DNA from: Verrucomicrobiia bacterium
GTDB lineage: Bacteria; Verrucomicrobiota; Verrucomicrobiia; Verrucomicrobiales; Akkermansiaceae
Direction of reading: 5' to 3'
Assembly (NCBI GenBank): GCA_030431475.1
Contig: JAUIJD010000001.1
Span: 1-64,000 of the forward strand
Length of the DNA: 64,000 nt
Below are positions 1 to 64,000 of this stretch, in pieces. Position 1 is the first letter of the stretch; the number at the start of each line of letters is the position of its first letter. Below the pieces are notes generated by a model. That model saw only the letters and a list, made by a program, of their open reading frames with translations, was not told the origin of the DNA and ran no database searches. The position numbers and the translations under genes were made by a program.

Positions 1-6
1 GGACTC

Positions 7-582
7 ATGGGCCTGCCCGGCAGCAAAGCATCGATCGCCAAAAGCCTAACGCCAGCTGCCAGCCATCGGTCCGGACCGCTGCCAGAAAGACAACCTCAGG
101 CTCGGGTCAAGTCCGACAAGCTGCTAGCGGTCAAGGTGCTGACACCCCAGAAGGAGTTCCTGACCATTCCCAACGCCGTGATGATCAGCAACCCCAGCAC
201 CAACTACACCCGCCTCAGCGAGCAGACCGGCGTGCCCATCATCGTGCCGGTCACCATCGGCTACGACGCGCCCTGGCGGCAGGTGCATCAACTGCTGCTG
301 GATGCCGCTGGGGTGACCGAAGGCGTGGTGGACAGCCCGGAGCCGAAGGTCATCCAGAAGGCCCTTTCCGACTGGTATGCCGAGTACACGCTGACCTGCT
401 ACACCCCGCACGCCGAGGGGAAAAACGGCGTGCTTTCCGAGCTCAACGGTCACATTCAGGACGCCTTCAACGAGGCCGAGATTCAGATCATGTCGCCGCA
501 CTACTACGACGACAAACCCGAGCCGATGATCATCCCGCGCGACCGATGGTTCTCCAACCTCCCGGCTCCGAAGAAGAGCTGA
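7..582 (+). CDS. MscS-family mechanosensitive channel, 5'-truncated
   Basis: C-terminal part of a small-conductance mechanosensitive channel, an inner-membrane pore that opens on hypo-osmotic shock. From about residue 38 the protein matches the MscS beta domain and cytoplasmic vestibule: a TIPN motif, an NYTR block, then VTIGYDAPWRQVH and IMSPHYYDD near the end. The membrane-spanning part is absent. Residues 1-37 are Ser/Pro/Arg-rich and look unlike MscS, and the other two frames upstream do not restore it. The gene is therefore broken near base 115, or the window begins in a damaged or mis-joined contig end. The family call is firm; the start is not. Confidence 0.75.
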   Translation: MGLPGSKASIAKSLTPAASHRSGPLPERQPQARVKSDKLLAVKVLTPQKEFLTIPNAVMISNPSTNYTRLSEQTGVPIIVPVTIGYDAPWRQVHQLLLDAAGVTEGVVDSPEPKVIQKALSDWYAEYTLTCYTPHAEGKNGVLSELNGHIQDAFNEAEIQIMSPHYYDDKPEPMIIPRDRWFSNLPAPKKS

Positions 583-622
583 GGCCCCGGGTTGCAACAG
601 GAGGCGCAAGAGAGGCACCCTT

Positions 623-646
623 TCATACGTCCTATAGGGTCCATGG
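623..646. repeat. short GGACC/TATAGG-type intergenic repeat
   Basis: A short stretch of units like GTCCTATAGGGTCC sits about 30 bases before the parvulin gene. A related stretch in the other orientation (ACTCATAGGACCTATGG) occurs at 2527-2543. It belongs to the class of degenerate microrepeats found in front of several genes in this window. Confidence 0.4.
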
Positions 647-676
647 CGCCATTGTCCGCTCCGCCACCCTGCCTTC

Positions 677-1519
677 ATGAAGCTCCTCAAGGAACCGCTG
701 CTCCACTTTCTCGTTCTCGGAGCACTGATCTTTCTTTTGGCTCCGCCCGATACCCGGCGAGCCGCTCCGGTCCGCGTCGAGTCCGATATCATGATTCCCG
801 CCGCGACCATCGACCGACTCGCCGACGACTTCGAGGCACTGCAGGCACGGGCTCCCAGTGATGCCGAGCTGCGCGAACTCGTGGACCGTGAAATTCTCGC
901 GGAAGCCTACGCGCGTGAAGGATTCCGTCGGGGTCTCGAGCGCGACGACCCGATCGTTCAGCGCAGGCTGCGCGAGAAGATGAAGCTCCTCGCCGAGGAA
1001 TCCGTGAGGCTGCCGACGCCGGACGACGACACGCTTCGCGCATTCCTCGCGGAGCATGCCGAAAGCTTCCGCAGCGAGCCCCGGCTCAGCCTGCGTCAGG
1101 TGTTCTTCGATCCCGAACAACTCGGTCCCGAACCGCAGGCGGCGCTCGCCCCCCTCCTCGGGCAACTGCGGGCGGGCGACGAGATCGAGGGACATGAGAC
1201 CCTGCTCCCCTCGTTTCGTCCCGATGCTCCGCTGCGCTCTCTGGCGGCCACCTTCGGAAGCACCTTCGCCGACCAGCTCACCTCGCTTCCCGTCGGCGAG
1301 TGGTCCGGCCCGCTGCAATCCGGCTTCGGCTTCCACCTGGTTCAGGTGGAGGACCGAAAAGCTGGAGAGGTGCCATCACTCGAGCAGGCTCTCGAAGAAG
1401 TGCGAGCCGCCTGGGAGCAGGCCGAAACTGAGAGGCAGCTCTCCGCTTTCAATCGCAAGCTGATGGAGCAATACGACGTGTCGATCGAATGGCCTGAGAA
1501 CCGGGAGGAGTCGCCATGA
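677..1519 (+). CDS. parvulin-type peptidyl-prolyl cis-trans isomerase
   Basis: A 280-residue PpiC/rotamase-like protein. An N-terminal hydrophobic segment (about residues 7-23) probably anchors or exports it to the periplasm. A helical chaperone-like region follows (about 50-130). The parvulin domain (about 135-240) ends with the usual rotamase pattern of a FGSTFADQL block, a W.GPLQS turn and GFHLVQVED. It would assist folding of envelope proteins by isomerising prolyl bonds. The stop overlaps the start of the next gene by four bases (ATGA), so it is translationally coupled to the HupE-like gene, and its client may be that membrane protein. The domain call is confident; the client is inference. 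Confidence 0.85.
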   Translation: MKLLKEPLLHFLVLGALIFLLAPPDTRRAAPVRVESDIMIPAATIDRLADDFEALQARAPSDAELRELVDREILAEAYAREGFRRGLERDDPIVQRRLREKMKLLAEESVRLPTPDDDTLRAFLAEHAESFRSEPRLSLRQVFFDPEQLGPEPQAALAPLLGQLRAGDEIEGHETLLPSFRPDAPLRSLAATFGSTFADQLTSLPVGEWSGPLQSGFGFHLVQVEDRKAGEVPSLEQALEEVRAAWEQAETERQLSAFNRKLMEQYDVSIEWPENREESP

Positions 1520-2499
1520 GGTGGATGCTCATCCTGGCGTGCCTGATCTCCCTCGTGGCCGACGCCCACGAACTCCGCCCCGGTTACCTCGAGATCACCG
1601 AGGTCGATCCCGGCGTCGCCGAGGTCACCTGGAAGCTCCCGGTGGTGGGCACGGCCCGCGAGGTTCCCAAGGTGATGTTCGATGCCGACACGCAGGAGCT
1701 GACCCCGCCAAACGAGCGGCTCACCGGCGACTCGCGGGTTTTCGAGTGGAAGATCGAGCGCACCGGAGGGCTCGACGGCGCCACGGTGCGGATCGAAGCT
1801 CCCGACGGTCGCTTCCGCGATGCGCTGGCCAGCATCCACCGCCTCGACGGGCGCCACACCACCGGCCGGATCACTCCCGAGCGGCCGACCCTCGTCATCG
1901 ACCCCGCCCCCGGCTGGACCAGGCTCGCGGCGACCTACCTCATGCTCGGCATCGAGCACATCCTGCTCGGCTTCGACCACCTGCTGTTCGTCCTCGGTCT
2001 GCTGCTCATCGTCGACGGCACCCGGATGCTGGTGAAGACGATCACGGCCTTCACGCTGGCGCACAGTCTCAGCCTGGCGATCGCCACCTTCCGCATTGTC
2101 GAGGTGCCGGAGGGTCCGCTCAATGCGTGCATTGCCCTGAGCATCCTCTTTCTCGGTCCGGAGATCGTCCGCAAGTGGCGTGGCGGCGAGAGCTTCACGC
2201 GGCGCCATCCGTGGGTCGTCGCCTTCGCCTTCGGTCTATTGCACGGGATCGGCTTCGCCAGCGGCCTGGCGGTCACCGGTCTTCCCCACGCCTCCATCCC
2301 GCTCGCGCTGCTGTGGTTCAACCTTGGCGTCGAGGCCGGCCAGCTTGCCTTCGTCTTCATCGTCCTCGCGATGCAGCGTTCCTGGAAATCGATCTCCCTC
2401 CGCTGGCCGCTGGCCCTCCGCCGCGCCCCCGGCTACGCCATCGGGATCCTCGGGGCGTTCTGGACGATCGACCGGCTGGTTGCCACTTTCCTGATCTAG
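1516..2499 (+). CDS. HupE/UreJ-2 family membrane protein
   Basis: A 327-residue protein with a signal peptide (1-17), an extracytoplasmic beta-rich region of about 115 residues, then six or seven membrane segments from about residue 138. Family marks are the GIEHILLGFDHLLF segment with paired His/Asp, FTLAHSLSLA, FGLLHGIGFA, and NLGVEAGQL in a later helix. HupE and UreJ relatives are thought to move nickel or a related metal, but this His-rich two-part subfamily has no settled substrate. It is the first of three consecutive related membrane genes and overlaps the parvulin gene, suggesting one transcript. Confidence 0.85.
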   Translation: MRWMLILACLISLVADAHELRPGYLEITEVDPGVAEVTWKLPVVGTAREVPKVMFDADTQELTPPNERLTGDSRVFEWKIERTGGLDGATVRIEAPDGRFRDALASIHRLDGRHTTGRITPERPTLVIDPAPGWTRLAATYLMLGIEHILLGFDHLLFVLGLLLIVDGTRMLVKTITAFTLAHSLSLAIATFRIVEVPEGPLNACIALSILFLGPEIVRKWRGGESFTRRHPWVVAFAFGLLHGIGFASGLAVTGLPHASIPLALLWFNLGVEAGQLAFVFIVLAMQRSWKSISLRWPLALRRAPGYAIGILGAFWTIDRLVATFLI

Positions 2500-2512
2500 C
2501 GGAGCTCGTTTC

Positions 2513-2543
2513 CATAAGTCTGATGGGACTCATAGGACCTATG
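2513..2543. repeat. short CATAAGTC/GGACCTATGG repeat
   Basis: Directly after the first HupE-like gene lies a run of related nonamers (CATAAGTCT, GGGACTCAT, AGGACCTAT). It resembles the inverted counterpart at 623-646. No coding function is apparent. Confidence 0.4.
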
Positions 2544-2572
2544 GTCACGGACCTCCCCTTCCCCACACTTCC

Positions 2573-2619
2573 ACCCACACCACCTCACCTCATGCTCTTC
2601 ACTTCTCACTTCTCACTCG
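2573..2619. repeat. CACTTCTCAC-type microrepeat around a start codon
   Basis: A pyrimidine-rich run containing CACCTCACCTC and then CTTCACTTCTCACTTCTCAC. It spans the proposed start codon of the next gene at 2592, so it shapes both the leader and the first codons. It is one of several short-period repeats at gene starts in this window. Confidence 0.45.
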
Positions 2620-3212
2620 GCACTGGCGTGCCCGCCCTAGCCTTGGCGTCGGCGGGGCACTCCGGCGCAGCCGGCCTCCTCGCCCACGCGGCCCACCCGG
2701 AAACGGCCGACGGCCTGATCTCCGGACTCGCCCACCCCGTTTCCGGCGCCGACCACGTCCTCGCCATGATCGCCGTCGGCCTGTGGGGCGCGCAGCTTGG
2801 CAAGCCCGCCGTGTGGGTCCTGCCGGTCGCCTTTCCCATCGCCATGGCCTTCGGCGGCATGATGGGCCTGCTGGGCATCCCGATGCCCGGGGTCGAGATC
2901 GGCATCGCCGCCTCGGCCATCGTGCTCGGGATCATGGTCCTCGCCGCCGCCCGGCCGCCACTGTGGGTCGCCGGCATCATCGTCGGCCTCTTCGCGCTGT
3001 TCCACGGCCACGCCCACGGCACCGAACTCCCCGAGGGCGCCAACGGCACGCTCTACAGCATCGGTTTCGTCGTCGCCACCGGCCTGCTCCACGCGGTCGG
3101 CATCGCCATCGGCCTCATCCACCGCTGGGACTGGGGCAAGCCGACGCTCCGTGGCGCCGGTGCCTTCGTCGCCGCCGGCGGCGCCTTCTTCCTCTACCAG
3201 GCCCTCGCGTGA
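2592..3212 (+). CDS. HupE/UreJ family metal permease-like protein
   Basis: A 206-residue protein of the classic HupE/UreJ family (about six membrane segments). The metal-binding signature lies in HPVSGADHVLAM near residue 40, followed by a Gly/Ala-rich helix pair. A later HGHAHG motif sits at the end of helix four. Members export or import nickel/cobalt for hydrogenase or urease in other bacteria; neither enzyme is visible here, so the substrate is unknown. The ATG at 2592 gives a compact protein. An upstream in-frame ATG at 2541 and a much longer open frame overlap the previous gene and are unlikely to be used. Confidence 0.8.
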   Translation: MLFTSHFSLGTGVPALALASAGHSGAAGLLAHAAHPETADGLISGLAHPVSGADHVLAMIAVGLWGAQLGKPAVWVLPVAFPIAMAFGGMMGLLGIPMPGVEIGIAASAIVLGIMVLAAARPPLWVAGIIVGLFALFHGHAHGTELPEGANGTLYSIGFVVATGLLHAVGIAIGLIHRWDWGKPTLRGAGAFVAAGGAFFLYQALA

Positions 3213-3306
3213 TGCGTCCCTCGTCCCTCGTCCTCGTGCTCCGCCGTCGCCCTCGCGCCATGGCTCGTTCCACGACGACCCGGCCCGCAGAATTCCGACC
3301 TTCCGC

Positions 3307-3897
3307 GTGACCTTCACCGATCACTGCTCACGGATCCCCTGGCACGGCGCTGGAGGCGCCTTGGCCCACCTCGTGCAGACCGGCTTCGGCGGCTTCTACG
3401 ACGGCATGGCCCACTGGGCGATCACGCCCGAGGACGTGTTGGTGGTGCTGGCGCTGACCTTGCTTTCGGCCCTCGGAGGAAAGGATCGCGTGCGCCGGTT
3501 GGTGTTCACCCTTCCCGCCGCGTGGTTTGCCGGCGGGCTCATGGCTCTCGTGTTTCCCACGCTGCTTCCCCCGATGGTGCTGACGCTCGCCAGCTTCGGT
3601 CTGGTCGGGCTGCTCGTCGCGCTCAACCGCCATCTCCCCGACGCGGTCTTCGTCCTTCTCGTCCTTGTCACCGCAGTGATCCACGGCGCCGGAAATGGCG
3701 GCGCGATGCGCGAGGCCGGACTCGGCTGGCTGGGCCTCGCCGGCGCGTGCGTCGCGGTCTTCGTCGTGGCCTCCGTCCTCCCCGCCCTGCTCGTCCGCAT
3801 CGAGAAACCGGCCGGCCGCATTGCCATGCGCGTCGGCGGCAGCTGGATCGCCGCCGCCGCCCTGCTGATGATCGGCTGGTGGTTCCGCGGGGGGTAG
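3307..3897 (+). CDS. third HupE/UreJ-like integral membrane protein
   Basis: About 196 residues, with a start codon that is hard to fix; GTG at 3307 is the best candidate because upstream sequence is repeat-like. The recognisable core begins with HLVQTGFGGFYDGMAHW and TPEDVLVVLALTLL, followed by five or six membrane helices. A conserved HGAGNG motif lies near residue 123. This is the short HupE-like family often found beside HupE/UreJ genes. It ends 95 bases after the preceding gene's stop would allow for a new start, so the three membrane genes probably form one operon. Function is unknown beyond likely metal or small-solute transport. Confidence 0.65.
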   Translation: MTFTDHCSRIPWHGAGGALAHLVQTGFGGFYDGMAHWAITPEDVLVVLALTLLSALGGKDRVRRLVFTLPAAWFAGGLMALVFPTLLPPMVLTLASFGLVGLLVALNRHLPDAVFVLLVLVTAVIHGAGNGGAMREAGLGWLGLAGACVAVFVVASVLPALLVRIEKPAGRIAMRVGGSWIAAAALLMIGWWFRGG

Positions 3898-3924
3898 GTT
3901 TGAAGGTCGGGCTTCTCGGGGTCT

Positions 3925-4049
3925 TGTCCTCGATTCCTCCTCGTCCTCCTCCTCGTCCTCCTCCTCGTCATCGTCATCGTCATCGTCATCGTTCTCGATT
4001 CTTCCTCGACCTGGATTTCGAGAACGAGAACGAGGAGGATGATGATGAC
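3925..4049. repeat. GA/CT-rich hairpin repeat, copy A, with CGTCAT triplet run
   Basis: The left arm is a run of CTCCTCGTC units followed by four TCATCG hexamer-like steps. The turn is CTCGACCTGGATTTCGAG. The right arm is GAACGAGAACGAGGAGGATG and neighbours. The arms pair imperfectly. The segment 4003-4028 is identical to 4903-4928 in copy B, exactly 900 bases away in the same orientation. The region 3898-4295 carries no gene; it holds this repeat and the REP-like unit next to it. Confidence 0.75.
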
Positions 4050-4170
4050 TTTCGGTTCCAACCAACTCTCCCTCAACCTCGCCCCGAATGCCCATCCCGG
4101 AGGAACCCCAGCCCTTGGCCGGGGATTGAGAACTCTGCGGAGCGGGCGACGACATCCTCCGAAGTCTTCC

Positions 4171-4282
4171 CGTCATCCCGAAGGGATTTCAGCTATTAGC
4201 CGGGGGTCGAGGAGGCCGCAAAGCGGCCGAAGACACCCCCGGTCGCCCGCCCCATAGATTAAGCGACCCCGGCAGGGGTCGC
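4171..4282. repeat. REP-like palindromes on the 3' side of the RAYT gene
   Basis: Three hairpins in a row. ATCCC-gaa-GGGAT lies at 4175-4187. A compound hairpin has an outer CCGGGGGT (4200-4207) pairing with ACCCCCGG (4235-4242) and an inner GGCCGC-aaa-GCGGCC (4214-4228). The third is GCGACCCC-ggca-GGGGTCGC at 4263-4282, ending 13 bases from the transposase stop. The ATTAGCCGGGGG segment recurs inverted at the other end of the gene, as expected for a REP/RAYT pair. Confidence 0.75.
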
Positions 4283-4295
4283 AGCCAACTCCGTC

Positions 4296-4742
4296 TCAGT
4301 CCAGATACTTCGTCTCGAACGCCACGCCGGCCCTCTCCAGCAAACCGACGAGCTCCTCCCGGAACGACTTCACCCGATGATGCTCCTCCTGTGCCCCGAT
4401 GTACTTCCGCACCGCTTCCCGTGCGGTCGGACTTACCGTGAACGCCGCGTATCCATCCTGCCACCCGAAGGTTCCGAGGCCGATCTCCGACCGCACCCAA
4501 GCAGACGAGGCCTTCTTCAACTCCCGCATGAAATCCGCGAGGCAATGGATCGACTTCAACCCGAAAAGGAGATGCACATGGTCAGCCACGCTTCCCACAC
4601 CCTCCGGAAAGCCGCCGAGTCCGTGGATCGTGCCACCGAGATACTCATGCAGGCGGGAGCGCCATTCCGCATGGATGAGCGGCTTCCGATCCTTGGTCGA
4701 GAAGACCACATGGTAGTGCAGGCTGAGATAGGTCGAGGGCAT
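4296..4742 (-). CDS. REP-associated tyrosine transposase (RAYT, Y1 family)
   Basis: A 148-residue IS200-like Y1 transposase. It starts HYHVVFSTKDR (9-19), carries the HUH-type metal-binding pair as H55-V-H57 within DHVHLLF, and has the nucleophile tyrosine at about residue 114 in the KYIGAQEEHH block. These residues cut and rejoin single-stranded DNA at palindromes. The gene stands alone and is bracketed by REP-like hairpins on both sides rather than IS ends, which is typical of domesticated RAYTs. I chose the ATG at 4742; a longer frame back to 4826 would run into the flanking REP. All catalytic residues appear intact, so it may be active. Confidence 0.9.
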   Translation of the reverse strand: MPSTYLSLHYHVVFSTKDRKPLIHAEWRSRLHEYLGGTIHGLGGFPEGVGSVADHVHLLFGLKSIHCLADFMRELKKASSAWVRSEIGLGTFGWQDGYAAFTVSPTAREAVRKYIGAQEEHHRVKSFREELVGLLERAGVAFETKYLD

Positions 4743-4768
4743 GGCCGGAGGTGAGACGGTTCGGGCTG

Positions 4769-4859
4769 GCATCCCTCCGGGATGCGTGTCCCGCACGCTT
4801 CTATCCGGGGGTGTCGCTTCGCTCAACCCCCGGCTAATGGCTGATGTCCCTCCGGGACG
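4769..4859. repeat. REP-like palindromes on the 5' side of the RAYT gene
   Basis: GCATCCC-tcc-GGGATGC lies at 4769-4785. CCGGGGGT (4805-4812) pairs with ACCCCCGG (4826-4833). GTCCC-tcc-GGGAC lies at 4846-4858. Read on the opposite strand, the order GTCCC hairpin, ATTAGCCGGGGG hairpin mirrors the unit at 4171-4242, so the transposase gene sits inside an inverted pair of REPs. Confidence 0.75.
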
Positions 4860-4887
4860 AAAAATGCCTCCCCGAAGCCCTCTTCAC

Positions 4888-4956
4888 TCGTCCTCTTCAT
4901 CGTCCTCGACCTGGATTTCGAGAACGAGGGACGAGGAGGAGAACGAGGACGAGAAT
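4888..4956. repeat. GA/CT-rich hairpin repeat, copy B
   Basis: A left arm of CTCGTCCTCTTCATCGTCCT, the same CTCGACCTGGATTTCGAG turn as copy A, and a right arm AACGAGGGACGAGGAGGAGA followed by ACGAGGACGAG. It shares an exact 26-base block with copy A (4003-4028 and 4903-4928). Together the two copies bracket the RAYT and its REPs. Confidence 0.75.
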
Positions 4957-4963
4957 CCGGTTC

Positions 4964-5416
4964 CTACCGACCCGCCTCGACCCGGCGTTTCACCTCCTTG
5001 AGCATGCCGTGGTAGGCGCTCTTGCCGACGACCATCGGCTCGCGGACGGTCTCGCCATACACGGTGCTCTCCTGCGCCACCTCGACGTCACAGGTCAGGC
5101 ACACCTCGTCGGCGCCGAGGTGGCTCCATGCGACGGTCGGACGAATCATCACGGGATTCGAGTTGCCGACCGTCTTCCACGCGATCTCGGCGCTACGGCC
5201 GCCCTGCTTCTCGAAGGTCATGGAGCGGCTGCCTTCACTCAGCAGCGAGAAGCCCTCCTCGCGGAACACCGAAACGGTCGCACGGCGCACACTCTCCGGC
5301 GTGGCCTGCTTCACCGTGACCTTCGCCAGCGCATCGCCACCCGGACCACCAACGCCCACGGCCGAGCCACAAGCCGCAAGAAGCAAAGCCCCGAAAACCA
5401 GTGGAATGAACCTCAT
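4964..5416 (-). CDS. lipoprotein, unknown function
   Basis: A 150-residue protein starting MRFIPLVFGALLLAACGS, a clear lipoprotein signal with the lipobox cysteine at about residue 16. The mature part is small, rich in beta-prone segments, and contains an EGSRSMTFEK stretch plus two cysteines near the centre (CLTCD). The size and pattern suggest a periplasm-facing lipoprotein, but no family is recognised. The upstream in-frame extension to 5548 is Arg-rich and unlikely to be translated. It stands alone, divergent from the next gene across about 230 bases in which I see no further feature. Confidence 0.65.
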   Translation of the reverse strand: MRFIPLVFGALLLAACGSAVGVGGPGGDALAKVTVKQATPESVRRATVSVFREEGFSLLSEGSRSMTFEKQGGRSAEIAWKTVGNSNPVMIRPTVAWSHLGADEVCLTCDVEVAQESTVYGETVREPMVVGKSAYHGMLKEVKRRVEAGR

Positions 5417-5648
5417 GCCTGGAAGGTGGCGGATCCGTGCCCCGAGGTCGAGACCGGTCTCGCCTCGCCACTTCGGCGGCCGGGGCCTCGTCGCCTCGCA
5501 CCGTGCGCGTCGCATTTCGTGCCGTCTTTCCTCCTCCGGGGACATCACGTCATGCGCGATGCCTTCGGGCGGCTTGAGCCTCGGACCGGAGGGGCCACGG
5601 CGTTTTGGCGTGACCTCCCTTTTCCCAAGAGATTAGAAGCTCGGCACG

Positions 5649-6431
5649 ATGAAGCTCCCGCATTTGTTCTCGCTGCTGCTGAGCCTGCCCCTCGCGGCCG
5701 GCACCACCGCCCTGCCCGCCGGCCCCGAGCCGGTGATGACGACCACCACCGAGGACGGCTGGGAGCTCACGCTCGGTCTCTACGGCTGGGGCGCCGGGCT
5801 CGAAGGGGATCTCGGGGTGGCGGGCTACACCGTTCCGCTCGACGTCTCCTTCTCCGACATCCTCGACACGCTCGACATGACCGCGATGGGCATGATGGAG
5901 CTGCGCAAGGGTCCATGGCTGATGCAGCTCGAGGGCCTTTACCTGAGAAACTCGATGACCGGAACCGCCTACACTCCGGTCCGCAACACCCCGGTGCAGG
6001 CAAAGCTCACCGCTCAGACCACCCGACTCAGCCTGGTGGGGGGCTACCGCATCGTCGACACCGACTGCACGAAGCTCGACCTGCTCGCCGGCTGCGTCTT
6101 CTACGACATCGACAACGAACTCCGCCTCCTCGGACGGCGTGTCCTCGGCAGCGTCGGCTCCGGCGAAGGCTGGCTCGACCCGGTCATCGGCGTCCGCCTG
6201 AACCAGCGCCTCGGCGGTCCATGGAGCGCCCAGCTTCGCGCCGACGTCGGCGGCTTCGGCGTCAGCTCCGACCTGGTGTGGCAGGCGGTGGCATTGCTCG
6301 GCTACGACCTGGGCGAGTCCTCGACCCTCTTCGTCGGCTATCGCCATGCCGCGGTGGACTACCAGAAAGGCAACTTCCTCTACGACGCCGCCTCCGGGGG
6401 CCCCATTCTCGGCCTGGCCCTCTCGTTCTAA
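5649..6431 (+). CDS. outer-membrane beta-barrel-like protein
   Basis: A 260-residue protein with a signal peptide (cleavage near residue 24) and alternating hydrophobic/polar strands throughout. The last residues (LGLALSF) fit an outer-membrane C-terminal signature ending in Phe. The segment WELTLGLYGWGAGLEGD and a later VGYRHAAVDY resemble small porin-like proteins described only as hypothetical in many Gram-negatives. Substrate unknown. The next gene starts within about 25 bases, so the two are probably co-transcribed. Confidence 0.65.
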   Translation: MKLPHLFSLLLSLPLAAGTTALPAGPEPVMTTTTEDGWELTLGLYGWGAGLEGDLGVAGYTVPLDVSFSDILDTLDMTAMGMMELRKGPWLMQLEGLYLRNSMTGTAYTPVRNTPVQAKLTAQTTRLSLVGGYRIVDTDCTKLDLLAGCVFYDIDNELRLLGRRVLGSVGSGEGWLDPVIGVRLNQRLGGPWSAQLRADVGGFGVSSDLVWQAVALLGYDLGESSTLFVGYRHAAVDYQKGNFLYDAASGGPILGLALSF

Positions 6432-6456
6432 TCGGATGGCGCCCCCGCCCGTGATC

Positions 6457-7752
6457 ATGCAACGCCACCCGCTCACCCACTTCGCGCTGGTCCTCACCGT
6501 CGGTCTCATGCTCACCGGTTGCGCCAACTTCCGGCGACTGGGCGAGAACCTGAAGTTCCTTGAGGAAACCAGTGTCGTCACCGCCCACGTGACCAACACC
6601 TCGGCCCACCACGACGTCTACGGGATGGTGGTCGAGTGGGACCGCGAGGCCAACAAGGTCCTCTCGGCGGACTTCGCCGAAGTCGGCGACGTCGGCATCT
6701 TCGGCTTCTTCGTCAAGGGTGAGGACGACCAGTATCTGATGGCCTTCAGCGATAGCAACGGCAACGGTCGCTACGATTCGTCGGACCCTTCATGGATCCA
6801 CGCGGATGCCTCCGGGAATGCCGTCCCGGTGACCTTCGATCCCGAGACCGACAAGGCGCGGGTCGAAGGCCGGCTGTCATCGGACACCCGGCTCCCCGCC
6901 GACCTCGTCGCCGCCGCCCGGGAGTTCAAGGGCGCCCGCTCCGCCGAGGAAGCGGCCTCCGGGTGGAGGATTCCGGTCGAGCTGGGCACCATCGCCGACC
7001 TCGACGATCCGAAGTTCAGCTCCGAGCGCGGATCCCGCGGCTATTGGGAGCCGGCCGCCTACCCGATGGAGACCGGGATCGGCATCTACTTCCTCGAGAA
7101 ATACGATCCGGACAAGGTCCCCGTGCTCTTCGTCTACGGCGCGGCGGGTTCGCCGCAGGACTGGCGCACTTTCTTTGCCAGGATCGACCGCCGCAAGTAC
7201 CAGCCGTGGTTCCTCCACTACCCGACCGGACGACGGCTCGACGAGCTGGGCTCCTCGCTCAACCGCGGGGTCGGACTGCTCCAGAGCTACTACGGATTCC
7301 AGCGGATGCACGTGGTGGCCCACAGCATGGGTGGCCTGGTGTCCCGCGACTTCATCCTCAAGAACCGGGCCGACGGAAACCGCTACATCGATCGCTTCGT
7401 GACCATTTCGACCCCGTGGGGAGGCCAGGAGTTCGCGAAGTCCGGCGTGAAACGCGCCCCCTCGGTCATTCCCTCGTGGCACGACATGGTGCCGGGCAGC
7501 CCGTTCCAGAAGCATGTCTTCGAACGCCGTCTGCGCGGCAAGGTCGACCACCTCCTGCTCTACGGTCACCACGCGAAGCGGTCGATGACCCTGCCGAAGG
7601 AGAACGACGGGACGGTGAGTGTCGCCAGCCAGACCAACGAACACGCCACCGACGATGCCGTCGAGGTGGTCGGCTTCGACGAGGACCACGTGTCCATCCT
7701 CTCCAACGACGAGGTCATCCGACGCGCCTACCGCCACCTCGAGCGCCCGTAG
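6457..7752 (+). CDS. alpha/beta-hydrolase lipoprotein (lipase/esterase-like)
   Basis: A 431-residue exported lipoprotein: the signal ends LMLTGC with the lipid-modified Cys at 22. An N-terminal beta-rich domain (about 40-190) precedes the hydrolase fold. The nucleophile motif AHSMGG spans about 288-293 with Ser290, and ISTPWGG follows as in lipases acting on acylglycerols. A candidate acid/His pair is DEDHVSIL near the C-terminus. It probably hydrolyses an ester in the envelope or outside the cell; the substrate is not determinable. An alternative ATG lies at 6436, but 6457 gives the proper lipoprotein signal. Confidence 0.8.
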   Translation: MQRHPLTHFALVLTVGLMLTGCANFRRLGENLKFLEETSVVTAHVTNTSAHHDVYGMVVEWDREANKVLSADFAEVGDVGIFGFFVKGEDDQYLMAFSDSNGNGRYDSSDPSWIHADASGNAVPVTFDPETDKARVEGRLSSDTRLPADLVAAAREFKGARSAEEAASGWRIPVELGTIADLDDPKFSSERGSRGYWEPAAYPMETGIGIYFLEKYDPDKVPVLFVYGAAGSPQDWRTFFARIDRRKYQPWFLHYPTGRRLDELGSSLNRGVGLLQSYYGFQRMHVVAHSMGGLVSRDFILKNRADGNRYIDRFVTISTPWGGQEFAKSGVKRAPSVIPSWHDMVPGSPFQKHVFERRLRGKVDHLLLYGHHAKRSMTLPKENDGTVSVASQTNEHATDDAVEVVGFDEDHVSILSNDEVIRRAYRHLERP

Positions 7753-7901
7753 CACCGGGCTTCTGGAAGCTTGCTTCATCCAACGCGATCGAAGACCCTG
7801 CGCAGCATCCCGATGAGCGGGTTTCCCGGTCGGAGACGCCTGTCCAGGCCCCTCTTCTCCAGGATCTCCCGCCCTCGAAATTCCACTCCGAAAGCCGAAC
7901 C

Positions 7902-8240
7902 ATGAAGCCGACGCTCCTGCCGCTGCTCCCGCTCCTTTTGGCGGGGTGCCAGACCGACCCCATGGACCCCGAGGTCGTCGGCCGGAAGATGATCGGCCTG
8001 CAGGAGAAGTTCGACGTCGTGGATACCGACGGCGACGGCTACCTGACCCGCGATGAGATCATCGCCGGCTACGACGAGCTCGAGGTGGTGAACCGAACGC
8101 CGGCGACGGCCGACGCCATCATCGCCTTCTACGACTTCGACAAGGACGGGCGCCTGTCACTCCGCGAAACCCAGTCCGGCGCCGTCACCGGCCCCGAGGA
8201 GGCGGTCCGCCAGTTCGAGTCCGGCCAGCTTTCCCAGTAA
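7902..8240 (+). CDS. EF-hand lipoprotein
   Basis: A 112-residue protein with a lipobox (LLLAGC, Cys16). It carries two EF-hand calcium loops, DTDGDGYLTRDE and DFDKDGRLSLRE, each with Asp/Asn at positions 1, 3 and 5, Gly at 6 and Glu at 12. It should bind Ca2+ in the periplasm or at the outer membrane. It sits between a lipase-like lipoprotein and an outer-membrane protein gene, 9 bases before the latter, so it belongs to an envelope-protein cluster. The function of the binding is unknown. Confidence 0.8.
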   Translation: MKPTLLPLLPLLLAGCQTDPMDPEVVGRKMIGLQEKFDVVDTDGDGYLTRDEIIAGYDELEVVNRTPATADAIIAFYDFDKDGRLSLRETQSGAVTGPEEAVRQFESGQLSQ

Positions 8241-8249
8241 CCCGCCGCC

Positions 8250-9035
8250 ATGCACCATTCCCTTGCCTTCTCCCTCGGCCTCCTCGCCGTCGCCTCCACG
8301 CTGCCGGCCAATGCCGACGGCTCCGACCTCGCCAAGAAGCTCTCCAATCCGGTCTCCGACCTGATCAGCGTGCCCATCCAGGGCAACCTCGATTTCGGCG
8401 GGGGTGTCGCCGGCGGGCAGCGCTTTTACACCAACGTCCAACCGGTCATCCCGATCGCCCTCAACGACGACTGGAACCTCATCTCGCGCACCATCCTCCC
8501 GGTGGTGGATCAGGAAGGCCTCGGCTTCGGAGGAACCGGCGATGCCTTCGGCCTCGGGGACACCGTCCAGAGCTTCTTCTTCTCCCCGAAGGAAAGCGAC
8601 CCGATCTGGGGCATCGGCCCGGTGCTCCTTTTCCCCACCGCCACCGATGCCTTCCTCGGCGGCGACAAGTGGGGCGTCGGCCCGACCGGCGTGGTGCTCA
8701 AGCAGGACGGACCCTGGACCTACGGGGCCCTCGGCAACCACCTGTGGGACGTCGCCGGCAGCGGTTCTTCCCAGGTCAACGCCACCTTCATCCAGCCCTT
8801 CCTCGCCTACAACGCACCGGGCGGATGGACCTTCACCATCAACTCCGAGTCCACCTACGACTGGGCCAACCACCAGTGGACCGTCCCGGTGAACCTGATC
8901 GTCAGCAAGCTGCAACCCATCGGCGGCCAGCCCGTCCAGTTCTTCGGCGGCATCCGCTACTACGTCGAGAAGCCCGACACCGGTCCCGAGTGGGGCCTGC
9001 GCTTCGGCCTCACCTTCCTTTTCCCGAAGAGCTGA
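8250..9035 (+). CDS. outer-membrane transporter-like protein ('neuromedin U' annotation family)
   Basis: A 261-residue protein with a signal peptide (1-22). Family marks are LAKKLSNPVSDLISVP right after cleavage, then NVQPVIPIALNDDWNLISRTILP, and a C-terminal LRFGLTFLFPKS barrel end. Database entries often call this family neuromedin U or transporter; it is most likely an outer-membrane beta barrel of the phenol-degradation MetA type. No substrate can be named. It is followed after 16 bases by an OprB-like porin gene. Confidence 0.7.
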   Translation: MHHSLAFSLGLLAVASTLPANADGSDLAKKLSNPVSDLISVPIQGNLDFGGGVAGGQRFYTNVQPVIPIALNDDWNLISRTILPVVDQEGLGFGGTGDAFGLGDTVQSFFFSPKESDPIWGIGPVLLFPTATDAFLGGDKWGVGPTGVVLKQDGPWTYGALGNHLWDVAGSGSSQVNATFIQPFLAYNAPGGWTFTINSESTYDWANHQWTVPVNLIVSKLQPIGGQPVQFFGGIRYYVEKPDTGPEWGLRFGLTFLFPKS

Positions 9036-9051
9036 ACGCTCGGGGTCACCG

Positions 9052-10236
9052 ATGATGCGCTTCACGCTCCTTGCCTTCGTCGGCGTCCTTTCGGCCGCGC
9101 CGGAGGAAGTCGCGCTGCCCGAGGACATCGGTCGCCAGGTGGAGAACGGCGGGCACCCGGAACAAGCGGCCTCCTTCGATCTCATCGAGCGCTGGAACGC
9201 AGGACGGAAGAAGCTCGAGGACCACGCCGGGTTCAGCTGGACCGCCGGCTACTACTCGGCCGCCCTCGGAGTGCTGGGCGGCAACGGCGTGCCGACCGGG
9301 GCATCCGGCGACCTGACCGTCCAGGGCATCTGGGCGCCGGCGCACCGATGGACGGACAACCCCACGGAACTTCGCTTCCGCCTCCGCCACCGGCACGCCT
9401 ATTTCGGCACGCCGGTCTCCGCGCTTTCCGGGGAAATCGGGGCCCTCTGGGGCGTGATTGACGGCTACAGCAACAGCGGGTTCGAGATCCCCGACTTCTT
9501 CCTCCGACACCAGTTCGAAGCCATCGGACTCGAGCTCCGCTACGGGCAGATGACCATCGACTCCCAGTTCGGGGGGCATCAGCTCGCGAGTTCGAAGAGC
9601 TACTACCTCAACCAGGCCTTCGCCTCGAATCCCGCCGTCGCCTTTCCCCGCTTCGGAGCCGGCTTCACCGCGGTGCAGCGCTTCGACAACGGCTTCAGCA
9701 TCGGCCTCGGCACGACCACCGTCCAGGGCACCCAGAACGGGAACCAGGTCGACCTCGAGTTCGGATCGGACGACCTCTTCCACGCCCTCCAGTTCGCCTA
9801 CGAGTTCGAGGACCGTCAGGAACTGCGCCACCGCCTCATCCTGCTCGGCTGGCACAGCGACTCGGTCGAGGACGCCGCGCAACCCGAAGGTCAGGGCGTT
9901 CAGCTCACCTACGAACGGGCCATCAATGACGAGGGCGGACAGTTCTTCTCGACCCTCTCCTGGTCGGAGGGAGGCGCCGCCCCGGTCGACTACCTCCTGA
10001 CGGCCGGCTTCGGACGCCCGTGCCGCGACGACGACTTCTTCGGCCTCGCCGCCGGCATCGGTCGGGGCTCGGGGAGCAGCGGATCCCTGCAAATGGTACT
10101 CGAGGGTTTCTACCGACGGCAGTTCGGAGAGCATTTCCAAGTCACACCCGACCTGCAGCTGCTCATCGGCGAGGACCTGACCACTGGCCCGGGCGTGCGG
10201 GTCATCGCCGGACTCCGGGCGACCGGGCGCTTCTGA
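9052..10236 (+). CDS. OprB-family carbohydrate porin
   Basis: A 394-residue barrel protein of the OprB family, which lets sugars pass the outer membrane. After a short signal region the sequence shows QAASFDLIERWNAG and FSWTAGYYSAALGVLGG, the usual OprB opening. RHRHAYFGTP, FFLRHQF and a C-terminal GVRVIAGLRATGRF follow. Two ATGs are adjacent (9052, 9055); either could start it. Its position after another barrel gene and before an SBF-type transporter suggests an uptake cluster, although the transporter family differs. Confidence 0.75.
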   Translation: MMRFTLLAFVGVLSAAPEEVALPEDIGRQVENGGHPEQAASFDLIERWNAGRKKLEDHAGFSWTAGYYSAALGVLGGNGVPTGASGDLTVQGIWAPAHRWTDNPTELRFRLRHRHAYFGTPVSALSGEIGALWGVIDGYSNSGFEIPDFFLRHQFEAIGLELRYGQMTIDSQFGGHQLASSKSYYLNQAFASNPAVAFPRFGAGFTAVQRFDNGFSIGLGTTTVQGTQNGNQVDLEFGSDDLFHALQFAYEFEDRQELRHRLILLGWHSDSVEDAAQPEGQGVQLTYERAINDEGGQFFSTLSWSEGGAAPVDYLLTAGFGRPCRDDDFFGLAAGIGRGSGSSGSLQMVLEGFYRRQFGEHFQVTPDLQLLIGEDLTTGPGVRVIAGLRATGRF

Positions 10237-10258
10237 CCGCCCTAAGCCCTCCTCCCCG

Positions 10259-11107
10259 ATGAAGCTGATCCTCGACCTCGGATTGCTGCTGGTGACGCTC
10301 ACCATGATGTTTGCCGTCGGCATCGCGCTTGGCGGCTGCGGCTTTCGCGACGTGTGGAAACGACGCGGCGCGCTGTCGGGGTGGCTGGCGGCGAACATCC
10401 TGCTCCCCCCGGCCGTGGCTCTGGGCGTCGTCTCGGCCACCCGGATGCCGGTCGAGACGGCCGGCGGCCTGCTGCTCATCGCCGCCTGCCCGATCGGAGA
10501 CATCGCCAACCTTTACGTGCTGCGAGCCCGCGGAAGCCTCCCCTTCTCCGTCTCCCTCAACGCCGCGAGCTGTCTGCTCTTTCCACTGACCATGCCGCTC
10601 ACGTTCGCCGCCTACCGCCTGCTCGGGAATCCTCACGATCTCTTCACCACGCCGAAGGTATTCGAGGCGGCTCGCCTTTTCGTCTGTTTCTCGGCGCCGC
10701 TGCTGGCCGGATGGTGGCTGCGCCGACGGCGACCGGACTGGGCTGCGGCCGTCAGCCGCCCGCTCCACCTCGCCACCACCGTCGGAATCCTCGCGCTGCT
10801 CGTGCTCATCGTCGGGATCCAGCTACCGGTGATCCAGGCCGCCGGACTGCGCGCGGCGGCGGGAAGCCTCGCCTTTCTGGTGGTCGGGACCGCCCTCGGT
10901 CTCGGTCTGGCCCCACTGATGAAATCTCCACGCCCCGAATGGATCGCCGGGCTTTGCTGCCTGCCGGTCCGCAATGTCGGAATCGCCGCCCTGGCCGCCG
11001 TCACCCTCGGCGGTCATCTCGGATTCGCAGGCCACGCCGCGATCTACTTCGTCGTTGAGGTGGTGTTCTTCCTGACCCTCTCGTCGCTCCTCGGCCGACG
11101 CTCCTGA
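10259..11107 (+). CDS. bile acid:sodium symporter (BASS/SBF) family transporter
   Basis: A 282-residue inner-membrane protein with eight or nine predicted helices. The core motif AACPIGDIANLYVLRARG (about 78-95) matches the SBF domain pattern in which Pro/Gly break a substrate-binding helix. It probably carries an organic anion with Na+. It is shorter than the usual ten-helix relatives. It converges on the LysR gene, the two coding ends overlapping by 64 bases (11044-11107), so expression of one may interfere with the other. The LysR protein is a plausible regulator but the orientation does not prove it. Confidence 0.8.
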   Translation: MKLILDLGLLLVTLTMMFAVGIALGGCGFRDVWKRRGALSGWLAANILLPPAVALGVVSATRMPVETAGGLLLIAACPIGDIANLYVLRARGSLPFSVSLNAASCLLFPLTMPLTFAAYRLLGNPHDLFTTPKVFEAARLFVCFSAPLLAGWWLRRRRPDWAAAVSRPLHLATTVGILALLVLIVGIQLPVIQAAGLRAAAGSLAFLVVGTALGLGLAPLMKSPRPEWIAGLCCLPVRNVGIAALAAVTLGGHLGFAGHAAIYFVVEVVFFLTLSSLLGRRS

Positions 11108-12039
11108 ACCCACCCCTCCTCGCGCAGCGAACGGCTCAGCGCGGCCGACTCGCGATCCACTTCGAGGACTTCGCGCACGAACTCGTGCGCCTCCTCGGGC
11201 ATCCGGCGATCCTCAAGGCGGATCAAGCCGAACCGCGTCGAGATCTCCGGTGGCAGGCAATCGAGCAGACAGAGCTCTCCCCGACGGACCGCCGGCGCAT
11301 ACAGACTCGGGGGCCCCAGACCCACGGCATCGCTTTCCATCAGCACCTGCTCGAGCAGCGACAGGTCCTCGCAGTGGACCGCCGGATTGAAGCCCTCGCG
11401 TCCCCCGGCCGGCAGCAGGTGATCGAGGACTCGCGGGGGAAGCCGGGAGGTCCCGACCATCGGGTAGGCCATCACGTCCTCCATGCGGACCTCCTCGAGC
11501 TCCAGCAGCGGGTGCCCGCACCGCAGCACCACGCAGGCGGCCTGCGGTTCCAGCGGCACGATCTCGAGGTCCTTCGGGGACAATTCGCTCAACTCGCAGA
11601 TCGCGATGTCGAGATCGCCGTCACGGAGCCGTCTCGCGACGCTCGCCCAGTGGTCGATCGAGACGCGGAAACGCCGGTTCGGGTCGCCCCCGAGACAACG
11701 GGCGATGGTCCTCCCGCCCAGCATGTGCGCCGCGTAGGGCCCGAACCCGATGCGCAGCTGGGGCTGCTGGCGGGCGCTGACCGCCATCAGGTCCCGCTCG
11801 ACCTCGTTGATCCGCGCGATCATGCCCTCGGCCCGCTTCAGGAACACCTCCCCCGCCTCGGTGGGTTCGACCCCCTTGCCCCCACGCTCGAAGAGCGCGA
11901 CGCCGAAATGCTTCTCCAGCCCCTGGATGCTCCGGCTCAACGCGGACTGGCTCAAATGCAACGATTTCGCCGCACGCGCGAAATTTCTCGCTTCGGCGAG
12001 CGCCAAAGCCTGCTCCAAATGGCGGATTTCCAAACCCAT
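11044..12039 (-). CDS. LysR-family transcriptional regulator
   Basis: A 331-residue regulator. Residues 1-60 form the winged helix-turn-helix with FARAAKSLHLSQSALSRSIQ, then LFERGGKGVEPTEAG. The co-inducer domain starts near 90 (LRIGFGPYAA). It would bind DNA as a tetramer and respond to a small molecule. Its start faces the HAD/sulfatase genes across 89 bases, so it may control them from a shared promoter region. Its 3' end overlaps the BASS transporter gene. The C-terminal 40 residues are unusually Arg/Glu-rich. Confidence 0.9.
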   Translation of the reverse strand: MGLEIRHLEQALALAEARNFARAAKSLHLSQSALSRSIQGLEKHFGVALFERGGKGVEPTEAGEVFLKRAEGMIARINEVERDLMAVSARQQPQLRIGFGPYAAHMLGGRTIARCLGGDPNRRFRVSIDHWASVARRLRDGDLDIAICELSELSPKDLEIVPLEPQAACVVLRCGHPLLELEEVRMEDVMAYPMVGTSRLPPRVLDHLLPAGGREGFNPAVHCEDLSLLEQVLMESDAVGLGPPSLYAPAVRRGELCLLDCLPPEISTRFGLIRLEDRRMPEEAHEFVREVLEVDRESAALSRSLREEGWVQERRPRSDERVRKNTTSTTK

Positions 12040-12128
12040 GCGGTAAATGCATCACACCCATTCCAACAATGCAATGGACGCATGAGGGGACTTCATGGCA
12101 TAAGCCACGCTCCTCCTTCAGTGATCCC

Positions 12129-13094
12129 ATGAAACGCTGCGCCATCGTCATCTTGCTCTACCTGCCCCTGCTGGCAGAACCTCTCCCCTCCTGGAATCCG
12201 GGAAAGAACCGTGACGCGATCATCGGCTTCGTGGAGAAGGTCACCACGCCGGGCACTCCCGATTTTGTCGAACCGGCCGCGCGCATCGCCACCTTCGACA
12301 ACGACGGCTGCCTGTGGAGCGAGCAGCCGATGTATTTCCAGCTGATCTACGCCATCGACCGGATCAAGGCGACGGCCGACGAGCACCCCGAGTGGAAGGA
12401 AACGGAGCCCTTCGCCTCGGTGCTGAAGGGCGACACCAAGGGTGCGCTGGCCGGAGGTGAGAAGGGGCTTCTCAAGATGATCGCCGCCACTCATGCGGGG
12501 ATGACCACCGAGGAGTTTCGGGCGGCGGTCTCCGACTGGCTCTCGACCGCGCGTCATCCGAAGACCGGACGCCCCTACAACGAGATGATCTATCAGCCGA
12601 TGCTCGAGCTGCTGGAGTATCTCCGGGAGAACGGCTTCAAGACCTTCATCGTCTCCGGGGGCGGCATCGACTTCATGCGCGTCTTCGTGGAGGACGCCTA
12701 CGGCATCCCTCCGGAGCAGGTGGTCGGCAGCAGCATCGCCGCGAAATACGAGGTGCGCGATGGCAAACCGGTGCTGGTCAAGACCCTCGACTCCCACTTC
12801 ATCGACGACAAGGAGGGCAAGCCGGTCGGCATCCACCAGCACATCGGCCGGCGCCCGATCTTCGCCGCCGGGAACTCCGACGGTGATTTCCAGATGCTGG
12901 AGTACACGACCGCCGGCGACGGCGCCCGCTTCGCGATGATCGTCCACCACGACGATGCCGACCGCGAGTGGGCCTACGACCGCGATTCCCACATCGGCAA
13001 GCTCGCCCGCGGCCTTGATGAAGGCCCGAAACGAGGATGGACCATCGTCAGCATGAAAGACGAGTGGAAGGCCATCTACCCCGCCTCCGAGTAA
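12129..13094 (+). CDS. HAD-superfamily phosphatase-like protein, exported
   Basis: A 321-residue protein with a signal peptide (MKRCAIVILLYLPLLAEPLP). The HAD core appears as ATFDNDGCLWSEQP (motif I, Asp nucleophile at the first D), then FIVSGGG (motif II) and AAGNSDGDFQMLEYT (motif IV acidic pair). A phosphate ester is the expected substrate, hydrolysed in the periplasm. It is followed after 30 bases by a sulfatase gene; HAD and sulfatase genes occur side by side in other bacteria, suggesting linked scavenging of phosphate and sulfate esters. The ATG at 12129 fits the signal peptide better than 12069. Confidence 0.8.
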   Translation: MKRCAIVILLYLPLLAEPLPSWNPGKNRDAIIGFVEKVTTPGTPDFVEPAARIATFDNDGCLWSEQPMYFQLIYAIDRIKATADEHPEWKETEPFASVLKGDTKGALAGGEKGLLKMIAATHAGMTTEEFRAAVSDWLSTARHPKTGRPYNEMIYQPMLELLEYLRENGFKTFIVSGGGIDFMRVFVEDAYGIPPEQVVGSSIAAKYEVRDGKPVLVKTLDSHFIDDKEGKPVGIHQHIGRRPIFAAGNSDGDFQMLEYTTAGDGARFAMIVHHDDADREWAYDRDSHIGKLARGLDEGPKRGWTIVSMKDEWKAIYPASE

Positions 13095-13124
13095 GCTCTC
13101 CCAAAAACGAACAACCGAACCAAC

Positions 13125-14711
13125 ATGAAACCAACACATCTGATGGCCGTCCTTGTCGGCGGCCTCATCGCCACTGCCTCCGCGCAGGACGCGAAAAAGC
13201 CAAACATCCTGGTCATCTGGGGTGACGACATCGGCGTCTGGAACATCAGCCACATGAACCGTGGCATGATGGGCTACAAGACGCCCAATATCGACCGCAT
13301 CGCCAAGGAAGGCATCAGCTTCACCGACTACTACGGTCAGCAATCCTGCACCGCCGGTCGTGCCGCCTTCCTGAACGGCAGCGTGCCGGTTCGTACCGGC
13401 ATGACCAAGGTCGGCCTTCCCGCCGCTCCGCAAGGTTGGCAGAAGACCGACGTTACCATCGCCGGCGTGCTCAAGGGTCAAGGCTACGCCACCGGCCAAT
13501 TCGGCAAGAACCACCAGGGCGACCGTGACGAGCACCTGCCGACCAACCACGGCTTCGACGAGTTCCTCGGGAACCTCTACCACCTCAATGCGGAAGAGGA
13601 GCCGGAGGACCGCGACTACCCTGCCGACATGAAACTCGCCGACGGCTCGACCTTCCGCGAGAAGTTCGGTCCCCGTGGCGTCATCAAGGCTTCTGCCGAC
13701 GGCAAGATCGAGGACACCGGTCCGCTCACCAAGAAGCGGATGGAAACCGTTGATGAGGAAACCCTCGCCGCCGCCAAGGATTTCATCCAGCGCCAACACG
13801 AAGCCGGGAAGCCCTGGTTCTGCTGGTGGAATGGCACCCGCATGCACTTCCGCACCCACGTCAAGGATGAGCACACCGGCATCGCCGGCAAGACCGGCAA
13901 CGAGTACCACGACGGCATGGTCGAGCACGACATGCACGTCGGCGAGCTGCTTGCCCTCATCGATGAACTCGGCATCGCCGACAACACGATCGTTCAGTAC
14001 AGCACGGATAACGGAGTTCACTACAACACCTGGCCGGATGCCGGCACCACGCCCTTCCACGGTGAGAAGAATTCCAACTGGGAAGGCGCCTTCCGCGTTC
14101 CCTGCTACGTCCGCTGGCCCGGCAAGTGGCCCGCCGGCGCCACCGTCAATGGTATCGTCTCACACGAAGACTGGCTTCCCACCTTCGCAGCCGCCGCCGG
14201 CGCTCCGAACATCAAGGAGGACCTCCGCAAGGGAGTCGAACTGATCGGTCGCACCTACAAGAACTACATTGATGGCTACAACATGCTCCCATACCTTGAG
14301 AAGGCGGGGACTTTCGAGACCATCGATGCCGATCTTGAGGCCTGCCCCCGCCAAGAGTTCATCTATGTTACGGACGGAGGCGAGGTTTGTGCCATTCGCG
14401 TCAAGGACTGGAAGGCGACCTATCTGGAGAACCGCGCGAGCGAGCTCCAGATTTGGCGGGAGCCTTTCATTAAGTTGCGCACGCCGCATCTCTACCACCT
14501 GCGTCGCGATCCCTTCGAGAAGGCCCAGATCGGCTCGAACACCTACAACGACTGGTTCATGGACAAGGTCTACCTGCTGGCGCCAATGCAGGTCGTCGCC
14601 TCCAAGTTCCTCATGACCATGAGGGACTATCCGCCGAGCCAGACTCCGGGCGACTGGAGCCTCTCCACGCTGGAGTCCCAGATCAAGGACATGGCTCCTT
14701 CCACGCGCTGA
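13125..14711 (+). CDS. arylsulfatase-type sulfatase
   Basis: A 528-residue secreted sulfatase with a signal peptide ending at about residue 20 (ASA-QD). The Ca2+ site begins at Asp34/Asp35 (WGDDIG). The catalytic motif is C75-T-A-G-R79, where the cysteine must be converted to formylglycine by a sulfatase-modifying enzyme not present here. Further conserved blocks are GKNHQGD, HGFDEF and STDNGVHYNTWPDAG. It cleaves sulfate from aromatic or sugar sulfates in the periplasm. It shares a short gap with the HAD gene and is followed by a strong terminator. Confidence 0.9.
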   Translation: MKPTHLMAVLVGGLIATASAQDAKKPNILVIWGDDIGVWNISHMNRGMMGYKTPNIDRIAKEGISFTDYYGQQSCTAGRAAFLNGSVPVRTGMTKVGLPAAPQGWQKTDVTIAGVLKGQGYATGQFGKNHQGDRDEHLPTNHGFDEFLGNLYHLNAEEEPEDRDYPADMKLADGSTFREKFGPRGVIKASADGKIEDTGPLTKKRMETVDEETLAAAKDFIQRQHEAGKPWFCWWNGTRMHFRTHVKDEHTGIAGKTGNEYHDGMVEHDMHVGELLALIDELGIADNTIVQYSTDNGVHYNTWPDAGTTPFHGEKNSNWEGAFRVPCYVRWPGKWPAGATVNGIVSHEDWLPTFAAAAGAPNIKEDLRKGVELIGRTYKNYIDGYNMLPYLEKAGTFETIDADLEACPRQEFIYVTDGGEVCAIRVKDWKATYLENRASELQIWREPFIKLRTPHLYHLRRDPFEKAQIGSNTYNDWFMDKVYLLAPMQVVASKFLMTMRDYPPSQTPGDWSLSTLESQIKDMAPSTR

Positions 14712-14764
14712 GATCCTTCCCGGGACGACCTGCACTCCCTTGAAGCGGGTCGTTCTTCCCTTCG

Positions 14765-14804
14765 CCGCGCTTTGGACTTTGCTTCCGAAGCGCGGCACTT
14801 TTTT
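14765..14804 (+). terminator. Rho-independent terminator after the sulfatase gene
   Basis: CCGCGCTT (14765-14772) pairs with AAGCGCGG (14788-14795), followed after CAC by six T (14799-14804). A weaker hairpin, ACGACC with GGTCGT, lies just before it. This closes the HAD-sulfatase unit and separates it from moxR. Confidence 0.8.
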
Positions 14805-14891
14805 ATCCCGGGTGCCTGATAAAGACTTCCACCCGTGCCTGCCTCGGGTCTCTTCCGCACCCTTGCGTAAGATCTCTCCAATTCCGTCCCC

Positions 14892-15851
14892 ATGAATCCC
14901 CGCGACGCCATCCTCCGCATCTCCGACGCCATGAATGCGGCTGTGATCGGCCAGGAGACGGTCGTCGAACGAATCCTCGTCGCCCTGCTCGCCAACGGCC
15001 ACCTGCTGATGGAGGGCCTGCCGGGCGTGGCAAAGACCCGCTCGATCAAGACCCTGTCGAGGCTCATCGAGAGCGACTTCAGCCGGGTCCAGTTCACGCC
15101 CGACCTGTTGCCGTCGGATGTCAGCGGCTCGGACATCTACCGCGAACAGACCGGCACCTTCGATTTCCAGCCGGGGCCGATCTTCGGCAACCTGATCCTC
15201 GCCGACGAGATCAACCGTGCCCCGGCGAAGGTGCAGGCCGCCCTCCTGGAGGCAATGGAGGAGCGCCAGATCACCGTCGCCGGGACGACCCACAAGCTGC
15301 CCGATCTCTTCCTCGTCCTGGCCACGCAAAACCCGATCGAGCAGGAAGGCACCTACCCGCTGCCCGAGGCGCAGATGGACCGCTTCCTGCTCTACGTCCA
15401 CGTTCCCTATCCGCCCCCGGAAAACGAGGCGGCGATCCTGCGTCTGGTCCGCGGAGAAAAGGTCGGGACCGCCGCCGAGCCGCCGCCGGCAGTTCCGCAG
15501 GACCTCATCTTCCAAGCTCGTCAGGAGGTGAACGAGATCCACGTCGCCGAAGCAGCGGAACAGTACATCGTTGATCTCGTCGTCGCGACGCGCCATCCGG
15601 AGAAGCTCGACGACGAACTGGCGAAGTGGATCCGCCTCGGAGCCAGCCCGCGCGGCACCATCGCCCTCGACGCCGCCGCCCGGGCGCATGCCTGGCTGCA
15701 GGGGCAGGACTTCGTATCCCCCGACAACATCCGCGCCGTCGCCCCCGCCTGCCTCGCCCACCGCATCCACCTCACCTATCAGGCCGAGGCCGCCGGCAAG
15801 ACCCGCAGCGAGGTCGTCGAGGCGTTGTTGGAGAAGGTCGTGGCGGTGTAG
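14892..15851 (+). CDS. MoxR-family AAA+ ATPase
   Basis: A 319-residue AAA+ protein. Walker A is GLPGVAKTR (42-50) and Walker B LILADEINRA (101-110), followed by sensor region VLATQNPIEQEGTYPLPEAQ and a C-terminal lid. MoxR proteins act as chaperone-like ATPases on partners with VWA domains. Here the DUF58 and Bat proteins downstream are the obvious partners. In most genomes the DUF58 gene follows directly; here a four-helix-bundle ORF and repeat arms lie between them (15852-16415). Confidence 0.95.
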   Translation: MNPRDAILRISDAMNAAVIGQETVVERILVALLANGHLLMEGLPGVAKTRSIKTLSRLIESDFSRVQFTPDLLPSDVSGSDIYREQTGTFDFQPGPIFGNLILADEINRAPAKVQAALLEAMEERQITVAGTTHKLPDLFLVLATQNPIEQEGTYPLPEAQMDRFLLYVHVPYPPPENEAAILRLVRGEKVGTAAEPPPAVPQDLIFQARQEVNEIHVAEAAEQYIVDLVVATRHPEKLDDELAKWIRLGASPRGTIALDAAARAHAWLQGQDFVSPDNIRAVAPACLAHRIHLTYQAEAAGKTRSEVVEALLEKVVAV

Positions 15852-15903
15852 AGTCTCGTCCTCCTCCTCGTCCTCCTCCTCGTTCTCGTCCCTCGTCCTC
15901 GAC
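15852..15903. repeat. left arm of 35-bp perfect inverted repeat (copy C)
   Basis: CT-rich arm right after the moxR stop. Bases 15868-15902 are the exact reverse complement of 16382-16416, an uninterrupted 35-base match. The preceding CTCGTCCTCCTC units repeat the pattern. The enclosed 479 bases contain the four-helix-bundle ORF. Confidence 0.9.
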
Positions 15904-15927
15904 CACCCACAGCACACGCCCCACCCC

Positions 15928-16419
15928 ATGGAGCCCCGCTCGCCAAACCGGACTCGCTTCGACCACGAGAATCTCGATGTATACCGACTCGAGCTCGAGT
16001 TCCTCGCCTGGGTCACGCCACTTCTCCGGAAGATCCGGAAGGAGGCGCCCGGCTTGCACCGGGAAGCCTGCGACCAACTCGATCGAGCAAGCGTCTCCGC
16101 ATTGCTCAACACCGCCGAGGGCAACGGCAAACGTCAAACCCGCCAACGAGCCAGGTTCTTCGACGACGCCCGAGGATCGGCGGTCGAGTGCGCGGCCCGC
16201 CTTGATGCGATGGTTGCGAAGGCACTTTGTCGTCCCGACGAAGTGGAGGACGGGAAGCGGATGCTCCTCCGGGTGGTCTCGATGCTCTCGAAGCTGGTCG
16301 GGCGGTTCGACCGCTCCGGGGAAGGGCTCCGAGACGAGGAGATGAGCTACCAGGTTGGCTTGGAAGCCGGTGATGCTGCGATCGAGGACGAGGGACGAGA
16401 ACGAGGAGGAGGACGATGA
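15928..16419 (+). CDS. four-helix-bundle protein (S23/IVP-type family)
   Basis: A 163-residue helical protein of the family first named for ORFs in 23S rRNA intervening sequences. Marks are FDHENLDVYRLELEF at the start, LDRASVSALLNTAEGNGK in the centre, and FFDDARGSAVECAARLD followed by a final helix. Its biochemical role is unknown; relatives form pentameric helical bundles. It lies inside an exact 35-bp inverted repeat. The right arm encodes its last dozen residues (Asp/Glu/Arg/Gly-rich), and its stop (16417-16419) overlaps the ATG of the DUF58 gene. No clear ribosome-binding site precedes it. Its position inside the moxR operon is unlike the usual order, so it looks inserted. Confidence 0.8.
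   Translation: MEPRSPNRTRFDHENLDVYRLELEFLAWVTPLLRKIRKEAPGLHREACDQLDRASVSALLNTAEGNGKRQTRQRARFFDDARGSAVECAARLDAMVAKALCRPDEVEDGKRMLLRVVSMLSKLVGRFDRSGEGLRDEEMSYQVGLEAGDAAIEDEGRERGGGR
16379..16418. repeat. right arm of 35-bp perfect inverted repeat (copy C')
   Basis: GA-rich arm; 16382-16416 exactly complements 15868-15902. Bases 16379-16407 are also identical over 29 bases to 18917-18945 in copy E. The arm contains AGGAGGAGGAC just before the DUF58 ATG at 16416 and so supplies its Shine-Dalgarno sequence. Confidence 0.9.
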
Positions 16420-17327
16420 GTGCTCGCATCACGATCGACCTCGATCATCTTCTCCTGCTCAAGGCGGAAGCCCGCGGGTTCTCGTTCCAGCCAAGGCAAC
16501 CCGTCGGCTCGCTCCTCGCGGGTCGGCACCAGTCCCGTCTCCGGGGTCGTGGACTCGCCTTCGAGGAATTGCGCCACTACCACGCGGGCGACGACATCCG
16601 AACCATCGACTGGCGCGCTACCGCCCGCCTCCGTTCACCCCACGTCCGCGTCTTCGCCGAGGAACGCGAGCGACCCGTCCTGCTCGTCATCGACCAGCGC
16701 TCGCCCATGTTCTTCGGCAGCCGCCGGGCGATGAAGTCGGTGACCGCCGCCGAACTCGCCGCCCTCGCCGCCTGGCGTGTCCTCGACGTCGGCGACCGCG
16801 TCGGCGGCATCGTCTTCAATGAGTCGGAAATGGTCACCGTGCGCCCGAACCGCGGCCCCACCCAGGCCCTGCGGCTCTTCCATGAGATCGAGCGTTTCAA
16901 CCATCGGCTCGCGGCGGGAGACCCGCCGGAGGGTCCGGTGACGCTCAACGCCGCACTCGAAGCGGCGGTCCAGCAGGCAAAGCATGATCATCTGGTGCTC
17001 GTGATCACCGATCTCGACGACGCCGATGGCACCACCGGCGAGCTCATCAGCCGGATCGGGGCGCACAACGACGTGTTCGTCGCCGCGGTCTATGATCCCA
17101 TGGGCATCCAACTCGCCGGAGGGTCCGGCATGCGGGCCACCGACCGCGGACGGAGCTGGGACATTCCAGCCGGCAGCGGCTTTGAAAAGGCGTTTCGAAG
17201 GGCTTTCGAGGGGGTCCTCGAGCATTGGCGAACGATCTTCCGCGACCTCCGCATCCCGCTTTTCCCCGTTTCCACCGCCATCTCGGTGATCGATCAGATC
17301 CACGAACTCCTCGGCGCCCGAACATGA
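16416..17327 (+). CDS. DUF58 domain protein of the MoxR/Bat operon
   Basis: A 303-residue protein with the DUF58 signature HYHAGDDIRTIDWRATAR near residue 50 and a VWA-like region (LLVIDQRSPM) where the first metal-ligand Asp is kept but the second Ser is Pro. It has no membrane segment, so it is likely cytoplasmic or membrane-associated through partners. With MoxR it forms the conserved core of aerotolerance-type operons. Its start codon overlaps the stop of the four-helix ORF, and its ribosome-binding site is part of the repeat arm. Confidence 0.9.
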   Translation: MSARITIDLDHLLLLKAEARGFSFQPRQPVGSLLAGRHQSRLRGRGLAFEELRHYHAGDDIRTIDWRATARLRSPHVRVFAEERERPVLLVIDQRSPMFFGSRRAMKSVTAAELAALAAWRVLDVGDRVGGIVFNESEMVTVRPNRGPTQALRLFHEIERFNHRLAAGDPPEGPVTLNAALEAAVQQAKHDHLVLVITDLDDADGTTGELISRIGAHNDVFVAAVYDPMGIQLAGGSGMRATDRGRSWDIPAGSGFEKAFRRAFEGVLEHWRTIFRDLRIPLFPVSTAISVIDQIHELLGART

Positions 17328-17350
17328 GATCGAACCACCTCCTTCCCCCT

Positions 17351-17411
17351 CGTCCTTCGTCGTCGTTCTCGTCCTCGACACCGGGCGAGGACGAGGGACG
17401 AGAAGGAGGAC
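17351..17411. repeat. GA/CT-rich hairpin repeat, copy D
   Basis: Left arm 17351-17377 (CGTCCTTCGTCGTCGTTCTC and on), turn ACACCGGG, right arm 17386-17411 with GAGGACGAGGGACGAGAAGG. The right arm ends AAGGAGGACG immediately before the ATG at 17413 and provides a strong Shine-Dalgarno site. Confidence 0.8.
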
Positions 17412-17412
17412 G

Positions 17413-17871
17413 ATGAAACCCATGACCGACGACCCATCCAGCCTCGACAGGCTCCACGACATCGTCGTTCCCGAGCCGGTGTCGTGGTGGCCGATGGCGC
17501 CGGGCTGGTGGGTCCTCCTCGCCCTGCTTTTGTCGGCGGGCATGGCTCTCGGGATCCGCGGGTATCTGCGCTGGCGAGCCGATGCCTACCGGCGCGCCGC
17601 GCTCCTGGAACTCGACCAGACCGACAACGCCCGCCAGGTGGCCGTCATCCTCCGTCGCACCGCCCTTGCCATCGCACCAAGGGAATCCATTGCCGCTCTT
17701 CGTGACGACGCCTGGATCGACTGGCTCGCCGAACGGTCCCCGCACCCGCTCCCCGACTCCATCCGCCCGGTGCTCACCCGATCGCTCTACGTCGCGCAGT
17801 CTCCCGCCGACCTTGGCGAACTCCGGGAGTTCGCCCGCCACTGGATCCGTCAACACACCCGCCCATGCTGA
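17413..17871 (+). CDS. DUF4381 family membrane protein
   Basis: A 152-residue protein with the DUF4381 opening LHDIVVPEPVSWWPMAPGWW, one membrane helix (about 28-48), and a cytoplasmic helical tail containing ALLELDQ and the AWIDWLAE block. The family is found almost only between DUF58 and BatA genes, so it probably bridges MoxR/DUF58 and the VWA membrane proteins. Its stop overlaps the next start (ATGCTGA). Its start is preceded by GGAGGA from repeat copy D. Confidence 0.85.
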   Translation: MKPMTDDPSSLDRLHDIVVPEPVSWWPMAPGWWVLLALLLSAGMALGIRGYLRWRADAYRRAALLELDQTDNARQVAVILRRTALAIAPRESIAALRDDAWIDWLAERSPHPLPDSIRPVLTRSLYVAQSPADLGELREFARHWIRQHTRPC

Positions 17872-18890
17872 GCTTCGCCCACTTCTGGCTGCTTCTGCTG
17901 GCTCCACTGCCGTGGCTGGTCTGGCGATTCGCGCCGTCGAGGGCCCCGTCCCGCGTGGCGGTCTGCGTGCCCTTCGGTCACCGGCTTGAGCAGGCGCTCG
18001 CATCCGGTCCGCTGAGCCCGAAGACCGGCGGCAGGCGCCTCGGCATGCTTTGGCCGATGCTCGTATGGCTCTTCGTGCTTCTCGCCCTCGCCCGGCCGCA
18101 GTGGATCGAACCGCCCATCGAGAAGATGGTTCCCACCCGCGACCTGCTGCTGCTCGTCGATCTTTCCGGCTCGATGGATCAGCAGGACTTCACCAACTCC
18201 GAAGGCAAGACGGTGAGCCGCCTCGAGGCGGTGAAGGAGATCCTCGGCGATTTCCTCGAGAAGCGGAAAGGCGACCGGGTGGCACTGGTGGTCTTCGGCA
18301 ACTCGCCCTTCCTGCAAGCCCCCTTCTCCACCGACCTTTCCCTTTCCCGCGAGCTCCTCGACGAGACCGCCGTCGGCATGGCCGGCCCGAAGACCGCCCT
18401 CGGCGATGCCATTGGCCTCGGCATCCATCTCTTCGAGGAAAGTGAGGCTCCGGCCAGGACCATCATCGCACTCACCGACGGCAACGACACCAAGAGCCAG
18501 GTGCCGCCGGTCGAGGCCGCGCGCATCGCCTCGGATCGCGGCATCCGGATTCACACGGTCGCCATCGGCGACCCGACCACCGCCGGTGAGGACAAGCTCG
18601 ACCGGGAGACGCTCGACCAGGTGGCGCAGAGCGCCAACGGAAAGTCCTTCTTCGCCGCAGACCGAGACGAACTCGTCGGCATCTACGACGAGCTGGATCG
18701 CATCGAGACCCGCGAGGTGAAGACCATCAGCCATCGCCCGCGCCATGACATCTTCCATCTCCCGCTTCTCGCGGCACTGCTGACCTCAACAATGTCCCGA
18801 CTCATCTCCATCCGAAGTGCGCGGATGGTGGAAACTCACCGCCGCCCCCTTCGCGTCCACCCCGCCACCGGCGAACTCGAACTCTCATGA
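17865..18890 (+). CDS. batA: BatA-type VWA domain membrane protein
   Basis: A 341-residue inner-membrane protein. Two N-terminal membrane segments (about 5-22 and 60-77) precede a VWA domain whose MIDAS motif D99-L-S-G-S103 is intact, with later Thr/Asp ligands (TALGDAIGLG, LTDGNDTKSQ). The C-terminal membrane helix is short (FHLPLLAALLTSTM) and followed by an Arg/His-rich tail. BatA proteins help resist oxidative or envelope stress in Bacteroidetes and spirochaetes; the mechanism is unclear. Repeat copy E starts at its stop codon. Confidence 0.85.
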   Translation: MLSFAHFWLLLLAPLPWLVWRFAPSRAPSRVAVCVPFGHRLEQALASGPLSPKTGGRRLGMLWPMLVWLFVLLALARPQWIEPPIEKMVPTRDLLLLVDLSGSMDQQDFTNSEGKTVSRLEAVKEILGDFLEKRKGDRVALVVFGNSPFLQAPFSTDLSLSRELLDETAVGMAGPKTALGDAIGLGIHLFEESEAPARTIIALTDGNDTKSQVPPVEAARIASDRGIRIHTVAIGDPTTAGEDKLDRETLDQVAQSANGKSFFAADRDELVGIYDELDRIETREVKTISHRPRHDIFHLPLLAALLTSTMSRLISIRSARMVETHRRPLRVHPATGELELS

Positions 18891-18947
18891 TCGTTCTCGT
18901 CGCTCGTCTTGGCAATCGATCGAGGACGAGGGACGAGAACGAGGACG
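18891..18947. repeat. GA/CT-rich hairpin repeat, copy E
   Basis: Left arm TCGTTCTCGTCGCTCGTCT (18891-18909), a loop with CAATCGATCG, and right arm AGGACGAGGGACGAGAACGA and on. It begins directly after the batA TGA. Its right side is identical over 29 bases to the right arm at 16379-16407. Confidence 0.85.
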
Positions 18948-18962
18948 CCTGAACCGACCCGC

Positions 18963-19874
18963 ATGACCGAACCCTTCCAGTTCCTCCGCCCCGCCGCGCT
19001 GCTTCTGGCGCCGGTGGTGGTGCTTCTGTGGTGGCTGTGGCAGCGCCGCGCCGATCCGCTGCGGGGATGGCGGGCCCAGATGGATCCCGAGATTCTCGAC
19101 GCTCTGGTCGACCACTCATCAGGCGGCCGGCGACGGGCGTGGCCGACTCTCGCCGCGTGGCTGTTTGGCGTCCTTGCCATCGCCGGTCCCTCGTGGCGCC
19201 CCGAGCCGAGTCCCTTCGCCGAGGATTCAACGCCACTGGTGATCCTCCTCAAGGCCGACCTCAGCATGGACACCCCCGATCCCGAGCCCTCGCGGATCGA
19301 GCGGGCCCAGCTCAAGATCCGTGACCTCGCCGAGGCGCGGACGGGCCAACCGCTCGGCTTGATCGCCTACTCTGGCAGCGCCCACCTCGTGCTGCCGCCG
19401 ACCAAGGACACCACCGCCGTCGCCACCATGGCCTCGGAGATCTCCCCGGACATCATGCCCGAGCCCGGCGACCGGGCCGACCTCGCCATCGCCCGGGCCG
19501 CCCGGCTACTCAAGAATCAAGCGGGCAGCCTTCTGATCGTCACCGACACCGCCAGCGCGCCGACCCACGCCCTCGTCGAATCGTGGAAGAACGCCGGCTC
19601 TCCCGACGTGCAGATTCTCGCGATCGCCCCTCCTGCAGCTTCGGTCGAACCGCTCGAGCCTCTGGCGAAGTCGCTCCGCGCGACCCTCGTGCCGATGAGC
19701 ACCGACGATGAGGACATTGACGAGATCGTCCGCAACGCCGCCCGGACTCCAGTGGCACGCGATGCGGAGGGCAAGGCCCGTCGCAAGGACGACGGGTATC
19801 TCCTGGTCCCCCTCATCGCGGCCTTCGCCCTGCTTCCCTTCCGCCGCGAAACCCCGAACCCGTCCGAATCGTGA
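18963..19874 (+). CDS. BatB-like VWA domain membrane protein with altered MIDAS
   Basis: A 303-residue relative of BatB: two N-terminal membrane helices (about 8-26, 62-76), a VWA-like domain, and a C-terminal helix near 282-295. Where BatB usually has D-x-S-x-S, this protein reads D99-L-S-M-D103, as if two residues were lost, so the second serine ligand is missing. The following PSRIERAQLKIRDL is typical BatB. It may have lost metal binding while keeping a structural role. The start at 18963 avoids the repeat-encoded Arg/Thr-rich upstream extension. Confidence 0.8.
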   Translation: MTEPFQFLRPAALLLAPVVVLLWWLWQRRADPLRGWRAQMDPEILDALVDHSSGGRRRAWPTLAAWLFGVLAIAGPSWRPEPSPFAEDSTPLVILLKADLSMDTPDPEPSRIERAQLKIRDLAEARTGQPLGLIAYSGSAHLVLPPTKDTTAVATMASEISPDIMPEPGDRADLAIARAARLLKNQAGSLLIVTDTASAPTHALVESWKNAGSPDVQILAIAPPAASVEPLEPLAKSLRATLVPMSTDDEDIDEIVRNAARTPVARDAEGKARRKDDGYLLVPLIAAFALLPFRRETPNPSES

Positions 19875-19892
19875 TGCAAGGCACACTGCGAG

Positions 19893-19990
19893 ATTCGTCC
19901 TCCTCCTCATCCCTCGTTCTCGTCCTCGATTCTCTGCGCCTTCGAGGACGATGGACGAGAACGAGGAGGAGAACGAAGAGGAGGGGGAGA
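19893..19990. repeat. GA/CT-rich hairpin repeat, copy F
   Basis: Left arm 19896-19929 (CGTCCTCCTCCTCATCCCTC and on), loop TTCTCTGCGCCT, right arm from 19942 (TCGAGGACGATGGACGAGAA), trailing into a degenerate GA-rich run with GAACGAAGAGGAGGGGGAGA. It fills the gap between the BatB-like and TPR genes. Confidence 0.8.
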
Positions 19991-20043
19991 ACGGGGACGA
20001 GGGGGATGGACCGAGCCCAGCCACCTTCCACCCACCTGAATCC

Positions 20044-20628
20044 ATGAACCCGTCGATCCCATCCATCGCCGCCGCCCTGCTCGCGGGAACCTTTTGGTTC
20101 ACCGCCGACCAGCAGGGGCAGCGTGACTTTGACCGGGACGATTTCGCGAAGGCCGCCGAGTCCTTCACCGATCCGATGTGGAAGGGCGTCGCCCTCTATC
20201 GCGACGGCGAGTTCAAGCAGGCGCAGGCGGTCTTCGCTCGTCTTGATACCGCCGAGGCCCACTACAACCGCGGCAACTGCCTCGTCTTCATGGGCCAGTA
20301 TCAGGACGCCGTCGCCAGCTACGACCGTGCCCTCTCAAGACGGCCCGACTGGAGCGAGGCCGGGGAAAACCGGGCCATCGCCGAGGCCCGCGGCAAGGCC
20401 ATCAAGAATGAGGGCGGCGACATGGGAGACCAGAAGCTGGGTGCCGACAAGATCGTCTTCGACAAGAAGAAGCCCGGTGGCCAGGAGACCCAGGTGAGGG
20501 GTGAGCAGTCGGCCGATCCGGCGTCCATGCAGGCGCTGTGGCTGCGCCGGGTCCAGACCCGGCCCGCCGATTTTCTGAGGGCCAAGTTCGCCTATCAGAA
20601 CCAGGTCGGAGAGGGGGTGGAGGAGTGA
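20044..20628 (+). CDS. BatC-like tetratricopeptide repeat protein
   Basis: A 194-residue protein with an N-terminal signal or anchor (SIAAALLAGTFWF) and two or three TPR units (YRDGEFKQAQAVFARLD, AHYNRGNCLVFMGQYQDAVASYDRAL). The C-terminal WLRRVQTRPADFLRAKFAYQ block is typical of TPR partners of Bat VWA proteins. It likely forms a periplasm-facing complex with BatA/BatB. Its stop overlaps the GTG of the BatD-like gene. Confidence 0.8.
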   Translation: MNPSIPSIAAALLAGTFWFTADQQGQRDFDRDDFAKAAESFTDPMWKGVALYRDGEFKQAQAVFARLDTAEAHYNRGNCLVFMGQYQDAVASYDRALSRRPDWSEAGENRAIAEARGKAIKNEGGDMGDQKLGADKIVFDKKKPGGQETQVRGEQSADPASMQALWLRRVQTRPADFLRAKFAYQNQVGEGVEE

Positions 20629-21905
20629 GGCGTCTCTTGCAGAAGTTCGCGAAGTGCCGGGTGCGTCTCGTCCGCGCCCTCATCCCTTTGCGATCTTTGC
20701 GAGCTTCTGTAGCGCTCTTCCTCTTCCCGCTCGCCGCCCTCGCCGAGCCCTCCACGCGCCTTGACACCCCGACCACCGAAGCCTGGACCGGACAGCGGAT
20801 CTCCTTCTTCATCGAACTCCGCGCTCCCGGAAGCTTCGACGGCGCACCGTCCTTCGACATCCCACGCATGCCGCATTCAGTGGTTCTCAGAATCGGCAAC
20901 CCGGTTCTGGGGACGATCACCGAGGGCGACACGGAGTACTTCACCCAACGCCACGAGTTCGCGCTCTTCTCCCAGGCCCAGGGTGAGATCGAACTGCCAC
21001 CCATTACCGCCCGCTTCTCCCACAAGAAGGGATACACCGGTCCCTCCTACGACGTGAACGAAGCAGTCCCCGCCGTCAGCTTCACCATCCGGCGCCCGCC
21101 GGGCAGCGAGGGTCTGGGATTCCTCGTCACCACCGAGTCCTTCAAGGTTGAGGAGCACTGGGACCCCGAACCTGGCCCGGTGGGAACGGGTGCCGTCTTC
21201 AAGCGGACCATCGTTCAGCAGGCTTCGGGGCTCACCGGCATCGCCCTCTCGCCCGTACCATCCGACGACATTGATGGCATCCGGCTCTATGCCGGGGAGC
21301 CCGAGATCACCGACCGCACCGATCGCGGCAGTCTCGATGGTGAACGCCGCGAGACCGTCACCTACCTCATTCGCGAGGCGGGCCTCCACACCCTGCCGGC
21401 CATTCGTTTCGACTGGTGGAATCCGAAGACCGAAACCCTCGAGTCCCTCACCTTGCCGGAAGTCCGCTTCTCGGCCACGGCGCCTCCTCCGCCCCCACCC
21501 CCGCCATCGCCATGGCGCTTCGTGTGGCCTGCCCTCGCCCTCGGTCTGGTCACGTTCATCACCCTCTTTCGGGCTCGTCTGCTCGCCCGGCTCCGCCGAC
21601 TCCGGGATCTCGTCGACCCGCCGCGCCGACGCCTCGAGCGGGCCTTCCTCAAGTCCTGTCGCATCGGTGACCCCGGCGCGGCCGAATCCTTCTGGAGCCA
21701 GCTTCGTGCCGCGAGCCCCGGCTTGGAGACCACCCCGGAGTTGCGCGCGGAGCTGCTGGTGCTTCATCACATTCGCTTCGGGCCGGGGACGGAGGCCGTG
21801 CGCTGGGCCGGCGCCCCACTCGCCGCCGCCTACCGGCAGGCAAGCCGACGCCGCCACCTCCGGCCGACCGATTCCTCCCCCGCACTCCCTCCGCTCAACT
21901 TCTAG
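20625..21905 (+). CDS. BatD-like protein
   Basis: About 426 residues from a GTG at 20625 that overlaps the preceding stop (GTGA). The N-terminus contains a signal-like segment (SVALFLFPLAALA). Its upstream part is encoded by a TTTGCGATCTTTGCGAG microrepeat, so the true start could be later. The body is beta-rich as in BatD (oxygen-tolerance) proteins: TEAWTGQRISFFIEL, then repeated immunoglobulin-like domains. A Pro-rich linker (PPPPPPPPSPW) and one membrane helix (about 300-318) precede a cytoplasmic helical tail. It closes the moxR/bat operon. Confidence 0.75.
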   Translation: MRRLLQKFAKCRVRLVRALIPLRSLRASVALFLFPLAALAEPSTRLDTPTTEAWTGQRISFFIELRAPGSFDGAPSFDIPRMPHSVVLRIGNPVLGTITEGDTEYFTQRHEFALFSQAQGEIELPPITARFSHKKGYTGPSYDVNEAVPAVSFTIRRPPGSEGLGFLVTTESFKVEEHWDPEPGPVGTGAVFKRTIVQQASGLTGIALSPVPSDDIDGIRLYAGEPEITDRTDRGSLDGERRETVTYLIREAGLHTLPAIRFDWWNPKTETLESLTLPEVRFSATAPPPPPPPPSPWRFVWPALALGLVTFITLFRARLLARLRRLRDLVDPPRRRLERAFLKSCRIGDPGAAESFWSQLRAASPGLETTPELRAELLVLHHIRFGPGTEAVRWAGAPLAAAYRQASRRRHLRPTDSSPALPPLNF

Positions 21906-21978
21906 GCGCGAAGGAGCTGCACAGGATGGCGATGGACAATTTGCCGGAATCTTCCGAGCCTCCGGGACGCTGTCTATC

Positions 21979-23427
21979 ATGACCGGTCGCTTCGCATCCC
22001 AAACCGCCTGCCTCCTCGCCGCTCCCGTGCTCCTTGCCGGCTGCATGCTGGTCGGGCGCAACTACACCTCTCCGGACACGATCACCCCGGACACCTGGCA
22101 TCAGAGCCTGACCGCCGACCTGAACTCCGGCTCCTCCAGCCTCGAACGGTGGTGGACCCGGTTCAACGATCCGACCCTCAATCGCCTGATCGACACCGCG
22201 CGGGAATCAAACCGCGATCTCGCCATCGCCTACGAGCGCATCAACGAAGCCCGGGCGGCCCGCGGCATCGCACGCAGCCAGCTCTTTCCGGACATCGAAT
22301 TCAATGGCGGCGTCAATCGCGGCCGGACCAGCCAGAACGTCGGCAACCCCACGCCCCCCGCGGGCAAGACCTCCGACCTCTGGACCACCGGTCTCGATGC
22401 CGGATGGGAGATCGACTTCTTCGGCGGGGTCCGCCGCTCGATCGAGTCGGCCGATGCCAGCGTCGCGGGCACCGAGGAACTCTATCGCGACACCATGGTG
22501 AGCCTGCTCGCCGAGGTGGCCTACGCCTACATCCAGATTCGCACCCTCGACGAGCGCATCCGCCTGGCGCAGGAGAACATCCGCAACCAGAGCGATTCGG
22601 TCGCGCTCACCGAAGACCGCCTTGAGGCCGGGCTCTCGCCGGAGCTCGACGTTTCCCAGGCGACCTCGAACCTCGCGACGACCAAGGCCGTCGTTCCGGC
22701 CCTGCGAAACCAGCGCGACATCGCCCTCAACCGCCTCGCCGTGCTGATCGGCCGCTACCCCGCTGCCGCCGAGTCCTTCATCGGAAGCTCCAAAGGCATC
22801 CCGGCCCCCGGGCGATCCGCCGGGGTCGGCATCCCCACCGACTTGGTCCGTGCCCGACCGGACATCCGCGCCGCCGAGCGTCAACTCGCCGCCCAGACGG
22901 CGCAGGTCGGGGTTGCCGAAGCCGACCTCTTCCCTCGCTTCACCCTCTCCGGCACCTTCCAACTCCAATCGCTCGCCGCCTCCAGCCTGCCCGAGTCGAA
23001 TTCCCGCAACTATGCCTTCGGCCCCTCCTTCCGCTGGAACATCTTCAACGCCGGCCGGATCAAGAGCCAGATCGCCATCGAGGAGTCGCGCACGAAGCAG
23101 GCCTACCTCAACTATGAGAATTCGGTCCTCAAAGGCGTTGCCGAAGTCGAGGACGCCCTGTCCTCGGTCCGCAACGAACGCGACCGGCTCGCCGCCCTCG
23201 ACACCGCCGTCAACGCTTCGCGAAAGACCGTCAACCTCGTGAAGGACAACTACCGCGAGGGCCTGATCGACTTCCAGAACGTGCTCGACGCGGAGCGGAC
23301 CATCTTCTCCAACGAGGATGCGCTCGCCACCTCGAAAGGGCAGATCGCCTCGGCCTACGTTTCCCTTTTCAAAGCCCTCGGCGGCGGCACCCGGATGAAG
23401 TCCGCCAAGTCCGCCGAAACCCCGTGA
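21979..23427 (+). CDS. RND efflux outer-membrane lipoprotein (NodT/OprM family)
   Basis: A 482-residue TolC-like outer-membrane factor. The lipoprotein signal ends LLAGC (Cys16), followed by the family opening VGRNYTSPD and WWTRFNDPTLNRLID. Two OEP repeats (about 60-260 and 270-470) hold long helices; the typical VRARPDIRAAERQLAAQTAQVGVAEADLFP lies in the second repeat. It forms the exit duct of a tripartite pump. It is followed by the adaptor and the RND permease genes, so the pump is complete. Confidence 0.9.
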   Translation: MTGRFASQTACLLAAPVLLAGCMLVGRNYTSPDTITPDTWHQSLTADLNSGSSSLERWWTRFNDPTLNRLIDTARESNRDLAIAYERINEARAARGIARSQLFPDIEFNGGVNRGRTSQNVGNPTPPAGKTSDLWTTGLDAGWEIDFFGGVRRSIESADASVAGTEELYRDTMVSLLAEVAYAYIQIRTLDERIRLAQENIRNQSDSVALTEDRLEAGLSPELDVSQATSNLATTKAVVPALRNQRDIALNRLAVLIGRYPAAAESFIGSSKGIPAPGRSAGVGIPTDLVRARPDIRAAERQLAAQTAQVGVAEADLFPRFTLSGTFQLQSLAASSLPESNSRNYAFGPSFRWNIFNAGRIKSQIAIEESRTKQAYLNYENSVLKGVAEVEDALSSVRNERDRLAALDTAVNASRKTVNLVKDNYREGLIDFQNVLDAERTIFSNEDALATSKGQIASAYVSLFKALGGGTRMKSAKSAETP

Positions 23428-23573
23428 TCCCAACCCAACCGGCCGACTTCCAGGGTCTGGAGGTCGAAAACTCCAAAGTCCGAACGACCCGACCGTCCAC
23501 GCCATTCAACACCGGTCGAACCGAGGGACTTGTGACCTTGAGACCTTCCGCCATTTCGACCGCTTCGTTCATC
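23428..23573. repeat. degenerate GAAC/GACCTT microrepeats upstream of the adaptor gene
   Basis: The 146-base gap carries short related words (GGTCGAAAACTCC, AAAGTCCGAACGACCCGACC, GTGACCTTGAGACCTTCCG) that resemble short-period repeats seen before other genes. No promoter could be assigned with certainty. Confidence 0.3.
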
Positions 23574-24755
23574 ATGAAACGCCTCGCCCTCGCCCTGCCC
23601 GTCGTGCTGATCGCCGCCTGCGGAAAGAAGCCCGAAGCCCCCGCGCCCCAACCGCTGCCGGTCACCGTCGCCGCACCGGTCAAGCGCGACGTCACCGTCC
23701 ACCGCGACTTCCCTTCGACCCTCGCCGGCGCCCAGGAGATCGAGATCCGGGCCCGCGTCCAGGGCACCCTCTCGCTGCATCCCGATGCCCCCGAGTTCGC
23801 CGGCCAGAAGGTCGAGAAGGGCACTCCGCTGTTCGAGATCGAGCCGGACACCTACCAGCAGGCGACCCTCGAGGCGAAGGCGATGCTCGCCCGGGCCGAG
23901 GCGGCCCGCGTTCTCGCCGGGCAACGCTTCGAGCGGATCAGCAATGCCAGGGAGGGCTCCGTTTCCGCACTCGACCGGGATATTGCCAAGGCCGAGTTCG
24001 ACGAAGCCCGCGCCGCCGAGTCCGAGGCCAAGGCCCGGGTCGAGAAGGCGAAGATCAACGAAAGCTACACGATCATCACCGCACCGGTCACCGGACGGAT
24101 GTCGCGCCTGCTCGTCGACCCCGGCAACCTCGTCGGCACCGGCGGTTCGACGCTGCTCGCCACCATCATCGACGACTCGACCATGCTCGCGTATTTCGAG
24201 GTCCCCGAGCGCGCCGCGATCAAGTACTTCGAGAAGCGGGACAACGGTGAAGCGCAGCAGGTCTACGAGAAGCCGATCCGCTTGAAGCTCGCCGACGGCT
24301 CGATCTATCCGACACCCGGCCGCATCGACTACATCGAGAACCAGGTCGACACCGCCACCCGCACCGCCAAGGTCCGCGCCGTCTTTCCCAATCCCGAGGG
24401 TGCCCTCAGCTCCGGCCTCTACGGCCTCGTCGGCTACCCCACCGGCCCCATCCCCGGCGACCCCACGGCCACCGAAGCCCTTCTGGTCCCCTCGGTGGCC
24501 GTCCTCCGCGACCTCGGCGGCAACTATGTGTGGATCGTCGACGACCAGAACATCGTCCGCCGCCGCGTCGTCGAGACCGGCGATTCCGTCGAGAAGCCGG
24601 TCACCGACCCGAACGCTCCGCGCAGCCTTGAAACGGTCATCCTCAAGGGCCTCGACGGATCCGAGCGGGTGATCGTCTCCGGCCTCCAGCGAGCCCGCGA
24701 AGGCGCCCCGGTCACCCCCGTCCCCGCCGAACAGGCTCCCAAGGCCGAACAATAG
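23574..24755 (+). CDS. RND efflux periplasmic adaptor (membrane-fusion protein)
   Basis: A 393-residue lipoprotein of the AcrA/MexA family: signal ending LIAACG, beta-barrel start PVKRDVTVHRDFPSTL, then the lipoyl-like half-domains flanking an alpha-helical hairpin (about 100-155). The sequence IITAPVTGRMSRLLVDPGNLV marks the second lipoyl half. It links the permease to the outer-membrane duct. The position between those two genes fits a single operon. Confidence 0.9.
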   Translation: MKRLALALPVVLIAACGKKPEAPAPQPLPVTVAAPVKRDVTVHRDFPSTLAGAQEIEIRARVQGTLSLHPDAPEFAGQKVEKGTPLFEIEPDTYQQATLEAKAMLARAEAARVLAGQRFERISNAREGSVSALDRDIAKAEFDEARAAESEAKARVEKAKINESYTIITAPVTGRMSRLLVDPGNLVGTGGSTLLATIIDDSTMLAYFEVPERAAIKYFEKRDNGEAQQVYEKPIRLKLADGSIYPTPGRIDYIENQVDTATRTAKVRAVFPNPEGALSSGLYGLVGYPTGPIPGDPTATEALLVPSVAVLRDLGGNYVWIVDDQNIVRRRVVETGDSVEKPVTDPNAPRSLETVILKGLDGSERVIVSGLQRAREGAPVTPVPAEQAPKAEQ

Positions 24756-24757
24756 AT

Positions 24758-24790
24758 CCACGGATCACGGATCACCACTCACGGATCACT
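24758..24790. repeat. ACGGATCAC microrepeat before the RND permease gene
   Basis: Three copies of ACGGATCAC/T fill most of the 42 bases between the adaptor stop and the permease ATG. A similar CACGGATC word occurs just after the GTG of the third HupE-like gene (near 3330). The repeat occupies the ribosome-binding region. Confidence 0.55.
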
Positions 24791-24797
24791 TCGCGCC

Positions 24798-27700
24798 ATG
24801 TTCAGCCTCTTCTTCATCAAGCGCCCGGTCTTCGCCGCGGTCATCTCGATCGTCATCACGGTGATCGGCGCGGTGTCGCTGCTCAACCTGCCGGTGTCCC
24901 GCTACCCGGACCTCGCCCCGCCGACGATCTCGATCTCCGCCTTCTACCCGGGAGCCGACGCGAAAACGGTGTCCGACACCGTCGCCGCGACCATCGAGAA
25001 GGAGGTCAACGGCGTCGAGGGCATGATCTACATGTCCTCGGTCTGCGGCAACGACGGCAGCATGAGCCTGACCGTCACCTTCGAGCCCGGCACCGACCTC
25101 GACACCGCCAACGTGCTCGTCCAGAACCGCGTCGCCAAGGCTGAGCCGCGGCTCCCCGAGGAAGTCAAGCGCACCGGCGTGACGGTGAGAAAGAAGTCGA
25201 CCGACACGGTGATGTTCATCGGGCTGACTTCGCCCAGCGGAGTTTATGACGCCGCCTACCTTTCCAACTACGCCAACCTGCGGATGCGCGACGAGCTTTC
25301 CCGCGTCCCCGGCGTCGGCGACGTCACCGTGTTCGGCGTCGGTGAGTTCAGCATGCGGGTGTGGCTCGACCCCGACCTGCTGCGCGCGCGCAACCTCGCC
25401 GCCACCGACGTGCTCGCCGCGATCCGCGAGCAGAACATCCAGGTCGCGGCCGGACGCATCGGTGGCGCCCCGACCCTTCCCGGCACCGCCTTCGAATACA
25501 TCCTCTCGACCCAGGGCCGGCTTTCCGAGGTCGAGGAGTTCGAAAACATCATCGTCCGCACCGGCGATGATGGCGGCAGGATCCGCCTGCGCGACGTCGC
25601 CCGCGTCGAACTCGGTTCCGACACCTACTCCTTCAGCTCCAAGCTCAACGGCGTGCCCGGCACCACCTTCGCGATCTATCAGATCCCCGGCACCAACCTG
25701 ATCGACGTCGCCGCGGGCGTCCGGGAGAAGCTCGACGAGCTGGCGAAGGCCTTTCCCGGCGACCCCGACGCGGAGGTTCGCGACGTCGAGACCAAGGTGG
25801 TTTACGACGCCACCGATGTGATCACCGCTTCGATCAAGGAGGTGGTGATCACCCTCTTCGCCACCCTCATCCTGGTCGTCCTCACCGTTTTCCTCTTTCT
25901 CCAGAACGCGCGCGCGACCCTCATCCCGACCATCACCATCCCGGTGGCGCTGATCGGCACCTTTTCCGTGCTGCTCGCCATGGGATTCTCGCTCAACATC
26001 CTCACGCTCTTCGGGCTGGTGCTGGTGATCGGGATCGTCGTCGACGATGCCATCATCGTGGTCGAGAACACCTTCGTCCACCTCGAGAAGGGGCTCTCGG
26101 GCAGGGAGGCCGCCGCTGCCGCGATGAAGGAGGTTTCAGGTCCCGTGGTCGCCACCACCCTGGTGCTGCTCGCGGTCTTCGTGCCGACCGCGACCATGAC
26201 CGGAATCACCGGCACGATGTTCAAGCAGTTCGCCGCCACCATCGCGATCGCCACGGTCTTCAGCTCGATCAACGCGCTGACCCTCAGCCCCGCCCTGTGC
26301 GGCCTGCTGCTCAAGCCGGGCACCAAGGAACCCCGAGGCCTTTTCAAGGCCTTCAACCGCTCGATCGAAACGTCCAACTCGGCCTACCGCAAGATCGTCC
26401 GCCTTGCGCTGCGCTTCGCACCGATCGGTGTGGCCGCCTTCATCGCCATGACCGGCGGATCCATCCTCGGACTCGGCAGCCTGCCGACCGGCTTCGTCCC
26501 GCAGGAGGACGAGGGCTACTGCATGGTGGCGGTGCAGCTCCCCGATGGCGCGACGCTCGACCGGACCCTCGACGTGATGAAGGAGGTCGAGAAGATCGTC
26601 GCCGACACCGACGGCACGGTCGACTGCCTGTCGATCGCCGGCTACTCGGTCATCGACGGCGCCGCCGGGGCCAACAACGGCTTCTGCGTGGTGACCTTCG
26701 AGAACTGGAGCGAGCGCGACGACCCCGCGCTGCACCAGACGGCGATCCTCCAGAAGCTCCAGCAGAAACTGTTTTCCATCCAGGAGGCCGGTGCCTTCGC
26801 CTTCGCCATGCCCTCGCTGCCGGGCGTCGGCGTCTCGGGCGGCTTCACCTTCATGCTCCAGGACAAGGAGGGCGCGGGCCTCGACCAGCTTCAAGCGGTC
26901 GCCGGCGAACTCATTGCCACCGGCAACGCCGACCCCGGCTTGAACGGGGTGCGCACCACTTTCCGCGCCAGCGTGCCGCAGATCTTCGTCGATATCGACC
27001 GTGAGCAGGTCAAACGTTCCGGCGCTTCCTTGACCGAGGTGTTCGACACGATGCAGGTCTACCTCGGCTCGGCCTACGTCAACGACTTCACCCTCTTCGG
27101 TCGGGTCTTCAAAGTCACCGCCCAGGCCGACGCCCGCTACCGCGACCAGCCCGACGACATCAATGCGCTGCAGGTGCGTGGAAAGGACGGGCGCATGATC
27201 CCCCTCGGTGCCGTTGCCGAACTGAAGGACACGCTCGGTCCGCAGAGCGTCACCCGCTTCAACATGCTGCCGGCGGTCAAGATCCTCGGCGATCCCGCGC
27301 CCGGCTCCAGCTCGGGCGAGGCGATGAACCGGATGGAGACCATCGCCAACACCACCCTGCCGCCCTCGATGACCTTCTCGTGGTCGGAGCTTTCGTTCCA
27401 GCAGAAGCAGGCGGCCGCCGGTCTCGGCGCGATCTTCGGCTTCGCCATCCTGATGGTCTATCTGGTCCTCGCCGCGCAGTACGAGAGCTGGACGCTGCCG
27501 ATCTCCGTCTGCCTTTCCGTGCCGACCGCCCTGCTCGGCGCCGTGGTTGCGATCAAGATGCGCGGCATGGAGAACAACGTTTACACCCAGATCGGCATCA
27601 TCCTCCTGATCGCGATGGCAACGAAAACCGCCATTCTTCTGACCGAGTTTGCAAAGGTGAAGCGCGACGAGGGAATGAGCATCTTCGACTCCGCCGTCGA

Positions 27701-27932
27701 GTCGGTGCGGCTGCGCTACCGGGCGGTGATGATGACCGCCCTGTCCTTCGTCCTCGGCGTGATCCCGCTGCTCATCGCCTCCGGTGCCGGGGCCGAGTCG
27801 CGCAAGGTGCTCGGCACTGCGGTCTTCGGCGGCATGCTCGCGGCCACCGCCGTCTCCCTCGCGGCCGTCCCGATGCTCTACTATGTGGTGCAGAGCATCA
27901 GCGAGCGGCTCAAGGGCAGGAAAGACTCCTGA
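24798..27932 (+). CDS. RND multidrug efflux permease (HAE1/AcrB family)
   Basis: A 1044-residue inner-membrane proton/drug antiporter. It starts FFIKRPVFAAVISI, has LLNLPVSRYPDLAPPTISI, and keeps the proton-relay Asp pair at about 416-417 (GIVVDDAIIVVEN). The large periplasmic loops carry PGVGDVTVFG and the second-half equivalents. The length is typical (about 1040). With the two upstream genes it forms a full AcrAB-TolC-like pump; substrates cannot be predicted. No regulator gene adjoins it. Confidence 0.95.
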   Translation: MFSLFFIKRPVFAAVISIVITVIGAVSLLNLPVSRYPDLAPPTISISAFYPGADAKTVSDTVAATIEKEVNGVEGMIYMSSVCGNDGSMSLTVTFEPGTDLDTANVLVQNRVAKAEPRLPEEVKRTGVTVRKKSTDTVMFIGLTSPSGVYDAAYLSNYANLRMRDELSRVPGVGDVTVFGVGEFSMRVWLDPDLLRARNLAATDVLAAIREQNIQVAAGRIGGAPTLPGTAFEYILSTQGRLSEVEEFENIIVRTGDDGGRIRLRDVARVELGSDTYSFSSKLNGVPGTTFAIYQIPGTNLIDVAAGVREKLDELAKAFPGDPDAEVRDVETKVVYDATDVITASIKEVVITLFATLILVVLTVFLFLQNARATLIPTITIPVALIGTFSVLLAMGFSLNILTLFGLVLVIGIVVDDAIIVVENTFVHLEKGLSGREAAAAAMKEVSGPVVATTLVLLAVFVPTATMTGITGTMFKQFAATIAIATVFSSINALTLSPALCGLLLKPGTKEPRGLFKAFNRSIETSNSAYRKIVRLALRFAPIGVAAFIAMTGGSILGLGSLPTGFVPQEDEGYCMVAVQLPDGATLDRTLDVMKEVEKIVADTDGTVDCLSIAGYSVIDGAAGANNGFCVVTFENWSERDDPALHQTAILQKLQQKLFSIQEAGAFAFAMPSLPGVGVSGGFTFMLQDKEGAGLDQLQAVAGELIATGNADPGLNGVRTTFRASVPQIFVDIDREQVKRSGASLTEVFDTMQVYLGSAYVNDFTLFGRVFKVTAQADARYRDQPDDINALQVRGKDGRMIPLGAVAELKDTLGPQSVTRFNMLPAVKILGDPAPGSSSGEAMNRMETIANTTLPPSMTFSWSELSFQQKQAAAGLGAIFGFAILMVYLVLAAQYESWTLPISVCLSVPTALLGAVVAIKMRGMENNVYTQIGIILLIAMATKTAILLTEFAKVKRDEGMSIFDSAVESVRLRYRAVMMTALSFVLGVIPLLIASGAGAESRKVLGTAVFGGMLAATAVSLAAVPMLYYVVQSISERLKGRKDS

Positions 27933-28026
27933 TCCCCCCGCAACTTGACGACGATGCGGCTCGCTCCGGGTGCGGAGCTCCGCTGCGCGGATCAGCGGGA
28001 AATCCCGGCGCCCGACGCTTCCGGGC

Positions 28027-29994
28027 TCACGCCGGCAGCGGGACTCCCGACGAGGGGATCGCCGTCCGGCGCTCCGAGCGGATCTCCTCATGGGCCTCCC
28101 GCGCCAGTTCCCCGATGAAGTTCTCGTAGCGAATCAACTCCATCCGGCCGTCCTCGTGTTCGACGATGGCCGTGAGGCTCTCGACCCAGTCGCCCGAGTT
28201 GAGATAGCGCACGCCGTCGATGTCCTTGTCCTCCGGCGTGTGGATGTGACCGCAGATGATCCCCTCGCAGTGACGCCGTCGGGCAAACTGCTGAAGCTGG
28301 CGCTCGTAGTTGTCGACGAAGCTCACCGCGGACTTGACCCGTGCCTTCACCCTCTTGCTCAACGAGAAGTGCTCCTTGCCACACCAGGAGCGAAGGCGGT
28401 TGTAGTGGCGGTTGATCACCAGCAGGGTGTCGTAGCCAACCGCCCCGAGCCACGCCAGCCACTTGTGATTGGTTGAAACGCTGTCGAAGCCGTCGCCGTG
28501 CACGACCAGATAGCGCTTTCCATCGGCACCCTCGTGGAGGTGTTCCTTCACGAAACGGATCTTCCCGAACGCGAGGGGCAGAAACCGGTCGAGGATGTCG
28601 TCGTGGTTGCCGCGGCAGTAAATCACCTCAGTGTCGTCCTTCTCCATCTTCTTCAGCACCTTCCGGATGAAGCGGCTGTGGCGCTTCCTCCATTTCGATC
28701 CGCGACGAAGCGCCCAGCCGTCGATGATGTCACCATTCAGCACCAGCTTGTCGCACCGGGTGTGCTGAAGGAAATCAATCACCTCGTGGACCTTGCTGTC
28801 CGGCGTGCCGAGGTGAACGTCGGAGATGAAGATGGTCCGGTACGACCGCCTCCGGCACTTCTTCTTCAGCTTGCGGGTCAATTGCGGGGGACCCGCCGCG
28901 TCGGAGATCTCGCCGAGCTTCGCTTCGAACACGTCCACCACCTTGTCCCACCCGAGCGTCACCACCGAGTCCCGGGCCTGTTCGCGCATCTCCCCCTGCC
29001 AGCGGCGGAGGGCGTCGTTGGCGAGTTCGGCGAAACCGGTGGAGTCCCCCTTCTTCGCCTTCAGGCCATTGATCCCGTGCGCGACATGCTTGCCGGATGC
29101 GGCGTAGTCGTAGCTGACGGTGACCAACCCGGATGCCATGCCTTCGAGCAGCACGTTTCCGAAGGTCTCGGTCTCGCTCGGGAACAGCAGGACGTCCGCC
29201 GAAGCATAGTGCCGGGCCAGGTCCTCCCCGGTCCGAACTCCGGCGAAATGCACGAAGGGATGCCGGGCCGCAAGTTGCTCGCGGATCGGGCCGTCGCCGA
29301 CACACACACAGCGGAGATCGGGCACCTTCTCCCGCATGCGGCGGAAGCATTCCATGGCCAGCGAGAGATTCTTCTCGGCGGCCACCCGCCCGACCACCAG
29401 CGCCACCGGAGAGCCCCCCGTCGCCCCCCACTCGGCCCGCAGGGTCTCGCAGCGCCGTGCGGGAGAGAACAACCCGGTATCCACGCCCCGTCCGAGCAAG
29501 GCGACATTGGAAAAGCCCTCGCGCTCGAGCATTTCAACCACATCGGGCGTCGGCGCCATCGTCACCGCGGCGCGGCTGTGAACCCGCTTGAGATAACTCA
29601 TCGTCGCGGGCTGGAGCCCCCCGAGGCGGTACTGCTCCATGTATTGATGGAAGTTGGTGTGGAACCCGGCGGCGACCGGAATCCCCAGAACCTGCGCCGC
29701 CTTGATCGCCGAGATCCCGAGCGGGCTCTCCGTCGCGACGTAGATCGCGTCGGGACGTCGTTTCAGCCATCGCTTGCGAAGCTTGAAGGGCCCGGGAAGG
29801 CCGACCCGCACCTCCTTGTAGCCGGGCAATCGAATCGACGCCGCTCTCGTCTCGCCCGCCTTCTTCGCCCCACCCGTGCGGATGATGTGGACGATGTGCC
29901 CGCGCCGGCGAAGCCCGTCGGACAACCGCCCGAGTGTCATGGCGACGCCGTTGACGTCCGGGGCGAAGGTATCCGTGACGATGTCGATTCTCAT
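28027..29994 (-). CDS. fused GT4 glycosyltransferase and LpxH-like metallophosphoesterase
   Basis: A 655-residue two-domain protein. Residues 1 to about 375 form a GT-B fold glycosyltransferase of family GT4: DTFAPDVNGVAMTLGRL at the start, GRVAAEKNLSL in the donor site and the E-x7-E motif in SETETFGNVLLEGMASG. From about 390 a calcineurin-like phosphoesterase follows with all metal motifs (SDVHLG, NGDIIDGW, RGNHDD, VHGDGFD, GHIHTP), most like UDP-2,3-diacylglucosamine hydrolase relatives. In many bacteria the two activities are neighbouring genes, so the fusion supports a joint job in envelope glycolipid synthesis. No signal peptide; cytoplasmic. Confidence 0.85.
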   Translation of the reverse strand: MRIDIVTDTFAPDVNGVAMTLGRLSDGLRRRGHIVHIIRTGGAKKAGETRAASIRLPGYKEVRVGLPGPFKLRKRWLKRRPDAIYVATESPLGISAIKAAQVLGIPVAAGFHTNFHQYMEQYRLGGLQPATMSYLKRVHSRAAVTMAPTPDVVEMLEREGFSNVALLGRGVDTGLFSPARRCETLRAEWGATGGSPVALVVGRVAAEKNLSLAMECFRRMREKVPDLRCVCVGDGPIREQLAARHPFVHFAGVRTGEDLARHYASADVLLFPSETETFGNVLLEGMASGLVTVSYDYAASGKHVAHGINGLKAKKGDSTGFAELANDALRRWQGEMREQARDSVVTLGWDKVVDVFEAKLGEISDAAGPPQLTRKLKKKCRRRSYRTIFISDVHLGTPDSKVHEVIDFLQHTRCDKLVLNGDIIDGWALRRGSKWRKRHSRFIRKVLKKMEKDDTEVIYCRGNHDDILDRFLPLAFGKIRFVKEHLHEGADGKRYLVVHGDGFDSVSTNHKWLAWLGAVGYDTLLVINRHYNRLRSWCGKEHFSLSKRVKARVKSAVSFVDNYERQLQQFARRRHCEGIICGHIHTPEDKDIDGVRYLNSGDWVESLTAIVEHEDGRMELIRYENFIGELAREAHEEIRSERRTAIPSSGVPLPA

Positions 29995-30175
29995 GGAGAT
30001 TCTTAAGGTTGATTAACTAAGCGCTCCCGTTATCCCCCGACATCGGCTCATCGGGGAAGGGTTTCCGGTGGCGATTCCGACACACAACCCGTTGGTTCTC
30101 AGCAGACGCCCCCCATCTTCGGCGCCCTGCCAATTCGCACTTCGCAGACGCCCCGGCCTGCCTACACTCCGCCGC

Positions 30176-31261
30176 ATGTCGTCCAGCTTCGGTCACGCCT
30201 TTCGCATCCATACCTTCGGCGAATCCCATGGAGGAGGCGTCGGGGTGGTCATCGACGGTTGCCCCCCGCAGGTCCCGGTCACCGTGAAGGAGATCCAGCG
30301 CGAGCTCGATCGCCGCCGTCCCGGCCAGTCTGAAATTGTGACACCCCGCAATGAAGCGGACGCCGCCACCATCCTTTCCGGCGTGCAGGACGGGCACACG
30401 CTCGGGACCCCCATCGCCATCACGGTCGCCAACAAGGACCAGCGCCCGGGCTCCTACGACGAGATGGCCTTGAAGTACCGGCCCTCCCACGCCGACTACA
30501 CCTACGACGCCAAATACGGCGTCCGAGCGCTTTCCGGAGGAGGACGGGCCTCGGCCCGCGAAACCATCGGTCGTGTCGCGGCGGCGGCCGTCGCCCGCAA
30601 GGTCATCGCCACTCTCGTCCCCGACCTGGAGATCCTCGCCTGGGTGAAGGCCATCCACGACATCGAGGCCGACGTCGATCCGTCCACGGTGACCTCCGAG
30701 CAGATCGAGTCCAACATCGTCCGCACCGGCGATCCCGCGGCCGCGGAGCGAATGATCGAGCGCATCAAGGAGGTCCGCTCCGACGGCAACTCGATCGGCG
30801 GCGTCGTCGAATGCGTCATCCGCCACTGCCCGCCCGGGCTCGGCGAGCCGGTCTTCGACAAGCTCGAGGCCGAGCTCGCGCACGCGATGATGTCGCTACC
30901 CGCGACGAAAGGCTTCGAGATCGGCTCCGGCTTCGCCGGCACCCGCATGACCGGACGCGAGCACAACGATCCGTTCCGCATGGTGGATGGCAGGGTCCGC
31001 ACCACCAGCAACCGCTCCGGCGGCATTCAGGGGGGCATCTCCAACGGCGAGGCCATTATTTTCCGGGTCGGCTTCAAGCCCACCGCGACCATCATGACGT
31101 CCCAGGAGACCGTGACCGCCTCCGGGGAGGACACGGAGCTCAAGGGCAAGGGGCGCCACGACGCCTGCGTTCTCCCCCGTGCCGTTCCCATGGTCGACAA
31201 CATGGCGGCCCTCGTGATCTGCGACCACCTGCTCCGCCAGCGCGCCCAATGCGGCGGCTGA
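30176..31261 (+). CDS. aroC: chorismate synthase
   Basis: A 361-residue enzyme of the last shikimate step, turning 5-enolpyruvylshikimate-3-phosphate into chorismate with reduced FMN. Signatures include [15 protein letters not shown] (about 15-29), [24 protein letters not shown] and, near the end, [10 protein letters not shown] and [11 protein letters not shown]. Length is normal. It is isolated from other aromatic genes here. The ATG at 30176 gives the expected N-terminus. Confidence 0.97.
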
Positions 31262-31295
31262 CGGAGCATTCGGGTCAACGCACCAGGGAAAGGGA

Positions 31296-32570
31296 TCAGG
31301 AGTCCGGCGAGCCGAGACGCTCCAACTCGGCCCGCGCGAGGTCTGCATCGACCGGATCGAACTCCGGGTTCAGGCTCAGGGCGTGCGCCAGATGCCGGCG
31401 TGCCGTCGAGACCTTGCCCGCCTTCGATTCAATCATCCCGGCATGGAAGAGCATCCCGGGCTCCTCGGTGTTCCACTTGAGGGCCCTCCGGATCATCCTT
31501 CTCGCGAGGGGAAGGTCCCCGCTCCGGTAGGCACACCACGCCAGTGCATCTGCCGCCTTGAGGTTTGGAAACGCCTCATAAGCATGCTCGGCCTCATGGA
31601 GCGCCTTCTCGGCGTCCATCCCCTGCTCCGTCATGAACAGCGCCAGTTCGGCGCTTCCGGGACCGTGATGATGGGAGTGGCCATGATCCCCGCCGTGCTC
31701 GTGTCGATGGAAGCTGAGCACCCTCTCCCGTGCGTTCGCCGCGTCGGCCTCGTTCCCCTCCAGGCGATGAAGCACGACCAGTCCGTCGAGCGCCTCGTGG
31801 GTCGGGTTCACGGCAACCGATGCCTTGTAAAGTGCGAGCGCCTCCTCGATGGATCCCTGCGCCGCTCGAATGAGGGCCAGTGCCGCGAGCACCCGCGGAT
31901 GCTTCGGGGCCAGCTCCACGGCCGCCTCGGCCTGCTGCTCGGCCGCCGTCATCATCCCCGACTTGAAGTGCATCCGCGCCAACTCGGAGCGGCACCACGC
32001 CACGTGCTCGGCCGCGGTCCCGCCGGAGTCGATCGCCCGCAGCATCATCGCCCGGGCCCGGTTGGCATCGCCCGTGAGCCAAAGCAGATGAGAGGCGCGG
32101 CTGAGCGTGGAAAGGTCCGTTCTGATGTCGAGAGCCGCCTGAAGATGGTCGAACGCCGCATCATACTCGCCGAGTTCCATCGCCGCGTCGCCAAGAAGAT
32201 TGTGGGCACGCACGGAGCTCGGGTTGAGCTCAAGCGCCTTCCGGGCCCATTCGGCGCCAGCGTCGAAATCATGCTCGGAGTTCCTCACCCACGCCATTCC
32301 GAGCGTCGCATCGGGATGCTTCGGCGAGAGTTTCAAGGCCGCCCGGTAGGCGGCACCGGCGGCGGTGAAGTCATGCGAAAGCGTATCCCGCGCCGTCTGC
32401 ATTCGCGCATCTCCGAGCCGGACCCACTCTTCGGCGGTTCGATTGGCCGCCTCGGCGGGCGTTGGCGCCGGTGATTGCGGCGCATCCTCCTCGTGCGTGT
32501 GACCCTCATGGGCGAGTCCCGCGATCGCTCCCCAGGCCGTTGCCATCAGGGCGTGGATGAATGTTCTCAT
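31296..32570 (-). CDS. TPR protein with His-rich segment, partner of DUF4331
   Basis: A 424-residue exported protein (signal to about residue 20, then HEGHTHEED). It holds roughly eight TPR units (for example AAYRAALKLSPKHPDATLGMA and ALYKASVAVNPTHEA). A His cluster, HRHEHGGDHGHSHHHGPG, near residue 300 and another at the N-terminus suggest metal binding. It lies just downstream of a DUF4331 gene on the same strand; these two families are often adjacent. Function unknown; a periplasmic scaffold or metal-responsive partner is plausible. Confidence 0.75.
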   Translation of the reverse strand: MRTFIHALMATAWGAIAGLAHEGHTHEEDAPQSPAPTPAEAANRTAEEWVRLGDARMQTARDTLSHDFTAAGAAYRAALKLSPKHPDATLGMAWVRNSEHDFDAGAEWARKALELNPSSVRAHNLLGDAAMELGEYDAAFDHLQAALDIRTDLSTLSRASHLLWLTGDANRARAMMLRAIDSGGTAAEHVAWCRSELARMHFKSGMMTAAEQQAEAAVELAPKHPRVLAALALIRAAQGSIEEALALYKASVAVNPTHEALDGLVVLHRLEGNEADAANARERVLSFHRHEHGGDHGHSHHHGPGSAELALFMTEQGMDAEKALHEAEHAYEAFPNLKAADALAWCAYRSGDLPLARRMIRRALKWNTEEPGMLFHAGMIESKAGKVSTARRHLAHALSLNPEFDPVDADLARAELERLGSPDS

Positions 32571-32655
32571 GGTCGTTTTGATTCGACATTGGAAAGGCTG
32601 GCGCGGCGGACCGGGTCGCCATGACATCCGTCCCGCCGCGCCTCCCCAACAAACC

Positions 32656-34227
32656 TTAGTTGTCCATCATCGGGGCCTGGCGCTGACTCACGGTCGACCC
32701 GGCATGCGGAGTCCCGAGATAAGGGAACACCTGATGATAGAGTTGGTCGTTCGCATTGACGTTGTCGCCGACCACGGTGATCGGATCGTAGGCCGGTCCG
32801 CTGGCTACGGCGGAGAGGGCGATGTCCACGACGTCATCGCCGGGCCGTCGGCCATTCGGCCATCCCAGCAGATCGCCGCCGAGAAGACTGAGCCGGCTGT
32901 AGTCCTCCTGGCCGGGCAGCGGGACCGGGCCCGTGGTGGTGTCCACGCGAATCACGTCCGGCAGAAAAATCGCCGCCAGATCCGTCCGTCCGGTCGTCGC
33001 CAGCGGACCACTTCCATCGGTTTCAAACAGCACGGCGTTGATCAGGAATGCGACTTCCGGATTCTCGGCGTAGGTCCGGTAAGCCTCATCGTCTTCCGGC
33101 GTTGTGACGTTGTAGTTGTCCTTGTCCTTCAGGGCGACGAGCACCTCGTTGAAGAGAGGGTTGCCAAGTCGGTTGACCTGAACCCAGGGGCCCGAAGTCC
33201 GAGTCTCGCGCCTGGTGCTCCGCAGCGTCACCCGGCGTCGGCTCACGGACGCGTAGACGCCGACCCCTTCCTGGGCGCCCAGGAGCGGGCTGTTGTAGGC
33301 GACCGGCTCCAGATCGCTCAACGGGATCTGCACCGCATAACTCAGGACGTTGAACCCCATGAACCCATCGACGCCGCCGCCGGACTGGCCGAGACCTGCC
33401 TGGCTGCTCCCGGCGATGATCCGAGGATCAAGAAAGTCGAAGATTCCCGGCGTGTCGGCGTAGAAGCCATCCTCCCGCGGTCCGGCCCAAACCGTCGCGC
33501 CGTCCGAAAGCTCGGCGATTCCCTGCGCGGTGAGTGGATCCAGTTGCTCGGGCGACATGGCGCCGGAGACGGCACGGCCGTCCGGCCCGTTATAGGAAGG
33601 CGTGGTGCGGGGGCCGACGTTCGGCGGGGGCACCAGAAATCCATCTTCCGAGAGAGACTCCCGAAGCCTTCCGGCGTTGAACCCGAAACCGAAGAACCCC
33701 GCGAGGCGCGGTCCGAAGATTCCGGCGAAGGGATTGCGCCGGGCACGGGGTGCCGACTTGGTCACCGAGTAGGTCTGCGTGAAGTTCTGGGTCGGATCGC
33801 CGATGTTCTCGATCGGCCCGACACCCGTCCCGCGCCCGTACGAAAGGATCGTGTCGGGATTCTTCACTCCCCCGTCGACGTCCGAGAACTCGAAGTCGTA
33901 GCGCAGGGCCTCGGCTCCGGTGACGGGATCCGTGATGTGAATGCTGTAGAGGGCATCATCGGCGAAGCGCTCGTAGATCAATCCGTCGCCGGGGTCGGAG
34001 AAGGGCCGAACGCTCACGATCACGTTCAGCACTTCCGTGCCGGGGTCGTCGAACTTCGTTCCGATGAAGGCATAGACATCCGTCAGGTTGGCCTGGGGAT
34101 CCTGCTTGATCAGCGGCGCATCGCAGTGGCTTGAAGCCATGGCGGCCGGGGCCGAAATCAAGGCACTGCCGAGCAAGAAGCCTCGAACCGAGGGACTCAG
34201 CCGAATGGTGTGGTGGAGATTACTCAT
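32656..34227 (-). CDS. DUF4331 domain protein, secreted
   Basis: A 523-residue exported protein with a signal peptide (cleavage near ASS-HCDAP). The family opening SSHCDAPLIKQDPQANLTDVYAF is followed by repeated beta-rich segments and the late block NRLGNPLFNEVLVALKDKDN. DUF4331 proteins are envelope or extracellular and have no proven activity. The TPR gene follows 85 bases downstream on the same strand, so they are probably co-expressed. An alternative start lies at 34239. Confidence 0.85.
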   Translation of the reverse strand: MSNLHHTIRLSPSVRGFLLGSALISAPAAMASSHCDAPLIKQDPQANLTDVYAFIGTKFDDPGTEVLNVIVSVRPFSDPGDGLIYERFADDALYSIHITDPVTGAEALRYDFEFSDVDGGVKNPDTILSYGRGTGVGPIENIGDPTQNFTQTYSVTKSAPRARRNPFAGIFGPRLAGFFGFGFNAGRLRESLSEDGFLVPPPNVGPRTTPSYNGPDGRAVSGAMSPEQLDPLTAQGIAELSDGATVWAGPREDGFYADTPGIFDFLDPRIIAGSSQAGLGQSGGGVDGFMGFNVLSYAVQIPLSDLEPVAYNSPLLGAQEGVGVYASVSRRRVTLRSTRRETRTSGPWVQVNRLGNPLFNEVLVALKDKDNYNVTTPEDDEAYRTYAENPEVAFLINAVLFETDGSGPLATTGRTDLAAIFLPDVIRVDTTTGPVPLPGQEDYSRLSLLGGDLLGWPNGRRPGDDVVDIALSAVASGPAYDPITVVGDNVNANDQLYHQVFPYLGTPHAGSTVSQRQAPMMDN

Positions 34228-34374
34228 GATATTGGTCATTTGGTTTGCGATCGCATGCGCCATCCGGCTCAAGACACCAGCGGACGCGCGACCCTGTTTC
34301 CAGCAACGCGGCCACGGACCGAACGGATGCATCGAATCCGAAAATCCATCCGCGACGTAGCCTCACTCGGAACC

Positions 34375-34758
34375 ATGCAACCCCACACCAACCTCCTCCT
34401 CGCCAAGATCCTCGTCGTGATCGCCGCCGTGCTCGTGGTGATGAACCTTCGAAGCCCCTCCTCAGCCAGCGAGGCCCCGGATCGAACCCGCACAACCGAG
34501 GTTTCCCCGAAGAGCGGACGGCTCCGCCCCCGCACTCCTCCGATCCGCCCCGAGGCTTCGACCGTCAGGCACTGGAAGCTTCAGCTCGCCGAGAACCGCG
34601 TCGAGATGAACGCAGAACGGCGCCTGATCATCCTCGAGCTCGCCGACGAACTCGATCGGGCGATCGCCAACGGGCTCGATCCGGACGGCGAAGACGCCCG
34701 GACCTACCAGGAAGCGATGCACGTCCTGCTAGCCGACAGTCGCAACCGGCCAGAATAG
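34375..34758 (+). CDS. small membrane-anchored protein, unknown
   Basis: A 127-residue protein with one N-terminal membrane helix (LLLAKILVVIAAVLVVMNL) and a charged tail. The tail is Pro/Arg-rich then helical (RRLIILELADELDRAIANGL). No family recognised. It is divergent from the DUF4331 gene and convergent with the FadL-like gene, separated from the latter by only 16 bases. Coding potential is moderate: the frame is open and the hydrophobic segment convincing, but it could be a lineage-specific ORF. Confidence 0.45.
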   Translation: MQPHTNLLLAKILVVIAAVLVVMNLRSPSSASEAPDRTRTTEVSPKSGRLRPRTPPIRPEASTVRHWKLQLAENRVEMNAERRLIILELADELDRAIANGLDPDGEDARTYQEAMHVLLADSRNRPE

Positions 34759-34774
34759 AAGAAGCGCCCCGCCT

Positions 34775-36082
34775 TCAATAGTCGACAGTGAGGCCCACGC
34801 CGAGCACGTGGGCCGAGAGGTCGAGCTTGCTGTTCGAATACTCGCCGGAGCGATAGCCGCTCGCCACCACCTGGGCCGGCGGGCCGAAACGATACTCGTA
34901 GCTGAAATCGACCCGCCACCCCTCCGCCTGCCAGCCGATCCCGGCCGCCAGAGCATGCTCGAAGAGTGATCCATTGAGAGGGGTCACCCAACGATCGCTC
35001 ACCGGCATTTCGCCCCAGCGCCAACCGCATCGGGCCGTCAGGGCATCGGTCACATCATACTCCATGCCGATCCCGACCACCCAGGTATCCTTCCAGCGCA
35101 CCGGCACCCGATCGCTCGGGTTCGACCCGATGGCGCCGTTGATGGCGGCATTGCTGCCTGAGGACAGGGATACGTCCAGATCATCGAAAGCGCCGCCCCA
35201 GCCGATCCAGTCCACCCGCAGCGCGAGCCGAAGCTTCTCGGCCGCCGTCCACTGGACCGCCCCGCCCGCCACTTCAGGGAGCGCATTCCCGGTCCGGGCC
35301 CGATAGCTGGCGTAGCTCGGCGCTCCACCAAGCCCCAGCACCGGAAGCTGCGCGCTGAAATCCGCGGAAGCCTCGCCGTTGAGATCGAGATCGACGCGAG
35401 GTCGGTAGCGCAATCCGACACTCCACCGCGAGTTCGGCCGCCAGAGCACCCCAAACTCCGAGATCGGCTCCCACCCATCGGTTTCCAGATCCAGATTCAC
35501 CTTGGCTCCGGCCAGAGCCGGATTGGTTTGAAAAATGAAGGGAGCATCGAAATCGATGCGGCTGTAGACGGCGCCGAAGCTCGCCCCGACCGACCAGCAA
35601 TCATCGATCTCCCAGGCGAGCCCCGCATTCGCCCGCAACGAGTAGAACCCGCTGTCGTGCGAAAGAGCGGATCCGTAGGAGATGCCCCCGATGCCTCCCG
35701 CGGCATCGGGGTAGGTCCAATCGGCCGATGCGAGCGCCACCGGAGCCAGGGAGAACCCGAGCGTCACCGCCTCCTGCCCCGGACGCCACGAAACGCCGAA
35801 CTCGGGAAAGATCCCGGTCCCGTCCATGTCGTGGCGGACCCCGCCTTTCGAGTAGGCGCCATCGGCAAATCCGCTTCGCAGCGAGAAGCTCCAGGCGTTG
35901 CCTTCGATCACCGAGAGGGCGGCGGGATTGTTCTGCATCGAAGCCAGTGGATCGCCGGAGACCGGCCCGAACGCCGCCGCCGCACCGGCGTCCCTCGCAC
36001 CGTGCCCGTAGTGAAGCACGCCGTTCCCCAACGCGCTGAGGGAGGCGAGCCCCCATGTGACGAACCACAGCCTGCTGAGCAT
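34775..36082 (-). CDS. FadL/OMPP1-family outer-membrane transport protein
   Basis: A 435-residue barrel of the FadL/TodX family, which admits long-chain fatty acids or other hydrophobic compounds. After the signal peptide comes GNGVLHYGHGARDAGAAAAFGPVSGDPLASMQNNPAALS, the usual plug region with the NPA motif. Strands follow to the C-terminal LGVGLTVDY, ending in Tyr. The start at 36082 has GAGGGACAGG nearby; two in-frame ATGs lie slightly upstream. It is divergent from the ECF sigma factor gene, with a terminator-like hairpin and a perfect palindrome between them. Confidence 0.85.
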   Translation of the reverse strand: MLSRLWFVTWGLASLSALGNGVLHYGHGARDAGAAAAFGPVSGDPLASMQNNPAALSVIEGNAWSFSLRSGFADGAYSKGGVRHDMDGTGIFPEFGVSWRPGQEAVTLGFSLAPVALASADWTYPDAAGGIGGISYGSALSHDSGFYSLRANAGLAWEIDDCWSVGASFGAVYSRIDFDAPFIFQTNPALAGAKVNLDLETDGWEPISEFGVLWRPNSRWSVGLRYRPRVDLDLNGEASADFSAQLPVLGLGGAPSYASYRARTGNALPEVAGGAVQWTAAEKLRLALRVDWIGWGGAFDDLDVSLSSGSNAAINGAIGSNPSDRVPVRWKDTWVVGIGMEYDVTDALTARCGWRWGEMPVSDRWVTPLNGSLFEHALAAGIGWQAEGWRVDFSYEYRFGPPAQVVASGYRSGEYSNSKLDLSAHVLGVGLTVDY

Positions 36083-36163
36083 GCCTGTCCCTCGCATGCG
36101 CGTCTCCATCTGTCGAGTCCCGCCGCCACCTCTCCACTACGACGACTTCCGACAGCACGAAAG

Positions 36164-36185
36164 CCGCCGCAGTGGCGGTTTTTTT
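36164..36185 (+). terminator. terminator-like hairpin in the divergent gap
   Basis: CCGCC-gcagt-GGCGG followed by seven T (36179-36185). It lies upstream of the sigma factor gene and downstream of no plus-strand gene, so if functional it could act as a leader attenuator. Confidence 0.5.
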
Positions 36186-36205
36186 CGCCGGGCGATCGCC
36201 CGGCG
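36186..36205. promoter_or_regulatory. perfect 20-bp palindrome, possible operator
   Basis: CGCCGGGCGATCGCCCGGCG is fully self-complementary. It sits between the FadL-like gene and the ECF sigma gene, 40 bases before the sigma ATG. A dimeric regulator site or a transcript hairpin are both possible. Confidence 0.45.
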
Positions 36206-36244
36206 ATCCGGGGGGAAACCTAGAGGCGACGGGCCGGAAGCACG

Positions 36245-36958
36245 ATGCCGAAGCGCAGCAGCAGGATGGGAATCACGGGACTCATGACGTCGATGGGGTC
36301 GAGCAACGAGATCAACGCCCCGGCGCCGGAACCGGATGCCAAAAATTTCGTCGCGGACGACTCCCACCCGGAACAAGGTGTGCCGCCGTCCATGGAAGAC
36401 CCCTCGCCCGAAGACCTGCTCGCCGCCATCGCCACGGGGTGCCCGGACGCGTTCTCGACGTTGTACGACAACTTCAGCGCGACACTTTTCGGGATTGCGG
36501 TCGGGATCACCCGGAACCACGCCGAGGCCCAGGAGATCCTGCAGGAGGCCTTCCTGGCGATCTGGAAGAAGGCGGACCGCTACGATCCCAAGCTGGGGAG
36601 AGCCACGACCTGGATCATTCATCTGACGCGGAACCTCTCCATCGACCGAATCCGGAAGCGCAAGCGTCGCGACGCCGGGGCCGAGCGGCTGCAGGATGAG
36701 CCCCGACCGGAGCCCCCGGATTCCGATCCGGCCGGGAGCGTCATTTCCAAGGAGACCATCGTCCGCGTCCGGGAGGTTCTGCGCGGTCTCCCGGACGACC
36801 AGCGGCTCGCTTTGGAACTGGCATTCTATGAGGGCCTTTCCCAATCCCAGATCGCCGAACGCCTCCAGGAACCGCTGGGAACGGTCAAATCACGCATCCG
36901 AAGAGCCATGGAGCGCGTTCGTTCCGTGGTAACCAAGTCAGAGAACGATCTGCCATGA
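36245..36958 (+). CDS. ECF-type RNA polymerase sigma factor
   Basis: A 237-residue sigma-70 family protein. Region 2 runs about 68-140 (LYDNFSATLFGIAVGITRN, AEAQEILQEAFLAIWKKADR, then TTWIIHLTRNLSIDRIRKRK). Region 4 runs about 176-230 with GLPDDQRLALELAFYEGLSQ and EPLGTVKSRIRRAMERVR. A 60-residue N-terminal extension is acidic and Pro-rich; internal ATGs could be the real start. It overlaps the next gene by four bases (ATGA). That gene encodes a cupin anti-sigma-like protein, matching the RpoE-ChrR arrangement that responds to singlet oxygen. Confidence 0.9.
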   Translation: MPKRSSRMGITGLMTSMGSSNEINAPAPEPDAKNFVADDSHPEQGVPPSMEDPSPEDLLAAIATGCPDAFSTLYDNFSATLFGIAVGITRNHAEAQEILQEAFLAIWKKADRYDPKLGRATTWIIHLTRNLSIDRIRKRKRRDAGAERLQDEPRPEPPDSDPAGSVISKETIVRVREVLRGLPDDQRLALELAFYEGLSQSQIAERLQEPLGTVKSRIRRAMERVRSVVTKSENDLP

Positions 36959-37623
36959 ACGAGAAATCGTCCCATCCATCGCCCCGCGACCTCGCCGAGG
37001 AGTTCGCCGCGCTCGCCGGTCTCGGCGCGCTCGATGGCCCCGATGCGGCCGCCATGGAGCATTGCGAAGAGTGTCCCTTCGGCCAGGTGGCCCGCGCCGC
37101 ATTCGGCCACGATGACGCGGTGGCGGCACTCGCCGCGGCCGCCTTTCCGCCGGTCGCGCCCCCGGCGGATCTCAAGGACCGGATCATGGCCGGCATCAAG
37201 GACGACAAGGAGAGCGGCACGCCGGGTGGCTACTTCTTCATGGGCGCCGACGAGGGGGAGTGGTCGCCCCTCCCCGGTGGCAAGATCCGCCTCAAGGTCC
37301 TGTCCGACCTCGAGGAAAGCGGGCACACGCTGGTGCTGCTCGAGGCCGACCCCGGCGGTGTGTTCTTTCCGCACGCCCACAAGGGCATGGAGGAGGTCTT
37401 CCTGATCAGCGGGGACCTCGAAACCGAAGGCCGGACCATGGGACCGGGCGACTACCTGCGGGCGGCTCCCGGCACCCGGCATCACAAGGCCGTTTCCCGG
37501 AACGGCTGCCGGGCCATCATGGTGACGGCGCGGGAGAACCACCCCCGCAAGGCGATCGGCTTCTACGACGGTCTGATGCGCTCGCTGCGCGCCCTGGGGG
37601 GTGGCGGCAAGGGCGAGAACTAG
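36955..37623 (+). CDS. ChrR-like cupin anti-sigma factor
   Basis: A 222-residue protein with a helical N-terminal part carrying HCEEC near residue 36 and a C-terminal cupin (about 100-200). Cupin ligands appear as FPHAHKGMEEVFLISG and PGTRHHKAVSRNGC. In ChrR the N-terminal zinc domain holds the sigma factor and the cupin senses damage. Coupled translation with the ECF sigma gene supports this role here. The regulon is unknown; the divergent FadL-like gene is a candidate. Confidence 0.85.
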   Translation: MNEKSSHPSPRDLAEEFAALAGLGALDGPDAAAMEHCEECPFGQVARAAFGHDDAVAALAAAAFPPVAPPADLKDRIMAGIKDDKESGTPGGYFFMGADEGEWSPLPGGKIRLKVLSDLEESGHTLVLLEADPGGVFFPHAHKGMEEVFLISGDLETEGRTMGPGDYLRAAPGTRHHKAVSRNGCRAIMVTARENHPRKAIGFYDGLMRSLRALGGGGKGEN

Positions 37624-37689
37624 ACGGAAATCCTCCGGCGAGACTTGCGCCCGCGCGGCGATCGACCACGCTGACGGGGATTCGCCCGC

Positions 37690-38496
37690 ATGACCCGTCT
37701 GCCCGCCGAGATCCGCATCGAAAGCATCCCCGACATCAGCCTCGGCACGGCCGCACTGCTGATCTTCGGGGCGATTGCCTCGCTGGCGGTGCTTCGAGGT
37801 CTGCTCAGGATCCTCTGGGGAACGCTCGTCCTCTGCCTCGCGGGCCTCGCCGGCTTCGTCTCCTGGCAGCAGGCCCCGGCCATCTCGCGGGAGCTGATCG
37901 GTCGCGAATGGCCGGCGCTCTCCTGGCTGCTGCCACCCGTCGCCTTCCTGCTCACCGCCATCCTCCTCCGGTTGCTGGCCAAGAACCTCTTCTCCAGCTT
38001 GAAGAGCCCGAACGAACAATCCGCCGAGAAGAACCGGCGGTCCCCCCTTCGCTGGGCCTTCACCCTCGCGCTCAGCCTGATCCCGACGGCCCTCATCTGG
38101 TTCGGCGGCGCCACGGTGCTCCGCCACGCCGGATCGGTGGCGGAGATCCGGACCTTCGTCGAGGACCGGGAGCTCCCCGATCACACCGCGTTCCTGGCCG
38201 AGTTGAAGAAGAGCATCGACACCGCCGTCCCCGCCGAGTGGTTCTCCCGCGTCGATCCCCTCGCGGAGAAGGCCCGGCTCAACCTCGCCAAGCTGATCTC
38301 GGTCGCCGATGCCCCCCCTCCGAAGGCCGTTCCGGTGCTCGAGGAAACCGAAATCCGCGAGCTGATTCTCGCCGATCCGCAGCTCCGCCAGCTCGCCCGC
38401 GACGGCCGCTACTCGGAGATCCTCCGCGACCCCCGCCTCGACCGTCTCCTCGAGAACGACAATCTCCGCGAAATCCTCGCCAACACCGACCTCTAG
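37690..38496 (+). CDS. membrane protein, unknown
   Basis: A 268-residue protein with four membrane helices (about 18-36, 38-58, 75-95, 118-140) and a cytoplasmic helical tail with DPQLRQLARDGRYSEILRDP. The layout resembles CvpA-like proteins, but no signature is firm. It is 40 bases upstream of gatB on the same strand and probably shares its transcript. Function unknown. Confidence 0.6.
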   Translation: MTRLPAEIRIESIPDISLGTAALLIFGAIASLAVLRGLLRILWGTLVLCLAGLAGFVSWQQAPAISRELIGREWPALSWLLPPVAFLLTAILLRLLAKNLFSSLKSPNEQSAEKNRRSPLRWAFTLALSLIPTALIWFGGATVLRHAGSVAEIRTFVEDRELPDHTAFLAELKKSIDTAVPAEWFSRVDPLAEKARLNLAKLISVADAPPPKAVPVLEETEIRELILADPQLRQLARDGRYSEILRDPRLDRLLENDNLREILANTDL

Positions 38497-38535
38497 CCTC
38501 CAAGCTCGGCGCGTCCCGCTGACCCACCCCGAACC

Positions 38536-39990
38536 ATGAGTTTCCTCGTCACCATCGGTCTCGAAGTCCACTGCCAGGTCAAGACGAACACCAAGATGTT
38601 CTGCGCCTGCGAAACCTCCTTCGCCGACGAACCGAACACCCACACCTGCCCCGTCTGCCTCGGACTGCCTGGCGCCCTCCCGGTGCTGAACCGGCACGCC
38701 ATCGAGAAGACCCTCCTCGCAGGCCTCCAGCTCGATTGCGGCTCCCCGGAGGTCTCCAAGTGGGACCGGAAGAACTACTTCTATCCGGACATGCCGAAGA
38801 ACTACCAGACGACCCAGCTCGACCTTCCCCTCTGCCTCGGCGGCGAAGTTCCGGTGTACGACTTCAACTACCCGACCGAGGTGAAGAAGAACATCCCCCG
38901 GCCCGGCCTGAAGGTCCGGCTCAACCGGATCCACCTCGAGGAGGACGTCGCCAAGTCCACCCACCTCGGAAGCTCGTCCATCATCGACTACAATCGCGCC
39001 GGCACGCCCCTGATGGAAATCGTGACCGAGCCCGACATCGAGTCGTCGGCCGAGGCCTTCGCCTTTCTCCGCTCGCTGCAGATGATCCTCCAGCAGGCGG
39101 GCGTTTCCGATGCCGACATGGAGAAGGGACAGCTCCGCTGCGACGTGAACATCTCGATCCGGCGCCGGGAAAGCGATCCCTACGGCAACCGCATCGAGCT
39201 CAAGAACCTCAACTCGATCTCGGCCGTCCGCCGCGCCATCGACTACGAGATCGAGCGCCAGAGCGAGGATCTCGAGGCGGGCGTCGAGCAGATTCAATCG
39301 ACCCGCCGCTGGGACGACGACCGGGGCGAGTCCCAGCTGCTGCGCACCAAGGAGGACGCGCACGACTACCGCTACTTCCCCTGTCCGGACCTGCTCCCCA
39401 TCCACACCGGCCCGCTGCTCGACGCGGTGCGGCCGCTGACCACCGAGCGCCCCCACGACCGCGCCGAGCGCTACGAGAACGACTACCGGATCACCGCCTA
39501 CGACGCTTCGGTGCTCGCGTCCGACGTGCCACTGGCGACCTATTTCGAAACGCTCGCCGCCAACGAGAAGGTCCCCGGCAAGAAGGCCGCCAACTTCCTG
39601 CTCAACGTCCTCCTCGGGCTGCTGAACGAGCGCGAGACGGCCATCGATGCCTCGCCCGTCAGCGCCGAGAAAACCGGCAGCCTGCTCGAACTGGTCGAGT
39701 CCGGCCAACTCGCGCTGAACCAGGCCAAGGAAGTCCTGCTCAAGCTCCTCGAGGAGCCCGGCCGGGACCCCGCCGAAGTGGCCAAGGCAATGGGCTTCGA
39801 ACCCGCCGACGCCGGCGAACTGGAAGCCTTCTGCGACCAGGCCATCGAGGCCAACCCCAAGCAGGTCGCCGAGATCCAGTCCGGCAACGAAAAGCTCGTC
39901 AACTTCCTCACCGGTCAGGTGATGAAGCTCTCGAAGGGCAAGGCCAATCCCAAGCAGGTCACCGAGATCCTTCGGAGCAAGCTTCTGTAG
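38536..39990 (+). CDS. gatB: Asp-tRNA(Asn)/Glu-tRNA(Gln) amidotransferase subunit B
   Basis: A 484-residue GatB. It starts SFLVTIGLEVHCQVKTNTKM, has the zinc cysteines in CACE and CPVCLGLPG, then KNYFYPDMPKNYQTTQ and the helical/YqeY tail domain from about 330. It activates misacylated tRNA with ATP and passes ammonia from GatA to make Gln-tRNA or Asn-tRNA. gatA and gatC are not in this window. Length and motifs are canonical. Confidence 0.97.
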   Translation: MSFLVTIGLEVHCQVKTNTKMFCACETSFADEPNTHTCPVCLGLPGALPVLNRHAIEKTLLAGLQLDCGSPEVSKWDRKNYFYPDMPKNYQTTQLDLPLCLGGEVPVYDFNYPTEVKKNIPRPGLKVRLNRIHLEEDVAKSTHLGSSSIIDYNRAGTPLMEIVTEPDIESSAEAFAFLRSLQMILQQAGVSDADMEKGQLRCDVNISIRRRESDPYGNRIELKNLNSISAVRRAIDYEIERQSEDLEAGVEQIQSTRRWDDDRGESQLLRTKEDAHDYRYFPCPDLLPIHTGPLLDAVRPLTTERPHDRAERYENDYRITAYDASVLASDVPLATYFETLAANEKVPGKKAANFLLNVLLGLLNERETAIDASPVSAEKTGSLLELVESGQLALNQAKEVLLKLLEEPGRDPAEVAKAMGFEPADAGELEAFCDQAIEANPKQVAEIQSGNEKLVNFLTGQVMKLSKGKANPKQVTEILRSKLL

Positions 39991-40041
39991 TGGAGCGCCG
40001 ATGATGAAATCGGCCTCTTTTGCCCCCGCCGTGCCGCCGCC

Positions 40042-40095
40042 ACTTCCCGCTTGGGACTTCTAACCTCTTGCTCGGAACCTTGAACCTCGACCTCC
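40042..40095. repeat. GGAACCTTGAACCTC-type microrepeat
   Basis: The stretch TTGGGACTTCTAACCTCTTG followed by CTCGGAACCTTGAACCTCGA is a degenerate repeat of GAACCTC-like units. It includes the proposed TTG start of the methyltransferase at 40080, so it may set or vary the start region. Confidence 0.45.
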
Positions 40096-40880
40096 GCCAC
40101 GGCGACTGCCTCGACGTACTCCCCACCCTCGCCGAGGGCTCGCACGACCTCGTCGTCACCTCGCCGCCGTACAACCTCGGCATCGACTACCGCACCTACG
40201 ACGACACCGCCTCCCGGGCCGACTTCCTCGACTGGTGCCGGAGCTGGGCCGCCGAGGTGAGACGCGTGCTCGCCGACGACGGTTCCTTCTTCCTCAACGT
40301 CGGGGCCGCGCCCTCCAACCCGCTCTTTCCCCATCAGGTCCTGCTCGCCCTCACCGAGGAACTCTTCGTCCTCCAGAACACCTTTCACTGGATCAAGTCG
40401 ATCAGCGTCCACACCCGGCAGGGCGAGACCATCAGCGCCGGCCATTTCAAGCCCATCAACTCGAAGCGCTACGTCAACGACTGCCACGAGTATGTCTTCC
40501 ACCTGACCAAGAGCGGTGCGGTCCCGCTCGACCGCCGCGCCGCCGGCGTGCCCTATCAGGACAAGTCGAACATCGCCCGCTGGGGTCACACCGGCGGCAT
40601 CGACAAGCGCTGCCGCGGCAACACCTGGTTCATCCCCTACGAGACCATCGTCTCCCGTGACAAGGAGCGACCCCATCCGGCCACCTTTCCCGTCGCCTTG
40701 GTCGAGCAGTGCCTCCGCATCCATGGCAAGGGCGAAGCCACCCGCCTGCTCGACCCCTTCCTCGGGATCGGCAGCTCGGCCGTCGCCGCCCAACGCGCCG
40801 GCATCGCGAGCTTCACCGGCATCGAGCTCGACGAGCACTACCTGGCCGTCGCCCGCGAGCGGCTCGACACGCTGATCTGA
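40080..40880 (+). CDS. site-specific DNA methyltransferase (N6-adenine/N4-cytosine), solitary
   Basis: A 266-residue amino-methyltransferase: catalytic motif TSPPYN (about 27-32) near the N-terminus and the AdoMet-binding DPFLGIGSSAVAAQRAG (about 228-244), the beta-class order. It methylates an exocyclic amine in a target sequence that cannot be read from the protein. No nuclease or specificity gene adjoins it, so it is likely a regulatory or orphan enzyme. No ATG precedes the conserved part in frame; TTG at 40080 is the likeliest start, TTG at 40020 the alternative. Confidence 0.85.
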   Translation: MNLDLRHGDCLDVLPTLAEGSHDLVVTSPPYNLGIDYRTYDDTASRADFLDWCRSWAAEVRRVLADDGSFFLNVGAAPSNPLFPHQVLLALTEELFVLQNTFHWIKSISVHTRQGETISAGHFKPINSKRYVNDCHEYVFHLTKSGAVPLDRRAAGVPYQDKSNIARWGHTGGIDKRCRGNTWFIPYETIVSRDKERPHPATFPVALVEQCLRIHGKGEATRLLDPFLGIGSSAVAAQRAGIASFTGIELDEHYLAVARERLDTLI

Positions 40881-40888
40881 GCGGCCTG

Positions 40889-41662
40889 TCAGCCTTCCCT
40901 CCGGTTCCACCCGACGAGATCCCGGTAGCGCAGTGCCGAGCCGCCGAAGATGTCGAGCGCCGAGCCGACGGTGACGTCCACGTGCCCCCGGCCGTGCTCG
41001 TCGATCGCCTCGAGGTCCGCCATCGAGGCCACCCCACCGGCGTAGGTCACCGGACATCCCGCCCATTCCCCGAGCAGCTTCACCAGCTCGAGGTCGATCC
41101 CGCCGCACAGACCCTCGACGTCCGCGGCGTGGATCAGGAACTCGTCGCAGTGGCCCGCAAGGCGATCGAGCGTCGCCGGCGCGACCTCCAGATCGGTGAG
41201 AGTCTGCCAACGGTTCGTCGCCACCACCCAGCCATCGCCCTGCCGGCGACAGGAAAGGTCGATCACCAACTTCCGGACGCCGACCCTTTCGGAAAGCTCG
41301 CGCACGCGGGACTCGGAAAGCCTCACCCCATCCTCAAACAGCCACGAGGTGACGATCACATGGGAAGCTCCGGCCTCGAGCCACTCGACGGCGTTGTCGG
41401 CCGAGATGCCCCCGCCCACCTGCATCCCGCCCGGCCAGGCAGCCAGTGCCTTGCGTGCGGCGGCGTCGTTGCCGGGCCCGAGCTTGATCACGTGCCCGCC
41501 GCGCAGGTCATCCGCCCGGAACCGCTGCGCGAACTCGGCCGGCGCCTGTTCCGAAACGAAGTTCTCCCGCGGCCCCGGGCCTTCGTCGCGCAAGGTGCCG
41601 CCGACGATCTGCTTCACCTTCCCGTCGTGAAGGTCGATGCACGGGCGAAAGCGGCACTTCAT
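40889..41662 (-). CDS. hisA: phosphoribosylformimino-AICAR isomerase, eukaryotic-type HisA
   Basis: A 257-residue (beta/alpha)8 isomerase of histidine synthesis (ProFAR to PRFAR). It begins MKCRFRPCIDLHDGKVKQIV and carries FLIHAADVEGLCGGID and YAGGVAS. These match the fungal/plant His6 branch more than the usual bacterial HisA, which starts with an AIDL.DGK.VRL pattern. The gene is alone, not in a his operon, and converges with the methyltransferase gene 8 bases away. The ATG at 41662 is preferred over 41668. Confidence 0.88.
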   Translation of the reverse strand: MKCRFRPCIDLHDGKVKQIVGGTLRDEGPGPRENFVSEQAPAEFAQRFRADDLRGGHVIKLGPGNDAAARKALAAWPGGMQVGGGISADNAVEWLEAGASHVIVTSWLFEDGVRLSESRVRELSERVGVRKLVIDLSCRRQGDGWVVATNRWQTLTDLEVAPATLDRLAGHCDEFLIHAADVEGLCGGIDLELVKLLGEWAGCPVTYAGGVASMADLEAIDEHGRGHVDVTVGSALDIFGGSALRYRDLVGWNRREG

Positions 41663-41768
41663 CAGCAACGAGACTGGTCCTCACGGGCACACCGGCCAAG
41701 ACGAAATCCGCCGAGGCCACGACCGAAGTCGCTGAGGATTCCTCGAGGACGCAGGGCCGAGACGCCCC

Positions 41769-43220
41769 TCACATCTCCAGCATCAGACGCGTCGGATTCT
41801 CGATGCAGTCCTTGATCCGGATCAGGAAGGTCACCGCCTCCTTGCCATCGACCAGTCGGTGATCATAGCTGAGCGCCAGATACATCATCGGGCGGATCTC
41901 CACCTTGCCGTCGACCGCCACCGGGCGCTGCTGGATCGTGTGCATCCCGAGGATCCCCGACTGCGGCGGGTTGAGGATGGGCGTGCTGAGCAGCGAGCCG
42001 TAGGTGCCGCCATTGGAAATGGTGAACACCCCGCCCTGGAGGTCCTCGATCTGAATCTTCCCTTCACGGGCCTTGGTGGCGTAGTCGAGGATGTCCTGCT
42101 CGATCTCGGCGAAGCTCTTGGAGTCGCAATCGCGGAGCACGGGCACCACCAGCCCCTTCTCGGTGCCGATCGCCACGCCGACGTCGTAGAAGTGGTTCTC
42201 GATGATCTCGTTGCCCTCGATCATCCCGTTCACCTGAGGCACATCCTTGAGCGCCTGGACCACTGCCTTCACGAAGAAGGACATGAAGCCGAGTTTCACC
42301 CCGTGCTTGGCGATGAAGTCCTCCTGAACGCTCTTTCGGAGCTTCATGACGGCCGACATGTCCGCCTCATTGAAAGTCGTGAGAATCGCCGCTGTCTGCT
42401 GAGCGTTAACGAGATGCGTCGCAATCTTACGACGCAACATGCTCATCTTGCGGCGTGTGACCCGTCCCTCCTGCACCGGGGTGGTGTCGGGGCGCTCGGC
42501 AGGAGCGTCGACCACCTTGAAGTCCGGCTTGGCCGGCGCGGCGGGCTCTGCCGACTTCGCGGGCGGCGCCGGGCTTTCGCTCGGCCTGGACGCCTCCTTC
42601 GCCGCTTCGGGCTTGGGAGTCGCGCTTTCCTTGGGCGCGGACGCGGCGCCGGTGGCACCCACGGCGATCCGGGCAATCACGGTGCCGATGGACACCTCCT
42701 CACCCTCGGGCACCACGATCTCGAGCCGTCCCGACTCGTCGGCCTCCAACTCGGTTGAAACCTTGTCCGTTTCCAGGGTCACGAGCACGTCCCCCTTCTC
42801 CACGGTGTCTCCGTCCTTCTTGCGCCATGCCGCCACGTTGGCGGTGGTGATCGACTCGCCCGCAGCGGGCACCTTCACGTCGACCAACTTGCCGGAGCCC
42901 TCCGATCCCTTTGCCGCGGGCGCCGCGGAGGAGGATTCGCCCTCATCGCTCGACGGTTCCGGAGACGGTTCCGAGGGAGCTTCGGCACTCTCGTCGATCT
43001 CGGCGATCACCGTGCCGATCGCGACTTCCTCACCTTCCTCGACGAGAATCTTGAGCTGGCCGGCCACATCGGCGGTCAACTCGTTGGAGACCTTGTCGGT
43101 TTCGAGGGTCACGAGCACGTCGCCCTTGGCGACGGACTCGCCGTTCTGCTTGTGCCAGGTGGCGACGTTGGCGCTGGTGATCGATTCACCGGCGGCGGGG
43201 ACTTTGACTTCGGTAGCCAT
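41769..43220 (-). CDS. sucB: dihydrolipoyl succinyltransferase (E2 of 2-oxoglutarate dehydrogenase)
   Basis: A 483-residue E2 with two N-terminal lipoyl domains (about 1-77 and 115-190), each with the modified lysine in a VTLETDKVS motif, joined by acidic and Ala/Pro-rich linkers. The catalytic domain (about 250-483) keeps the active-site block [10 protein letters not shown]. The peripheral subunit-binding domain that normally holds E3 between the lipoyl and catalytic domains is not visible in the linker. It is followed upstream on the same strand by sucA, 26 bases apart. It transfers succinyl groups to CoA in the citric acid cycle. Confidence 0.92.
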
Positions 43221-43246
43221 GGAAAATGAAGGGGAGAATCGGGAGA

Positions 43247-46012
<2,766 letters not shown>

Positions 46013-46158
46013 TGGCTCAGCGATATCGGAGATTGGGACCCGGGTCCGGAAATTTCCGGCTTGGCCCGAACGGCGCAGCGCTTAGGTAAGGGGCGCCCCC
46101 CGTGACGTCAACCGCACAGGGGCCAAAAACCCCCGGAACTCCAAGATTTCACGCCTTT

Positions 46159-47100
46159 ATGATCGAAGTCCGAGACCTTACCAAACGATTCGCCCGCCAG
46201 ACCGTCGTGCATGACCTCTCATTCAGCGTCGGCCAGGGGGAGATCGTGGGGTTTCTCGGGCCCAACGGCGCCGGCAAGACGACCACGATGCGGATGCTCA
46301 CCGGCTACCTGCCGCCGACGTCCGGCGCCATCTCGGTGGCGGGGTTCGACGTCTTCCGGCAGTCGGTCGAGGCGCGACGCCGGATCGGCTACATGCCGGA
46401 GAACGTGCCGCTCTATGACGACATGAGGGTGCGCGAGTATCTCAAGTTCCGCGCCCGACTGAAGGGGCTGTCGAACCGCGAGGCCCGCACCCGCGTCAAC
46501 GACGTGGTCGAAACCTGCGGCCTCGAACCCGTCCGCCGGAAGATGATCAAGGTGCTCTCGAAGGGGTTCCGTCAGCGGGTCGGACTCGCCGACGCCCTGA
46601 TTCACTCGCCCGATCTGCTGATCCTCGACGAGCCCACCAATGGCCTCGACCCGAACCAGATCCGCCAGATCCGCGAGCTGATCAAGCGCCTCGGCGAAAA
46701 GCACACCATCCTGCTTTCCACGCACATCCTCAGCGAGGTGGAGATGACCTGCGGCCGGGTGATCATCATCGACTCCGGCCGGATTCGCGCGGAGGACACG
46801 CCGCGGGCGCTCGTCGACAACATGCGGGCCGCCGGCAAGGTCCTGGTCGAGGTCGCGGCCGACCCGGAGGTGGTCAGCGGCGCCCTGTCCCGCCTCGACC
46901 ACGTCAAACGGGTCAGCACCCGGGAGGCTTCCGACGGCGAGGGGCGCTGGACCTGCTTCGAAGTGCTCGTCGATTCCGGCACCGACGCCCGGGAGCGCAT
47001 TCACGAGCTCATCGCCCAGAACGGGTGGCCGTTGCGGGATCTCCACCGGCACACGGCGTCGCTCGAGGACGTGTTCGTCGAGTTGACCCGCCGGGATTGA
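46159..47100 (+). CDS. ABC transporter ATP-binding protein (GldA-like)
   Basis: A 313-residue ATPase: Walker A GPNGAGKTT (34-42), signature LSKGFRQRV, Walker B LLILDEPTNG, His switch STHILSEVE. The C-terminal 90 residues form a regulatory extension with ASLEDVFVELTRR typical of ABC-2 exporters and GldA. The permease gene that normally follows is missing: the next gene is convergent and unrelated. The permease must be elsewhere, or this ATPase serves a distant partner. Divergent from sucA. Confidence 0.9.
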   Translation: MIEVRDLTKRFARQTVVHDLSFSVGQGEIVGFLGPNGAGKTTTMRMLTGYLPPTSGAISVAGFDVFRQSVEARRRIGYMPENVPLYDDMRVREYLKFRARLKGLSNREARTRVNDVVETCGLEPVRRKMIKVLSKGFRQRVGLADALIHSPDLLILDEPTNGLDPNQIRQIRELIKRLGEKHTILLSTHILSEVEMTCGRVIIIDSGRIRAEDTPRALVDNMRAAGKVLVEVAADPEVVSGALSRLDHVKRVSTREASDGEGRWTCFEVLVDSGTDARERIHELIAQNGWPLRDLHRHTASLEDVFVELTRRD

Positions 47101-47119
47101 CCCTTCGCCCCGAAGCCGG

Positions 47120-47626
47120 TCAGGGATCCCGTCGCTTTCGCCAGGCGCCGCCGGCGACCCCCAGCCCGCCGACCAGGAACAGGAGCGGAAACCAGAGCGA
47201 GTAGCCCGGAGCCTTCGATTCGCCTTCCAGGACCGCCTCGCTCGGCTCCTCGGGGTTGACGCGGCACGACGCCACCGTCCCCTGCGGATAGCGGTCGACC
47301 AGCGCCTCCGCCTTGGCCGGCGACGAACTCCACGACGCCCCCCGCAGGCGGTAGCGGGTCGATTCCAGGGCACGGTCCTCCCAGTCGTAGCGGTAAACCA
47401 CCCGGAACCGGTACTCCTGCGGCATCTCCTCCGGCCATGCGGGATCGTCGCGTCGGGACTCGATGTCCGACTCGAGGATCGCACAGGGCACCTCCGGCCA
47501 GTCGTCAATCGACCGCGCGCGATCGAAACTGCGCCACATCAGCCAACTGAAAAGCCCCCCGACGAATGCCAGGAGAAGCCCGATGAGAGTCAGGTAAACG
47601 CGGGCGCCGGTGCTCCGTGAAGCCAT
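47120..47626 (-). CDS. DUF3592 family membrane protein
   Basis: A 168-residue protein with one membrane helix near the start (TLIGLLLAFVGGLFSWLMW) and one near the end (LWFPLLFLVGGLGVAGGAW). Between them is an extracytoplasmic beta-rich domain with WPEVPCAILES, YRFRVVYRY and VASCRVNPEEPSEAVLE, typical of DUF3592. Function unknown. It converges with the ABC ATPase gene. Confidence 0.8.
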   Translation of the reverse strand: MASRSTGARVYLTLIGLLLAFVGGLFSWLMWRSFDRARSIDDWPEVPCAILESDIESRRDDPAWPEEMPQEYRFRVVYRYDWEDRALESTRYRLRGASWSSSPAKAEALVDRYPQGTVASCRVNPEEPSEAVLEGESKAPGYSLWFPLLFLVGGLGVAGGAWRKRRDP

Positions 47627-47720
47627 GCCTTCCCTTGAACCGGCCCGGGGCCTCCGCCAAGCACGATCGCATCCGGGATTTCCGCTTTTCGACGGGTCGC
47701 GCCACGGATACGAAGGCGGC

Positions 47721-48176
47721 ATGAGTTCGCTCACCACCCAGATTCAGGAAGATCTCAAGACCGCCATGAAGGCGAAGGACCGCGAACGGCTCGCCGTCAT
47801 CCGTGCCCTCAAGACCGCCCTCACCAACGCCGCGATCGAAAAGGGCGGCCTCGGCACCGAACTCGATGATGCGGAGGCCATGGCCGTCGTCCGCAAGCAG
47901 GTGAAGCAACGGCAGGACTCCGCGACCCAGTTCAAGGACGCCGGCCGGGACGAACTCGCCGCCAAGGAGGAATCCGAAATCGCCATCCTCGAGACCTACC
48001 TGCCCGCCGCGCTCTCCGCCGAAGAGGTCACGCAGCTCGTCGATGCCGCGGTGGCGGAGACGGGCGCGAGCAGCAAGGCCGACATGGGCAAGGTGATGAA
48101 GCTGGTGCAGGAGCGCGCCGCCGGCCGGGCCGATGGCCGGACGCTTTCTCAAGAGGTGGCGAAACGCCTCTCCTGA
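47721..48176 (+). CDS. GatB/YqeY domain protein
   Basis: A 151-residue YqeY-like protein: MSSLTTQIQEDLKTAMKAKD at the start, LRALKTAL-like helix, KQVKQRQDSATQFKDAGRDE, then a C-terminal RNA-binding-type helical domain with GASSKADMGKVMKLVQERAA. Related to the tail domain of GatB; its role is uncertain. Its stop overlaps the ispD start (TGATG). Confidence 0.9.
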   Translation: MSSLTTQIQEDLKTAMKAKDRERLAVIRALKTALTNAAIEKGGLGTELDDAEAMAVVRKQVKQRQDSATQFKDAGRDELAAKEESEIAILETYLPAALSAEEVTQLVDAAVAETGASSKADMGKVMKLVQERAAGRADGRTLSQEVAKRLS

Positions 48177-48835
48177 TGCGCTGCGTCGCCGTCATCGTCG
48201 CCGCCGGGCGCTCCCGGCGCATGGGCTTCGACAAGCTCGCGGCACCGCTCGACGGGGTCCCGGTGCTGCGTCGCAGCGTCGAGCGACTCATGGAGGTCCC
48301 CGAAATCGGACGCGTGGTCGCCGTGTGCGATGCCGAGCGGTTCGACACGCTGCTCTCGGGAACCTTCGCGAAGCCGCTGGACCGCGTCGACGGCGGCCGG
48401 GAGCGCCAGGACTCGGTTTTCGCCGGACTCGAGGTCCTGGGAGCCGATGACGATCTCGTCGCGGTCCACGACGGCGCGCGCCCCCTCGTGCATCCGGCCG
48501 ACGTCTCCGCGGTGATCGCGGTCGCCGCGGAGCACGGAGCCGCCACCCTCGCCCGCGCGGTCGCCGACACGCTCAAGCGCGCGGACGACGACGGCTGCAT
48601 TTCGGAGAGTGTCGATCGCGAAGCCCTGTGGGCGATGGAGACCCCCCAGGTGTTCGGCACGCAGCGGCTTCTGGCGGCCTACGAAGCGATCCGTCGAGAC
48701 GGCCGACGGGTCACCGACGAGGTTTCGGCACTGCAGGCGGCGGGCGACCCCGTCCGCATCGTTGCCTCCACCCGTCCCAATCCCAAGATCACGGTGCCGG
48801 CCGACCTCGAACTCGCCGGCGCCCTGCTGGACTGA
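48176..48835 (+). CDS. ispD: 2-C-methyl-D-erythritol 4-phosphate cytidylyltransferase
   Basis: A 219-residue nucleotidyltransferase of the MEP isoprenoid pathway, making CDP-ME from MEP and CTP. Signatures: VAVIVAAGRSRRMGFDKLAA, GGRERQDSVFAGL, VAVHDGARPLVHP and ETPQVFGTQRL, followed by TDEVSALQAAGDPVRIV. Length fits. It is translationally linked to yqeY-like and M16 genes (TGATG overlaps at both ends). ispF is not adjacent. Confidence 0.95.
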   Translation: MRCVAVIVAAGRSRRMGFDKLAAPLDGVPVLRRSVERLMEVPEIGRVVAVCDAERFDTLLSGTFAKPLDRVDGGRERQDSVFAGLEVLGADDDLVAVHDGARPLVHPADVSAVIAVAAEHGAATLARAVADTLKRADDDGCISESVDREALWAMETPQVFGTQRLLAAYEAIRRDGRRVTDEVSALQAAGDPVRIVASTRPNPKITVPADLELAGALLD

Positions 48836-50064
48836 TGCGCGCCCGCTACCACGTTCATCGTACTGCGCCGGGTTTCCGGATCGCGATCGCGACCCTGCCC
48901 CAGAGCGAGTGCGTCACGCTTTCGGTGCACGTTCCCGCAGGGGGGCGCGACGACCCGCGCGAACGCGCCGGGCTCGCCCACTTCGTCGAGCACATGATCT
49001 TCAAGGGCACCACCCGCCGGGACGCCCGCGCGATCAGCCTCGAAACCGAGGACATCGGCGCCTCGCTGAATGCCTTCACCTCCGAAGACCAGACCGTCTA
49101 CGAAGCCCGTGGCGACGCGGAGTCGCTGGGAACCCTGGCCGACATCCTCACCGACATCGTCTGGCACTCGACCTTTCCCGAAAAGGAGATCGACCTCGAG
49201 CGAGGCGTGATCGCCGAGGAGATCGTGATGTATCACGAAAGTCCCGCCGACCACATCGGCGACCTGATGTCCTCGGCTCTCTGGAGTCCCCACCCCCTCG
49301 GCGCCCCGATTTCGGGCACCCTCGACAGCATCGGAGGGATCGGCCGCAACGAGCTCCTCGGGTTCACCCGCCTTCACCACCACCGCGACGATCTGGTGAT
49401 CTCCGTCGCCGGTCCCCAGGAGCCCCCGGAGATCCTCTCGCTGCTCGAGCCGTTGCTTCCGAACGGGCTGACGGCCCCGGCGGCCCTCCCGTATCCGGAA
49501 CCGCTCGACGGCCCCCGGACGCTCCGCGAACCCCGCGAAACCGCCCAGGTCCAGCTGGCGCTCGGTTTCCGCTGCTTCGGCCGACGCGACCCGAGGCGCC
49601 ACGCGCTGCGACTGCTCTCGACCATTCTCGGCGAGGGCGCGAGTTCCCGGCTGTTTCAGATCCTGCGTGAGGAACGCGGTCTATGCTACCATGTCGCGTC
49701 GGACGTCGTGCTGCTGGAAGACACCGGCGCGCTCGAGATCCACGCCGGACTGGAGCCCGCCTCGCGCGACGAGGCGCTCGACGCCATCCGTCACGAGCTC
49801 GCGCTCCTGGCGAGCCGCGGCCCTTCCGATGCCGAGATGCGGCGCGCCAAGCGACTCCACCGCTCCCAGATGCGGGCCGGACTGGAGACCACCGCCGCGC
49901 ATGCCGCCTGGGCCGGAGAATCGCTGCTTCAGCACGACGAGATCCCGTCGCCGGAGCAGGTTGTCAGCCGCATCGAAGCGGTGAAGGCTTCCGAAGTGCA
50001 GGAAGTGGCGCAGCAATTCCTCACCGCCGATCGCGAGGCGATGGCCGAAATCCACCCGGCCTGA
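48835..50064 (+). CDS. M16 family zinc peptidase
   Basis: A 409-residue single-chain pitrilysin-type peptidase. The inverted zinc motif HFVEH lies at 49-53 and the third ligand Glu in a GVIAEEIVMYHE block about 75 residues later. The C-terminal M16 half contains LGEGASSRLFQILREERGLCY, the Arg/Tyr substrate-binding pair. It would degrade peptides, probably in the cytoplasm or periplasm; no signal peptide is visible. Start overlaps the ispD stop. Confidence 0.92.
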   Translation: MRARYHVHRTAPGFRIAIATLPQSECVTLSVHVPAGGRDDPRERAGLAHFVEHMIFKGTTRRDARAISLETEDIGASLNAFTSEDQTVYEARGDAESLGTLADILTDIVWHSTFPEKEIDLERGVIAEEIVMYHESPADHIGDLMSSALWSPHPLGAPISGTLDSIGGIGRNELLGFTRLHHHRDDLVISVAGPQEPPEILSLLEPLLPNGLTAPAALPYPEPLDGPRTLREPRETAQVQLALGFRCFGRRDPRRHALRLLSTILGEGASSRLFQILREERGLCYHVASDVVLLEDTGALEIHAGLEPASRDEALDAIRHELALLASRGPSDAEMRRAKRLHRSQMRAGLETTAAHAAWAGESLLQHDEIPSPEQVVSRIEAVKASEVQEVAQQFLTADREAMAEIHPA

Positions 50065-50069
50065 ACGGG

Positions 50070-51152
50070 TCAGTCGAACTCGTTCTCGTCCGTGTACTTC
50101 TCCGCCGCCATCCCGGTGTAGGCGCGCCCCTTGTAGATCATGGTGAAACGGCCACCCGTTTCCTCCGCCATCTCCAGCATGGCCCGTGCCTCGGAACCCG
50201 GCTCCTCCATCGCGAAGGTGTCGATCGGTACCGCCGTCGGATTCATCTCGTCGACGCGGTTGAGCACATCGGTCAGGTCCGAAGGCTCCCCATCCGACAG
50301 CAGGTAGATCACGTCCGGCACCGGCCGCATCGAGAGCGCCATCTTCAGCGGCGAATACCAGACGGTGCCGTTGCCGACCCCGGTGCTCCGGATCCGCTCC
50401 GCGAAAACCTGCTTGGTCCGCTCGGTCGAGACGTGCCAGGGCACCGGCGGCGTCTCGTTCAAGCCGTTCCACCCCTTGTCCGCCGCGTTGGGCCCTTCGG
50501 TGTCGATCGTCCACGCCGTGTGGGAAAAGAAGATGACATTGAAGTTCATGCCCTCCTTCAATGCATTGATCGAGCGGGTCAGTTCCTTCTTCAACGCGTC
50601 GAGGCGCGTGCCGCCCTGCTCGGTGTTCGACCGCATCGACTCCGAGTAGTCGACGAGATACACGACGCGCCGTCCCTTGCGCGGTGTTCCGAAGAACGAA
50701 GAGCCGCCTCCACCATCGCCGTCCCCGTCGTCCGATCCGAAGCCCGCGGCGAAGTCGTCGTCCATGCCGAACGGCGTCACGGGATCGACCACTTCCGGCA
50801 TCGGCACCGCCACCGGCGCCTCCACCGCCGACGCGATCACCCTCGCCATCGACGAACTCGAGCTGGCCGGCTTCGGCTTCAACCCGGCGGCCAGGTCGGG
50901 CCGATCGACCGGATTCTCCTCAGGCGGCGTGGGAGGCGCGTAGGTGACGATCGTCTCCGGCTCCGAGAAATCCGGCAGGATGGCGATCAACCAAAGCACC
51001 GCCGCGATCAACACGACCACGATCACCGCCACGACCAACGACTGGATCGTGTCGGCGCGCCGCTGCCGCTCGATGACGGAGTCGAGCTGGTGGATCACCG
51101 CCTCGGACGGTGCCTCGGTGGTGTAGAGCGTGGGTTGGGACGGATCGTTCAT
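50070..51152 (-). CDS. membrane-anchored VWA domain protein
   Basis: A 360-residue protein with a cytoplasmic N-terminus, one membrane helix (about 38-60), a Pro/Ser-rich linker, a Gly/Asp-rich stretch (DDGDGDGGGG) and a VWA domain. The MIDAS motif D168-Y-S-E-S172 is intact and later SDGEPSDLTD supplies the acidic ligand. It is 60 bases downstream of a large lipoprotein gene on the same strand. Role unknown; VWA domains usually mediate metal-dependent protein contacts. Confidence 0.8.
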   Translation of the reverse strand: MNDPSQPTLYTTEAPSEAVIHQLDSVIERQRRADTIQSLVVAVIVVVLIAAVLWLIAILPDFSEPETIVTYAPPTPPEENPVDRPDLAAGLKPKPASSSSSMARVIASAVEAPVAVPMPEVVDPVTPFGMDDDFAAGFGSDDGDGDGGGGSSFFGTPRKGRRVVYLVDYSESMRSNTEQGGTRLDALKKELTRSINALKEGMNFNVIFFSHTAWTIDTEGPNAADKGWNGLNETPPVPWHVSTERTKQVFAERIRSTGVGNGTVWYSPLKMALSMRPVPDVIYLLSDGEPSDLTDVLNRVDEMNPTAVPIDTFAMEEPGSEARAMLEMAEETGGRFTMIYKGRAYTGMAAEKYTDENEFD

Positions 51153-51212
51153 CCGGGGTTTTCGGGAGGGCAACACATTCGGCGGTGCCCGGCGAGCGAA
51201 ACCATCGGCGGC

Positions 51213-53414
51213 TCACCGCAGGTGGAAGTGCAGCGTCGCTCGACGCATGCCGTTCTCACGACGCTCGTGGACCGTGATCGACTGGAACTCCTCGAGGGAC
51301 GCGAGGCCTTCCATCGCCCGCGGAAGGTTCTTGCGGAATTCCTCGGCGTCGCCGCCCCCTCCCATGATCTCGTCGCCGTTCTTCTCGACGATCTTCAGGG
51401 CCTCCTCGACGTAGGCACGCAGCACATCGAGATCCAGCTTCGCCCACAGCCCCTTGCGTCCCTCGCTGCCGCCCGCCTCCGCCATCAGGTCGAGGGCCTG
51501 CGTCTTGGAGGTCGAGGCCAGGAACCAGTCATCGCTGACCGTCACCGACGGCTTCAGGTCATCGGAGTAGGCCAGCGCATCGAAATACCAGGTCACGATG
51601 TCGTCCTTCTGGGAGTTCGTGGGATCGAGCATGTGCAGGTCGAGATCTCCCATCTCGTTTGCGGTGGCGAGCATGGCACGCACGGCTTCATCGATCTTCT
51701 TCCACGACTCCTGCAGCCGGGCCCGCTCTTCCACGGGCGCGACGTAGGACATCCGGGGGAAGCGCCCTTCCTCGACAACGCCCGCCGGCACGCCGGGGAT
51801 GGGCGGGAAGCCGGCCTTCAGATCCACGACGAATGCCGACTCGTCCCCCAGCCCGTTCTCCATCGCCGCGAGACCGTCCCACAGCTTCAGGAGGTCCTCC
51901 CGGAACATGCCGTCAAACATCTCGAAGCCCCCCTTGACCTGGGCGAGCTCCTCGCTCTCGACATCGAGCCGCGCGAGGTGACCGGCGGTCGCATAGGCGG
52001 TCTCGACCAGCAGTTCGATCAGGTCCGACGCCTTCTCTTCGTAGTCGGCGTTGCCGGTCCAGTTGGCGAAGAACAGCACGTCCTCGCCATCGCCCAACGA
52101 CTCGAGGCGGTGCGGCGACTCGAAGTCGAGCGCTCCCTGATCCCCTCCGCCGAAGAGATCGAAACGGGCACCCCCGTCGAGGCTGATCACGGCGCCGAGC
52201 GTCGACGGATCGTAGAGATCCAGCAGCGCCTGCTCGCGCTGACCCACCATGTCGAGGAGGGCCGCCAGTTCGCGGGTGTCGCCGAAGCCTTCCACGCCCT
52301 TGATCCCGTCACGGCAGCCTTCCGCGATCTGCTTCAGTCCGGTGCCGACGGACTTCTCCAGCATGCCCTCGTCGCCGAACACGAAACCATGAACCTTCGA
52401 ATCCTTGAAGCCGTCGATGAACGACACCCGGTCGTCCGCCACCAGCGAGCTGCTCACGTCGTCCGCCACCGGGCAACCCTCGACGGAGCCCCCGAGGTAG
52501 ATCAGCAGGTAGTCATCGAGCCGACCCACGCAGGCCACGATCTCTTTCTCGCGAAGGGCGGCGAGGATGCGATCGACGTTCTCGGTGCCGACCATCTCGT
52601 CCATCTCCTCCCGGTCCTGCTCCGCCTGCTCGGCGAGCATCTCGCCCTTGTAGCGATTGCCGCTGAAGCTGGCGCCGCCCTTCTCAAAATCCACCGGCTC
52701 GGCACCCTCGGCGGCCATGCCGAGAAGGTCGCGCAGCTGCTGCTCGGCCATTCCCATCTGCTCCTCGTCGGTGATCCGCAGCCCGGCCAGCACCGGCGGC
52801 AGCTCAGCCCCTTCGATCTGGGGCATGAAGCGGCCGACATCGCCGACGAGGGCCTCGAGCCACGCGTCGTCATCCACGCCTTCGACCCCTCCCTCGATGT
52901 CACCGTTCACGGCGCCCTCGGCAAAGGCCCGGGCGAGCACCCGGAACTGGTGATAGCTCATCCGCGTCTGGACCTCGTTGACGGCCTCGATCTGCGTGCC
53001 GAGACCGGCACCGAACGCCAGGAACATCTCGGTCCCGAGAAAGGGCTCGGCCTGGGCTGCTCCTTCGGCCACCTGGTCCTGCGGGTCGGCGCCCTCCTCC
53101 TCTTCCACCACCTTCCGGGCGAACTGCCAGACGTCCAACTCGGCGAGATTCCGCACCATGCCGGCTCCGTCATAGATCGCCATGAAAAGCTCGGCGTCCG
53201 GCGCCAGATGACCGGCGAAACCGAGCATTCCGGCCCGCTCCTCCGGGCTCAGCGCAGACACCGACGGAGGAAGAACCTCCTCGACGCCCTCCTTGATGAT
53301 CTCCGCGACCCCTTCCCCGCCCCCGGCGGACTCGGGCGCCTGCTTGTCGTCGCATGAGGCGAGCAGGAAGAACGGGACGGGCAGCAGCAGGACAGGAGCG
53401 CGGAGCAGTTTCAT
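51213..53414 (-). CDS. large lipoprotein, unknown function
   Basis: A 733-residue lipoprotein: signal ending FFLLASC (Cys19). The mature protein is acidic and mixed alpha/beta, with recurring segments of about 200 residues that look alike in layout (FLGTEMFLAFGAGL, DDYLLIYLGG, DVLFFANWTG, SDDWFLASTSKTQA). The pattern recalls DUF3352-type repeats, without a firm match. Shared strand and a 60-base gap suggest co-expression with the VWA gene. Function unknown. Confidence 0.65.
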   Translation of the reverse strand: MKLLRAPVLLLPVPFFLLASCDDKQAPESAGGGEGVAEIIKEGVEEVLPPSVSALSPEERAGMLGFAGHLAPDAELFMAIYDGAGMVRNLAELDVWQFARKVVEEEEGADPQDQVAEGAAQAEPFLGTEMFLAFGAGLGTQIEAVNEVQTRMSYHQFRVLARAFAEGAVNGDIEGGVEGVDDDAWLEALVGDVGRFMPQIEGAELPPVLAGLRITDEEQMGMAEQQLRDLLGMAAEGAEPVDFEKGGASFSGNRYKGEMLAEQAEQDREEMDEMVGTENVDRILAALREKEIVACVGRLDDYLLIYLGGSVEGCPVADDVSSSLVADDRVSFIDGFKDSKVHGFVFGDEGMLEKSVGTGLKQIAEGCRDGIKGVEGFGDTRELAALLDMVGQREQALLDLYDPSTLGAVISLDGGARFDLFGGGDQGALDFESPHRLESLGDGEDVLFFANWTGNADYEEKASDLIELLVETAYATAGHLARLDVESEELAQVKGGFEMFDGMFREDLLKLWDGLAAMENGLGDESAFVVDLKAGFPPIPGVPAGVVEEGRFPRMSYVAPVEERARLQESWKKIDEAVRAMLATANEMGDLDLHMLDPTNSQKDDIVTWYFDALAYSDDLKPSVTVSDDWFLASTSKTQALDLMAEAGGSEGRKGLWAKLDLDVLRAYVEEALKIVEKNGDEIMGGGGDAEEFRKNLPRAMEGLASLEEFQSITVHERRENGMRRATLHFHLR

Positions 53415-53573
53415 AACCACCCGCAGCCTAGGGAGCGCCCCCACGGACGGGCAATTCCAATTCCCGTGGAATTGAGGAACGGCGGGACGGCGCCCCCGAT
53501 CTTCTTCCCCCGTTCCAACAGTCGGGTGTTGCGGGGATTTCGGTCCTGTGACACCGTCCGGCGCCCCGCGATC

Positions 53574-54581
53574 ATGTCGAAGACGACCTCCTTCCTGACC
53601 TCCAGCGACCGTTTCCCATTCGATCTCGTCCGTCCTCACCTCGAGCTGGTGGAGCAATCGATCCGGGAGCAGGTGCGTGCCTTCGACCCGGCGGTCGAGC
53701 CGTACGTGAGCTACGTCTGCAACACCTCCGGCAAACGAATCCGCCCGGCGCTCTCGGTCCTGATCGGCGGCGCGCTCGGGGAGGCCGGTGCCGACCACCG
53801 CAAGATCGGCGTGATCCTCGAGCTCATCCACATGGCGACGCTGGTCCACGACGACATCATCGACGGCGCCGTGACCCGCCGCATGGTGCCCACCGCCAAC
53901 GCAAAGTGGGGCAACGGCCTCTCAGTGCTGCTCGGAGATGCTCTTTTCTCGCACGCTCTGGCGCTTGCCACCGACTTCGACGACATCGCGATCTGCCGCA
54001 AGGTGGGCAAGGCATCGCGCGAGGTGTGCGAAGGCGAGATCGTCCAGACCCAGCGCCGCTTCGACCTCAGCCTGACCAAGGCCGACTACTTCCGCATCAT
54101 CGAGATGAAGACCGGCGCGCTCTTCGCCGCCGCCACCGGAATTTCGGCCGCGCTCTCGGGGGCCGACGAGGAGACCGAACGCCGACTTTACCACTACGGC
54201 CTGCGGCTCGGCACGGTCTATCAGATCTACGACGACTGCCTCGACATCGTCGGCAGCGAGGACCACGTCGGCAAGACGCTCCGGACCGACCTTGAGAAGG
54301 GCAAGCTGACCCTGCCCATCCTCAACCTGCTCGAATCGGCCTCCGAAAGCCAGCGCACCAAGCTCAACAAGCGCATCATCGAGCAGGAACCACTCGACCT
54401 GACCGTGCTCGTCGGCATCGCCGAGTACGAGGGCGCCATCGAGTCGGCCGTCGACACGGCGATCGGCATGCTCGACCAGTGCCGCGAGGACCTCTCGGTC
54501 CTGCCGGACAACGAGTCGACCGCCGCCCTGCACCAGATCACCCGCTTCCTCGAGTCGCTGCTCGTGAAGTGCCGCCGCTGA
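53574..54581 (+). CDS. polyprenyl (octaprenyl-type) diphosphate synthase
   Basis: A 335-residue trans-prenyltransferase making the side chain of a quinone. The first Asp-rich motif is DDIID (93-97, in LVHDDIIDGAV), the second YQIYDDCLDIVG. GKRIRPAL near residue 53 binds diphosphate. The residue pattern before the first motif (IHMATLVHDD) has small side chains, consistent with long products. The gene converges on a DUF4136-like gene; a branched palindrome lies between. Confidence 0.92.
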   Translation: MSKTTSFLTSSDRFPFDLVRPHLELVEQSIREQVRAFDPAVEPYVSYVCNTSGKRIRPALSVLIGGALGEAGADHRKIGVILELIHMATLVHDDIIDGAVTRRMVPTANAKWGNGLSVLLGDALFSHALALATDFDDIAICRKVGKASREVCEGEIVQTQRRFDLSLTKADYFRIIEMKTGALFAAATGISAALSGADEETERRLYHYGLRLGTVYQIYDDCLDIVGSEDHVGKTLRTDLEKGKLTLPILNLLESASESQRTKLNKRIIEQEPLDLTVLVGIAEYEGAIESAVDTAIGMLDQCREDLSVLPDNESTAALHQITRFLESLLVKCRR

Positions 54582-54583
54582 GC

Positions 54584-54735
54584 GGCCGGTGGCGCGAGGC
54601 TCTGCCTTGCGGGAGCCGGACGAAGCGATGCTTCGTCCTCCACCGGACCGGCCAAGGACGCGGCACCGCCGCGTCCACCCCTCGCAAGACGGAGCCTTGC
54701 GCCACCCTTTCCCAGGGCCACGCGTGGCCGCCCAG
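54584..54735. repeat. branched nested palindrome between convergent genes
   Basis: Outer stem GGTGGCGC (54588-54595) with GCGCCACC (54699-54706), extended by AGGCTCTGCCTTGCG paired imperfectly with CGCAAGACGGAGCCT. Two inner perfect hairpins lie within it: GGACGAAGC-gat-GCTTCGTCC-like (54618-54638) and GGACGCGGC-acc-GCCGCGTCC (54656-54676). A further GGCCACGCGTGGCC follows near 54718. It would fold into a clover-like structure in either strand and probably ends transcription from both sides. Confidence 0.75.
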
Positions 54736-54741
54736 CGGGGA

Positions 54742-55287
54742 TCAGCCCTTGAAGAAGTCCATCAGCGCCTGGCCGACGGCCGCCTCGACCCGGTCCGAAC
54801 GCCGGTCGTCGGAGACACCCGTCACCACGTCTCCCTGCGCGTAGTTTCGGTAGACGAGTTCGTTGGTCTTGGCGTCGATCACGTCGACCACAATCGCCGC
54901 ACTGCGGAAGTAGTCCGGCCGCTTGCTCTCGACCACGCCGACGTCGTGCGCGCGCTCGGCGATCTGCGTCCCGTCGCGGCCGTAGCCGAAGAAGTCGTCG
55001 TAGCTCGCGGTCATTGCCGGCTCCTGATAGATCACCATGTAGGCGACGATCAGATCGGCGTCTCCGCCACCCCACGACTTGCCGTTGGCGGTGAACTGCT
55101 GTTTCAGCGAACGCTGGATCATGCCGTGGACCTTGCGCTCGGTCGCATCGGAGAAGGACGAGTTCGGGTTGGCCTGGATCAGGCGCGCCGAATCGTAGCC
55201 CCGGCTGTTGCCGCGGGGCATGTCGACCTTGTTGGCGCAGGAGGCGGCGAGCAGCGCGACCAGGGGAAGGAGCAATCGAAGCGTCAT
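54742..55287 (-). CDS. DUF4136-like lipoprotein
   Basis: A 181-residue lipoprotein (LLAASC, Cys17). The layout fits DUF4136: an N-terminal Tyr/Ala strand (RGYDSARLIQANPN), a helix with RKVHGMIQRSLKQQF, then DADLIVAYMVIYQ and the late GDVVTGVSDDRRSDRVEAAVGQALMDFF. Family function unknown; the proteins are envelope-associated. It is followed downstream by the branched palindrome and preceded by another gene on the same strand about 60 bases away. Confidence 0.75.
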   Translation of the reverse strand: MTLRLLLPLVALLAASCANKVDMPRGNSRGYDSARLIQANPNSSFSDATERKVHGMIQRSLKQQFTANGKSWGGGDADLIVAYMVIYQEPAMTASYDDFFGYGRDGTQIAERAHDVGVVESKRPDYFRSAAIVVDVIDAKTNELVYRNYAQGDVVTGVSDDRRSDRVEAAVGQALMDFFKG

Positions 55288-55346
55288 GGATCAGTAGCTA
55301 TCAGTCGAAGGAATCGGATGACAAGGGGTTTGGCGCCCGGGGATGT

Positions 55347-56333
55347 CTACTTGTCGTTCTCCTGGAGCCACACCTCGCGGGCCTTCAGGTTCTCGCGCAG
55401 TTTGAACAGCTGGTTCCGTTCTTCCGCGAACTCGTCATACATCCGCAGCAAACGGGAGAAGTCCTCCGAGAGGTCGTCGCTGGCGTCCTCCAGCAACTGC
55501 TCGATGTCGTGGGCCTTGTTGCGTCCCACCGCCTCGCCGCCGCCTTCGCCGTGGGGCGTCGCCAGATCACGAAGGTCGGCCCGGCGCTGGTCGAGCGCGC
55601 CATCGATCCGCCCCATCTCTCCCAGCAGGATGTCGCGCTCCGACGAGGAGATCTTCCGGTTCTCGAGCTTGTCCTCGATCCCGGCGCGTCGCGACTCGAG
55701 CCGCTCGATCGCCGCCTCGACCGCTTCGATCAGTTCCCGCCGGGTCTTGTCCGTCATCACGGTCTGACGGCGGTTCTGCTTCCAGTCGTCGCTGACCCGG
55801 CTGCTCTCGTGGTAGTAGCCACCCCAGTAGTGACCGCCGTCGCTTTCGTATTTCTTCACATCCTCGTGGTCGCCCATCGAGGCGGTCAGCTCCATGATCT
55901 GCGAGATGCGCTTCTCGATCCGCTTGTCGAACGCGTCGATCGACTCCGCCAGCGCCTCCTTCGGCAGGTGCTCGCTCTCCTGGCGGAGGCTTTCGAGGAT
56001 CCGCGACCGGCGTTGCTGGTAGACGCCGATCCAGCGTCGCAGCCCCTTGATCGCCCGCATCTTGATCTGGGACACCCGGGTCTTCGACTCGTTGGAGTCG
56101 CGGATCTCGGAAAGCATCTTGATCAGCTCGTCGGTGCGTTGCTCGATCCGGCCGTCGAGCCGCTTCACATCCTCGCGGAGCTCCGCGAGGCGGGCCTCCC
56201 GCTGCTCGATGTGACGGGCCAGATTGACCACCGACTGGCGGCGGGCCTCCATGTCGTAGGCGGGTTCTTCTTCGGCGGGGGCGCCCAGCACGAGGGAAAG
56301 CAGGAGGAAGGGAGCAACTCGGAACGTTCTCAT
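55347..56333 (-). CDS. secreted coiled-coil protein, unknown
   Basis: A 328-residue protein with a signal peptide (VAPFLLLSLVLGAPA) and otherwise almost wholly helical, rich in Glu, Arg and Leu with heptad patterns (RHIEQREARLAELREDVKRL; AIERLESRRAGIEDKLENRK). A short Gly/Tyr/His interruption (GGHYWGGYYHES) lies in the centre. No family recognised; a periplasmic structural or spacer role is possible. The upstream in-frame extension to 56633 is unlikely because it lacks export features and overlaps the nrdR start on the other strand. Confidence 0.65.
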   Translation of the reverse strand: MRTFRVAPFLLLSLVLGAPAEEEPAYDMEARRQSVVNLARHIEQREARLAELREDVKRLDGRIEQRTDELIKMLSEIRDSNESKTRVSQIKMRAIKGLRRWIGVYQQRRSRILESLRQESEHLPKEALAESIDAFDKRIEKRISQIMELTASMGDHEDVKKYESDGGHYWGGYYHESSRVSDDWKQNRRQTVMTDKTRRELIEAVEAAIERLESRRAGIEDKLENRKISSSERDILLGEMGRIDGALDQRRADLRDLATPHGEGGGEAVGRNKAHDIEQLLEDASDDLSEDFSRLLRMYDEFAEERNQLFKLRENLKAREVWLQENDK

Positions 56334-56559
56334 GACCCTGTTAGTAGCCACCATCCGTCCTCCGCGATCCAGCCAAATCCCCTCTCCACCGTGATCGCGG
56401 AGGATTTGAAACAAAACCGCCGGCCGGGCTTCCGACGGCCGGAGCTTTCCAAAAACTCTCCTACGGGTTTCTGCATGGTCGGGACCCGGACACCAAATAG
56501 AGCGTGTTTTTTGCTTCGGACCCACCGGATATTGAGGTAGCTCCCTTCTATTCGATCCG

Positions 56560-57051
56560 ATGCGTTGCGTCCAATGTGCCTCATTCAAGGACAAGGTCCT
56601 CGACTCCCGCATGTCGAAGGATGGCACCACCATCCGCCGGCGGCGCGAGTGTGTGGCCTGCGGCTACCGCTACACGACCTACGAGCAGATCGAGCGCACC
56701 GAGCTGCGGGTGATCAAGCGCGACGGGGCCCGCGAGGCGATCAACCGCGAGAAGCTGCGCAACGGCCTGATCAAGGCCTGCGAGAAACGCCCGGTCTCGA
56801 TGGACCGCATCGACCGCGCCGTCGACGAGATCCTCACCGAGCTTCACCGCGACCACCTCTCGGAAGTCCCCTCCTCCAGCATTGGCGCCAAGGTCATGGA
56901 CAAGCTCCACCAGATCGACCCGGTCGCCTACGTTCGCTACGTCTCGGTCTACCGCCAGTTCGAAGACGTCGGAGAATTCATCCGTGAGATCCAGGCGCTC
57001 GAAAACCGCGCCGCCCGCGATCCGATGCAGCGCCGCCTTTTCCAAGAATAA
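56560..57051 (+). CDS. nrdR: transcriptional repressor NrdR
   Basis: A 163-residue regulator of ribonucleotide reductase genes. The N-terminal zinc ribbon uses C3, C6, C31 and C34, followed by CGYRYTTYEQIE. The ATP-cone (about 48-138) reads RVIKRDGAREAINREKLRNG and KVMDKLHQIDPVAYVRYVSVYRQF. It senses ATP/dATP and binds NrdR boxes. No nrd gene is in this window. Length is normal; the second zinc pair is CVAC. The 226 bases before it show no clear feature. Confidence 0.97.
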   Translation: MRCVQCASFKDKVLDSRMSKDGTTIRRRRECVACGYRYTTYEQIERTELRVIKRDGAREAINREKLRNGLIKACEKRPVSMDRIDRAVDEILTELHRDHLSEVPSSSIGAKVMDKLHQIDPVAYVRYVSVYRQFEDVGEFIREIQALENRAARDPMQRRLFQE

Positions 57052-57097
57052 CCCCGCGTCTCCCCCGACCCACCTTCATGCTCCCCGAATTGACCCC

Positions 57098-57670
57098 GTG
57101 ATCGCCCTGATCGGAAACCGTCCGGCCATCCAGGTCGGAAAGCACCAGGTTCACGACTACGACACCCGCTGGCTCGGCGACGCCCTGCGGCGCGCCGCCG
57201 CCGCCGCCGACAGTGAGAACTTCCCCTTCCTCGACGAGATTCGGCGAGGCATTGAGGAGTATCTGGAGAGCCGCTGCAGCCTCCAGCTCATCCCCCTGCC
57301 CTCGCTCTTCGACCGGGTCCGGCGGATGCTCCGTCACGTCGGCTGCGGCCTGATCGCCGAGAAGCTCGAGCCGCTGGCTCCCCCCGTGACCCTGGCGCTG
57401 GACGAGGCCGCCCGCTTCGCCGGAGACGCCTTCGAGCTCGCCTTCTTCGAGCACCTGCGCGCCGAGATCGACGACCTGCGCGGCGAGGGCGCCGAGCAAC
57501 TCCGCTTCACCGGACTCCACGCCGCGGTGCGCATCCTCCGCCGCTGCGACGGCTGGAACGCGTCGTGCGACCAGCTCCGCGAAGAGATCCACGCCTTCCT
57601 CCTCCGGCAGCACCGGGAGTTCCGCTTCGGCACGAACGGCGTCGAGGTCGACTCCCACCTCCTCGAATAG
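57098..57670 (+). CDS. conserved-looking helical protein, unknown
   Basis: A 190-residue protein read from a GTG at 57098, 46 bases after nrdR; no ATG precedes the conserved-looking part in frame. It has an N-terminal strand region (IALIGNRPAIQVGKHQVHDYD) and a largely helical body (LRRAAAAADSENFPFLDEIR, LLRQHREFRFGTNGVEVDS). No signal or membrane segment. Its position suggests it is co-transcribed with nrdR and the HIT gene that follows, but no function can be given. Confidence 0.6.
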   Translation: MIALIGNRPAIQVGKHQVHDYDTRWLGDALRRAAAAADSENFPFLDEIRRGIEEYLESRCSLQLIPLPSLFDRVRRMLRHVGCGLIAEKLEPLAPPVTLALDEAARFAGDAFELAFFEHLRAEIDDLRGEGAEQLRFTGLHAAVRILRRCDGWNASCDQLREEIHAFLLRQHREFRFGTNGVEVDSHLLE

Positions 57671-57716
57671 CCCGCCTTGCGGCCCCGCGGGTCGCGTGTC
57701 ATCGTCCGCCCGCAAC

Positions 57717-58067
57717 ATGGCCGACGAGAAAACCATCTTCGAGAAGATCCGCGACCGGGAGATCCCGGCGGACATCGTCCACGAGGACGACCGGTGCCTC
57801 TGCTTCCGCGACATCTCGCCCCAGGCACCCACCCACCTGCTCCTCGTGCCGAAGACGGTCGTGCCCCGGTTGACCGCGGCCGACGAGTCCGACCGCGATC
57901 TGCTCGGGCACCTGCTCCTGGTCTCCGCCGAGGTGGCCCGGAAGGAAGGCTTCGAAGAAAGCGGCTACCGCGTGGTCATCAACAACGGCCCGGACGGGGG
58001 CGAGGAAGTCCCCCACCTCCATCTCCACCTGCTGGCCGGACGCCGCCTTTCCTGGCCTCCCGGTTAG
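57717..58067 (+). CDS. HIT family nucleotide-binding protein (HinT-like)
   Basis: A 116-residue histidine-triad protein. It opens TIFEKIRDREIPADIVHEDD, has FRDISPQAPTHLLLVPK, and ends with the triad HLHLH at 100-104 plus AGRRLSWPPG. It is a purine nucleoside phosphoramidase by family. The ATG at 57717 is preferred to 57696, which adds seven residues. Short gaps to both neighbours suggest an operon. Confidence 0.93.
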   Translation: MADEKTIFEKIRDREIPADIVHEDDRCLCFRDISPQAPTHLLLVPKTVVPRLTAADESDRDLLGHLLLVSAEVARKEGFEESGYRVVINNGPDGGEEVPHLHLHLLAGRRLSWPPG

Positions 58068-58113
58068 TCTTCCGCCTCCGCCCGGTTGCCGACCGGCTTT
58101 CCATCCTTGTTTC

Positions 58114-58773
58114 ATGCTCCGACGTTTTCTCGCACTCCTCTTCGGTGCCGCCCCGCTTCATGCGGGCGAGGCGCCTCCGGTGATGACCCATGCAGTGCTG
58201 GTGCACGGCATCTGGCAGCACGAAGGCCGCTGCTTCGGCCTGCTCCGCCGCGATCTTGAGAAGCGGGGCGTCACCTGCCTGGTCCCCAGCTTGAAGCCCG
58301 CGGACGGACGCGAGGGCATCGGCACCCTGGCCCTCCAGCTCCGGAAAGAGATCGACAAGGCCTTCGGCAAGGAACAGCCCTTCGTGCTCGTCGGCTTCAG
58401 CATGGGAGGCCTCGTCAGCCGGGTCTACCTGCAGGACCTCGACGGCGCCCGTCGCTGCGAGTCGCTCATCACCATCTCCTCCCCCCACCACGGGACCGGG
58501 ATGGCCCATCTCCACTACGGCCGCGGCGCCGCGGAGATGCGCCCGGGGAGCGTGTTTCTCAGCGAGCTCGAGCGCGGCCAGGACCGCCTGGGCGATCTAC
58601 CCATCGTGTCCTACCGCACCCCCTACGATGCCGTCATCGTGCCGTCGGAGAGCTCGGTCTGGGAGCTTGCCGAGAACATCGAGATCCCCTGCCCGCTGCA
58701 TCCCCTGATGACGGCCTCGCGCAAGGTCCGGCACGACATTCTGCGTCGGTTCGAGTATCCGGAAGAGCCGTAA
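58114..58773 (+). CDS. alpha/beta-hydrolase (lipase-like), exported
   Basis: A 219-residue hydrolase with a signal peptide (LRRFLALLFGAAPLHAG). HGIW (31-34) forms the oxyanion region and GFSMGG (94-99) carries the nucleophile Ser96; ISSPHHGTGMA follows as in triacylglycerol lipases. Candidate acid and His lie near SYRTPYDAV and CPLHPLM. Likely acts on acyl esters in the periplasm. It converges with the DUF6600 lipoprotein gene. Confidence 0.82.
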   Translation: MLRRFLALLFGAAPLHAGEAPPVMTHAVLVHGIWQHEGRCFGLLRRDLEKRGVTCLVPSLKPADGREGIGTLALQLRKEIDKAFGKEQPFVLVGFSMGGLVSRVYLQDLDGARRCESLITISSPHHGTGMAHLHYGRGAAEMRPGSVFLSELERGQDRLGDLPIVSYRTPYDAVIVPSESSVWELAENIEIPCPLHPLMTASRKVRHDILRRFEYPEEP

Positions 58774-58813
58774 CGAAAGGCGACGGGTGGTGGCTTCACG
58801 CCGTCCCCCTCCT

Positions 58814-61126
58814 TCATCGTCCTCCGCGGCGCTGCTTCCGAAACTGCTCCTGCAGCTCCCGCTGCCGCTGCTGCTGGCGTTTCTGGGCCTCTTGGCGCTG
58901 GCGAACCTGCTCGGCCGCCCGACGAGCCCGTTCCTCCGCCGCGCGACGTTGCTGTTCGCGGTTTTGGCGGGCCCGCTCTTCCTGCGCTCGCCGAGCGGCC
59001 TCCTCCCGGGCCTGGCGCGCCCGTGCCTCCTGCGCCCGCCGAGCCGCGTCTTCCCGAGCCTGACGCTGCTGTTCGGCCTGCCGTCGTGCGGCTTCTTCAC
59101 GAGCCTGCTGCTGCCTCGCCCGAAGCGCGGCGGCCTCCTGGGCCTGACGCTGACGCTCGGCCATCCGGCGACGCTCGTCCTCCTGCCGTCTCGCGGCCTC
59201 CTCCCGGGCTTCCCTCGCCCGATCGGCCTGCGCCTGCCGAGCCGCGTCATCGGCGGCCTGGCGGCGTTGCCGCTCCATGTCACGAGCGGCTTCCTCCTGC
59301 TGACGTCGCGCAGCGGCTTCCGCGGCGGCCCGATCATTGGCATCATTCCGCGCCGGCGTGCCTCCACGACCGGTCGAGCGATCCGCCGCCGTCCCTTGAC
59401 GGGCTTCCCGAAGACGCTCCTGCTGCTGCCGGAACCGCTCGGCGGCCGCCTGATTCTGCTGCCGAAGTCGTTCCTGCAGGGTCAACCGGGGTACGTCGTT
59501 TCTCTCCGCTTCCCGGCGATCCGTAGCCTCCTCGCCGCGGCCTGCGCCCCGGACATCCGCCGAGCTTCCACCGGTCCGGCCACCGTTTTCCTCGCGACGT
59601 CCCCCGGTCGCCGATCCATGGCGCGCATCGTTTCCGTTCATGCGGTCCCGGATCTGATCGAGAGCGCGCTCACGCTCCGCCATGGGGGTCATCCCACTCG
59701 GCAGGGAGCGACCGCCGACGCCGGCGGTGCCTCCTGCGATCGATCCCCGTCCGCCACGACCCATCGTTTGGCGGTCCAGCGCTTCCCGGACCTCCTCACG
59801 ATTCGAGGCCAGTCGCTCTTCACGATCCCCGCGGACCCGGTTCGCCCAGGTTCTCACCGCTTCCCGCTGGCGTTCCCTGGCTTGCCGGAACCGCTCCGAC
59901 CATTGCGCCGAAATGCCTCCCGGAGCCCGCACGACCTCGACATCATCGACACGCGCCGCCACGCGGTTGGGTCTCAGACCGGGATTCCACGGCGCCGCAA
60001 GGTTCGGCGCGAACACATGACAGCGATCGCCATCGCGGAAAGTGCGCCGACCGGCCGCCGTCCCAAGTCCCCGAAGCGGCTCGTTCTCCACCCGGCACAC
60101 CGGCCACGGGCGCCCGACATGGCGACGCAGTTCGGCGTAGGAAGGCCCGCCGAGGATGACGCGTCCCCCTTGGTAGTGCAGGTTCGTGCAGCCTCGCGCC
60201 ACCCGCCGAAGCGCGGCATTTCGACCGGTGGGCAGGCAGTGACGCCAGATGGGATCGGCGAAGTGGCGCTCGGCGACGAAGCAAAACCACTCGTCGGCGA
60301 TGCCGAGATCGATGTCGGCGTTGACGCCCCATCCCCCGCGGTGTCCCCCCAGCGTTTCGGGCGGGAGCGGTGCCCACCCGACGTGATTCCCCCCGTGCCG
60401 CCAGGCGACCCAGGCCGGAGCCCATTCGCCTCCCGGCACCCAACACCAGCCGCGTCCGCTCAGAAGCACCCAGCGTCCGTAGTGGTAGGTGGCCCAGCCG
60501 AAGGGCTCCTCGGAAATCCACGTCCAGCCCCGGTCGGTGCAGATCCAACGTCCGTGCGTGTAGGGACGCCACGAGCGATCCCGGATCACCACCATCGGCT
60601 GGAAAATGTAGCCGTAGTCCGGGCTGTCGAACCACTGCCCGTGATCGTCGAGGTTCTCGTAGAAGAGATCGTAATCCGCCACCGGCTCCTGCAGCACCGC
60701 CGGTTCGTCGTCCGACCAATCCTCCAGGGCTTCCCGCCCGGCCAGTTCGAGTTCCCGTTCGCTCAGCTCCTGCTCCCGTGCGGCGAGTTCGGCCTCCTCC
60801 TCGGCCAGGGCCTCGGCCTGCCGTGCCGCCTCCTCCTCCCGTCGCCCGGCTTCCTCGAGGGCATCCGCCGCTTCCCGTTCGCGGACCGCCATCGCGGCCT
60901 CCTCCCGCTCACGGCGCTCGACCTCGAGGCGCTGCTCGAGTTGATCCTTCTCCGCCTCGAGGCGCTCCGTTTCGGCTGCGAGCCGCTCGCTCTCCACTTC
61001 AGCCGCGCGCTGCGCCTCGGCCAGCGCTTCCAACTCGGCCCGGTACTCGGCGACGGCATCGGGGTCGGCCGGGCGCTCGCAGGCGGCCAGCAGAAGAACG
61101 GGGAGGATCTTGAGGAGCGTCTTCAT
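58814..61126 (-). CDS. DUF6600 lipoprotein with long Arg/Gln/Ala/Glu-rich tail
   Basis: A 770-residue lipoprotein (KILPVLLLAAC, Cys17). A coiled coil of Glu/Ala/Arg heptads spans about 25-125. The DUF6600 domain follows (about 135-260), with DYDLFYENLDDHGQWFDSP and repeated Trp-rich turns such as GRWICTDRGWTWISEEPFGW. The last 300 residues are a low-complexity run of REEAARRQ-like units, predicted coiled coil or disordered. It may be a structural envelope protein; function unknown. The antisense frame is also open because of the biased composition, and is not a gene. Confidence 0.8.
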   Translation of the reverse strand: MKTLLKILPVLLLAACERPADPDAVAEYRAELEALAEAQRAAEVESERLAAETERLEAEKDQLEQRLEVERREREEAAMAVREREAADALEEAGRREEEAARQAEALAEEEAELAAREQELSERELELAGREALEDWSDDEPAVLQEPVADYDLFYENLDDHGQWFDSPDYGYIFQPMVVIRDRSWRPYTHGRWICTDRGWTWISEEPFGWATYHYGRWVLLSGRGWCWVPGGEWAPAWVAWRHGGNHVGWAPLPPETLGGHRGGWGVNADIDLGIADEWFCFVAERHFADPIWRHCLPTGRNAALRRVARGCTNLHYQGGRVILGGPSYAELRRHVGRPWPVCRVENEPLRGLGTAAGRRTFRDGDRCHVFAPNLAAPWNPGLRPNRVAARVDDVEVVRAPGGISAQWSERFRQARERQREAVRTWANRVRGDREERLASNREEVREALDRQTMGRGGRGSIAGGTAGVGGRSLPSGMTPMAERERALDQIRDRMNGNDARHGSATGGRREENGGRTGGSSADVRGAGRGEEATDRREAERNDVPRLTLQERLRQQNQAAAERFRQQQERLREARQGTAADRSTGRGGTPARNDANDRAAAEAAARRQQEEAARDMERQRRQAADDAARQAQADRAREAREEAARRQEDERRRMAERQRQAQEAAALRARQQQAREEAARRQAEQQRQAREDAARRAQEARARQAREEAARRAQEERARQNREQQRRAAEERARRAAEQVRQRQEAQKRQQQRQRELQEQFRKQRRGGR

Positions 61127-61179
61127 GGGAGGAAACAAGGGGTGGTTGTTTCGTCCGACGGGTCAGCCCTCCCTCTTAT

Positions 61180-61866
61180 TCAGGTTTCCCTCACGCCAAG
61201 GGTCGCCACCTCGTAGTCCACGCGTGACGGACCACCCCGCCCCCCGGCGATTTCCCGGCGCACCACCTTCGACCCCAGCAGTTCCTCCATCACCCGGAGT
61301 TCGAACTGGATCGCGTTCGGGTAGCTCTTGAAGACTTCGTGGAGCGGATGGTGGAACTCCTCGATCCGGAATCCCTGCTCGGGATCATACTTGCAGCGCC
61401 CGAAGCAGCCCTCCTTCTCGCGCAGCGACGAAAGCAGGGTCGCCTTCTCCACCATCGACCTGGCCTTCGCCAGACGCGGCTGCCAGCGGTCGCGCAACTG
61501 CTGGAAGTGCTGCAACAGGAGACGCTCGGGCGCCGTGTCGCCGAACACCTGCCGCGCCGCATCGAGAAGCTGGAGCGAAATCGCCCCCGCTTCCGGGAAA
61601 AGTCCGTCGGCCTTCTCGGTCAGCCGGTACATGATCTCCGGCCGCCCGATCTTCTGCCGAGGGACCCGCCAGGTTTCGACGTAGCCCCGCTTTCTCAGGG
61701 CCTCGCACTGGTCCTTGATCCCCATGTAGCTGCCGCCGAGCCGGCGCTGCAATTCCGGCACCGGGAGCCCGCCCGACAGCTTGAGTTCGTCCACGATCCG
61801 CACCCACTGCGGTTTGACCAGTTCCCGAAACCCCGAAGCGAACACGCCCCATAACTTTCCGGCCAC
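61180..61866 (-). CDS. winged-helix regulator of the SufR/COG2345 type
   Basis: A 228-residue regulator. An N-terminal winged helix (about 18-85: VDELKLSGGLPVPELQRRLG, MGIKDQCEALRKRGYVETWR, GRPEIMYRLTEKAD) is followed by a dimer helix and a C-terminal ligand domain. In SufR-type relatives four spaced cysteines hold an Fe-S cluster; here most are replaced (for example EEFHHPLHEVF) and only a CFGRC pair remains. So it may sense something else. Its start faces the kinase gene; the gap (61867-61990) could hold its operator. Confidence 0.8.
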   Translation of the reverse strand: MAGKLWGVFASGFRELVKPQWVRIVDELKLSGGLPVPELQRRLGGSYMGIKDQCEALRKRGYVETWRVPRQKIGRPEIMYRLTEKADGLFPEAGAISLQLLDAARQVFGDTAPERLLLQHFQQLRDRWQPRLAKARSMVEKATLLSSLREKEGCFGRCKYDPEQGFRIEEFHHPLHEVFKSYPNAIQFELRVMEELLGSKVVRREIAGGRGGPSRVDYEVATLGVRET

Positions 61867-61990
61867 CCCGGGGGAATCAATGCAATTCCTTTCTCAAATG
61901 GTGAGGAACATCCAGACAGCCCCCCATTCACGGGGTCGCATCATGCATTTTTCGCTTTAAATCGAGCCGTTAAGTGTCCACTATATCGCC

Positions 61991-63106
61991 ATGCACGATC
62001 TCAAGCGCGTTGCCCGCCTCTTCGACATGCGGGCGGACCTTGTCCACGCCCATCCTTACGGCTCCGGGCACATCAACGATACCTACTGCGCTTGGTACGA
62101 TCAGGCCGGGCAGCGGATCCGCTACATCCACCAGCGGATCAACCACGACATCTTCAAGGATCCGGTGGCGCTGATGGCCAACGTCGACCGGGTGACCCGG
62201 CACGCGCTGAAACGGCTGACCGAGAGCGGCCACCCGGAGGCCCGCCGCCGCACTCTGACGACCATTCCTTCCATCGACGGCAAACCTTATGCCATCGACT
62301 CGGAAGGCAACTGCTGGCGGACCTATCCCTTCATCGAGCGCGCCCGCGGCTACGACGAGATCGAGGACAACCGTCAGGCCGAGGAAGCCGCCCGCGCCTT
62401 CGGTGAGTTCCAGAAGCTCGCCGCCGATCTGCCCGGAAAGCGCCTCGTCGAGACCATCCCCGACTTCCACCACACGCCCAGGCGCCTCTCCGCTCTCGAG
62501 GACGCCCTGCGATCGGGAGACGCCGAGCGGCGGGCCGCCGCCGGCCCCGAAATCGAGTTCGCTCTGGCCCGCGAGGGCGACGCCCACCGCGTGGTCGACG
62601 CCATCGAGGCGGGTCGCGTACCCGAGCGCGTCACCCACAACGATACCAAGCTCAACAACGTGCTGCTCGACGACGTCACGATGGAAGGTGTTTGCGTGAT
62701 CGACCTCGACACCACCATGCCCGGCTCCGTCCTCTACGACTTCGGCGACATGGTCCGGACGGCCTGCCCGACAACCCGGGAGGACGAGGTGGACCTTTCC
62801 AAGATCGACATCCGGCTCGACCGCTTCGAGTCGCTGCTCCGCGGCTATCTCAGCTCCGCCTCCGAGTTCCTCGTCCCGGCCGAGATCGAGTTGCTCGCCT
62901 TTTCCGGCAAGCTTCTCACCTACGAATGCGGCATCCGTTTCCTCACCGACTTCCTCCTCGGCGACGTCTACTTCAAGACGAAGCGCCCGGGGCAGAACCT
63001 CGATCGCTGCCGCAGCCAGTTCGCGCTGGTGAAAGCGATCGAAAGCAAGCTCGCCCAGATGGAGGACATGGTGGCGGAATGCGCCGGCAACACCGTCGCC
63101 ATCTGA
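61991..63106 (+). CDS. sugar kinase of the APH fold (NahK-like)
   Basis: A 371-residue phosphotransferase-family kinase. The catalytic loop THNDTKLNNVLLDD (H216-N-D218) and the metal site VIDLDTTMPGSVLYDFGD match N-acetylhexosamine 1-kinases more than antibiotic kinases. PYGSGHINDTY near residue 22 is the nucleotide loop. It would make a sugar-1-phosphate in the cytoplasm. The gene just downstream encodes a GalE-type epimerase, fitting a hexosamine salvage pathway. Confidence 0.85.
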   Translation: MHDLKRVARLFDMRADLVHAHPYGSGHINDTYCAWYDQAGQRIRYIHQRINHDIFKDPVALMANVDRVTRHALKRLTESGHPEARRRTLTTIPSIDGKPYAIDSEGNCWRTYPFIERARGYDEIEDNRQAEEAARAFGEFQKLAADLPGKRLVETIPDFHHTPRRLSALEDALRSGDAERRAAAGPEIEFALAREGDAHRVVDAIEAGRVPERVTHNDTKLNNVLLDDVTMEGVCVIDLDTTMPGSVLYDFGDMVRTACPTTREDEVDLSKIDIRLDRFESLLRGYLSSASEFLVPAEIELLAFSGKLLTYECGIRFLTDFLLGDVYFKTKRPGQNLDRCRSQFALVKAIESKLAQMEDMVAECAGNTVAI

Positions 63107-63110
63107 CTTC

Positions 63111-64000
63111 ATGAAGATCCTCGTCACGGGAGGAGCCGGATTCATCGGCTCCCACATCGTCGAACACTACCAGGGGAAAGCGGACGAAATCCGCGTGCTC
63201 GACAACCTCCGCACCGGCTACGCCCACAATCTCGAGGGCCTCGACCATACCTTCATCGAAGGCTCGATCACCGACCGCGAGAAGGTCGATCGGGCCGTCG
63301 AGGGAGTGGACCTCATCTTCCACATGGCCGCCCTGGTCAGCGTGCCGGAGTCGATGGAGAAGCCGGGCGAATGTGTCGACATCAACGTGCACGGCCTGCT
63401 CAACGTCCTCGAAGCCGGAGTCGCGGCCGGCGCGCGCAAACTGGTCCTCGCGTCCTCGGCCGCCGTCTACGGCGACAACCCGACCGTCCCGAAGGTCGAG
63501 TCCATGCTTCCCGAGCCGAAGAGCCCTTACGCGATCACCAAGCTCGACGGCGAGTACTACCTCGACCTCTATCGCCGCGAACGCGGGATCGGCACCGCCG
63601 CGATCCGCTTCTTCAACGTCTTCGGTCCCCGCCAGGACCCGAAAGGCGCCTACGCCGCCGCCGTCCCCATCTTCATCGAGAAGGCCCTGGCCGGCGAGGA
63701 CATCACCGTCTTCGGCGACGGCGAGCAGACCCGCGACTTCATCTACGTGAAGGACATCGTCGGCGCCCTCTCGTTCGCCGCCGAAACGGAAGTCGTTCAC
63801 GGCGTCTTCAATGCCGGCTACGGCGGACAGATCACCATCAACGACCTCGCCACCAAGATCCTTGCGGCCGCCGGCTCCGACTCGCAGGTGCTCCACGGCC
63901 CGGAGCGTGCCGGCGACGTGAAGCACTCCCGCGCCAGCGCTGACAAACTACTCGGCTCCGGCTGGCAGCCCCGGCACTCGCTGGAGGAAGGCCTCGGCAC
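63111..64000 (+). CDS. NAD-dependent sugar-nucleotide epimerase/dehydratase, 3'-partial
   Basis: About 296 residues to the window edge, where the frame is still open. An extended SDR: NAD motif GGAGFIGSH (7-15), ASSAAVYG strand, catalytic Y140-x3-K144 (YAITKLDGE), and FFNVFGPRQDP. Closest in layout to UDP-glucose 4-epimerase or UDP-glucuronate epimerase families. Starts 4 bases after the kinase stop, so co-translated. The substrate is probably a UDP-sugar linked to the kinase product. Confidence 0.9.
   Translation, partial: MKILVTGGAGFIGSHIVEHYQGKADEIRVLDNLRTGYAHNLEGLDHTFIEGSITDREKVDRAVEGVDLIFHMAALVSVPESMEKPGECVDINVHGLLNVLEAGVAAGARKLVLASSAAVYGDNPTVPKVESMLPEPKSPYAITKLDGEYYLDLYRRERGIGTAAIRFFNVFGPRQDPKGAYAAAVPIFIEKALAGEDITVFGDGEQTRDFIYVKDIVGALSFAAETEVVHGVFNAGYGGQITINDLATKILAAAGSDSQVLHGPERAGDVKHSRASADKLLGSGWQPRHSLEEGLG

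Follow-up and report, generated by a model that had tools for sequence, protein, structure and literature searches.

An S23 gene in a hairpin of tandem words between moxR and DUF58, and the link between arm word length and the S23 protein branch

The moxR–DUF58 element and its described relatives

The systems closest to the locus considered here are the IVS elements of 23S rRNA genes that carry an ORF of the S23/IVP family. In the IVS of Coxiella, as the pertinent passages of PMC4990558 describe it, tandem GACAGAT heptamers precede the S23p ORF, the ends of the element form a 28-bp stem, and the 5' site of RNase III lies at the first heptamer repeat; the same passages still call unclear what S23/IVP proteins and IVS elements do. 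Tandem 7-nt words are also described between genes, namely GGGAATC in Xanthomonas and GGGGAYT in Nostoc, with 70 inverted heptamer pairs in one Xanthomonas genome (PMC4692102, in its sections on these repeats), and TAACTGA in the Beggiatoaceae (PMC4679880, in the corresponding part). The likeness of these repeats to the arms of S23 genes is one of description, and term searches of the two texts return neither S23 nor helix bundle or four-helix. Among the matches listed in the open PMC literature, no paper links S23 genes outside rRNA with inverted arms of tandem words.

The locus lies in a window of 64,000 nucleotides (positions 1 to 64,000 of contig JAUIJD010000001.1, assembly GCA_030431475.1, from a Verrucomicrobiia bacterium), to which all positions refer. 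The moxR gene (AAA_3 by Pfam, 14892-15851, plus strand) is followed, on the same strand, by a left arm of CT-rich hexamers (TCGTCC, TCCTCC, TCGTTC; 15856-15902), an S23/IVP four-helix ORF of 163 residues in the loop (15928-16419), a right arm of GAGGAC-type hexamers (16382-16420) and the DUF58 gene (by Pfam, 16416-17327). The original prediction, that a perfect inverted repeat of 35 bp encloses an S23/IVP-type ORF between moxR and DUF58, is borne out in each of its parts. Over 35 positions, bases 15868-15902 read exactly as the reverse complement of 16382-16416. When the 700-nt region is dinucleotide-shuffled 100 times, the longest exact repeat of this kind averages 8.8 and never exceeds 11; the extended arms (15864-15902 and 16382-16420) cover 39 nt at 97%. 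The ORF matches PF05635 (23S_rRNA_IVP, 51.1 bits with a cut-off of 33.8) and TIGR02436 (four helix bundle protein, 46.3 bits). Its AlphaFold (AF2) model has a pLDDT of 84, and the best PDB matches of the model are 2gsc and 2rld, followed by Avd (4dwl) and ribonucleoproteins of diversity-generating retroelements (DGR). The model has its four-helix fold in common with Avd (4dwl, 8ub7), a protein that works with reverse transcriptase and RNA; the likeness is one of fold, no reverse transcriptase or template repeat being identified within the unit itself, and the similarity of PF05635 to Avd is already in print (PMC10053308, in the part that treats it).

The right arm encodes the C-terminal codons of S23 and includes GGAGG, in a purine-rich stretch ahead of the DUF58 start, and the S23 stop TGA (16417-16419) overlaps the DUF58 ATG (16416-16418) as ATGA, so that the arm gives the ribosome-binding site and overlaps the start of DUF58, as had been claimed. 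Both arms are runs of degenerate hexamers (GAGGAC, GAGAAC etc.), and RNA folding predicts that they pair as a stem (z of -7.5 against 20 shuffles).

Set beside the S23p-bearing IVS of 23S rRNA, as far as the published description of Coxiella reaches, the window element has in common the S23 ORF in a stem loop of complementary ends able to form a long stem around it, the sense orientation with the host transcript (moxR, S23 and DUF58 are all on one strand) and the sporadic occurrence. It differs in lying in an mRNA operon rather than in rRNA, in having hexamers, oriented opposite to the Coxiella heptamers, where heptamer words would stand before the ORF, and in that junctions of its type are also taken by ORF-less and GxxExxY versions. 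Heptamer words are seen here as an IVS feature for Coxiella only and are not an established defining feature. The kinship with the IVP ORFs of 23S rRNA genes that had been proposed gains support from these Coxiella heptamers (PMC4990558, same passages). The window element is not an insert in a 23S (or 16S) rRNA gene, there being no Rfam match in the window, nor is there one at the 12 other S23 loci of the genome; 20 of the 80 S23 loci from named genomes, compared with Rfam, gave one tRNA and nothing else. A 23S rRNA location of S23 elements was sought and not found in one scan with short rRNA stretches, a weak search.

Hairpins of the same words, without an ORF, stand close by on the plus strand. 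Three are in the same operon as moxR, S23 and DUF58: one between DUF58 and the next gene (17350-17413) and, both identified by eye, one at the end of the ORF 17865-18890 (18890-18946) and one after the ORF ending at 19874 (19895-19979). Two more, of the same word family (3938-4048 and 4887-4953), bracket an IS200/IS605-family transposase gene (4299-4739, minus strand), which lies 11 kb from the S23 element and has inner palindromes of its own (4173-4211 and 4822-4860); the two hairpins have the common centre CCTCGACCTGGATTTCGAGAACGAG. The S23 element itself is without a Y1 transposase gene. An 18-mer core of the window arm has nine matches with at most 2 mismatches in the 4.73-Mb genome, and seven of the nine fall within 3218-19961 of the window, which looks like local spread. 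In a 240-kb background, drawn from 20 sampled stretches that do not include the window, 2 of the 15 inverted repeats are ORF-less word hairpins. A dispersed palindrome of another repeat family, GGAGCGCCGATTATGAAATCGGC, is also found in this genome (L331 581-708 and 2297-2385; L332 9663-9789).

Inverted arms and the occupancy of junctions

The genome of the window holds 14 PF05635 matches, which make 13 S23 genes, two adjoining matches on contig C42 being taken for a single gene that is broken. Inverted arms of 35-39 nt with 74-97% complementarity surround 10 of the 13 genes, that is, the window copy and 9 of the 12 others, and L003, L012 and L014 have weak inverted arms only. It had been proposed to look for other four-helix ORFs between arms of the same sequence; inverted arms are indeed present at nine of twelve, but the arm sequence is locus-specific and only the tandem-word structure is common to the loci. 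A single arm sequence for all copies is ruled out by the nine occurrences of the core, seven of them in the window, and by the other words at the other S23 loci. Period 7 reaches the threshold at only 5 of these 12 loci. All 13 S23 genes have at least one same-strand neighbour with a Pfam match (upstream at 11, downstream at 10, both at 8), where Pfam was given the longest sense-strand ORF on each side and sense-strand ORFs were the whole scope; the upstream match of L006 is 649 nt away, and the downstream match of L014 falls below the cut-off and is left uncounted. The host gene pairs by Pfam include pheS-pheT, cysD-cysN, metK-ahcY, nrdB-nrdA and inositol monophosphatase-ispF. One non-hexamer S23 gene of this genome (L011) lies between DUF58 and BatA.

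The same structure is found well beyond this genome. We compare the left flank of each ORF with the reverse-complemented right flank of the same locus and of other loci, with the direct orientation as control. At 72 S23 loci of the genus the own median is 21.9, the cross-locus median 11.6 and the direct-orientation median 11.95, and 54 of the 72 lie above 17.2, the 95% value across loci (by a count on the printed list). None of these 72 loci passes the cross-locus 99% criterion, nor does any of the 37 GxxExxY loci of the genus (maxima 220 and 240), because the cross-locus sets contain overlapping or orthologous loci; the comparison in the genus is therefore based on the medians and, for S23, on the count above the 95% value. 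The genus has 81 PF05635 matches, of which 73 served as targets and 72 were scored: L013 was merged with L009, L057 and L068 lie at contig ends, five further matches were omitted, and L134, with a short flank, went unscored. In the phylum, 29 new S23 loci among the matches listed have an own median of 19.3 against 10.5 across loci; 19 exceed the 95% value and 3 the 99% value, with 6 and 1 in direct orientation. In named public genomes of several phyla (the named set), 77 S23 loci give 19.1 against 9.9, with 53 above the 95% value and 31 above the 99% value (13 and 6 in direct orientation). These 77 were kept from the 80 best of 589 confirmed matches, L199, L221 and L250 being omitted throughout, the period and self-match tests included. 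The broad S23 alignment A1 had no conserved stretch for scanning, so that the narrower alignment A2 of one subfamily was used in its place, and the named set is therefore biased to that subfamily and to best matches.

Among the hexamer subfamily, to which the window S23 belongs, only 11 of 28 loci exceed the cross-locus 95% value because all of them have similar words; 28 of 29 loci were scored, L270 being cut by a contig end. Some S23 loci are without a good inverted repeat, for example L112, L072 and L117. As to the words themselves, the mean self-match of the flanks peaks at lags 7 and 14 in the genus, phylum and named sets. An 80% self-match over 21 nt is reached by near-ORF flanks in 39 of 144 (genus), 20 of 58 (phylum) and 40 of 154 cases (named), 82 of these 99 at period 7, and by none of the far flanks (0/140, 0/58 and 0/146). 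Of the 154 arms of the named set, 89 were periodic enough for typing as AG or CT. Read in the sense of S23, the left arm has AG-type heptamers in 35 cases and CT-type in 2 (6 ties), and the right arm is the reverse complement of the left in 33 cases against 4 (9 ties). The Coxiella heptamer, in the form given in that report, fits this set, since GACAGAT repeated reads AGATGAC, an AG-type heptamer. In some S23 subfamilies (L014, L074, L135; L072, L115, L116) the ORF itself includes the word repeats, which are thus translated (as TDPTDPTDP or ISNLKS, for example), and one locus (L113, G014:C77) has two different S23 genes about 1.3 kb apart.

The next matter is whether the element comes and goes at one place. 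The moxR–DUF58 junction can be compared in 10 genomes with the ortholog, the window's included: S23 is present in 2 (G000 and G006), 3 have different arms around a GxxExxY ORF (G014, by TIGR04256; G017 and G003, by PF13366), and 5 are clean. G000 groups with G014, with local support of 0.98 in the DUF58 tree and 0.93 in the MoxR tree (in the latter the row of G006 is in the wrong frame and its position void; the DUF58 tree is unaffected), so that the G000 copy of S23 is surrounded by carriers of GxxExxY. Over 119 residues the S23 proteins of G000 and G006 share 69% identity, a value close to the 63% of DUF58, and we take it that either an old S23 element has been replaced repeatedly or the element was re-acquired. 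At pheS-pheT, 18 genomes divide into S23 in 4, GxxExxY in 1, a hairpin without ORF in 3 (one of them cut short where its contig ends), a single arm in 4, a clean junction in 1 and other or decayed junctions in 5. At inositol monophosphatase-ispF, again in 18 genomes, S23 is present in 1, a word hairpin lacking an ORF in 7, a lone arm in 2 and no words in 6, with 2 not comparable; the classes at both of these junctions were read by eye from printed junctions. Orthologous junctions thus hold S23, GxxExxY, an ORF-less hairpin, a single arm or nothing, which supports the insertion unit that the original prediction had proposed; mobility itself would be one reading of this varying occupancy. Fused ORF-less hairpins and clean sites, the two kinds of empty site that had been anticipated, are both present, and the outcome that would have spoken against the prediction, the ORF at the same place in all relatives, is not what we see, five of the ten moxR–DUF58 junctions being clean.

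The GxxExxY loci of the genus are likewise in inverted arms (37 of 49 PF13366 matches used), with an own median of 26.7 against 12.4 across loci and 13.1 in direct orientation. Their flanks have a weaker period of 9 nt, with a mean self-match of 0.346 at lag 9 and only 2 of 74 flanks passing the 80% criterion. Two observations from this class may be added. In G003, whose moxR–DUF58 junction carries GxxExxY, an ORF-less hexamer hairpin lies near moxR (L341, reverse complement 195-278) and is possibly a remnant; in G017 the word of the GxxExxY element recurs downstream as an ORF-less hairpin (L340, reverse complement 457-998 and 3685-3798), which would be local spread in the GxxExxY class too.

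Word length follows the S23 branch

Of the 387 genomes sampled from the phylum, 56 have homologs of the window S23, and its subfamily is represented here by 30 loci (the best per genome, window included). In the stronger arm, 27 of the 30 have period 6 and 3 no clear period. The other S23 loci have mostly period 7 (46/71 in the genus, 20/29 in the phylum and 50/77 in the named set, in total 116/177); of the remainder, 46 have no clear period, 10 have period 8, 4 have period 9 and 1 has period 6. Period 7 is thus found in 116 of the 131 other loci with a clear period, and the sole hexamer in this group, L117, belongs to the branch of the window S23. Of the 123 loci with two periodic arms, 121 have one period in both. 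The same period threshold is passed by far flanks at 3/67, 3/29, 1/69 and 6/28 loci, and those of the hexamer subfamily have period 6 in 4/28.

On a protein tree of 207 S23 domains, periods 6 and 7 are separated by 1 change, where 200 shuffles give a mean of 26 and a minimum of 21 (144 rows); with all periods there are 12 changes, and the shuffles have a mean of 39.7 and a minimum of 36 (158 rows). Word length, 6 or 7, is tied to the branch of the S23 protein. Grouped by flanking genes in common, the hexamer subfamily occupies 21 neighbourhoods, with period 6 in 19 of them, and it is therefore not one inherited locus; among its sites are moxR-DUF58 in one genome from another family, a miaB-like gene alongside guanylate kinase, and a saccharopine-dehydrogenase/decarboxylase pair. 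Three shared-neighbour groups contain both hexamer and heptamer S23 genes, among them the moxR/DUF58 group (hexamers L253 and L256; heptamers L070, L106, L111, L129 and L179). Since both kinds stand beside homologous genes, it is not the neighbour that sets the period. In L256 (G083, a distant genome of the same taxonomic order but another family) the hexamer S23 lies between moxR and DUF58, by independent insertion or very old inheritance. Non-hexamer S23 genes also lie beside DUF58- or moxR-type genes (L011, L070, L106, L111, L129 and L179), and operons of this type seem to be favoured as sites.

Within a period class the words themselves track the protein weakly. With shared-neighbour loci removed, word identity is 0.643 among near and 0.607 among far relatives (p=1e-5), near standing above far in 83, equal in 15 and below in 41 of 139 loci; for the period-6 subset p=0.053. 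The two arms of one locus resemble each other more than they do the arms of relatives, the own value being above the near one in 124, equal in 9 and below in 6 of the 139. The tandem arrays have medians of 33 nt (period 6, 47 arms), 32 nt (period 7, 187 arms), 49 nt (period 8, 15 arms) and 31 nt (period 9, 7 arms).

Proposed mechanism and competing explanations

The reading that we prefer, to which we give a probability of roughly 70%, is that the window unit is an insertable hairpin element akin to the S23-bearing IVS of 23S rRNA, here placed in a protein-coding operon, and that the S23 protein recognises its own arms. Such an element would consist of two inverted arms of degenerate tandem words enclosing an S23 gene that is read in the direction of the host operon. 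Within the mRNA, these arms are predicted to pair into a stem of about 35-39 bp, which may, by analogy with rRNA IVS, where others have shown it, be a substrate of RNase III. The insert could be tolerated through its short stop-start gap, through being transcribed and translated with the operon, and through being cut out of or within the message; at the ATGA overlap, ribosomes that finish S23 might unfold the stem and begin on DUF58. Recognition of its own arms would fall to the S23 protein, whose S23/Avd fold has a known member (2gsc) that is a pentamer, and the link between branch and word length may be read as the trace of this recognition. The ORF-less hairpins would then be non-autonomous copies or remnants that spread locally.

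Two other explanations would leave the S23 gene in the hairpin and give it another role. TRAP, for instance, binds spaced triplets, and in a TRAP-like manner S23 could be an autoregulator that binds the tandem words of its own message, the hairpin controlling translation of the operon with little or no mobility. The fixed spacing of the words, an S23 fold like that of 2gsc and a right arm that covers the DUF58 start region all agree with such a role, but presence, absence and exchange at three junctions do not, and we consider it unlikely. The fixed number of words per protein ring that TRAP would suggest finds no support in the array lengths, although this is a weak test, arrays shorter than about 30 nt being below detection. 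REP elements, which go with RAYT transposases, are short palindromes between genes with many ORF-less copies, and S23 elements resemble them in both respects; the arms could accordingly be REP- or MITE-like palindromes moved in trans by an IS200-like transposase of RAYT type, with S23 as a passenger trapped in the loop. The transposase gene at 4299-4739 between two hairpins of the same word family would fit, as would the ORF-less hairpins of the background sample and those in 3/18 and 7/18 genomes at two orthologous junctions. Yet S23-type elements differ from REP/RAYT in their tandem words, their locus-specific arms and an inner ORF of S23 or GxxExxY in place of a transposase, and the transposase gene in the window has palindromes of its own. 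A passenger, moreover, would not show a word length that follows its branch, as is seen in 19 of 21 subfamily neighbourhoods, and we regard the passenger role as quite improbable.

One could also deny the insertion altogether, and suppose that slippage and palindrome correction shaped an old, vertically inherited gene. The words are of low complexity, and the identity of the G000 and G006 S23 proteins beside that of DUF58 makes the copy look old; against this stand the clean junctions (5/10) and the GxxExxY elements (3/10) at the same place, and S23 genes at many unrelated loci, in other phyla too, are enclosed in a structure of the same kind. Vertical inheritance with slippage is already disfavoured by the clean and exchanged junctions, and we hold it to be very improbable.

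Returning to the insertable hairpin that recognises its own arms, a wider form of this reading can be put forward tentatively, at somewhat less than even odds. S23 proteins may belong to widespread, self-recognising mobile hairpins, in which each branch reads its own word length (6, 7, perhaps 9), inserts or maintains arms in rRNA as well as at the junctions of operons, and competes for these sites with a PD-(D/E)XK-like GxxExxY class having words of about 9 nt; the 'heptamer repeats' of bacteria would be ORF-less copies. The related S23 genes in word hairpins of many bacteria suggest that insertable hairpin elements form a large class that has drawn little notice, and their junctions offer many natural sites of presence and absence. 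The link between branch and word length gives a direct clue to what S23 binds, and, if the reading is true, it would tie inserts in rRNA to the hairpins of operons, and perhaps to the heptamer repeats between genes as well.
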